Shown: piece by piece, positions 1 through 34,278 of the stretch
How positions within the stretch are numbered: position 1 is the stretch's first letter
Layout: every line of letters starts with the position of its first letter
Source: Fidelibacterota bacterium
GTDB lineage: Bacteria; Fidelibacterota; UBA8477
Length of the DNA: 34,278 nucleotides
Direction: 5' to 3'
Assembly: GCA_021734045.1 (NCBI GenBank)
Contig: JAIPJR010000023.1
Coordinates: 1-34,278 of the forward strand
The notes under the pieces: model-generated
Told to the model about the DNA's origin: nothing
Seen by the model: only the letters and a program-made list of their open reading frames with translations
The model's database searches: none
Program-made: the position numbers and the translations under genes

Positions 1-913
1 CGGACACCGGCCAGTTATACCCGTACCACGGCAATCCCAGAAAAATATTGCTGCCATCGCCACCGGTTTCGGCCAGATAATCGTTCACCGTCCGGTCGAT
101 ATTATAATTGGCCATTCCGCCACTATAGAGCGGCGCCACGGGACCCGCCTGGCTACTGCCACTCCAGTAATACGCGTAGGCCATAATCATCAAACCATCG
201 CAATTCTGGCTGAGATAATCGTAGTCATAGGAATTCCACCAATCCACCGAGGGCATGGCGATACTGGTTTCCGACCCGGGAATTTGTTCGTGGAATGCCA
301 CCGTGAGATCGTGGATGAATGTGTTGAAATTGGCTTCCGAGCCACTGGGTACCGATTCAAAATCGATATTCACACCATCGGCATTGCCCTCAATGACCTT
401 ACTGATCAGGTTATCAATGGCTGCCTGACGATAGGTGGAATTCCCCAGCAGCGTCCCGATACCGGCATTATCGAAAAGCGTCACGGTGAGAATGACCTTC
501 ACCCCATTGCTATGGGCAAGGTTAATCAGACTGGTGACCGGCCAGCTGTGGCTGTTGGTGATTTGCCCCTGGCTGTTCATCTCCACGCCGAAATAGGCCA
601 GATGCGTCAGAAGATTGTAATTGTAATTGGTGTAGGCCGTCCCGTTCCAGTAGGGATGGTAGCCAAAAACCACATGGGAAGGGTCGCGCCGCAAAGGTGT
701 CAGTGGCTGAATGGTACTGCCGGGTGTCAATTCCAGTTCCGGATCCGCCTGTCCCTGATGTTTCAGCCATTCCAGTTCGTGGGGTCCCTGATACAGCTCG
801 TTTTCGCTGGCGTTTGACCGGATTGGGGCTAGTGCAGAAATGCCCAGCAGCAAGATTGTAAACCAACTTGTGATGTGTCTTTTATTTGAAATGTGGTTAG
901 ATTGCCTTGTCAA
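1..913 (-). CDS. Glycoside hydrolase family 18 (chitinase/YaaH-like), C-terminus cut by window edge
   Basis: This is a secreted GH18 TIM-barrel hydrolase acting on beta-1,4-linked N-acetylglucosamine polymers. The motif DGVNIDFE falls at residues 179-186. It is the GH18 DxxDxDxE signature with Asn at the middle Asp, and E186 is the expected acid/base. Asn at that position also occurs in cortex-lytic YaaH-type enzymes. I chose the TTG at 911-913 because a GAGGAG Shine-Dalgarno lies about 10 nt upstream and a signal peptide follows directly: basic start, hydrophobic WFTILLLGISALAP, cleavage near A35. There is no ATG start in this frame near the signal peptide. The frame is open to base 1, so the barrel's end is missing. 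The gene follows a NamZ-type muramidase by 45 nt. I infer a wall-glycan substrate, but chitin is equally possible from sequence. Confidence 0.85.
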   Translation of the reverse strand, partial: MTRQSNHISNKRHITSWFTILLLGISALAPIRSNASENELYQGPHELEWLKHQGQADPELELTPGSTIQPLTPLRRDPSHVVFGYHPYWNGTAYTNYNYNLLTHLAYFGVEMNSQGQITNSHSWPVTSLINLAHSNGVKVILTVTLFDNAGIGTLLGNSTYRQAAIDNLISKVIEGNADGVNIDFESVPSGSEANFNTFIHDLTVAFHEQIPGSETSIAMPSVDWWNSYDYDYLSQNCDGLMIMAYAYYWSGSSQAGPVAPLYSGGMANYNIDRTVNDYLAETGGDGSNIFLGLPWYGYNWPVS

Positions 914-958
914 TGTACTGTTAGCTCCTCTTCCCCCGTCAGATGATTGAATGGATTT

Positions 959-2230
959 TTAGTATAGCAAATATTTCTGCCGCAGCGTCATAAACTTTTC
1001 CAAATCCGCTTGCCACCGTGCTTCCAGTGAATGGGGGTCATCCCCATTCTGTATTGCTTCCCGGATCCAGGTACCACCGGAAACTTTGTCGAACATGCCC
1101 CACCGATTCTCATTCCCGAATAAATCCACCTCCGGATACAGCTCCTGGGCTGTGGCCAGGATAATGAAGCCGGTGAGGTAGGGCCGATAGGCATTTCTAT
1201 CGGTCACATAGAGTTGCACGCCACCGCAAATTTGACCCGTATGACGCCCGTAATAGGGTTTAAAGAAACAGGGACGCAGTTTCACTCCGGGACCAATCCG
1301 CTCCTGGAGAATGGCTGCAAAACGATGCGGGTCTTTGATCCAGGGTCCGCCCACATATTCAAATGGCAGCGTGGTTCCCACACCTTCAGAAAGCACACCC
1401 AATTCTCCATAAACGCCGGTGGCAATCATGTTCAACACTGTTTCCGCATGGGGCACATGTGGTGAGGTGGGAATCCAGGGCAAGCCGGTTTCATCAAACC
1501 ACATCTCCCGCTGCCAACCCGCCATGCGAATAATTTCCAGCTCACACCTAAGGCCAAATTCTTCATTAAACAGATAAGCCAATTCACCGATGGTCATACC
1601 ATAGCGATAGGGAATCGGGTAAAGCCCCACAAAGGATGCCACGGCCGGATCCAGAATATTGCCTTCCACAGTGCTTCCGGTAATGGGATTGGGACGGTCA
1701 AAAACCAGGACCCGTTTCCCGGCAATCTGAGCTGCCTCCATCATATACGCCATGGAGTAGATATAGGTGTACCCCCGCACCCCGATGTCCTGAATATCAA
1801 TTATCAGTACATCAATACCATCCAGTATGGGGGCAATATCCGCTGGTTTTTTGCGGTAGGTACTGTAGGCAGGAATCCCGGTCTGTGGGTCGATTTCCTG
1901 TCCCACTTTATCACCGGCGAATTCAGCACCATAAATACCGTGTTCCGGCGAGTACAGCGCAACCAAATTCACGACCTCGTCCAATAAAACAATGTTTGAG
2001 TTAAGCGCAGCGTCCACACCGGTTTGATTGGTCATTAAGCCATACCTGACCGTTGAATCATGGGCTGAAGCCAGGAAAATTTCCAATCCGGTTCTAACCG
2101 GAATTTCTTCGCTCACTTTCACGATTTCCGGAACTGGTGTAATCACCGTAATCTCTGGTCGGAAAGCTGAACAGCCCGCCAGGATAATGAACGCACTAAT
2201 GGATAAAACGAAGCGCTGCATTGTATTCAT
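959..2230 (-). CDS. namZ: NamZ-type exo-beta-N-acetylmuramidase (DUF1343, GH171), lipoprotein
   Basis: The family (DUF1343, including Bacillus YbbC/NamZ) removes MurNAc from the non-reducing end of peptidoglycan fragments. The family blocks are clear: SPEHGIYG near residue 94, VLIIDIQDIGVRGYTYI near 140-156, FDRPNPITG near 176, and a C-terminal WGMFDKVSGG block. Its 423 residues match the family. The N-terminus has a signal sequence ending in the lipobox LAGC, so it is probably membrane-anchored in the periplasm. A GGGG tract abuts the first ATG, and the ATG three codons later is better spaced from it, so the start is uncertain by three residues. It lies 12 nt after the SpoIID-domain gene. 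With the ROK-like kinase two genes upstream it suggests MurNAc salvage. Confidence 0.9.
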   Translation of the reverse strand: MNTMQRFVLSISAFIILAGCSAFRPEITVITPVPEIVKVSEEIPVRTGLEIFLASAHDSTVRYGLMTNQTGVDAALNSNIVLLDEVVNLVALYSPEHGIYGAEFAGDKVGQEIDPQTGIPAYSTYRKKPADIAPILDGIDVLIIDIQDIGVRGYTYIYSMAYMMEAAQIAGKRVLVFDRPNPITGSTVEGNILDPAVASFVGLYPIPYRYGMTIGELAYLFNEEFGLRCELEIIRMAGWQREMWFDETGLPWIPTSPHVPHAETVLNMIATGVYGELGVLSEGVGTTLPFEYVGGPWIKDPHRFAAILQERIGPGVKLRPCFFKPYYGRHTGQICGGVQLYVTDRNAYRPYLTGFIILATAQELYPEVDLFGNENRWGMFDKVSGGTWIREAIQNGDDPHSLEARWQADLEKFMTLRQKYLLY

Positions 2231-2242
2231 CCCCGCTTTTTT

Positions 2243-3562
2243 TTAGGAAATTTCGTCGGTAAGATTTTTTAGTGTGGTACCGGGGTAATAATGGCTGAGA
2301 ATGTCCGCAGAAGCAAAACCATCCAACGCCATTCCCAGGGCTCCCATTTGACACATTCCCACACCATGTCCCCAGCCGGCTCCTCGCAGTTCCACTGCCT
2401 CATCCTCCTCCAGCGACCCCGCATTTTCAATTACGAATGCGCTGGAATACAGGAACGATTCACTGAAGGTGCGTCGGATATCATATTCACTACGCAGGTC
2501 AAAAGTTACCTGATCACCCAGTTGATTTTCACCGGCCAATCGTAAATGTGAAATTCGTCCGCTGGCACCGCGTTTCAGAACCAGTACTTCAAATAATTCC
2601 GCCCAATCGTGCTTAAAGTACTGCTTGAGGTTATCTAGGATAACCTTTTTATCAACAGCCTTTTCCCACCGATAATAACTTCCGGTTTCATCCACTTTAC
2701 CCAGCATTGCCGGCAGGTCAACATCCTGGAAGCGCGTTGCCGAGCAGTAGGCATCCTGGTAGGCAAGGAGCGGCTCCAAATCTTGCTGAGCGAATCCCTC
2801 CGGATGGTTCGGACCATCCCACAACGGAATGAGATACGGCACCGGCGGTTCACCCCAAACCGTCGTGTAATCCTCAACAATGCCACCACAGTTTTTTGAA
2901 TACCGTGCATCAATGACGGCATCATTATCATCTACCAAAACTTCGTTTTCCGTGGCGATGGCGGCTTGCAGCGAATGGTTCGTCAAATAGGTGGTACCCT
3001 GATAGCGCTGACAGCAGTCGTCATTACACACATCGAAATGCAAGTCAGCATGCTTCCGTTCCACACTGGCGAGTGCCCAGCAGCGCGCCACAATGGTTTG
3101 GGCTGCCAGCAAAGCATCGGGTGCCGCGGCCCCCATTTCACTGGTGGCCACGCAGGCTACATAGGATTCTACGGATAGTTCATTGATCAACAAAATGGCC
3201 TCATCCACGATGGAAAACAGCAGCCGCCCCGGCAGAATGGGTTGGATCTGTTTTTCCCAATGGAATCCACGCCCGGCCACCACCGAGTCCACGCAAACAC
3301 CGTGTTCGGCGGACAAGCCCGCAAGATTATCTCCGCTGGCCAGCATGAAATCATCCACCACGACCTGGTCTGAACCCAGGTTCACACGAAATTTTCCACC
3401 CTCTATTTCTATTGTGATGTCAGTGATGTTGTCATCAAAATCCTGACTGCTGGCAACCACAAGATCAGCCGGCCAGGATAATGACACCCGCCGGACTTGA
3501 TCCTCCGGCAGGATGATTCCGATGCGAATGGTGCGACTATTGAGACCAGTGGAAATAGGCAT
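2243..3562 (-). CDS. SpoIID/LytB-domain protein (peptidoglycan lytic transglycosylase-like)
   Basis: SpoIID-family proteins cleave glycan strands stripped of stem peptides. The domain core is plain: LSVESYVACVATSEMG near residues 127-142 with the catalytic Glu in SEM, QTIVAR, CQRYQGT, KNCGG, and the C-terminal GWGHGVGMCQMGALGMA ending in YYPGT. The 439-residue length is normal for SpoIID plus an N-terminal beta region. The N-terminus (MPISTGLNSRTIRIG) has no signal peptide or membrane helix. That is odd, because the conserved cysteines suggest disulfides outside the cytoplasm. The start overlaps the upstream kinase gene by 26 nt and has a GGGAG tract about 10 nt before it. Neighbours NamZ and GH18 support a role in wall turnover. 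SpoIID homologues are not limited to spore formers. Confidence 0.88.
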   Translation of the reverse strand: MPISTGLNSRTIRIGIILPEDQVRRVSLSWPADLVVASSQDFDDNITDITIEIEGGKFRVNLGSDQVVVDDFMLASGDNLAGLSAEHGVCVDSVVAGRGFHWEKQIQPILPGRLLFSIVDEAILLINELSVESYVACVATSEMGAAAPDALLAAQTIVARCWALASVERKHADLHFDVCNDDCCQRYQGTTYLTNHSLQAAIATENEVLVDDNDAVIDARYSKNCGGIVEDYTTVWGEPPVPYLIPLWDGPNHPEGFAQQDLEPLLAYQDAYCSATRFQDVDLPAMLGKVDETGSYYRWEKAVDKKVILDNLKQYFKHDWAELFEVLVLKRGASGRISHLRLAGENQLGDQVTFDLRSEYDIRRTFSESFLYSSAFVIENAGSLEEDEAVELRGAGWGHGVGMCQMGALGMALDGFASADILSHYYPGTTLKNLTDEIS

Positions 3563-4736
3563 CTACTGCGGCTCCCAGCGCTGGTGCGTGACGAATTTCG
3601 CTACCCACGATAAATTCATCATCCAGTCGCTTGGTTTGTGTCAAGTAAGCATTTTTAATCTCAACCGGCAGATCTGATTGGTGAATCATGCTGCTGAGCT
3701 GCGCATAGACCACATCTTTAAAAAGCGGTGCGAAATCTGAAAATTGCCAAATATCACCCAATCGTTGTCCCACAACAATCCGATTCAAAACTTTGCCTTT
3801 GTAAATGTGGTCTGCTGATAGAACCCGGTCCGGCTGAATGAGCTTGACCGAATCATCCCCCACTGCCAAAGCCTTGATGCGGTTGAAGAAGAGTTCGGTA
3901 AACGCATTCGCCACGGTTTTCACCAAGTCCGATGCCGCTTCCTCCCCATCCAGTGCCCGCTCGAAAATTTGCCAGGGGAAAATCTTCTGCTCCATCAGGT
4001 AATCCAGCGACTGACCAATCCGATCCGCATAGCGCTGCTGGATTCCTCTGCCGGAGATGATGGATTCGTATGTTTCGCCGTCATGGCGGACAATTTCCCA
4101 GGATTTTGCCAGCCACGATTTGATATGGTCAAAAGGAACCAGTTCATTGTCAATAAGCAGCGCATCTGCTACGCCGGTTCCCACGCCGATATAATAGGCA
4201 TTGGCAACGTCTCTCAGCGCACCACGCTCTCCAAATCGTTCGCCCAATCCACAATAATCTGCATCACTTCCCAGGTGGTGGATGGGCTCCAGCCCAGTCA
4301 CCCCAGTATCTTTCAGTGCCTTTTCAAGATTAGCCAGGAAACGCGGCATGCGCGGACCATTAGCCATGGCATCGATACCCCGCTTGTTCTTGATTTTCAA
4401 TCCCGGCAATCCGATTCCAATAATGACCTGACTTTCCTGATCGCCGTTGGGCAACACCGCCTGTATCGCCCGCTGGAATGTGTCAATAATGGCCGCTTCC
4501 TGCTTTTTTTCAGCAGCAGTTTGTTCCACTGCATTTTTTTCTCGCTGGGCTAATTGTTTCTTCAGCGGAACTGGCTTGAAACCCGGCTTAAAATGACTCG
4601 AGGTTTCGTAATTCACTTCCACACACGGCTTAACTGCCGAAAACCGGATGGGGTCGGTGTGAACCATTACCCGGTTTACCAGCACTTTCGATGCACCACC
4701 GTCAATGCCGAGTAGTATAAAATCCGTCATTCTCAA
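3537..4736 (-). CDS. ROK/BadF-like sugar kinase, possible MurNAc/GlcNAc kinase
   Basis: This is an ASKHA-fold sugar kinase. The phosphate-1 loop is LGIDGGASK near residues 8-16. GIGLPGLK near 110 is a second core block. The probable catalytic Asp lies in LGSDADYCGLGE near 160. The phosphate-2 loop is YYIGVGTGVADAL near 182-194, followed by ISGRGI. Between the first strand and GIGLPG there is a lysine/glutamate-rich insert at about residues 55-85 that compact ROK kinases lack. The ATG overlaps the glycosyltransferase stop by 4 nt. Lying upstream of SpoIID and NamZ genes, it is a reasonable candidate for the kinase that phosphorylates released MurNAc or GlcNAc. That specificity is inferred from context, and glucose or another hexose cannot be excluded. 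Confidence 0.7.
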   Translation of the reverse strand: MRMTDFILLGIDGGASKVLVNRVMVHTDPIRFSAVKPCVEVNYETSSHFKPGFKPVPLKKQLAQREKNAVEQTAAEKKQEAAIIDTFQRAIQAVLPNGDQESQVIIGIGLPGLKIKNKRGIDAMANGPRMPRFLANLEKALKDTGVTGLEPIHHLGSDADYCGLGERFGERGALRDVANAYYIGVGTGVADALLIDNELVPFDHIKSWLAKSWEIVRHDGETYESIISGRGIQQRYADRIGQSLDYLMEQKIFPWQIFERALDGEEAASDLVKTVANAFTELFFNRIKALAVGDDSVKLIQPDRVLSADHIYKGKVLNRIVVGQRLGDIWQFSDFAPLFKDVVYAQLSSMIHQSDLPVEIKNAYLTQTKRLDDEFIVGSEIRHAPALGAAVDAYFHWSQ

Positions 4737-6199
4737 CCCACTCCGTTTATTTTTTTGCGTCTTTCCAATGCTTCCATTCGCATCCAGTCTTTAGCGTTGT
4801 TATTCCGGTCAACAGTTTGCTGATCAATGCTGTGATCCGTTCCACCGGAATGCCGTACCACTTTGTACACCGGATCCCACACCCGGCCAATACGATGATG
4901 CTCACTCATCCGCAACACAAAATGATAGTCTTCACCATAATTTCGGGCGTATGGGGATGTGTTCATGTCCAATAGTCCCAGATCCCTGGCAACATCCACA
5001 TAGAATGACCGTGGCGCACCGGCACCATTGATGCGCAGCAGGTTGTTGCGGCCATTCTCCTCTGTCCATTCGGCATGCGTGACCACGGGAATACTATCCA
5101 TACGCACCAACTCACCTGAAGACTTTAATTCCCAGACCTCGTAGGATCCGATCACCATACCGATTTTGGGATCATCCGCATAGACTTTCACAATTTTTTC
5201 TACAGCGTCTGGCATTAATTGATCATCTGAATCCAACTGGACATAGAATTTGCCTTTTGCTACTTCCAGGCCACTATTCAAACAGAATCCGATGTTATTA
5301 ATATCATGCACAAGCAGGGTCACCGGTGGTTTTTCCGGGTCATATTTCTCGCCACCGGGCAAATAGGCCTGCACAGCGGCTACAGTGGGGTCATTCTCGC
5401 CCCCATTGACCACCACGATTACCTCAACCTCTTTTACACTCTGACGGAATATCGATTCAATAGCCATCCCGATGAATTTTGGACGGTTATTGACCGGAAT
5501 AATGACTGAAGCGGTTAATGGATATTCTTTATTGTAATAAGGAACGGACTCATAGTGGGTTCCTGGCTCCAGATACGCGCCAATTCGCTCCAAATGCCGA
5601 CTCAACACGCGCTCACGCTCTAATTGCAGCTCCTTATCGGCTAACAAATAGGCAAAAACATTCTGTGTGTCAGCGAGTTTGGTCACGGTGTAAAGTGCGC
5701 CGGAATACCGATTGGCAATATGTACCAGTCGTCCTGCCTCACTGAGACGCAGCCGCAATTCGTACAGCAGGCTCCGCTGGTTGTCCTCATCCATAGGCAG
5801 AATGTTACTCAGTTTCTCGCGATGCAGTAACCAGACGAATCCGTAATCGGTGTCATCCCGCAACCGTCCGTCGTGGTGGTCCAGCAGGTGTGTCTCCTGG
5901 ACGTCGCCATCAGCCACTATTTCATAATCGGAATAAATCATAGACCAGTCCAACTCGGTTTGGGAAACCATCCGCAGGAGGTCCAGAGCGCTCTTTTTCA
6001 GGGAAATGTCATAACGAGACGCGTCTATCAATAGAACTGTATCCGATTGGGTGTCCTGGAGGGCGTTGGATAACTCCTTGCCATTGAGGTTTTCCAGCTC
6101 CAGCTGGACAATCCGGTGTTCTTCAAGCTGTTTTAATAAAGGCTGTACATCTACTTGCGATGTGTTTGTCAGTAGAACAACATCCAGTTGGTTTGCCAT
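4733..6199 (-). CDS. Family 2 glycosyltransferase with a degenerate N-terminal GT-A-like half
   Basis: The C-terminal half (about residues 228-450) is a standard GT-A family 2 domain: ASVIIPVNNRP at the nucleotide-binding strand, SIFRQSVKEVEVIVVVNGG, the metal-binding LDSDDQL, and NYGEDYHFVLRM with the ED catalytic pair. No membrane helices are seen, so it is cytoplasmic. The first 220 residues look like a weakened copy of the same fold: VLLIDASR where the DxD strand would be, WSMIYSDYEIV like the GT2 block after DxD, and WLLHREKL. The acceptor is unknown. It is first in a four- or five-gene wall cluster and overlaps the kinase by 4 nt. AAGGA about 10 nt upstream supports the ATG. Sugar transfer to a wall or surface polymer is inferred from context only. 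Confidence 0.8.
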   Translation of the reverse strand: MANQLDVVLLTNTSQVDVQPLLKQLEEHRIVQLELENLNGKELSNALQDTQSDTVLLIDASRYDISLKKSALDLLRMVSQTELDWSMIYSDYEIVADGDVQETHLLDHHDGRLRDDTDYGFVWLLHREKLSNILPMDEDNQRSLLYELRLRLSEAGRLVHIANRYSGALYTVTKLADTQNVFAYLLADKELQLERERVLSRHLERIGAYLEPGTHYESVPYYNKEYPLTASVIIPVNNRPKFIGMAIESIFRQSVKEVEVIVVVNGGENDPTVAAVQAYLPGGEKYDPEKPPVTLLVHDINNIGFCLNSGLEVAKGKFYVQLDSDDQLMPDAVEKIVKVYADDPKIGMVIGSYEVWELKSSGELVRMDSIPVVTHAEWTEENGRNNLLRINGAGAPRSFYVDVARDLGLLDMNTSPYARNYGEDYHFVLRMSEHHRIGRVWDPVYKVVRHSGGTDHSIDQQTVDRNNNAKDWMRMEALERRKKINGVG

Positions 6200-6301
6200 G
6201 AGTAATGGTTCCTTTCACTATATTATCAGCATCATTAGCATTATCGAAGAGCGACAAATTCTGAACGACAATAGGGTAGTTTTTCAGGCCGTTCACACAA
6301 C

Positions 6302-6321
6302 AAAAATTGTTTGCTAAACAA
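6302..6321 (-). terminator. Weak intrinsic terminator candidate after alr
   Basis: On the minus strand a 6-bp AT-only stem TTGTTT/AAACAA with loop AGC is followed by TTTTT, about 40 nt after the alr stop. The stem is short and lacks GC pairs, so this may not terminate well. The remaining 6200-6300 stretch is AT-rich leader before the glycosyltransferase and shows no promoter I would defend. Confidence 0.3.
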
Positions 6322-6360
6322 CAATGTTTTATCTGTTTGTATAATCATATTTCCAAATCA

Positions 6361-7446
6361 TCACTGCGCATCATAAACACGGACTACTCGCGGGGAAATG
6401 CCACAGCATATTTCGTAGGGAATCGTTCCCAGTCGCCGGCTGACTGCTGCAATTGAAGTGTTTTTATCATCTCCGCCCAAAACCGTGAGGTATAGCCCCG
6501 ATTTAATGTCTGTCTCACCCAGATCGATCATGATATGATCCATAGTGACGGTGCCAATGACCGGAAATTCGAATCCATCAAATGTCACCCGCCCCCGGTT
6601 GGAAAGATCCCGACGATATCCGTCTGCATAGCCAATGCGCAGTGTACCAACCCGCGTCGAAGTACTGGCAAGCCAGGTTTCGGCATAACTTACCGGTTCA
6701 CCGGCTTTCAAAATGGATTGACGAATGAGCGGTGCGGTCACCCTCATCACCGGTTTCAGATCATTGATGAAATTCTTTGATGGTGTTGTATCATAACCAT
6801 ACAGCCCGATACCCAGTCGAATAGCATCCCATGAGAATTCCGACCTGGTGAGCATCCCTGCAGAGTTGGATAAGTGCCTTAGGCCCTCAAAGCCCATTTG
6901 AGCTAGATGCTTACACAAATCGGTAAAGGTGTCTCCCTGTTTCTGAACAGAAGCCTGATTGGTGGTATCGGCTGATGAGAGATGCGAGTACACCCCGGTA
7001 ACCTTCAAGTACCCGGAATCTTCATTAATTACATCCAGCACTTCATCCGGATGTAATCCCAGCCGGTTCATGCCAGTGTTCACATTCAGATGTACTGGAA
7101 TTAAGCGCGTAGCAGCACTTTTCAACTGTTTATAGTCTTCCAGACTCGTGATGGTGACTACGGCTTTGGGAGGTAACTGATTCAGTTCCTCCGGAAAGAT
7201 TCGTGAAAAGATGAGGATTTCCACATCGGGTATTTCACGGGCAATCTCCTGCGCTTCTTCCAGCGTCGCAACTGCCACCATGCGTATGTCAAACGCTTTC
7301 TGCAAAATCTTTACAACAGCGATTGCCCCATGACCATAGGCATTGGCTTTCACCACCGGTATGACCAACGCTGAACCGGTTAAGGTATTAAATTTCGAAT
7401 AATTGTTGATTAAGGCATTTGCCGAAATATGGCAGAGGGCTCTCAT
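6361..7446 (-). CDS. alr: Alanine racemase
   Basis: This is a PLP-dependent racemase that makes D-alanine for peptidoglycan. The PLP lysine is K33 in VVKANAYGHG. Other family blocks are LNVNTGMNRLGL near 120, HLSNSAG near 190, RLGIGLYGY near 210, the second catalytic Tyr in PVSYAETW, GYADGYRR, and GTVTMDHIMIDLG. At 361 residues it is normal length. The ATG fits the family N-terminus but has no obvious Shine-Dalgarno. The leader holds a candidate structured RNA ending in a U-run about 43 nt before the start, so transcription into alr may be conditional. Placement just upstream of the wall turnover cluster fits D-Ala supply. Confidence 0.95.
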   Translation of the reverse strand: MRALCHISANALINNYSKFNTLTGSALVIPVVKANAYGHGAIAVVKILQKAFDIRMVAVATLEEAQEIAREIPDVEILIFSRIFPEELNQLPPKAVVTITSLEDYKQLKSAATRLIPVHLNVNTGMNRLGLHPDEVLDVINEDSGYLKVTGVYSHLSSADTTNQASVQKQGDTFTDLCKHLAQMGFEGLRHLSNSAGMLTRSEFSWDAIRLGIGLYGYDTTPSKNFINDLKPVMRVTAPLIRQSILKAGEPVSYAETWLASTSTRVGTLRIGYADGYRRDLSNRGRVTFDGFEFPVIGTVTMDHIMIDLGETDIKSGLYLTVLGGDDKNTSIAAVSRRLGTIPYEICCGISPRVVRVYDAQ

Positions 7447-7488
7447 GCGCAGCCGTGTTGAAGCAATTTGACACCCGTGGAGTGCATT

Positions 7489-7598
7489 AAAAAACCCGTC
7501 CTTTCCTGCTTTTACCTTACCTGCTTATGTGAATTGTGTAACCACAGGCAACGGTGGATTACCGCTACAGGTAAATTCGCTTGTTAGATTGGGACGGG
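7489..7598 (-). ncRNA. Candidate structured RNA or attenuator between HU and alr, ending in U6
   Basis: Read on the minus strand, an outer 7-bp stem pairs CCCGTCC (7598-7592) with GGACGGG (7501-7495) and is followed at once by TTTTTT (7494-7489). Inside it a second 7-bp stem pairs TTACCTG (7574-7568) with CAGGTAA (7523-7517). That encloses two hairpins: AGCGGT/ACCGTT around 7566-7550, and TGTG-GTTA-CACA at 7546-7535. The G-U pair in the first hairpin and the terminal U-run favour the minus strand. I do not recognise an Rfam family. It could be a free small RNA, a leader controlling alr, or simply a second terminator behind the HU terminator. Confidence 0.42.
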
Positions 7599-7601
7599 CG
7601 T

Positions 7602-7635
7602 AAAAAAGGGACGCATGTTTGTGCATGCGCCCCTT
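7602..7635 (-). terminator. Intrinsic terminator of the HU gene
   Basis: On the minus strand AAGGGGCGCATG pairs with CATGCGTCCCTT around a CACAAA loop, a 12-bp stem with one G-T pair. A run of T follows, 14 nt after the HU stop. It is the strongest terminator in this half of the window and separates HU from the alr leader. Confidence 0.85.
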
Positions 7636-7648
7636 GGCGTAGCTCTGC

Positions 7649-7924
7649 TTACTTGTTGACGGCAGATTTCAAAGCCTTGCCGGCTTTGAAACGGGGAACC
7701 GTGCTGGCCGGAACATTGATGCTGGCACCCGTACGGGGGTTGCGAGCTGTACGAGCTTTACGATCGGAAGCTTCGAATGTACCAAAGCCTACCAATGTGA
7801 GCTTGTCTTTTTTCTTCAATGTCGTGGTTACAGCGTCAGTGAAAGCACCAAGTGCACGTTCGGCCTGTGCTTTACTAATCCCAGCGTCAGCAGCAATCTT
7901 CGCTACTAATTCCTGTTTCTTCAT
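7649..7924 (-). CDS. hup: HU-family nucleoid DNA-binding protein
   Basis: This is a dimeric DNA-bending protein of the HU/IHF family, 91 residues, the usual size. It has the N-terminal helices MKKQELVAKIAADAGISKAQA, the GFGTFE strand at 46-51, and the DNA-intercalating arm tip RNPRTG at 61-66. There is nothing to assign it to IHF rather than HU. A strong GAGGAGG Shine-Dalgarno lies 6 nt before the ATG. It appears monocistronic, with a roughly 175-nt upstream gap containing its leader and a perfect-looking terminator downstream. It is probably highly expressed. Confidence 0.97.
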   Translation of the reverse strand: MKKQELVAKIAADAGISKAQAERALGAFTDAVTTTLKKKDKLTLVGFGTFEASDRKARTARNPRTGASINVPASTVPRFKAGKALKSAVNK

Positions 7925-8100
7925 AAGTTTCCTCCTCTTTAAAGGTGTTACCTGTTTCCCTGATTTATGCCAGCCAAAAAGGAATGAGCCAGTATGAGGA
8001 TTCCCTCCCTTTTAGCTGCCCTTTCAATGCGATTCCTAGGCTATCAGAGCATTGATTTTAGCGCAAGTTAAGGGAATTACATATAAAGTCAAGATATATA

Positions 8101-8589
8101 TTAACCCTTACTCCGCTTGGGTTTGCGAGCATTTTCCAATGCTTTTAAACGCATTTTCAGACCATCAAAACTATCAAATATTTCCGTTACACATCCCAGA
8201 ATCCAGGATGAAATTTTCTCGCGGGGAATCTCACTCACCAAATAGACCGGAATATTGTGGAGATAGGCCAGGGTCAGCTCACCCTGCGTTCCACCACCGG
8301 CCATAACATATTCATCCCACTTACAAATAATGTAATCGGTGTGAAATAATATGTACTTAAGGTCTTGTTTTATAATACGATGCATCACATCCTTAAATCG
8401 TGGTAAATCCGTTTTTTTCCACTCCCTGAAGAACTTTTGTTCATGCGCGGACAGGACATTGAATTCATTGTGAGCCGGATCGTGAACTTGATGGTGTAGT
8501 TCATTTTCCAGAAACGGACGCAGGTTCTCGCGCCATTCCCGGCCACCATCCGGCGCTGCTTCTATAGCACCTGCCAGGTAGACGTTCAT
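8101..8589 (-). CDS. Nucleoside 2-deoxyribosyltransferase-like protein
   Basis: The N-terminus MNVYLAGAIEAAPDGGREWRE has the YLAGxI start typical of the nucleoside 2-deoxyribosyltransferase-like fold. The middle has DYIICKWDEYVMAGGGTQGELTLAY, matching the region where family enzymes place the catalytic Glu (GTxGEL, near residue 108) before a VYLV strand. At 162 residues it is the usual size. Family enzymes move deoxyribose between bases or hydrolyse nucleotides, and which applies here cannot be told. A charged tail ends in KPKRSKG. The ATG overlaps the ABC permease stop by 4 nt, so it is translated as the last gene of that run. The pairing with an exporter is unexplained. Confidence 0.7.
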   Translation of the reverse strand: MNVYLAGAIEAAPDGGREWRENLRPFLENELHHQVHDPAHNEFNVLSAHEQKFFREWKKTDLPRFKDVMHRIIKQDLKYILFHTDYIICKWDEYVMAGGGTQGELTLAYLHNIPVYLVSEIPREKISSWILGCVTEIFDSFDGLKMRLKALENARKPKRSKG

Positions 8590-9344
8590 GCCCTACCCCG
8601 GTTATCCGTGAGCATATGAACAATACCTACCAGCAGAACCGTTTCAATAAATGCGATGATTAAAAACAGATTTTCAATACCACCGCGCAGGAAGCCCGAC
8701 TGGGCGCCGGCAATCAGTGTGTGGGTAGGCAACCAGCGTACAATGGATTCAAAAACCGGCGCGTAAAGGGAAATTTCCCAGCCAAGGCCTGAAACCAGGA
8801 AAAGAGGGAAGATGAAAAAAGCCACCAGCCGTCCTAACATCGGTCCCGGCGGGGTGTACATCCCGGCTAAATGTCCCCAGGCGGCGAATTGGATCGCCGT
8901 TAAAATCATAAATGCCAGAAACGCCTGGATATTCAGATCTACACCGGTTGAACCGGCCAGAAAAAGGGTGATGACCAATATGATTACGCCATGTATCAAG
9001 CCTTTTACTGCCCCCAGCGTAAGTTCCGCCAGGAGTAATCCGGGTTTATTGGGGAATGCCCCCATCAATACCACTTCATCCCATTGACGATTCCTGCGAT
9101 TTAAGACATGAAACCAGGCAACCGAATCAAATGCCGTTAAAGCGATGGTCATCAGTACCAGCCCGGGAATCAGATAGGCCAGGTAAGGAATACCATCCAA
9201 TTTGCCTACTACGGATTGAAATCCCAGTCCGAAAAGCAGAAAGAAGAGCAGGGGTAGCAGTAGATACAGAATCCCTTCACTGACTGGATTGCGCCGGAAT
9301 AGTGTGAGCTCACGCGACCATAACGCCCGGAATGCATTATTCAT
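8586..9344 (-). CDS. ABC-2 type exporter permease
   Basis: This is a 252-residue inner-membrane protein with six predicted helices, among them ILYLLLPLLFFLLFGLGF, YLIPGLVLMTIALTAF, VIILVITLFLAGS, AFFIFPLFLVSGLGW and NLFLIIAFIETVLLVGIV. The cytoplasmic N-terminus runs directly into the first helix (ALWSRELTLFRRNP), as in ABC-2 permeases of drug or polysaccharide exporters. The PxFLVSGLGWE segment near the fifth helix is the typical ABC-2 signature region. The gene overlaps the ATPase gene by 8 nt, so the two surely form one transporter. No substrate clue is visible. Confidence 0.85.
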   Translation of the reverse strand: MNNAFRALWSRELTLFRRNPVSEGILYLLLPLLFFLLFGLGFQSVVGKLDGIPYLAYLIPGLVLMTIALTAFDSVAWFHVLNRRNRQWDEVVLMGAFPNKPGLLLAELTLGAVKGLIHGVIILVITLFLAGSTGVDLNIQAFLAFMILTAIQFAAWGHLAGMYTPPGPMLGRLVAFFIFPLFLVSGLGWEISLYAPVFESIVRWLPTHTLIAGAQSGFLRGGIENLFLIIAFIETVLLVGIVHMLTDNRGRA

Positions 9345-10269
9345 TTATGCTTTGCTCCTGTGACAATGTGTGAATAAATGCATCGGCGAGTCGCGTTTTC
9401 TTCGGCATAAAGGCAACGATATTCTCCACATCAAAAAGCTGTAGAATTTCACTGGGATTTGTCTGATACCGGGTAATGATGGTATAGTCATTTTCATGAC
9501 GCGAAAAATCCAGCACCAATTCAGATCTGGTCAATTTCTGATACTCCGCTTCCTTAATTTCCTTAACCCGGGCTTCCAGCACCTGATTGGGTTGTTGGGC
9601 ATGCAGGACTTCTTCAACGGAGCCGTCCACCAGGATATGGCCATGGTTCATAATGATGAGCCGGTCAGCCACATGTTCCACCTCTGCCATGCTGCTGGTT
9701 ATCATGACGATGGTGAGACGTGAGCGTTGTTCCCGTAAATAATCCCAAATGTCCAGGGCTGTCTGCCGGTCCATGGATCGGGTCGGTTCATCCAGCAGGA
9801 GAATAGAAGGCTGTGTCAGCAGGGTACGCACCAATTGAATCTTCCGCTTCACGCCATAAGCCAGGCCATCCGGTAGCTGGTGCAGGAAGTCTATCAGATT
9901 AAATCGCTCCGCAAATCCTAAGATTCGGGCTTCAGCCTCCGCGTCCGAAATCCCGTGTAATTGGCAATGAAATACGAAATTTTCCAATACTGTGAGTTGC
10001 TCATCCAACACCACCTGCTGTCCCATATAGCCGACCTGCTGTCGGATTAGCATGGGGCGCGCCGTCAGATTTTGTCCGTTCACATATCCGGACCCCTGTG
10101 AAGGCCGGATCATCGTGGCCATAATTTTGAGTAAAGTACTTTTACCACTGCCGGAAGGTCCCACAATGGAAAAGATGGTCCCATGCTCCACGCCGAAGGA
10201 TAGATTATTTACGGCGGTAACCGGGCCAAATTTTTTCGTAATGTTTCGAAGGGTAATTGAAACTGCCAT
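9337..10269 (-). CDS. ABC exporter ATPase with degenerate signature and H-loop
   Basis: This is the nucleotide-binding subunit for the adjacent permease. Walker A is GPSGSGKST at 37-45, the Q-loop lies near Q84, and Walker B is SILLLDEPT at 155-163. Two functional motifs are off-consensus. The LSGGQ-type signature reads LAYGVKRK near 136-143, with Ala in place of the nucleotide-contacting Ser. The H-loop His is replaced by Ser (ITSSMAEVE, S192). The D-loop reads RSMD rather than SALD. Roughly 90 residues follow the nucleotide-binding core, as in DrrA-like exporter ATPases. With only one ATPase gene, a homodimer would carry the changes in both sites. Hydrolysis may be slow or the family may use a variant mechanism. 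Confidence 0.88.
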   Translation of the reverse strand: MAVSITLRNITKKFGPVTAVNNLSFGVEHGTIFSIVGPSGSGKSTLLKIMATMIRPSQGSGYVNGQNLTARPMLIRQQVGYMGQQVVLDEQLTVLENFVFHCQLHGISDAEAEARILGFAERFNLIDFLHQLPDGLAYGVKRKIQLVRTLLTQPSILLLDEPTRSMDRQTALDIWDYLREQRSRLTIVMITSSMAEVEHVADRLIIMNHGHILVDGSVEEVLHAQQPNQVLEARVKEIKEAEYQKLTRSELVLDFSRHENDYTIITRYQTNPSEILQLFDVENIVAFMPKKTRLADAFIHTLSQEQSINE

Positions 10270-10304
10270 GCCCGCCTGCCTGCTGCTACATTTGCAAATG
10301 ACCG

Positions 10305-11339
10305 CTACATCGGGTCTGAATTTGCAACAACTTCCGAATCAATTTTTATGCCTAAATCATCAAATGCGACCCAACAACGGGTACTCAAACCCTTTTCTTC
10401 ATCATATACATGAAGCGGTGGCTCAGAATGCTTACATCGCTCCTCTGCCACCGGGCAGCGGGGGTGAAATTTACACCCCTCCGGAAACTCTGTAGGGACA
10501 GGGACAACCCCTTCAATAACCGCGAGCCGTTCAACTTTCTTCTTGGGATTGGGGATGGATTTTAGCAATCCCTGTGTGTAGGGATGTTTCGGCGATTTAA
10601 AAATCGTCCGAATATCCCCCTCCTCGACAATTTTCCCGGCATACATGACAATAACCCGCTTGGTCACTTCCGCAATCACACCCAAATCGTGAGTAATGAT
10701 AATCACCGACATGTTAAACTGCTTCTGCAGTTCCGCGATTAATTTCAAAATCTGCGCCTGTACGGTTACATCCAGGGCAGTGGTGGGCTCATCCGCAATC
10801 AGTAGTTTGGGATTGCAGGACAATGCCATGGCAATCATAACGCGCTGGCGCATTCCGCCGGAGAGCTGGTGCGGATATTCATCCACACGCTGTTCCGGTG
10901 CCGGGATGCCCACCAGTTTCAGCATTTCGATTGCCCGTTTTCTCGCTTCGGTTTTGTCCACCTTTTGGTGCAACCGGATCGCTTCCATAATCTGATCACC
11001 GCAGGTAAAGACCGGGTTTAGCGAGGTCATGGGTTCCTGGAAAATCATGGATATTTCATTGCCACGAATCCGGCGCATTTTCTCTTCTGGTAAAGCGCGT
11101 ACATCAGTACCGTTGAAGGTGATTTCACCGCTGACGATTTCACCCGGCGGGTTGGGAATTAACCGCATGACTGACAGGGCAGTTACCGATTTCCCGCAAC
11201 CTGATTCCCCTACAATACCCAGGGTTTCACCCTTGTCCACATGGAAGGTGACATCATCGACCGCCTTGGCGAGTCCCTCCTCCGTGGAAAAAAAAGTCCT
11301 CAGGTTTTTCACATCCAGTAATCGCTCAGCCAAAATCAC
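10305..11339 (-). CDS. oppD: OppD/DppD-type peptide ABC transporter ATPase
   Basis: This ATPase powers oligopeptide or nickel/peptide import. Walker A is GESGCGKS near 43-50, the signature [15 protein letters not shown] lies near 157, Walker B is [14 protein letters not shown], and the H-loop is IITHDLGV. The oligopeptide-transporter C-terminal domain is present with its cysteine cluster ([14 protein letters not shown]), which binds an iron-sulfur cluster in some relatives. The track-length start is GTG immediately after AAGGA. A TTG two codons later is better spaced (AAGGAGTGATTTTG) and is the likelier start. No OppF partner is in the window, and the cognate permeases lie 7 kb upstream in the same direction with seven other genes between. 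Confidence 0.93.
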
Positions 11340-11384
11340 TCCTTATTTGATCCGCTTATCCGCATTGTGATTTAAAATTTCTAC

Positions 11385-12212
11385 CTATGCACTTTCCGTC
11401 TGGTGCCTACCCCTCTCCCGGAATGCCTGCACACCCAGAATGATGACGATAAGGGCCAACAGCCAGTACGTGGCGTGATGGTACTCGGGTCCACTGAATT
11501 GAATTAAATCGTAAAACCGTCCGATGAGCAATGAGATACGTCCCATTACGGCAAACCCGAATGCGGCACCGAATGATATCATGAGAAACCAGATACCCAC
11601 CCTGCTGATTTTCCCAAACATTCCCGTGTGTTCCTTGGAAAAGAAGAAGTAGAACAGACCAGTCAGGGTTCCGATGATGATGAGAATCGAATTGATCGCT
11701 GTGCCCCAGCCGTCAAACAGCGGTAATGCCGATCCTCTGACCTGGGCCAGGATATTGGAGTTGAGAAAGCCGTACAATCTGAGCCCCGCAGCCAGACCTA
11801 CCACATAAGCCATAGACCAGCGCGCCAGCCATCCCAGTTTCCGCGAGAGGCGAAATAGCATGAAAACACCCAGGATAAAGGGCACCATATAGACCAGATT
11901 CATTTCATGCCCTTTGTCAATACCGCCATCAGGAAAAATCCCACTGTGGAACCAGCCGAAAAAGTCATAGATACCATACCAGGCCGCTCTTAATCCACCC
12001 ATTTCGCCATCCACTTTCGGCCACAAGCGCCCAAACAGATTGGGTTGGATCTGAGTCCAGAAAAATGTACTGGCCCAGTATCCGGCCGAAACGCCCACAA
12101 AAAGATGCTCGGCGGCTTTGTAAAAGGGATTGTCCTTATAGAGAAAACTGAAAATTGCCAGGGTCAGGAAGACCGCGAACCAGGCACCGATAATTTCTGT
12201 CGTAAACAACAT
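11385..12212 (-). CDS. Conserved polytopic membrane protein of the MutL-associated cluster
   Basis: I do not recognise a named family. The protein has 275 residues and seven or eight hydrophobic segments, for example IIGAWFAVFLTLAIFSFLY, NLVYMVPFILGVFMLF, SILIIIGTLTGLFYFFF and YWLLALIVIILGVQAF. Conspicuous polar blocks are YKDNPFYKAAEHLFVGVSAGYW near 25-46 and an exposed loop with GGLRAAWYGIYDFFGWF. No signal peptide or catalytic motif is evident. It is the last gene of the seven-gene block, 15 nt after its neighbour, and 45 nt before oppD. Its job is unknown. I infer an integral component of the complex built by the upstream genes. Confidence 0.75.
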   Translation of the reverse strand: MLFTTEIIGAWFAVFLTLAIFSFLYKDNPFYKAAEHLFVGVSAGYWASTFFWTQIQPNLFGRLWPKVDGEMGGLRAAWYGIYDFFGWFHSGIFPDGGIDKGHEMNLVYMVPFILGVFMLFRLSRKLGWLARWSMAYVVGLAAGLRLYGFLNSNILAQVRGSALPLFDGWGTAINSILIIIGTLTGLFYFFFSKEHTGMFGKISRVGIWFLMISFGAAFGFAVMGRISLLIGRFYDLIQFSGPEYHHATYWLLALIVIILGVQAFRERGRHQTESA

Positions 12213-12227
12213 GCTTGATCCTCCCGA

Positions 12228-13079
12228 TTAATATTTCTTCTGCGAGCGTTTACGCTCCAGAAAATAGGTGATATTCCCGAAAATGATGAATAGCACAATC
12301 ACCAGGTGAGCAATGGACTGGGCATCCATTCCCGAGGTTCCCAAACCCCGTTTGCCAACCAATGCTTCATACTCTGCCGCTCCGGGCATACCTGCGATAA
12401 CACCGCGCAACTGCCCGGCATTTTCATAAGGAATAATCTCATTCACCTGAATGGATGCTGTGCCGGTGGTCATGGGAACCCCCGTGGGATCACTGCCGTA
12501 CTGAACCCACTCTACCGTACCGGGGTAACCGGCGGAGAAACTGAACACCAAATCAAAATCCTTTAGATTGTAAACACCTTCCATCATGGGAATGGAGTCC
12601 ACCAAGGTATTTTGATAATCCACCGTGTAGAGTTTGCGTAAATTACTGGCAATCCCCTTTACCACCGCTTCATTCCCCGGACGAAAGCCCAACAGAACAT
12701 AATCTTTCCCATAGACAGAATTGTACTGTGGCGCAATGGCATTAAGCGCGTCGATTGCCATGAACTGACCGTCCGGCCATAGACAAACCACATAGACCTT
12801 AATGCCCTTCAGGAATGCGTGATGCAGTACTGCTTCAGACATGGGGTGAATTTCAGGTTTTGTACTGGGACCATACTCAAATGACATGAGCAGCCGGTCG
12901 CCTGCCTGTAGCGCATCTACCGCGTTAAATGAGCGCTGCGTTGTCTCCGTCGCCCGAATGGGAAGCCCAAGTGGCTTAATGAGTGGAATGAGTACCACGA
13001 TTGCGATGAGCAGGAAAATGACCCGCCGATCCACTTTCCCCAGCTTTATCAGAATATTGATGAATTTATTTTTATCCAT
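12228..13079 (-). CDS. Membrane-anchored protein with a central alpha/beta domain, unknown function
   Basis: I chose the ATG giving MDKNKFINIL (283 residues) because a longer frame would run back into the preceding gene and a GGGGGA tract precedes this start. One helix near residues 19-42 (FLLIAIVVLIPLIKPLGL) and one at the C-terminus (AHLVIVLFIIFGNITYFL) frame a soluble domain of about 200 residues. That domain alternates beta strands and helices: RLLMSFEYGPS, IKVYVVCLWPDGQFMAID, DYVLLGFRPGNEAVV, FDLVFSFSAGYPGTVEWVQY. The pattern suggests a Rossmann-like fold, most simply on the periplasmic side. No catalytic signature is recognised. The gap to the upstream gene is 4 nt. Confidence 0.75.
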   Translation of the reverse strand: MDKNKFINILIKLGKVDRRVIFLLIAIVVLIPLIKPLGLPIRATETTQRSFNAVDALQAGDRLLMSFEYGPSTKPEIHPMSEAVLHHAFLKGIKVYVVCLWPDGQFMAIDALNAIAPQYNSVYGKDYVLLGFRPGNEAVVKGIASNLRKLYTVDYQNTLVDSIPMMEGVYNLKDFDLVFSFSAGYPGTVEWVQYGSDPTGVPMTTGTASIQVNEIIPYENAGQLRGVIAGMPGAAEYEALVGKRGLGTSGMDAQSIAHLVIVLFIIFGNITYFLERKRSQKKY

Positions 13080-13083
13080 GGTC

Positions 13084-14106
13084 CTATTCCCCCATGAAGG
13101 ATTTTTCGATTCCGAGGATGATCCGCAAACTGGTGCCAATCATTCCCAACGCAATCCCAATCATAATCGCCCGGGCACCGGCGATATTGGGAACGGTATA
13201 AATCCACTCCTGCAGTACCGGCAGAAACAGAAATCCCGGTTTATCCACCGGCCACCCTGAGAGAGCACCGGCTACTGTAACAACCAGCACACCGGCACCC
13301 ACCACCGCGAAAGTGGTCATCTTATTTTTCCACAAAATATTGGCCCCAACACCGGCAGCCAGGACGATGAGATAGGCGATAAACCAGGCTGAGATATTGG
13401 ATCCGATGGGAACCCGTCCCAGCATGATGATGATTCCGGAAAGCAGGAGCAACGTGGCTTCGAAATTACGGATACGGAACGCACGATACGACGCAGAGGC
13501 CACAAAGAATGCCAACAGCGCGAACATGGTGGCTGACATGGGTGTGAACAGGTATTTGAATAACCAGTTAAATACCGTTCCCTCCGCTAATAAATGCTCC
13601 CCCCATGATTTCTCGCGTAATTCCACATCAACGCCGGCTGTTTTCAACTGTTGGGTATAGTATTCAGCGCCTTTGGCACTAATGAAAATGTGGCGCACAT
13701 CGTAGGTGTCACTGATTTCCAGCATAGGCGTAACCTGTTCAATAGTCAACTGCTCCATCTCTGCCACCACGGGAGCAACCTGCTGGATATTGGCACTCAC
13801 ATTCTGGATGTGCACGTAATTGGCACCCTTCCAGAAAAACCCGGCGGTGATAGCAAAGAAAAATCCCAACACAGCCAAAATGCTGTAAGGCCAATCCTTC
13901 TTTTTCCGGATGATTTTGGTCATCTGCAGCTTGAGCAAATTTAAAGCGCCCAAAATAATGGCAAAACTGGCGATGATATCGAACCACTGCGTGGCATCAT
14001 CATTCACGAACCCCTCAAAGGTCGGTGAATCCACAAACCAACCATACAGAGTGAAGATGCCGGTGATGAACACAATCGCGATAGGAACTTGTCGTTTCCA
14101 GAACAT
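13084..14106 (-). CDS. Polytopic membrane protein with a soluble loop domain, unknown function
   Basis: The ATG at 14104-14106 is preceded by a strong GTAGGAGG Shine-Dalgarno and begins MFWKRQVPIAIV, so nine upstream codons are dropped, giving 340 residues. Three helices at the N-terminus (to about residue 95) are followed by a roughly 90-residue soluble region that contains helical stretches such as QQVAPVVAEMEQLTIEQV and the segment YDVRHIFISAKGAEYYTQQL. Five more helices follow (for example ATLLLLSGIIIMLGRVPIG and AWFIAYLIVLAAGVGANILW). I do not recognise a family. The gene lies 8 nt after its upstream neighbour and 4 nt before the next, so co-translation is likely. Confidence 0.77.
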   Translation of the reverse strand: MFWKRQVPIAIVFITGIFTLYGWFVDSPTFEGFVNDDATQWFDIIASFAIILGALNLLKLQMTKIIRKKKDWPYSILAVLGFFFAITAGFFWKGANYVHIQNVSANIQQVAPVVAEMEQLTIEQVTPMLEISDTYDVRHIFISAKGAEYYTQQLKTAGVDVELREKSWGEHLLAEGTVFNWLFKYLFTPMSATMFALLAFFVASASYRAFRIRNFEATLLLLSGIIIMLGRVPIGSNISAWFIAYLIVLAAGVGANILWKNKMTTFAVVGAGVLVVTVAGALSGWPVDKPGFLFLPVLQEWIYTVPNIAGARAIMIGIALGMIGTSLRIILGIEKSFMGE

Positions 14107-14114
14107 AACGCCTC

Positions 14115-14981
14115 CTACTCCACCCTTAGCCATTCTTTAAAATCAATATCAATCCAACCCAGATCGTGAACGCCATTCAGAATGAAAATCAGCAAAATAG
14201 CAATCATGACGATGAACTTACCCATATCCTGTCCCTTCACGCTGCCCAATAACGCCGGCTTTTGAGAGAGATAAGCGGAAGCTGTCAAAAATTCCTCCCC
14301 AATCAGTGTATAGTCACAAGCTGTCACAAAAAATGGAATCTGGGATGGTGATGCTGTTCCGGCAATTTGGATCGCACCAATGCTGTTACCGGTTTCTGCC
14401 AGGATCAATGACTCTGCATAAAATTTCCCCTGGTAAAAACAGGCGGCCGGCTTTTCGCGCAGCATAATACCATCCACACCGGCAGCATACGCAAATTGCT
14501 CATCGGTGAGGTAATGTACCATGTCGTCGTTGAACAAATCAGGCCGTCCCACCGACAGGTAGGATTCCTTCACAATCTCACGACCCGCTTCCATCACGAT
14601 CGAACGGGAGACCGGGACATTAAGATTGGTCTCATATGTGGCGGTCATTTTGGCCACATGCCCCAGGATAATGACACCGGCAACCGTTTCCACCTGATCC
14701 ATATCCATGATTCCCGGGACATAGAGAACCGGCTTTCCCATTTCTGTAGCGCGTCCCACAGCTTCATCAAAGGCTTTCAATCCCGGAATAGTCCGCAGGT
14801 AGATTTTTTCGCCACTATTGGCTCGGGCGATGTAATACAGAATCGTAATGGATAAGGCCATGACACACACGAACATGGTCAACCGGTTACCATTAAAATA
14901 GGGATGTCCAAACGCGTAATAGACGATGAACAATACGGCAAAAATGCCGGCTCCCATTAAGATTGTTTTTCCTGATTTCAT
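14115..14981 (-). CDS. Membrane-anchored DUF6754-like protein, unknown function
   Basis: Two helices at the N-terminus (residues about 7-24 and 33-52) and one near the C-terminus (FIVMIAILLIFILNGV) surround a soluble domain of about 200 residues. The domain has regular alpha/beta blocks: KPVLYVPGIMDMDQVETVAGVIILG near 82-106, VSRSIVMEAGREIVKESY, DGIMLREKPAACFYQGKFYAESLILAETG, and FFVTACDYTLIGEEFLTASAYL. From memory this resembles the family catalogued as DUF6754. I cannot confirm that here. Conserved polar residues in SLILAETG and TACDY would be the first to examine. The gene begins 77 nt after the 119-residue protein and shares the direction and spacing of the block. Confidence 0.77.
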   Translation of the reverse strand: MKSGKTILMGAGIFAVLFIVYYAFGHPYFNGNRLTMFVCVMALSITILYYIARANSGEKIYLRTIPGLKAFDEAVGRATEMGKPVLYVPGIMDMDQVETVAGVIILGHVAKMTATYETNLNVPVSRSIVMEAGREIVKESYLSVGRPDLFNDDMVHYLTDEQFAYAAGVDGIMLREKPAACFYQGKFYAESLILAETGNSIGAIQIAGTASPSQIPFFVTACDYTLIGEEFLTASAYLSQKPALLGSVKGQDMGKFIVMIAILLIFILNGVHDLGWIDIDFKEWLRVE

Positions 14982-15058
14982 ACACCCTCCCTTTGGTCAG
15001 ATCATTCGATCCGGCAACAGCAGCATACATCAACGAAGCTGCTGCGGGTTAAATCATA

Positions 15059-15418
15059 TCATTTCTGAGCGTGCGTCTCACTACTGGAAGATGGGTGCTC
15101 AGATTCAGCCGGCATTCTGTCAGTCTCAGAGCCTTTTTCAGCCGCATCGAGTCGCTCAATTTCCGATACCAGGAATTCCACATTATGATAGTCTTCCAGC
15201 AGCTCACTGAGTTCGTAGTACGTCTCTGCCCGCACAAATGCGGTGAGAATGGGACCGAAAAAAACCATCGCCTGACTGCTGATAAACGATAGCGGCTTCA
15301 TCATTTCCAGCGCAAAAACGGCCGGTACGGTCATGCCCCGCTTTACGATTTTCTCCGCGATCCGTGTTAAAATAACCGGATCCGGTGCAGCTGATGTTTT
15401 TTCGTTAAATCCCAGCAT
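15059..15418 (-). CDS. Small conserved protein of the MutL-associated cluster, unknown function
   Basis: The product has 119 residues and I do not recognise it. The first half contains PVILTRIAEKIVKRGMTVPAVFALEMMKPLSFISSQAMVFFG written as three amphipathic or hydrophobic helices, perhaps one membrane-associated hairpin near residues 30-62. The second half is acidic and helical (YYELSELLEDYHNVEFLVSEIERLDAAE), then a low-complexity Ser/Glu tail. It starts 12 nt after the stop of the 375-residue gene, in an AT-rich context with no clear Shine-Dalgarno, so translation may be coupled to its neighbour. A small membrane-peripheral adaptor is a guess from composition. Confidence 0.65.
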   Translation of the reverse strand: MLGFNEKTSAAPDPVILTRIAEKIVKRGMTVPAVFALEMMKPLSFISSQAMVFFGPILTAFVRAETYYELSELLEDYHNVEFLVSEIERLDAAEKGSETDRMPAESEHPSSSSETHAQK

Positions 15419-15430
15419 ATTAAATTTTTA

Positions 15431-16558
15431 TCAGTCGGTCTCCACCATCTCCAAGTTAGCCCGGGGAACTGTTTTTACATCCCCATTTTCAAACTCGATA
15501 ACCGCTACACGCACCATGGTTTCCGATTCCATTTTTTGCAATTCTGGCGGCAGTTTTTTTACATGTCCCAGTTTCCCAAAGTACGGCGCCCGGATGACAC
15601 GCACCAGCGAACCTTCGCCCATTCCGGCGGACAGATCATGGGATTTCTCCGATTCTGTCGTCTCAGCTGGCAGTGTAATCACAATTTCCGGCCGAATCAC
15701 ACCAGCACGAATCTGTGTAGCGCCATTCAGTGAAGCAAAATGTCCATCATGGGACTTTAGTAGATCAAATGTGCGGCGCGCCATATTCACCTTCCCAAAT
15801 CCCTCGGTAACCACCATGGTCGTGACAAGGTCTTCGGAACCCGTAATGGCAACACCCAGCGTGTAGCCCAGAACTTCCTTCAATTGGTTGTAATCAAACC
15901 CACCGGTCACAATACCTGCCACACCCACGCTGGCTGCCTTTAGGTAAGCCTCCAGTGAAACATAATTCCCTGCTACCAGAATCTTGCCTTTGTATTCCGG
16001 CTTGATATCATCCGGGTTCAGCTCTTCTTTGCGGTTTGCGACCATCACTTTTAATTCCCCGCGGGTCTCACCACCGATACCAAAAATTCCCTGAATGAGG
16101 GCCGCCTTTGATTCAATGACGACACCTTCTTCAGGAATCACTTCGTGGACGATGCCGGAAATGTAGGCATCCACTTCTACCGGAATAGGTGCTTCACGAA
16201 TCACCACCTGCCCCGTGGTACCAGAAATTTGTTCAATGGTACCCTCCGTGGGCGATTCCACTTTGGATTTGAACAGACCGAATAAGCCAGCACTCTCTGC
16301 TAGCATTTCACCCTGTTTAATTGTGTCCCCCACCGCTTTCTTCATCATCTCCGGAACCTCTGAAGCCTCGATATTCAGCAGATTGGCTACATTCACCATC
16401 TGTACATTTCCCGGCAGATTTGTCGAACAGACGATCGTTTCCGGTGTGACCTCCACACCTTTTTCCACCGTCACCTTGCCTTTGAGTGGGAGAATCCGTG
16501 GTTTTTGCACCGTGGTAGCATGCAAGACTTTTAATCCGGGCGTATATGCGTGTGCCAT
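15431..16558 (-). CDS. Protein with barrel-sandwich-like N-terminus and KOW-like C-terminus, partner of MutL-like ATPase
   Basis: No named family is recognised, but three regions can be seen in 375 residues. Residues about 20-165 are beta-rich with repeated turn motifs (AVGDTIKQGEMLAES, SKVESPTEGTIEQISGTTGQVVI, EAYISGIVHEVIPEEG-like), which resemble the barrel-sandwich hybrid of lipoyl/RnfC-type domains. Residues about 190-300 are alpha/beta with KILVAGNYVSLEAYLKAASVGVAGIVTGG. Residues about 314-372 read like a KOW/SH3 barrel: GSLVRVIRAPYFGKLGHVKKLP, then VRVAVIEFENGDVKTVPRANLEMVE. No signal peptide or membrane helix is present, so it is cytoplasmic. Its ATG overlaps the MutL-like stop (TAATG), a strong sign that the two products are made together. 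Confidence 0.8.
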   Translation of the reverse strand: MAHAYTPGLKVLHATTVQKPRILPLKGKVTVEKGVEVTPETIVCSTNLPGNVQMVNVANLLNIEASEVPEMMKKAVGDTIKQGEMLAESAGLFGLFKSKVESPTEGTIEQISGTTGQVVIREAPIPVEVDAYISGIVHEVIPEEGVVIESKAALIQGIFGIGGETRGELKVMVANRKEELNPDDIKPEYKGKILVAGNYVSLEAYLKAASVGVAGIVTGGFDYNQLKEVLGYTLGVAITGSEDLVTTMVVTEGFGKVNMARRTFDLLKSHDGHFASLNGATQIRAGVIRPEIVITLPAETTESEKSHDLSAGMGEGSLVRVIRAPYFGKLGHVKKLPPELQKMESETMVRVAVIEFENGDVKTVPRANLEMVETD

Positions 16559-18402
16559 TATTCGCCCTCACTTTCCGGATATTCATTCATGGCATCTGAC
16601 CATTGTTTCAATTTTTCAATCCGCTCATTCTGGTTTTCAGGCAGGGCGAATGGTTGCCGGCCTCGGGTGTCGAAAATCAGTCCTTCCACGCCACCGTACA
16701 AATTGGTTTCAATCGCCGTCCCCTTACCCTTACCCAGGTCCAGATTTTTATCCGGTGTCAATTCCGCCCACGTCGCCTCATAAGGTGCTTCAATCACCTC
16801 CAGCGTTCCGGGCATAAGCTCTTTTTCCACCGTCCGACCATCCGGAAGAGTGAGTTTGATAACCAGCGCCGGTTTTCCGGCCTTCATTTTCCCAACCGGT
16901 GCAATACAGGTCCCCAACCGGATTAGGCAATCTTTCTCAAATACTTCCAGGGCTGCCTGCTCCGCGCTTTTGCGAATATCCGGTTTATCCACATTGGCCA
17001 AAACACCCAACTGAGGCATCATAAAAATGGAATCCACAGCCAACTGGGTAATCCCCTCCGGCATAAAGGCATCAATCATCATCTTCGCTGACTGTGACCG
17101 ACGTGGCGCGTGGGACAAAACACCACCTGATCCCACCAATAAATCCAGTTCCATCATATCCACTAGCGTCTCACCCGATCCGCTCTGTTCAAAAGCATCC
17201 GAGATGGTACGCTCGGTTTGAACACCCTTGAGACTCACCGCGAAGGATTTGTGCTGAATAAAACTGAGACGCAAAGCCTCCCGGGCCAATGCCTGTTCAA
17301 TTTTCAGCTCTTCCAGTGATTGGGGAATGGTGGTGGGGCGAATCATCTTGTTGGCAATGCGGTTGGCAAGTTCCTTCTCATCAATAGGAAACGGTACCCA
17401 CCTGATAACATTTTCGATGGTGGCTTCTGCCAACACATTGGTGATGGAATAGCTCATTCCCAGATTGGCGGAAACGGTACGGTTGAAGGTCTTTTTGAAT
17501 ACGGAAAATACATCTGTCGTGGCACCTCCGATATCAACACCGACCACCGAAATATCATCGCGTTTGGCAATCATCTCAATGAGTGCACCCACCGCACCGG
17601 GTGTGGGCATGATGGGGGCATCGGTCCAGGACATGAGCTTTTTATAGCCCGGCGCCTGAGCCATCACATGCTCCATGAACAAATCGTGAATTTTATCCCG
17701 CGAGGGTGTCAGGTTTTCCCGCTCCAGAACAGGGCGAATATTTTCCACCACCGTTAAATCGGTGATATCGCCCAGCGTCTCCTGGATTTTGTCCTGCGCC
17801 TTTTTATTCCCGGCATAAATCACCGGCAATTTGTAGCTGCTGCCCAGACGTGGCTTGGGTTTCGCCGCTTTTAGAATTTCCGCCAATTCCACCACATGGC
17901 TGATGGTACCCCCGTCAATACCACCCGACAGCAAAATCATATCGGGACGTAATTGGCGGATACGCTCAATTTTCTGATGCGGCAGGCGACCATCATTGGA
18001 AGCCAGCACATCCATCACAATGGAACCGGCACCTAATGCCGCACGCTGGGCACTTTCACCAGTCATGGATTTTACCACACCGGCCACCATCATCTGCAAT
18101 CCACCACCGGCAGAGGATGTGGAAACATACACATCAACGCCCTTGGGTTTCTCACCCTCGGCGTGTTCCGGTCGCAGAATCGTATCCCCGTCCAAAATCA
18201 TCCGACCGGAGAGCTCTTCCACCTCGCGAACCGCATTCAGTACACCCCGGGTCACATCTTCAAACGGTGCTTCCACTGTTGTTGGTGCCTCGCCACGCGC
18301 GGTAAGCCGGTAACCATCATCTGTTAATTCGATAAGAATGGCCTTGGTTGTGGTGGATCCACAATCCGTCGCCAGGATTGATTTGAGTACTATCTCAGAC
18401 AT
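16558..18402 (-). CDS. MutL-type ASKHA ATPase (glutamate mutase MutL family), no mutase nearby
   Basis: At 614 residues this matches the MutL family, named for the gene between the two glutamate mutase subunits in clostridia. The ASKHA nucleotide-binding core is clear: phosphate-1 loop TDCGSTTTKA at 12-21, STSSAGGG at 94-101, LLSGGIDGG at 157-165, and phosphate-2 loop VDIGGATTDVF at 289-299. A C-terminal beta-rich extension includes APVGKMKAGKPALVIKLTL. MutS/MutE-type cobalamin mutase genes, a B12-binding DxHxxG motif and cobalamin genes are all absent from the window. Instead the gene leads a block of six unknown proteins, four of them membrane proteins. I infer a repurposed ATPase, perhaps a chaperone or motor for that complex. 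Confidence 0.88.
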   Translation of the reverse strand: MSEIVLKSILATDCGSTTTKAILIELTDDGYRLTARGEAPTTVEAPFEDVTRGVLNAVREVEELSGRMILDGDTILRPEHAEGEKPKGVDVYVSTSSAGGGLQMMVAGVVKSMTGESAQRAALGAGSIVMDVLASNDGRLPHQKIERIRQLRPDMILLSGGIDGGTISHVVELAEILKAAKPKPRLGSSYKLPVIYAGNKKAQDKIQETLGDITDLTVVENIRPVLERENLTPSRDKIHDLFMEHVMAQAPGYKKLMSWTDAPIMPTPGAVGALIEMIAKRDDISVVGVDIGGATTDVFSVFKKTFNRTVSANLGMSYSITNVLAEATIENVIRWVPFPIDEKELANRIANKMIRPTTIPQSLEELKIEQALAREALRLSFIQHKSFAVSLKGVQTERTISDAFEQSGSGETLVDMMELDLLVGSGGVLSHAPRRSQSAKMMIDAFMPEGITQLAVDSIFMMPQLGVLANVDKPDIRKSAEQAALEVFEKDCLIRLGTCIAPVGKMKAGKPALVIKLTLPDGRTVEKELMPGTLEVIEAPYEATWAELTPDKNLDLGKGKGTAIETNLYGGVEGLIFDTRGRQPFALPENQNERIEKLKQWSDAMNEYPESEGE

Positions 18403-18435
18403 AAAACATGCACCACCATTTCAAATTCGAACACT

Positions 18436-19470
18436 TTATTGTTTAAGTCGCGGGTCAAGGGCATCGCGAAGTCCTTCGCCCACTAAATTATAAACCGTTA
18501 CCGTGATAAAAATCGCCAATCCGGGAAATGTGGTAAGCCACCAGCCGCTGGGTAACATGTCCCGGGCACTGGATAGCAACGATCCCCAGGTAGCCTGTTC
18601 CGGTGGAGCCCCGAATCCCAAAAAGCTCAGCCCTGACTCAATCAATATCGCCGCAGCAACACCAAAGGTGGCCGTTACCAGCACGGGTGTAAGTGTATTG
18701 GGCAGGACATGCCGGAAAATGGTGCGAAAATCACTAAAGCCCAAAGCCTTTGCGGCGGTCACATAGTCTTCATTCTTCACTTTAAGAAATTCACCCCGGG
18801 TAAAACGCGCCACACCGGTCCATCCGGTCAACCCGAGAATAATCATGATATTGATAATGGACTGTGTCTGCACAACCGCCACAATGGTGATAATCAGGAA
18901 CATCCTGGGAAAGGTTATCATCACTTCAATTAATCGCTGAATAATCACATCCACCCAGCCGCCGTAGAATCCAGCCAGCGCACCCAGTATCATGCCAATG
19001 GTAACATAAATCGCCACCGCCACAAAACCGACCAATAGCGAGACCCGCGACCCGTGAATGAGCTGGGATAGCACATCGCGTCCCAATTCATCGGTTCCAC
19101 AGAGATGGGTTGAATTCGGCGGCATCAATTTTCGTTTCAAATCATAATCATTAGGTCCAAATGGAACAACCGGCCAGACCGCCCAGTCCCCTTCTTCAAA
19201 CTTGCTGGCTAGTAATTTCCACTGCTGGGTTTTAAATTCATCCTGCCACTGCATGCCAAACATTTCCACACCATATTCACGCAGAACCGGTGCGTAATAC
19301 TCGCCCTTATACTTCATTATCAGCGGTTTGTCATTGGCCAGAAAATCAGCAAAGATAAAGATGAAGAGTAGCACATAAATCACATGCAGGCTGTACAGAG
19401 CCAGTTTATTACGAGCGAATTGACGCTTAACAATGTCCAGGTAGGTGCGGGATTTTTTCTGTTGCTTCAC
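18436..19470 (-). CDS. Peptide ABC importer permease, YejE/DppC-like
   Basis: This is the second permease of an oligopeptide importer, 344 residues. After the first helix (ALYSLHVIYVLLFIFIFADFL) comes a long periplasmic loop, about residues 46-122, beginning NDKPLIMKYKGEYYAPVL. That phrase closely recalls YejE of the microcin C/peptide importer. It is followed by LCGTDELGRDVLSQLIHGSRVSLLVGF and the EAA-type loop with GFSDFRTIFRHVLPN. The start is a GTG sharing its G with the TAG stop of the partner permease (TAGTG). The gene sits 33 nt before the MutL-like gene. Confidence 0.92.
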   Translation of the reverse strand: MKQQKKSRTYLDIVKRQFARNKLALYSLHVIYVLLFIFIFADFLANDKPLIMKYKGEYYAPVLREYGVEMFGMQWQDEFKTQQWKLLASKFEEGDWAVWPVVPFGPNDYDLKRKLMPPNSTHLCGTDELGRDVLSQLIHGSRVSLLVGFVAVAIYVTIGMILGALAGFYGGWVDVIIQRLIEVMITFPRMFLIITIVAVVQTQSIINIMIILGLTGWTGVARFTRGEFLKVKNEDYVTAAKALGFSDFRTIFRHVLPNTLTPVLVTATFGVAAAILIESGLSFLGFGAPPEQATWGSLLSSARDMLPSGWWLTTFPGLAIFITVTVYNLVGEGLRDALDPRLKQ

Positions 19471-20873
19471 TACCGGCTCTCCTCAAAGGTGATACGGGGA
19501 TCCACCAACGCGTACAGGATATCGGATAATAAAATTCCTGCCAATGTCAAAATCGCGCTGAGCGTGGAGACGGCCATAATGATGGGATAATCGCGATACA
19601 ATACCGCATTGAATGCCAGTTGACCGATTCCGGGGATGGAGAATATACTTTCAATAATAATCGATCCCGAAATGGCCAGAGGCAGCAGATTGGCCAGCAT
19701 GGTAATGATGGGGATTAAAGAATTTCGCAGCGCATGTTTGTACACCACAATTTTCTCAGATAATCCCTTGGCGCGGGCGGTCCGGATATAGTCCTGACGA
19801 ATGACCTCCAGCATTGAACCGCGCATATACCGTGATAATGCCGAAAAACTACCGTATGTCCAAATAATCAGCGGTAAAATGATATGATGCAGCATATCCA
19901 GCAGGTATTCACCTCGTCCCATGAGTTCCGCCCCCACACTGTGAAGGCCGGAAACCGGGAACCAGTCCAGGAAGTCACCTCCCCCGAAGAAAACAATCGC
20001 CATGGTAGCGACCCAAAAATTCGGCAAAGAGTAAAGAATAAACAGTATGACAGTCGTGACCTTATCTCCCAGCGTGTATTGATGGGTAGCGGAGTAAATA
20101 CCCAGTGGAATTGCCACCAGATACGCAATAATGAATGATGTCAGGGTGAAAATGAGCGATACCGGCACGGTTTCTTTAAAATGCTCCCACACCGGACGAT
20201 TATCCTTGATGGAATTTCCGAAGTCAAACCGTATCATGCGGCCCAGCCAGCGCGGGTACTGGGCATCCGTAATAATCATGGCGAGTTTTTTCAGTGTGGA
20301 AATCTGATAATCAGATTCCGCCCCCGGCTTGAACACACCGCTGGAGTCCTCCCCACCGTAAAACCATTTGTTCACGTATGCTTTGGACGCCATCAGAGAC
20401 ATTTCGGGCGTGATAGACAGTTTCTGCTTGAGGGTTAAGACTTCCAGAATCGCCCGCTGTTCCGGCTCGGTGAGGTTTTGGTGGATTAGTTGGTCAACCA
20501 AAAAAGGGACCGCCACGTCGTCTGCTTGTTTCAGCGGCTCCAGCGCATCATCCCATTCGCGGGAGTTCTGATCCGGTCCAGTAGCAAGAAAACCACGTAC
20601 GTCCTCCCAATCGGACTCGTAGGTGAACACTTTGAAATTCAATAAAACCGGTTTATCCAGGCCATAGATTTCCCGGGTCTGCTCCACCACCTGCTTAGCC
20701 AGATTCTGATCGGACGCCAACCCGGTTTGCTGGCTGCCCATCTTAAACGCTGTGGGATCACCAGGCGCCATTTTAATGATGATAAAAATGATTATAGAGA
20801 TACCAAAAATAGTGGGGAAAATAAGGAGTATGCGCTTGAGGATGTAATTAATCAATTGAGCGTCCCCATGCAT
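19470..20873 (-). CDS. Peptide ABC importer permease, YejB/DppB-like, with a large periplasmic insert
   Basis: This is the first permease of the importer. The N-terminus YILKRILLIFPTIFGISIIIF, the YGLDKPVL block near 70, RMIRFDFGNSIKDNRPV near 212-228, and the EAA-type loop (DYIRTARAKGLSEKIVVYKHALRNSL) are all family features. At 467 residues it is about 130 longer than DppB. The extra part, about residues 82-207, lies in the first periplasmic loop and is helical, with HEAT-like phrasing (VAVPFLVDQLIHQNLTEPEQRAILEVL split into two helices). A TTG six codons in, at 20855, is preceded by GGGGAC at good spacing and gives MINYILKR, so it may be the true start. Confidence 0.92.
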   Translation of the reverse strand: MHGDAQLINYILKRILLIFPTIFGISIIIFIIIKMAPGDPTAFKMGSQQTGLASDQNLAKQVVEQTREIYGLDKPVLLNFKVFTYESDWEDVRGFLATGPDQNSREWDDALEPLKQADDVAVPFLVDQLIHQNLTEPEQRAILEVLTLKQKLSITPEMSLMASKAYVNKWFYGGEDSSGVFKPGAESDYQISTLKKLAMIITDAQYPRWLGRMIRFDFGNSIKDNRPVWEHFKETVPVSLIFTLTSFIIAYLVAIPLGIYSATHQYTLGDKVTTVILFILYSLPNFWVATMAIVFFGGGDFLDWFPVSGLHSVGAELMGRGEYLLDMLHHIILPLIIWTYGSFSALSRYMRGSMLEVIRQDYIRTARAKGLSEKIVVYKHALRNSLIPIITMLANLLPLAISGSIIIESIFSIPGIGQLAFNAVLYRDYPIIMAVSTLSAILTLAGILLSDILYALVDPRITFEESR

Positions 20874-20921
20874 TCAAGCTGCAGCGTTTTAAACCTGTTT
20901 GCACTGCCTGTAAAATCATCA

Positions 20922-22778
20922 TCATGGTGCCATTCCCACATTCGCTCCAGAACTAACCCTTCGCCACCAGCTCACATTGTTATACCCGGGACGAATGGGA
21001 ATCCACTTCACATCCTGAAAGACCCGGTCATACGCACCCGGGTCCCGCTGGTAGAACATAAAGGTGTAAGGTTGCTCCTCGTGGAGAATTTCCTGAAACC
21101 GCCAGTACATACTGTCACGCCTGACCGGATTCATCTCATACCGGGCGGCGATAATTAATGAATCGGCTTCTGCATTCCGGAAACCAATATAATTAGAGCC
21201 CCGGTTACCGATATTATCCGAATGCCAAATCTGATATGGATCAGCTTGCAACCCACCAATCCACAGCAGCATTACACAATCAAACTGCCGGTCCCGGAGA
21301 TTTTCCACATACACAGACCATTCCAATTGACGAATGCCCACCACAATCCCGATTTTCTGTAAATCCTCTTTCATCATAAGGGCCAACAGCTTAGAGCCCC
21401 GGGAACCTGCCGATACGGAAAAGATGAATTTGAACGGGACCCCGTCCTTATCACGGATACCATCGCCATCATGATCAATCCAGCCGGCTTCGTCTAACAA
21501 TTCAACAGCGCGATCTGGATCATAAGGCCACCTTGGAATCGTGTCATTATACTGGGGACTAAAGGGATAGAACGGACCGATGGTGGGAATGCCCAGATCA
21601 TAGCCGATATACTTATTATACGCATTCCGGTCAATCAGCATCGTCATAGCCTGTCGAACCCGCTTATCCTGGAAATAGGGTTTATCATTGTTCCAGCCCA
21701 CATAACTATAAGCCGGCACCACAAATGTCACCTTCTGGAATTTTTCCAGAAAGTCCGGCGTGTTGGTCTGCTCGAAATATTGAATCGCCCGCATACGGGG
21801 TAAAAAATCCACATCCCCCGCCTTCAGGGCCGTGAGCATCGCCGTGGCATCACTGATGGATTTGACGATGATGGTATCCAAATACCCTGGCTCCTCTGTG
21901 AAACCAGAGATATGCGGTTTTTCCTTGTTCCAGTAATTCTCATTACGAACCAGCATCATGTATTCACCGGTTATCCAACGATGAAACTTGTAGGGGCCAC
22001 TCCCTATCAATTTCCCTGCATCCATGCCAGCTGGTCGATTCAGTGGGTTGGTGTTGAATTGGTCAGCCCATTCCTTGATATCCGACTCATTGTTAAAAAC
22101 TTGCGGATCTTTCAAATCCTGGACATCGAAACGGTCCATCATGCCGTTGGGATCCCACTGATGTTTCGGCAGGATTGCAAACCCGCCCATATATTCCAGA
22201 TTCAGAAAATAGGTGTCCGAGGTACGGACAATAAAAGTGTACTTATCTGGTGTTCGGGCTTCCACCACATTTCGATAATAGGCGCGTAAGGGTGCATCAT
22301 CCACATAGGGATTCATAATCGCCTTCAGGCTGAATAGGACATCTTCCGATGTGAGCGGTTTTCCATCATGCCAGGTAATGTTTTTGTGCAGATGGAAGGT
22401 GTATGTTTTTTTATCCTCCGAAATCTCATAATGCTGAGCCAGCACCGGGCGATTGTACTCCCAGGTGGTGTAATCGTAATTAATCAGGGATTCATAGATA
22501 TAGTCTAAGAATCGTTTGGCCGCTGCCGATGTGGAGGTGTAGTAATTCAGGTTCTCCGGCTCCGCAGATTCCGCCTTTATCAGCGTACCGCCTTTGCGAG
22601 GCGTTTCATGCGTGGGGGATGAATTAAAAATCTTCACATCTCCCGTCAGATCGACCTTAACACCGCCTGCCTGACCCAATATCTCTTCGTAATTCGCTCG
22701 GGATTTCGTGTCCACAAGATTGGTGAGTAAAATCAACGCCAGCAGAATAGAAAGTTGTATCAGGATTGAACGCTTCAT
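20922..22778 (-). CDS. Peptide ABC importer substrate-binding protein (SBP family 5)
   Basis: This is the periplasmic binding protein of the adjacent permeases, with 618 residues and the family-5 architecture. After a signal or anchor helix (SILIQLSILLALILLTNLV) come the usual landmarks: LAQHYEISEDKKTYTFHLHKNITWHDGKPLTSEDV near 112-146, LIGSGPYKF near 262, VRQAMTMLIDRNAYNKYIGYDLG near 385-405, and FDCVMLLWIG in the C-terminal lobe. No lipobox Cys is visible, so it may be soluble or held by an uncleaved helix. Ligand specificity cannot be read. It sits 11 nt after cdsA and begins the importer block. Confidence 0.93.
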   Translation of the reverse strand: MKRSILIQLSILLALILLTNLVDTKSRANYEEILGQAGGVKVDLTGDVKIFNSSPTHETPRKGGTLIKAESAEPENLNYYTSTSAAAKRFLDYIYESLINYDYTTWEYNRPVLAQHYEISEDKKTYTFHLHKNITWHDGKPLTSEDVLFSLKAIMNPYVDDAPLRAYYRNVVEARTPDKYTFIVRTSDTYFLNLEYMGGFAILPKHQWDPNGMMDRFDVQDLKDPQVFNNESDIKEWADQFNTNPLNRPAGMDAGKLIGSGPYKFHRWITGEYMMLVRNENYWNKEKPHISGFTEEPGYLDTIIVKSISDATAMLTALKAGDVDFLPRMRAIQYFEQTNTPDFLEKFQKVTFVVPAYSYVGWNNDKPYFQDKRVRQAMTMLIDRNAYNKYIGYDLGIPTIGPFYPFSPQYNDTIPRWPYDPDRAVELLDEAGWIDHDGDGIRDKDGVPFKFIFSVSAGSRGSKLLALMMKEDLQKIGIVVGIRQLEWSVYVENLRDRQFDCVMLLWIGGLQADPYQIWHSDNIGNRGSNYIGFRNAEADSLIIAARYEMNPVRRDSMYWRFQEILHEEQPYTFMFYQRDPGAYDRVFQDVKWIPIRPGYNNVSWWRRVSSGANVGMAP

Positions 22779-22789
22779 TGTCCTTCAGT

Positions 22790-23626
22790 TCACGCGAGGA
22801 AAAAATATTTGATGTAAAAATAACTTAATGGCACGGCAAATAGGAGCGAATCGAGACGGTCCCAGGCACCGCCGTGTCCCGGTATCAGGTTGGATGAATC
22901 CTTCACACCCACATCCCGCTTCACCAGTGATTGCACAAAATCCCCCACCTGGCCAAACACGCCGGCGATAATTCCCATTACCAGCATGTCTGCAATACCA
23001 AACTGTGGTAAAAATCCCGTCATTACCAGAATAGACACCGTGAGGATAGCGCCGGCCAGACCCGCCAACGAACCTTCCCAGGACTTATTGGGACTCACCC
23101 GGGGAAAAATTTTATGCCTACCGAAAGCCGATCCGATCAGGTAAGCCAGCATATCACAAATCCAGACGCTTAGGAACACCGTAAGCACCAGTCGTCCGCC
23201 AAAATCACCCCATCCGGTAATCTCCGGGTGTTTCAGGAGTCTTAGCTGCACAAATGTGGTCATCACCAGCCCCAAAAAAATGGCGCTGAGAAAGGTTGTG
23301 GCAACATTCTCAAAAACCCGTTGCGCTCTGCGGAATAACTCAACGATGAAAAGCCCGATAATCGCCAGATAGAGCAGCGTGGAGACATCAGCATACCCGC
23401 CACCCAGAATCACCACAAGAAAGGCCAGATAAATGGCATATCCCAAAATTTTGTTCGGGCTCAATGCCTGATGCTGCATAAGTGAAAAAATTTCGTGCAG
23501 CACAAGCCCCCCGGCGATGATAAAGAAGATGGCAAACGGCCAAATGGTGAATAAAGTCAACGCCGCCAGGGCAGGGATGCCTAATACGGTTACAAGGGTG
23601 CGTATTTTAAAGTTCTGGATTGTCAT
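22790..23626 (-). CDS. cdsA: Phosphatidate cytidylyltransferase
   Basis: CdsA makes CDP-diacylglycerol from phosphatidic acid and CTP, the branch point of phospholipid synthesis. The protein is multi-spanning, 278 residues, with a full CDS signature near the C-terminus: VFGQVGDFVQSLVKRDVGVKDSS, then LIPGHGGAWDRLDS, including the conserved K-D-x-S and DRxDS residues. A cytoplasmic SPNKSWEGSLAG block lies upstream as expected. A GGAGGGGG tract about 20 nt before the ATG is too far to be ideal. It precedes the importer genes by 11 nt. Its product feeds PgsA and PgpA encoded at 30177-31222. Confidence 0.97.
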   Translation of the reverse strand: MTIQNFKIRTLVTVLGIPALAALTLFTIWPFAIFFIIAGGLVLHEIFSLMQHQALSPNKILGYAIYLAFLVVILGGGYADVSTLLYLAIIGLFIVELFRRAQRVFENVATTFLSAIFLGLVMTTFVQLRLLKHPEITGWGDFGGRLVLTVFLSVWICDMLAYLIGSAFGRHKIFPRVSPNKSWEGSLAGLAGAILTVSILVMTGFLPQFGIADMLVMGIIAGVFGQVGDFVQSLVKRDVGVKDSSNLIPGHGGAWDRLDSLLFAVPLSYFYIKYFFLA

Positions 23627-23766
23627 GGGTACGGTGGCAAACTTATCCTATCCCCCTCCTTGTTACAACAGCTTTTGATGGGCCAAACCCGCTACCAGGC
23701 TTGGTTTCGCAAAAATGCTCACTACTGGTATTCGATGGTAAAGTGCAAGCTAAAAATCATCTGATT

Positions 23767-25767
23767 CTATTTTTGCTCAGGCTTATCCGGATCCCGATTG
23801 CGGGACCCGGTATCATTCGCGCCGGGCTCAATGGACGATTGCGATTCTGTCCCCTGCTCGTCCAGATTAGTATCCTCTTCGGCTTCTTTATTGGTGAGTA
23901 TCTCCAGACGCTCCTGTGCAATCTCCGCCCATTTGGATTGGGGAAATTCCTGACGAAATGTCTGGTAATAGGCAACCGCCTGCTCCTGATCCAGCAGGTA
24001 ATGATCATACACCCAACCCAGGTTAAACAGGGAACGCTCCCGCAAGGGTGAATCTTCACTCGCGGTAGAATCAGCCACAATTTGCTGATAAAGCATCACT
24101 GCAGTCGTCCGGTCATTATTGAGAAACGCCTGCTCAGCTTCCCGGAAGCGGCTTTCACTGATTAGATGGTAAGCCGGTTGCTGCTGCTTCTCATGGAAAT
24201 ATTTTTCATAAGCAACAGGATACGCCGCCTGGATATGCGCTTTCGCAGACTTTGCCTCATCAGGGTCGTTCTGAATCTCAGACGCCAGGTAATATCGCAT
24301 ATACGCGGCCTGCGATTTTAATGCTGTATCGAGCGAAGTCTCTTCAATGGTTTCCAAAAGTGCTCGCGTTGAGTCATAGAATTGAAATCGAAAGACGAAA
24401 TGCTCTGCCAATTCATACCGGTTTTGCATCATGCGTTCCATAATCTTCAGCGAGTCCTCGGGAGACACCACAAGTCCGGCACTCGAATCGGGCAGGACCG
24501 TTTCAGCCTCCGGTTCAGCGGGTTGGGTTTCACCGGCAGGTTTATTCGCCGGATTTGCCGGCTGGTCACGTCGTTCCGTCGGTCGGCCATGCGGACGCGG
24601 AGGCGTCCTATCCCGGCCGGGTGTTGCACGCGTATTCCGGCTAGGTTGGGGTTTCGCTTCTGGTGGTAATCCTGCCAATTCACGCGCCAGATTGTGATAG
24701 GCAAACTGCAAATCCTTATAGCGCTGAATCTGCTCCGTGCGCTGATTTGATAAGGCCAAAAAGGGTGATTTACGGTCATGGTAAGAGACGGCGCCATACG
24801 CTTCTACCGCGTCATTGTACTGGTGAAATTGATTCAGGTAGAGTTCACCGAGCCAGTACGCTGCTTCAGCGGCATACGGTCGTAACCGGTATTCTTCCAT
24901 CACCAGCTCAAATGTCGTGATGGCGTCATTGGTCCAACCCTCCTCGAAATACGCCTTCCCCAGTTCCACCTGCAATTGTCCCTTGATATCGTCAAATTTC
25001 TCATCTTCCAGCATCTGCTGGATCAGCTCGATAGCCGTGCTGCCGCGTCCCAATTTCTGCAACATGCGGTTCTGATTAATAATGGTCTGGATTTTCAGGC
25101 TTTCATTGGGGTTGTAGCGATTTACACGCTGGAATGCTGTCAGCGCTTCCTCATAATCACCAGTAGCCGCCAGTAAATTCCCGATTTGAAACTGCGCCTG
25201 CGCTCGAATCTCACCATCGCGGGATTCAGAAATAACGCGCTCAAGATACTCCCTGGCAACGGTCAGGCTGTCCTCAGAAAGCGCTATTTGCCCCAGCAAC
25301 AAGAAACTCTCTACCTGCAGCTGCGCATTGCTGGCCTTTTCAATGGTACGCCTCGCCTCATGCTTTGCCATGGCCAAATCGCCCTGCTTCATTAAACACC
25401 GCCCCAGCCACAGCGGAATCTCAGCAGCATAGGGTGAATCAGGGAATTGCTTGGGTAAATCTTCAAAATAGCGTCGCGCCAGGCGATAATCCTGCCGGAA
25501 GTAATAGGATTTAGCGATGATGAACTGGGCATCATCCCGGTATTTGCTCTCGGGAAATTTGGTGAGCAGTCGTTTGGATTTATCAATTGCCTTGGCGTAG
25601 AGTTGAATCTCCTCCCGGCTCACCTGGTCGGTCTGATTATTCTCTGTGGCTTTCTGTGCCTCAGCAAAGTAGGATTTTGCATTGTAAAAGGTGTTGTAAT
25701 AGGCACAGCTATTCAACAAACCGGCGGCCAGCAACAGAGCTGGGGAAATTTTAAGCCAGCGCAGCAT
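23767..25767 (-). CDS. TPR-repeat outer-membrane lipoprotein (PorW/YfgC-like, FCB type)
   Basis: The ATG beginning MLRWLKIS is preceded by GAGGAG at 5 nt, so four codons of a longer TTG frame are dropped, leaving 666 residues. A lipobox (LLNSC, Cys at 21) and the phrase AYYNTFYNAKSYF right after it are typical of large TPR lipoproteins in FCB-group bacteria. TPR-like helical repeats run from about 35 to 360 (for example AKSYYFRQDYRLARRYFEDLPKQFPDSPYA) and again from about 430 to 620. The two blocks are split by a Pro/Arg-rich linker near 370-425. The C-terminus is acidic and disordered. Relatives act in cell-envelope assembly or type IX secretion (PorW). Which of these applies is not decidable here. 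Confidence 0.82.
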   Translation of the reverse strand: MLRWLKISPALLLAAGLLNSCAYYNTFYNAKSYFAEAQKATENNQTDQVSREEIQLYAKAIDKSKRLLTKFPESKYRDDAQFIIAKSYYFRQDYRLARRYFEDLPKQFPDSPYAAEIPLWLGRCLMKQGDLAMAKHEARRTIEKASNAQLQVESFLLLGQIALSEDSLTVAREYLERVISESRDGEIRAQAQFQIGNLLAATGDYEEALTAFQRVNRYNPNESLKIQTIINQNRMLQKLGRGSTAIELIQQMLEDEKFDDIKGQLQVELGKAYFEEGWTNDAITTFELVMEEYRLRPYAAEAAYWLGELYLNQFHQYNDAVEAYGAVSYHDRKSPFLALSNQRTEQIQRYKDLQFAYHNLARELAGLPPEAKPQPSRNTRATPGRDRTPPRPHGRPTERRDQPANPANKPAGETQPAEPEAETVLPDSSAGLVVSPEDSLKIMERMMQNRYELAEHFVFRFQFYDSTRALLETIEETSLDTALKSQAAYMRYYLASEIQNDPDEAKSAKAHIQAAYPVAYEKYFHEKQQQPAYHLISESRFREAEQAFLNNDRTTAVMLYQQIVADSTASEDSPLRERSLFNLGWVYDHYLLDQEQAVAYYQTFRQEFPQSKWAEIAQERLEILTNKEAEEDTNLDEQGTESQSSIEPGANDTGSRNRDPDKPEQK

Positions 25768-26500
25768 GAAGCTCCTCAAAAAGTTGGGGTAGCACCACCC
25801 CGGATGGTTGGTGCAAGGCTAAGTCCGCATGGGTTGTAAACGGGGTTTGATCCGGATTGATTTCAATAACCACTGCACCGTTATTTTTGGCGTCAAATGG
25901 AATCTGAGCCGCCGGATAGACCGCCGTGGAAGAGCCGATGGTGAACAGAATATCTGCTTGGTTAACCTCAGTCATCGCCGCACTCAATGTCTCCACCGGT
26001 AGTGATTCACCGAACCACACCACACCTGGCCGCACCAGACCACCACAGGCACATTTGGGAATGCCATTCTCCGACGTATCAAATATCATCGGCAACTCCA
26101 GCTCCTCCCGGCATTCCAGACAACGGGTAGTGAAGATATTTCCATGAAGTTCATAAATATTCTGATTCCCGGCCAGTTTATGAAGCCCATCCACGTTCTG
26201 CGTTATTACACAGGAATTGGGGAAAAGTTTCTGGAATTCGGTAATGGCCCCATGCCCCGGATTAGGCTTCACCGACAGGATTTTTTCCCGACGATAAAGA
26301 TACCAGTTCCATACCAATTCCGGTTCAGCACGAAAGCCTTGCACACTGGCCAGGCGCATGGGGTCGTATTTTGACCAATAACCATCCTTGTCCCGGAAGG
26401 TGGGAATCCCGCTCTCGGCAGAAATTCCGGCACCAGTGAAAAAAGCCATTCGGGATTCGGGTGTGAAGCGTTGGAGCAGATGGTCAGGCAGAAGTAGCAT
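25751..26500 (-). CDS. cobB: NAD-dependent protein deacylase, sirtuin class III type
   Basis: This is a Sir2-family enzyme that removes acyl groups from lysines using NAD. Motifs are GAGISAESGIPTFR at 23-36, TQNVDGLH at 100-107, catalytic H119 in ELHG, and a zinc site C127, C130, C150, C152. The pair Y67 and R70 in WYLYRREK is the class III (SIRT5/CobB) pocket that accepts succinyl- and malonyl-lysine, so desuccinylation is likely in addition to deacetylation. Length (249) is normal. The start overlaps no upstream gene. No Shine-Dalgarno is obvious, and a TATATT lies 8 nt before the ATG. Its stop overlaps the TPR gene start by 17 nt. Confidence 0.95.
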   Translation of the reverse strand: MLLLPDHLLQRFTPESRMAFFTGAGISAESGIPTFRDKDGYWSKYDPMRLASVQGFRAEPELVWNWYLYRREKILSVKPNPGHGAITEFQKLFPNSCVITQNVDGLHKLAGNQNIYELHGNIFTTRCLECREELELPMIFDTSENGIPKCACGGLVRPGVVWFGESLPVETLSAAMTEVNQADILFTIGSSTAVYPAAQIPFDAKNNGAVVIEINPDQTPFTTHADLALHQPSGVVLPQLFEELHAALA

Positions 26501-26553
26501 GGTGAATTAATATAGCCGGTGGCGAAGCGTTCCAAAGTGTCGGGATGCGGATT

Positions 26554-27183
26554 TCACGGTGCCCGACGATCGATTTTTCTCAGCACCGGCGCGATATCAG
26601 CCGGTGCGTAGCCCTGTCGTAACAGATAGTTCCAAATTCGCTGACGCTCCTTGTCGGTTATGGCTTCTTTTCCGCGCACCTTCTTCTCCACCAATGCGGT
26701 AATGGTCTCCTGAATCTCCGTTTCGTTGAAGGCAGCTTCCAGCACACGCTCAATAATCTCCTTTTCCACACCCTTCAGAAATAACTCTCTGCGAATCCGC
26801 CGGGGACCCCACCGCTTCAGGTTCATCTTGTCACGGGTGAATAACCGGGCAAAACGCTCATCATTCAGATAATCTTTTTGTACCAATTTCTGTAGAACCG
26901 CATCTGCAAACTCACCCAATTGCCGGGCTTGAAGTCGTTGTCGAATTTCACCACTGCTACGCTCCCGTTGGGCCAGCATGCGCATGGCAATATCATGAGC
27001 CTCAGTCAGGTGGACACGGTATTTTATTTCAGTCCGGAGCGAATCCGTAAGCTGCAAATCCTCGTGGAGTTTCAGTTCACCTACCAAGTCCGCCGGAACG
27101 GTTTCCCACAACATTCCGTCCACGAATATTTCGATTTTATAAGGTGGTTTTGGCAGGGTATGAAGTTTGGTGATGACTGACAT
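26554..27183 (-). CDS. recX: Regulatory protein RecX
   Basis: RecX binds RecA filaments and limits recombination. The 209-residue product has the RecX tandem three-helix repeats, for example AMRMLAQRERSSGEIRQRLQARQLG near 87-111, LVQKDYLNDERFARLFTRDKMNLKRWGPRRIRREL, and the C-terminal IWNYLLRQGYAPADI. I start at the ATG 27181-27183 (MSVITKL) because a longer frame would pass through the intrinsic terminator at 27202-27242. An N-terminal extension of about 75 residues with a beta-rich start is present, common in RecX of many Gram-negatives. It follows recA by about 100 nt but behind the terminator, so recX expression would depend on read-through or its own promoter. Confidence 0.93.
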   Translation of the reverse strand: MSVITKLHTLPKPPYKIEIFVDGMLWETVPADLVGELKLHEDLQLTDSLRTEIKYRVHLTEAHDIAMRMLAQRERSSGEIRQRLQARQLGEFADAVLQKLVQKDYLNDERFARLFTRDKMNLKRWGPRRIRRELFLKGVEKEIIERVLEAAFNETEIQETITALVEKKVRGKEAITDKERQRIWNYLLRQGYAPADIAPVLRKIDRRAP

Positions 27184-27199
27184 TGGATTTTGTTGAAAT

Positions 27200-27242
27200 A
27201 AAAACACGGCCAAAAAGTAATGCTTCTCTTCCCGGCCGTGTT
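27200..27242 (-). terminator. Intrinsic terminator after recA
   Basis: On the minus strand AACACGGCC (27242-27234) pairs with GGCCGTGTT (27211-27203) as a perfect 9-bp stem around a 22-nt loop, followed by TTT. It begins about 40 nt after the recA stop and ends 17 nt before the recX ATG. It marks the end of the dnaX-recA operon and would make recX expression depend on read-through. Confidence 0.8.
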
Positions 27243-27281
27243 TCACATGGGTTGTAATACCTCAAGCAGTTGGATACGCGC

Positions 27282-28355
27282 TTATTTTTTCCCTTCAGTG
27301 CTCTCCGTTGTTTTCGCCGATGCTTCATCCGCTTCCGGCTCCGTTTCCAGCATTCCCAGGAAGCCCTTTACTTCCTGCTCCATTTTCTGCATCACCTCGG
27401 GATTATCCTTTAAAAACGCTTTCACGTTCTCACGGCCCTGTCCCAACCGATCATCGCCGTAGCTGAACCAGGATCCACTCTTTTGCACGATATTGGCATT
27501 CAGCGCCACATCCAATAAATCGCCTTCATAAGAAATGCCCTGACCAAACATGATGTCGAATTCTGTTTCCCGGAAGGGTGGTGCCAGCTTGTTCTTCACC
27601 ACTTTGACCCGTACCCGGTTACCCACATTTTCAGTACCCTCTTTCACCTGCCCGATGCGACGAATATCCAGGCGAACCGAGGTGTAAAACTTCAGCGCCC
27701 GCCCTCCGGATGTGGTTTCGGGGCTACCGAACATAACACCTACTTTTTCACGCAATTGGTTGATAAAAATAACGCTGGTATGGGAGCGGCTCACCGAACC
27801 CGTGAGCTTCCGCAAGGCCTGCGACATCAGGCGGGCCTGCAAACCCACATGCGAATCACCCATCTCACCTTCCAGCTCGGCCCGGGGTACCAGTGCTGCA
27901 ACCGAGTCAATGATGATAATATCCAAGGCATTACTGCGCACCAAGGTATCAGTAATTTCCAATGCCTGCTCCCCTGAATCGGGTTGTGAAATCAGCAGGT
28001 TCTTGATATCCACACCCAGGTTACGGGCATAAATAGGATCCAACGCGTGCTCAGCATCGATGAATGCCGCGTACCCGCCCTTTTTCTGGGCATTGGCAAT
28101 CAAGTGGAGCGTCAGGGTGGTTTTTCCGGAAGATTCTGGTCCATAAATCTCACAAACCCGCCCGCGGGGAATCCCACCAATCCCCAGCGCAGCATCCAGG
28201 GACAAGGCACCGGTGGAGATGGTCCCGATTTTTACCCGGGAATCCTTGTCTCCCATGCGCATTATGGCGCCTTTACCGAATTGCCGTTCAATCTGAGAGG
28301 TGGCCAGATCCAGGGCTTTTAATTTTTCGTTATTCTGATTATTCGCGGCGCTCAT
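27282..28355 (-). CDS. recA: Recombinase RecA
   Basis: RecA coats single-stranded DNA, exchanges strands and triggers LexA-type autocleavage. At 357 residues, it has Walker [10 protein letters not shown] at 72-80, Walker [12 protein letters not shown] near 144-154, loop L1 with [45 protein letters not shown] across loop L2, and the C-terminal helical lobe followed by an acidic tail ([13 protein letters not shown]). Nothing critical is missing. The ATG overlaps the thpR stop by 4 nt. I see no convincing LexA box near it, so transcription seems to come from the upstream operon or from a promoter inside thpR. Confidence 0.99.
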
Positions 28356-28936
28356 GCCAAACCTCCCTTATTCAGGTTAAATACTTTCAAGGTTGAATAC
28401 TCCGCACCAGTGGGCTTTAATTCACTGCGATACCAATTCACGGACTCTACGCGCCATATGAGAGGCGGTAACGCCGTGGAAAGCAAGCTGTGTAAAAGCT
28501 CTGATGCTGGTTTAAGAAACTTGACCCGACCCAGGGTAATGTGGGGAACGAAGTGGCGGCGGTCAATATCAAATCCAGCTGCTATCATGATTTCATCAAT
28601 CTGTTTTTTCAATGCCGACAGACTGACACTTTCATCCTCTACACCTACCCACAATACCCGGGGGTGATTTGCATGGGGAAACACACCGGTTTCCCGGAGT
28701 GCTAATTGAAAAGGGATGAAATCCTCACAGATGCGTTGGATTTTCGGACTCATTTCCTCAATAAAATCAGGCTGGGTGTCGCCTAAAAATGTCAAAGTCA
28801 GGTGCGATGCAGTTAAATTCGTCCACTTGACACGACCCGGCAGGGTTTTCAGGCGCGTCTGGAGCTCAGTGAGATATTCACTCACCGCAGCGCTAAGCGC
28901 TACACCGACAAATGTCCTTATCGCATTGTCACTCAT
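28352..28936 (-). CDS. thpR: RNA 2',3'-cyclic phosphodiesterase (2H family, ThpR)
   Basis: ThpR opens 2',3'-cyclic phosphate ends on RNA and was formerly called 2'-5' RNA ligase. The two catalytic HxT tetrads are visible: H45-L-T47 in [10 protein letters not shown] and H132-I-T134 in VPHITLGRV. At 194 residues with a N-terminal RTFVGVALS start, it matches the family. It overlaps cinA by 4 nt upstream and recA by 4 nt downstream. This cinA-thpR-recA order is found in many bacteria (established knowledge of the cinA-recA operon), so its place is ordinary even if its exact cellular RNA substrate is not known. Confidence 0.95.
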
Positions 28937-30180
28937 TGTGTCGCGTCCGCCAGCAATTTAAGCCGCAATAGGTTCAGTGCCGCCATGGCTGTCATCTCTT
29001 TGTTCATTACGCGGTCCTGACCAAATTGAAAGCGCTTTACGGTGAAATCATCTTTGCGACCGACACCGATATAGACCATACCAACCGGTTTATCCTCCGT
29101 ACCACCGGTGGGGCCGGCGATTCCTGATACCGCCACAGCATAATCAGCTCCGGATATTGACAGCGCACCGGATAACATGGCTTTTACCGTAGCCTCGCTC
29201 ACAGCGCCTTCACTTTCCAAGACCTCCAGCGGAACGTCCAAAACACCATGCTTCACACGATTCGCATAGGTCACATAGCCCGCTTCAAAATAGTCACTAC
29301 TACCACTCACATCCGTCAGCATATTAGCAATCAGACCACCTGTACAGCTTTCTGCTGTAGTCACTTTGGCATTCAGTTGCCTTAACAATTCACCAACCAC
29401 TGCCGGTAGCGTATCCTCATTGACGCCATAAATCGCCTTGGGCAAGAGTTGCCGTAATTGATTCACCGTGGCATCCAATTCCGACCGACCGGCCTTGGCA
29501 TCTTCTGCAAACAGGGAGAGCCGGATCGTCACACCAGTATGTTTGGGTAGGTAGGCGACCTTCAAATCGGGTTTATCCCGGAAAATATGGTGTATGGATT
29601 CGTACAACCTGGATTCTGGAACGCCGGTGGTGTGTACACGCACCCGAAGCACACGCGTGCTGGTGCGGTCTTTTAATCGCGGGATAATTTCTTCCAGCAT
29701 AATTGCCCGCATCTCACGGGGAACGCCCGGCATGGAATAGACCACCTTCTCGCCCACCTGAAAAGCCATACCCTGTGCTGAACCGGCAGAATTATGTAAC
29801 AATTCGGCATTGGCAGGATATTCGGCTTGATTCTCGTTGATTTTGGGCAGTTTATACCCCCGCCGTTCAAATCGTTTTTTGATTTTTTCCAGAATTTCCG
29901 GGTAAAATTTCAGGTCAACGTGGAAGTAGTTACACAATGCTTTTTTCGTCATGTCGTCGTGTGTTGGTCCCAAACCACCGGTCAGCGTTACCACATCTGC
30001 TCGGCTTAGCGCCCGGTCCAATGCATCTCTGATGTCGTCCAGATCATCACCCACGGTAGTCTGCCACCGGGTCATAATGCCCAGTGCTTCCAATTCCTGA
30101 GCGATAAAGACGCTGTTTGTATTCAGGGTGAGACCTGAGAGGAGTTCGTCACCGATACCAATCGTTTCCGCAAAAATCAT
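28933..30180 (-). CDS. cinA: CinA: competence/damage-inducible protein with nicotinamide mononucleotide deamidase domain
   Basis: CinA converts NMN to nicotinic acid mononucleotide for NAD recycling. The 415-residue product has an N-terminal MoCF-type (molybdopterin-binding-like) half starting FAETIGIGDELLSG with TLTGGLGPTHDDMT near 65-78, and a C-terminal deamidase half with TAESCTGGLIANMLTDVSGSS near 300 and ADYAVAVSGIAGPTGGTEDKP. I start at the ATG at 30178-30180, which overlaps the pgpA stop by 4 nt (ATGA). A longer frame adds 25 residues unlike the family. It also overlaps thpR by 4 nt. Confidence 0.96.
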   Translation of the reverse strand: MIFAETIGIGDELLSGLTLNTNSVFIAQELEALGIMTRWQTTVGDDLDDIRDALDRALSRADVVTLTGGLGPTHDDMTKKALCNYFHVDLKFYPEILEKIKKRFERRGYKLPKINENQAEYPANAELLHNSAGSAQGMAFQVGEKVVYSMPGVPREMRAIMLEEIIPRLKDRTSTRVLRVRVHTTGVPESRLYESIHHIFRDKPDLKVAYLPKHTGVTIRLSLFAEDAKAGRSELDATVNQLRQLLPKAIYGVNEDTLPAVVGELLRQLNAKVTTAESCTGGLIANMLTDVSGSSDYFEAGYVTYANRVKHGVLDVPLEVLESEGAVSEATVKAMLSGALSISGADYAVAVSGIAGPTGGTEDKPVGMVYIGVGRKDDFTVKRFQFGQDRVMNKEMTAMAALNLLRLKLLADATQ

Positions 30181-30635
30181 AAAATGACCGTGTAAACCTG
30201 GATGAGCGTAAACGCAAAAACTCCGGCCAGTATATCGTCTGCCATCACACCCCAACCACCGGGCCAGGACTGTACGCGGTCAATCCACCACGGCTTCCAA
30301 ATATCGAATAAGCGGAATAGCACAAACGCGGCCAGCCAGAAGCCCCAATGTGGCGGGATGAGTAACAGCGCTATCCACTGACCCACGAATTCATCAATCA
30401 CCACCTGAGAAGGATCCGCCACGTCAATGGATTTGGCGTACACATCGGCTGACACCGTCCCGAGCCAAATCAGTAGAAAGATGACTCCCAGCGTCCAGAC
30501 TAACGATATTTCCAACACCACATGCCACAGAATGACAAAAATCAACCCCACCAGACTGCCTGCCGTTCCCGGCGCAACGGGAAAACGCCCTACATATCCC
30601 ACCGTACTGATAAATTCCGCCAGTGATTTGTTCAT
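30177..30635 (-). CDS. pgpA: Phosphatidylglycerophosphatase A
   Basis: PgpA dephosphorylates phosphatidylglycerol phosphate, the second step of phosphatidylglycerol synthesis. The 152-residue membrane protein has the family's GRFPVAPGTAGSLVG at 16-30, VVIDEFVGQWIAL with D81-E82, and the C-terminal GGWGVMADDILAGV with the metal-binding DD. It follows pgsA directly, with a 4-nt overlap, so consecutive enzymes of one pathway are co-translated. Confidence 0.97.
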   Translation of the reverse strand: MNKSLAEFISTVGYVGRFPVAPGTAGSLVGLIFVILWHVVLEISLVWTLGVIFLLIWLGTVSADVYAKSIDVADPSQVVIDEFVGQWIALLLIPPHWGFWLAAFVLFRLFDIWKPWWIDRVQSWPGGWGVMADDILAGVFAFTLIQVYTVIL

Positions 30636-31222
30636 GAATTCAGTAGCTGGTAGAAAGCCTTACGATTCACCCAGAAATAGTGGAATCCCGTATAAGCTGT
30701 AATAAGACCGGTAAGGGTAAAAATGCCAATGACCACCGACCATTCTTCCAGCCATTGGACCAGATTTGCCAGTTGGTGCCAATGACTCATTAAAATGATG
30801 ACCAGCCCCACATACATGGAGATATACTGGAAGGTGGTTTTCCATTTCGCCACCCGGCTGGTTTCCATGGAATGCCCCTGATTCAACATACCCCAGCGCA
30901 AGAGCGTTACTGCTGCATCCCGGAAGACCACTACACCGGTAATCCACACTGGAACAATCTCCAGGATATTCAGCGTAATGAAGGTGCCATTGACCAAAAT
31001 CTTATCCGCCAGCGGGTCCATGAACTGACCAAATTCACTCACTACTTCTAGCCGCCGGGCGATGATGCCGTCAAATAAATCAGAAAGCGATGCCAACAGA
31101 AACAGGATGAAGGCAGTCAGGTGGATATAGAAATTGTCGAAACCCAATAAAAACCAGATGATAATCGGTGTGGCTACAATGCGGAAAATAGTCAGCATGT
31201 TTGGTATTGCCCGACGAATCAT
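30632..31222 (-). CDS. pgsA: CDP-diacylglycerol-glycerol-3-phosphate 3-phosphatidyltransferase
   Basis: PgsA joins CDP-diacylglycerol and glycerol-3-phosphate to make phosphatidylglycerol phosphate. The CDP-alcohol phosphotransferase signature is intact: D48, D51-G52, A55-R56, G65, D69 and D73 in SDLFDGIIARRLEVV and GQFMDPLADK. Length is 196 residues with about five membrane helices. The N-terminus RRAIPNMLTIFRI is typical. It overlaps recR (4 nt) upstream and pgpA (4 nt) downstream. CDP-diacylglycerol would come from CdsA, encoded at 22790-23626. Confidence 0.97.
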   Translation of the reverse strand: MIRRAIPNMLTIFRIVATPIIIWFLLGFDNFYIHLTAFILFLLASLSDLFDGIIARRLEVVSEFGQFMDPLADKILVNGTFITLNILEIVPVWITGVVVFRDAAVTLLRWGMLNQGHSMETSRVAKWKTTFQYISMYVGLVIILMSHWHQLANLVQWLEEWSVVIGIFTLTGLITAYTGFHYFWVNRKAFYQLLNS

Positions 31223-31812
31223 AGCGGATTCCTCTCTTCCAGCGCCCGTCCCAGGGTGGCTTCGTCAATATACTCCAAATCGCCACCCATCGGCACGCCT
31301 CTGGCCAATCTTGTCATTTTTACCGGCCGGTCACGGAGCAGACGCGCCAGGTATAAGGCTGTTGTCTCGCCTTCCACGCTGGGATTTAATGCTAAAATGA
31401 CTTCTTCCACCTCATCCAGGCGCTTGACGAAAGAATCGATGTTCAATTCATCCGGACCTACACCCTCCAGTGGCGAGAGAATGCCACCCAGAATATGGTA
31501 TTTCCCGCGGTAGCGACCGGTGCGCTCAATCGCGACCACATCCATGGTATCTTCAACCACACAGATCGTACTGCCGTCCCGATTGGGGTGGGCGCAGATG
31601 GGACACGGGTCCGTTTCTGTTATTAGTCCGCAAATGCTGCATGTCCCGATCTTATCCACGCTGGCCTTCAGTAAATCACCCAGACGGCGCACATCATCCG
31701 CCGGCCATTTCAACAGATCGAATGCCATCCGCTGAGCCGTCTTCTTCCCGATACCCGGGAACCGCGATAATTGTTCGGTAATCAGGTCCAGTGTTTCAGG
31801 AAGCAGCTTCAT
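31219..31812 (-). CDS. recR: Recombination mediator RecR
   Basis: RecR works with RecO (and RecF) to load RecA on gapped DNA. The 197-residue product has a helix-hairpin-helix near residues 10-30 (RFPGIGKKTAQRMA), a C4 zinc finger at C58, C61, C70, C73, and a Toprim domain beginning ICVVEDTMDVVAIERT near 83, followed by LNPSVEGETTALYLARLL. Family blocks are complete. It lies 3 nt downstream of ybaB, the usual dnaX-ybaB-recR order. Confidence 0.97.
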   Translation of the reverse strand: MKLLPETLDLITEQLSRFPGIGKKTAQRMAFDLLKWPADDVRRLGDLLKASVDKIGTCSICGLITETDPCPICAHPNRDGSTICVVEDTMDVVAIERTGRYRGKYHILGGILSPLEGVGPDELNIDSFVKRLDEVEEVILALNPSVEGETTALYLARLLRDRPVKMTRLARGVPMGGDLEYIDEATLGRALEERNPL

Positions 31813-31815
31813 GCG

Positions 31816-32145
31816 CTAAAATCCAGGAATTTTCATGCCGGGAGGTAACATACCGCCAGTAATTTTTCCCATGTGTTCCTGCGCTGCATCCTGGGCATTG
31901 GAAAGCGCCTGATTCACCGCGGCCAGAACCAAATCTTCAACCATCTCTTTCTCGTCCTCCAGCACTTCAGGTGCAATTGTCACCGCCAGCACTTCCATTT
32001 TCGCATTGGCGCGAACGGTGATCATGCCACCACCAGCAGTGCCTTCCACCTCAATATTTACCAGCTCTTCCTGCGCCTCAGCCATCTTTTGCTGCATTTG
32101 CTGGGCTTGCTTCATCAAATTGCCCATTCCACCTTTAGGTAACAT
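31816..32145 (-). CDS. ybaB: YbaB/EbfC nucleoid-associated protein
   Basis: This is a small homodimeric DNA-binding protein found between dnaX and recR in many bacteria. The 109 residues show the family pattern: N-terminal amphipathic helix (MGNLMKQAQQMQQKMAEAQEEL), a three-strand core with VEGTAGGGMITVRANAKMEVLAVTI, and a C-terminal helix AAVNQALSNAQDAAQEHMGKI. A GGAG Shine-Dalgarno (TAGGAGATACC) lies just before the ATG. It follows dnaX by 59 nt. Confidence 0.96.
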   Translation of the reverse strand: MLPKGGMGNLMKQAQQMQQKMAEAQEELVNIEVEGTAGGGMITVRANAKMEVLAVTIAPEVLEDEKEMVEDLVLAAVNQALSNAQDAAQEHMGKITGGMLPPGMKIPGF

Positions 32146-32204
32146 GGTATCTCCTATCCGCTCTATTCATTTTATTCATGTGATTTATTTTTATTTCCTT
32201 GGCC

Positions 32205-33917
32205 TCAATCTTTAATGATTTCACCGTCAAATAGGCTTAACACATGCTGGGCCACCGGGTGACTCCACACCTCATCTTCCTGCTTTGGTTCAGGTTTGAA
32301 ATCAGCCTTAATCTCAAGCCGAAACGGTACCGGCTGTTGGAACACCGCTGACAGAGCTTTTTTCAGTAAATCTTTTCCCTGCTGTAATTTTTCCACCTGA
32401 AATTCGTGCTCAGCACTAAAAAATATCTGCACCGTATTCTTGGTAAGTCCGCCGGGTGCACCTTCCTCTAAAAAGGTGGCCAGCATGGGCTTCAATGAAC
32501 GCATGGCCGAAATTACATCCGGCCATTTTTCCTGAACCATCTGCAGCGTAAGCGGTGCTTTGGGAGTCGCGTCGCTTGCACCAGCGGTGTCTTGCTCAAC
32601 CCGATTTTCAACCGGGTGGGAAGTCTGCTTTTCCGGCTTTGCATCTTTAGGCTTAACACGCTGTGTATCAGCAAGTTTCCCCTTATTATCTTGTGTGGTT
32701 TTTTCGTGAACCGAGGCAGCCGGTTTAGGCGGGAAGGTTGGGAATTCTACACTGGGTTCACCGGTTCCAACCGGACTTTTTTTTTCCGGCGATGAAATAT
32801 TTCCCTGCAGCAATTCATCCAAATGAATAGCTCGGGTCATTTTGGTCAGTTTCACTAAAAGCAATTCGGCTGCTACACGCTGATTGCTAGCTTGCCTCAA
32901 TTGCCGGAGTGTATCCAGTGTCATATTCTGGATACGAATCAAATCGCGCTCATCAAAAAGCTTGCTCTGAGCAAGAATTCGCTCTTTCACCGATTCGGTG
33001 AGGTTGAGTAAATCGGTACTGTTGGTCAGTCGCACGATGAGAAGCGACCGGACATGTTCCGCCAAACCGGTGAGGAATTCCCCCACATCGGCACCACCAG
33101 AGAGGAGATCGTCCAGTGCTTGAAGAATCATATCGGATGACTGTTTGGCGATAATATCCATGGTGTTGAAATAAATGTCCACATCCACAATTCCCAGCAC
33201 CTGCCGCACCGTATTCAGGTCAATGTCTTCCGGTGCAAACGCGATAACCTGATCCAGCAGACTGAGTGCATCCCGTAAACTCCCGTCAGCTTTATTGGCT
33301 ATGAGGGTGAGAGAATCGGTATCGGCCTTAATATTTTCGGTAGCACAAATATCCTGGAGCTGTTTGACCATATCCCGGCTACCGATGCGCTTAAAATCGA
33401 AGCGTTGACAGCGAGATAAGATTGTGGCAGGTACTTTATGGGGCTCGGTTGTGGCGAAGATGAACAGCACTTGCTCCGGCGGCTCCTCCAGCGTTTTCAG
33501 TAACGCGTTAAAAGCCTCCTTGGTGAGCATGTGAATTTCGTCAATGATATAAACCCGGTATTTTGAATTGGTAGGCGGGTACTTGACCACCTCCCGCAAT
33601 TCCCGGATAGAATCAATACCTCGTGTGGATGCGCCATCAATCTCCTGCACATCCATACTGCGCCCCTCCGTGATCTCTTTGCAATGCACACAGGCATTGC
33701 ATGGCTCACTGTTGACGGGAGATTCGCAGTTCAGGGCTTTGGCCAGCAGGCGGGCAGTGGTGGTTTTACCAACCCCACGGGGACCCGTAAAAATATACCC
33801 TTGTCCTAACCGGTCCCGTTCAATGGCATTTCGAATGGTAACAGTCACATGCTCCTGCCCCACAACATCACCAAATTGCTGGGGACGGTATTTGATGGAG
33901 AGGACTTTGTAGGACAT
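32205..33917 (-). CDS. dnaX: DNA polymerase III subunit tau (and probable gamma by slippage)
   Basis: This is the clamp-loader ATPase that also holds the polymerase cores and helicase together. Walker A is GPRGVGKTT with K51. The zinc module is C63, C72, C75, C78. Walker B is IIDEIHML near 118. Sensor-1 is FATTEPHKVPATILSRC, and the clamp-loader collar (domain III) extends to about residue 370. After it, a Lys/Pro-rich linker and a C-terminal polymerase-binding domain complete the 570-residue tau form. An A9 tract at codons 378-381 could yield a gamma-like protein of 386-389 residues. GGAAG about 11 nt before the ATG serves as ribosome site. The SRP RNA gene is directly upstream. Confidence 0.97.
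   Translation of the reverse strand: MSYKVLSIKYRPQQFGDVVGQEHVTVTIRNAIERDRLGQGYIFTGPRGVGKTTTARLLAKALNCESPVNSEPCNACVHCKEITEGRSMDVQEIDGASTRGIDSIRELREVVKYPPTNSKYRVYIIDEIHMLTKEAFNALLKTLEEPPEQVLFIFATTEPHKVPATILSRCQRFDFKRIGSRDMVKQLQDICATENIKADTDSLTLIANKADGSLRDALSLLDQVIAFAPEDIDLNTVRQVLGIVDVDIYFNTMDIIAKQSSDMILQALDDLLSGGADVGEFLTGLAEHVRSLLIVRLTNSTDLLNLTESVKERILAQSKLFDERDLIRIQNMTLDTLRQLRQASNQRVAAELLLVKLTKMTRAIHLDELLQGNISSPEKKSPVGTGEPSVEFPTFPPKPAASVHEKTTQDNKGKLADTQRVKPKDAKPEKQTSHPVENRVEQDTAGASDATPKAPLTLQMVQEKWPDVISAMRSLKPMLATFLEEGAPGGLTKNTVQIFFSAEHEFQVEKLQQGKDLLKKALSAVFQQPVPFRLEIKADFKPEPKQEDEVWSHPVAQHVLSLFDGEIIKD
32761..32785 (-). promoter_or_regulatory. Probable programmed slippage site in dnaX: A9 run plus hairpin
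   Basis: In the coding strand GAAAAAAAAAGT (A run at 32785-32777) encodes E378-K-K-S381 just past the collar domain. Two bases after the run, CCGGTTGGAACCGG (32774-32761) folds into a 5-bp hairpin with a 4-nt loop. Adding one A, or a ribosomal -1 shift, gives TGA after six residues (386 aa). Losing one A gives TAG after nine (389 aa). Thermus thermophilus dnaX uses an A9 run for transcriptional slippage, and E. coli uses A6G with a hairpin, so both modes are possible. Confidence 0.6.
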
Positions 33918-33957
33918 GCTGTCAGATGCTTCCGGGTTGTCGGGTTGAACATAAAAA

Positions 33958-34147
33958 CCGATTTCAGCTTGGCGCGGTCACGAACCGTTGCCTGTTCCTG
34001 TCCGGGCACCCTCCCGGCACATGGTTTCACCGCGTACCGCTGCTTCCTTCCGGACCTGACGGGGTTCAGCAGGATTCCATTGCGAGAGACCCGGAGCAGG
34101 AACAGGCATCAGCCCGTAAGTGATGGATTTCCTGTACCTGAAATCGG
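33958..34147 (-). repeat. 10-bp inverted repeat enclosing the SRP RNA, 3' arm followed by U5
   Basis: CCGATTTCAG (34147-34138, minus strand) is perfectly complementary to CTGAAATCGG (33967-33958). The second arm is followed by TTTTT and lies 41 nt before the dnaX ATG. The arms are separated by the whole SRP gene. Together they could close a precursor stem and act as a terminator or RNase III processing site between SRP RNA and dnaX. The rest of 33918-34224 outside these elements shows no gene, and I found no convincing promoter. Confidence 0.5.
33989..34108 (-). ncRNA. ffs: Signal recognition particle RNA (4.5S-type)
   Basis: The Ffh-binding domain is unmistakable on the minus strand. GUCAGGUCCGGAAGGAAGCAGC contains the GGAA tetraloop region and symmetric internal loop of SRP helix 8. 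The ends pair as GCCUGUUCCUG with CAGGAACAGGC, an 11-bp closing helix, so the RNA is about 120 nt. It is slightly longer than E. coli 4.5S RNA but lacks an Alu domain. It lies upstream of dnaX, the same position as scr in Bacillus subtilis. A further 10-bp inverted repeat surrounds it (separate entry). Confidence 0.95.
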
Positions 34148-34224
34148 CTGACAAAAAGCTCAGAAATGTAAACGGCGGCCTCACCTCTTCCAAGTCGGAA
34201 GCAGATTTGGCCGGAATTTATTCA

Positions 34225-34278
34225 TTACATTAACAGTTCTTTGATTTTTTCCTTGCTGAAACCGAATTCTGAAAAAAC
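34225..34278 (-). CDS. C-terminal end of an unidentified CDS entering from outside the window
   Basis: The minus strand is open from base 34278 to TAA at 34225-34227, giving the last 17 residues VFSEFGFSKEKIKELLM. The residue mix (E-F-G-F-S-K-E-K-I-K-E-L-L) looks like a real helical protein end. The tail recalls the C-termini of class III CoA transferases, which often end in GFS-E-E-I-x-L, but 17 residues cannot identify a protein. It ends about 115 nt before the SRP RNA and on the same strand. Confidence 0.5.
   Translation of the reverse strand, partial: VFSEFGFSKEKIKELLM

Follow-up and report, generated by a model that had tools for sequence, protein, structure and literature searches.

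Why should an ATPase of the MutL family, usually explained as a glutamate mutase accessory, stand at the head of a run of membrane protein genes? The question is raised by a locus in an uncultured marine bacterium of the phylum Neomarinimicrobiota (hereafter the host phylum), within a stretch of 34,278 nucleotides that we refer to as the window. A sequence-only reading of the window had picked out seven co-directional genes at 11385-18402, containing an orphan MutL-type ATPase and four membrane proteins, and had taken them for almost certainly a single translated unit.

Layout and conservation of the locus

All seven open reading frames are present on the minus strand (labelled g1 to g7 in transcription order; Table 1), and the previously reported gaps of -1, 12, 77, 8, 4 and 15 nt are reproduced when the conserved starts of g5 (ATG at 14106) and g6 (ATG at 13079) are used. 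Their order is kept in approximately 60 host-phylum loci, so the conservation of the block is far beyond chance. Counting downstream neighbours across these loci, some of which come from the same genome, g1-g2 adjacency holds in 50/52, g3-g4 in 60/61, g4-g5 in 62/62, g5-g6 in 60/61 and g6-g7 in 60/60. The claim of a conserved block order thus stands within the host phylum, but outside it the invariant unit is g4-g5-g6-g7 only (hereafter the cassette; g4-g5 53/57, g5-g6 51/53 and g6-g7 45/49 in loci of other phyla), with median gaps inside the cassette of -1 to 10 nt. In other phyla g1, g2 and g3 are often found at separate loci from the cassette, g3 lying before g1 in 11 of 13 loci, and the seven-gene block is therefore a lineage-specific arrangement.

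Table 1. Genes of the block and of the flanking opp operon, with positions in the window.
Feature	Position	Strand	Description
OppD ATPase	10305..11339	-	ABC_tran 6.9e-32, oligo_HPY 8.4e-22; 45 nt downstream of g7
g7	11385..12212	-	polytopic membrane protein, ~5 TMs; no Pfam family
g6	12228..13079	-	two-TM protein with Rossmann-like domain
g5	13084..14106	-	polytopic membrane protein; no Pfam family above cut-off
g4	14115..14981	-	288 aa DUF6754 membrane protein; PF20539 388.7 bits
g3	15059..15418	-	119 aa small protein; no confident TM; no Pfam family
g2	15431..16558	-	375 aa soluble barrel-sandwich-hybrid + KOW/SH3-like protein; partner of g1
g1	16558..18402	-	614 aa MutL-family ASKHA ATPase; PF13941 E=6.9e-126, residues 9-473
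OppC permease	18436..19470	-	BPD_transp_1 E=1.4e-32, OppC_N; 33 nt upstream of g1
OppB permease	19470..20873	-	BPD_transp_1 E=1.6e-37
OppA-type solute-binding protein	20922..22778	-	SBP_bac_5 E=3.7e-84

The gene order is real, but the unit is not self-contained: the block is interleaved with an oligopeptide ABC-transporter operon, with oppABC upstream and oppD downstream on the same strand, a context that the sequence-only reading had missed. A promoter and terminator scan gave results near background, uninformative as to transcription units. A mobile origin was rejected, g2 and g4 having no plasmid matches and g4 no phage matches.

The membrane cassette and its soluble partners

Hydropathy identifies four membrane proteins, with 3 (g4), 8 (g5), 2 (g6) and 5 (g7) transmembrane segments (TMs) and none in g1, g2 or g3; as the sequence-only reading had described, three of the four (g4, g5 and g6) have a soluble segment flanked by helices. 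Its view that all six companions of the ATPase are unknown needs amending for g4, a full member of Pfam DUF6754 (PF20539, cut-off 27 bits), which is a family without known function whose constant partners g5, g6, g7, g1 and g2 are described here. Our literature search found no paper naming DUF6754 and no description of a g1-g7 system, and the Caldithrix genome paper does not mention it.

The Rossmann-like domain of g4 lies between TM2 and TM3 and is predicted from topology to be cytosolic (AlphaFold2 pLDDT 89.3); the best structural match of the model is Sir2 (Z 11.9, rmsd 3.5, 143 aligned, 12% identity), and the core domain has no sequence match in the PDB. A MurQ-like identity was too weakly indicated to use (Foldseek E 0.007, TM 0.33), and titin matches of the g4 alignment were set aside as concerning only an FN3-like N-terminal extension, present outside the window's lineage. 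The corresponding domain of g6 is predicted to be extracytoplasmic (N-in in 52/54 homologs; AlphaFold2 pLDDT 94.6), with 1kjn as best structural match (Z 10.5, rmsd 3.4, 140 aligned). In both models many invariant residues fall in loops after strands. Both folds belong to widespread Rossmann types (Foldseek E at best 6e-3 for g4 and 6e-4 for g6; Z 8-12), so that ligand binding by these modelled domains is a guess. Homology between g4 and g6 was not recovered by sequence profiles, hhalign aligning just one TM segment at a probability of 5%. Most homologs of g5 have ~6 TMs, compared with 8 in the window, where an insert occupies residues 102-194 between TM3 and TM4 (numbering of the ORF from 14133); g7 carries the conserved motif DNPFYKFAEHLFVG.

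Among 26 members of the g2 family, domain matches are to RnfC_N (25/26, best 5e-7), Biotin_lipoyl (19) and KOW (16). The N-terminal barrel-sandwich domain of RnfC/NqrA accordingly resembles the barrel-sandwich hybrid of g2, but the g2 matches span that domain only, and no redox partner subunits were recognised in the block. In divergent paralogs g1 and g2 are fused in single ORFs (L156, 991 aa; L157, 1091 aa), and in L158 they form an overlapping pair.

The system is present in at least nine bacterial phyla, split into the soluble pair (g1, g2) and the membrane cassette (g4, g5, g6, g7). For host-phylum relatives that are at least 90% complete, g1, g2 and g4 are all present in 26/38 genomes and all absent in 12/38, a pattern that the linked block makes partly one event; the five discordant genomes are all 65-89% complete, and the ~1 Mb genome bearing L039 keeps all seven genes. 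Across 29 genomes, mostly from other phyla, g1 is over cut-off in 28, often unlinked to g4, and g2 has a profile match in 28, one of them solely via a divergent paralog. Many genomes show no linkage among g1, g2 and the cassette, whose association therefore rests on co-occurrence. DUF6754 is present in 1-7 copies per genome (median 4; more than one in 25/29), whereas canonical g1 and g2 normally have one copy each. Exceptions are G068, a single large contig with five DUF6754 genes and g2 and no g1 match, and G065, in which g1 is present and g2 absent. Cassette paralogs have been duplicated as whole four-gene units and form orthologous groups, each with its own neighbours, including groups associated with ExbB/ExbD/TonB + DUF4388 and with SLBB/Poly_export, and groups at positions 1, 2 and 3 of a Zixibacteria tandem. 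Envelope-related neighbours recur (cdsA, opp, SLBB/Poly_export, ExbBD-TonB, NfeD/SPFH, sugar transferase) but vary by lineage, and many neighbours are housekeeping genes.

A candidate shared ATPase for several membrane modules

The leading reading is of an ATP-driven membrane complex, known here from sequence and predicted folds. Its architecture is well supported; physical contact between pair and cassette, the direction of energy flow and the envelope role are what we infer. Tentatively, and with rather less than even confidence, we propose that a cytosolic g1+g2 ATPase, shared between several envelope-linked g4-g7 modules of the inner membrane, supplies them with energy or activates them, a model which draws on strict cassette order, co-occurrence and copy-number asymmetry; on the cassette paralog groups, g1-g2 fusions and intact ATPase motifs; and on the TM-anchored Rossmann-like models of g4 and g6 and the recurrent envelope neighbours. 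Under the proposed mechanism, g1 and g2 would constitute a soluble two-subunit ATPase unit common to the whole cell, and g4, g5, g6 and g7 would together form an inner-membrane module. Each face of the module would bear a putative Rossmann-type ligand-binding domain, that of g4 on the inside and that of g6 on the outside, and polytopic g5 and g7 would join the two. ATP turnover by g1, relayed via g2 and possibly g3 to g4, would drive or reset the module, which may move or process an envelope-related substrate; in species with several cassettes, a single ATPase pair would serve all of them.

It is possible, though we hold this with appreciable doubt, that the system represents a hitherto unrecognised class of ATP-driven membrane machine, conserved across at least nine phyla: one engine, made of an ASKHA ATPase and a barrel-sandwich adaptor, would be shared by several specialised four-subunit inner-membrane modules. 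If true, MutL-family proteins in many uncultured phyla would no longer be explained as glutamate mutase accessories, a widespread and strictly conserved membrane system kept even by ~1 Mb marine genomes would come to light, and there would be an unusual instance of an ASKHA ATPase coupled to membrane modules, with one engine for many. Group II ECF transporters combine one shared energising module with many S-components (PMC7755397). The copy numbers of g1-g7, one ATPase unit to several membrane modules, are suggestive of a similar logic by analogy; unlike the ECF case, the g1 ATPase is ASKHA rather than ABC and the four-subunit membrane part has Rossmann domains, no homology was found, and no g1-g7 protein matches an ABC ATPase or EcfT family over cut-off.

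A somewhat unlikely alternative is that g1+g2 acts as an ATP-dependent, GlmL-like chaperone or reactivator that resets a damaged or inactive envelope-modifying enzyme complex formed by g4-g7. A chaperone would account for one soluble pair alongside many membrane modules no less well than a motor, g1 shares its Pfam family with GlmL, a mutase accessory protein, and g4 is very highly conserved, in the manner of an enzyme (DUF6754 matches across the host phylum score >340 bits); however, no catalytic triad or cofactor motif was recognised in g4 or g6, and the predicted extracytoplasmic position of the g6 domain would keep it apart from ATP and the usual cofactors.

We consider it improbable that the block serves the surrounding oligopeptide importer as an accessory. 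Both belong to one operon in the window, as in several relatives: the arrangement oppABC-[g1-g7]-oppD occurs in the genus of the window, its order, L041 and L053, OppC lies upstream of g1 in the same order in L029, L034-L037, L051 and L053, and OppD directly follows g7 in 12/56 host-phylum loci. Yet many host-phylum loci and the mapped loci of other phyla have no adjoining opp genes, L039 being one example, and the SBP, BPD_transp_1 and ABC_tran domains are found in the flanking genes and in none of g1-g7. We give similarly little credence to a platform for membrane stress or signalling that would act much as SPFH/NfeD assemblies do and would not be a transporter: in Zixibacteria (L092) two cassettes are separated by NfeD, SPFH and CBS genes, and a DUF4388 gene occurs in the ExbBD-linked operon of WOR-3, but such neighbours are confined to few lineages, and both g5 and g7 are large and polytopic.

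Separation of g1 from cobalamin mutases

That g1 is an ordinary GlmL, accessory to a glutamate mutase or another cobalamin mutase whose gene lies elsewhere in the genome, is largely refuted, and we regard it as very improbable. The Pfam family name favours it (421 bits to PF13941, cut-off 27), the phosphate-1, phosphate-2 (DIGGATTD) and adenosine motifs of this ASKHA family are intact in all g1 when aligned with four annotated GlmL, and the genome has MM-CoA mutase genes. Against it, g1 scores under all three curated NCBIfam cut-offs (NF040745 230/475, NF040744 211/600, TIGR01319 172.8/204), forms its own clade apart from GlmL (support 100/99) and has an extra C-terminal domain of ~130 aa that GlmL lacks. 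The glmS-glmL-glmE context seen in four reference records is absent at g1, which has g2 as constant partner and the membrane cassette. As previously noted, none of the window ORFs that were scanned proved to be a cobalamin mutase subunit, and MutE (PF06368) is over cut-off in 0/60 genomes (positive controls 4/4).

The orphan status of g1 also survives a search for strictly co-occurring mutase genes elsewhere, in that B12 domains are not block-specific: nearly every genome, with the block or lacking it, has MM-CoA mutase and B12-binding domains, which rejects a strict tie to that enzyme. Nor does copy number strictly follow the block, a second MM-CoA mutase copy being present in the block-less family f3 and in G032 and missing from several block-bearing f6 genomes. 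Lysine aminomutase (PF09043) gave 0/60 genomes with positive controls likewise silent, so that the zero is uninformative, and a literature search for an orphan glutamate mutase L returned nothing useful. As g1 and its partner appear to serve conserved membrane modules in at least nine phyla, g1 is no relic of vitamin B12 metabolism. The sequence-only interpretation is partly upheld: a MutL-type ATPase stands apart from any glutamate mutase and is associated with conserved membrane proteins whose order is kept, but the seven genes are not a closed unit. Finally, a chance grouping in one operon of genes with unrelated functions, to which plain housekeeping neighbours (cdsA, the recA region, tmk) might point, is scarcely credible and is contradicted by conservation, given that g4-g7 order is kept in at least nine phyla, that paralogous cassettes were duplicated complete and that g1 and g2 co-occur even when unlinked.

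A seven-gene block inside an opp operon

The window is one entire contig (C96) of a 2.5 Mb assembly that is 92% complete. An ORF map bore out the seven genes of the sequence-only reading (g1 to g7 in transcription order) as real and arranged in tandem on the minus strand, and the intergenic gaps claimed there were reproduced when conserved starts were used. Pfam profiles identified g1 as a MutL-family ASKHA ATPase and g4 as DUF6754, and assigned none of g2, g3, g5, g6 or g7 to a family over its cut-off. That reading had, however, overlooked the same-strand flanking genes: with the run of oppA, oppB and oppC ending 33 nt before it and oppD starting 45 nt after it, the block is nested inside an oligopeptide ABC-transporter operon. 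This association is a trait of some Neomarinimicrobiota, the host phylum, and does not account for the system in other lineages. Genes further downstream (see table) look like a set for peptidoglycan recycling or turnover, and together with the peptide importer they suggest a cell-wall link in the window's lineage. Because it lacks an oligo_HPY domain and has an ABC-2 partner, a neighbouring ATPase looks like a separate exporter component rather than OppF. We found no description of the system in the open-licence literature searched, and it is undescribed in that sense only.

Gene order, spread and copy number

A relatives search of the genome collection gave Candidatus Neomarinimicrobiota as the nearest named relatives carrying such genes. 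Profile searches detected DUF6754 in 38/60 genomes around the window's lineage, and the best 80 of 552 confirmed relatives in the collection are labelled Neomarinimicrobiota, Zixiibacteriota, Stahliibacteriota/WOR-3, Caldifarciminota, Latescibacterota, Eiseniibacteriota, Fermentibacterota, Calditrichota, Electryoneota and Coatesbacteria. Neighbour counts, in which some loci represent one genome entered twice, give a nearly invariant order g1-g2-(c8)-g3-g4-g5-g6-g7 across host-phylum loci, c8 being an optional small membrane gene. Conservation of order, on which the original proposal had been staked, thus holds within the phylum but elsewhere extends to g4-g5-g6-g7 alone; this membrane cassette occurs there in up to three tandem copies, with g3, g1 and g2 upstream, inverted or elsewhere.

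Among the 38 relatives at least 90% complete (the genomes compared are mostly metagenome bins), 26 carry the full trio g1, g2 and g4, and the other 12 lack every one of them; the five genomes discordant for these genes are 65–89% complete. Across 29 genomes, mostly from other phyla, g1 and g2 were each found in 28, even where unlinked, one g2 solely via a divergent copy. Canonical g1 and g2 are normally present there once each and g4 in 1–7 copies (median 4), a pattern of one ATPase pair and many membrane modules per genome.

The paralogous cassettes are old and specialised. Tandem positions 1, 2 and 3 in Zixibacteria fall into separate clades, and in one arrangement there two cassettes flank genes for NfeD, SPFH and CBS proteins; in WOR-3, one cassette group is followed by DUF4388, ExbB, two ExbD and TonB, and another is preceded by an SLBB/Poly_export protein.

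Coordinates of features in the window and in compared loci (L), genomes (G) and contigs (C)
Location	Feature	Remarks
Window 959-7446	NamZ exo-muramidase, SpoIID, ROK-type protein, glycosyltransferase, alanine racemase	Same strand, downstream of opp/block
Window 8586-9344	ABC-2 membrane protein	Paired with following ATPase
Window 9337-10269	ATPase	
L026 16493-16909	c8	Recurrent in L022-L041, directly before g3; weak YcxB-like match
L088 21-9519	Operon: g4-g7, DUF4388, two unclassified ~210-aa proteins, two small membrane proteins, ExbB, two ExbD, TonB	WOR-3; orthologs L100, L111, L116, L120; kept across genomes
L173 10424-11677; L176 7559-8887; L180 7545-8846	Wza-like SLBB/Poly_export	Three WOR-3 genomes, one cassette group
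L103 9218-10801	DUF6754 with N-terminal extension	Extension in many proteins outside window's lineage, up to ~260 aa; matches fibronectin type III profiles; predicted outside membrane
L156 3923-6898; L157 8732-12007; L158 2960-5537; L159 1-1570	Second divergent MutL(-g2) paralog	Present in some genomes, no cassette adjoining it
G000:C85:4278-5807	Second MM-CoA mutase match of window's genome	Reads through one TAA

Separation of g1 from GlmL

The identification of g1 as GlmL, the methylaspartate (glutamate) mutase accessory protein of the same Pfam family, was rejected. The g1 protein falls below 3/3 curated NCBIfam cut-offs. In the tree, g1 and its paralogs stand apart from annotated GlmL (support 100/99), and in alignment with it the ATPase motifs of g1 are intact. 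All g1 proteins possess a C-terminal domain, ending GG..G...D.RGR, that is absent from GlmL. In annotated records, the gene for GlmL is flanked by glmS and the gene for mutase E. Cobalamin mutase genes elsewhere in the genome, co-occurring strictly with the block, had been named as evidence against the original proposal; PF06368 (MutE), detected in 4/4 positive controls, was over cut-off in 0/60 genomes, and MM-CoA mutase and B12-binding domains occur with and without the block. Several relatives' MM-CoA mutase matches contain single stops like that of the window's genome, which may be only a normal gene end.

A candidate ATPase pair and membrane module

AlphaFold2 models place a Rossmann-like domain between TM helices in both g4 (pLDDT 89.3) and g6 (pLDDT 94.6; model beginning two residues upstream of the g6 Met), and their nearest solved structures, Sir2 (Z 11.9, rmsd 3.5, 143 aligned) and 1kjn (Z 10.5, rmsd 3.4, 140 aligned) respectively, are generic likenesses. 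By the positive-inside rule, g4 is N-in in 34/42 proteins and g6 in 52/54, predicting a cytosolic domain for g4 and an outside one for g6. Judged by sequence position, invariant g4 residues (e.g. G90, E190, G208-T209, G228-E230) group in loops following predicted strands, a pattern suggestive of ligand-binding Rossmann domains. By hydropathy, most g5 homologs have ~6 TMs and g7 has ~5; in the window's lineage, g5 carries an insert of ~90 residues.

The g2 protein combines a barrel-sandwich hybrid domain (RnfC_N match in 25/26 family members) with a KOW/SH3-like part. Because MutL and g2-like domains share one ORF in distant paralogs from Eisenbacteria (991 aa) and Fermentibacteria (1091 aa), g2 is, on this Rosetta-stone evidence, probably a direct partner of g1; in a third genome the two parts are overlapping ORFs.

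From gene order, co-occurrence, copy numbers, fusion, motifs and predicted folds, we infer physical assembly, energy coupling and an envelope role. Most likely, g1 and g2 would assemble in the cytosol as an ATPase unit; docked onto the cytosolic part of g4, this unit would drive or reset the g4-g5-g6-g7 inner-membrane module, with g6 binding ligand on the outer side. Nearly as likely, the pair could be a chaperone or reactivator for membrane enzymes. As an ATPase-driven module, the organisation would resemble, without homology, that of group II ECF transporters, in which a single energising module is shared among several S-components (PMC7755397).
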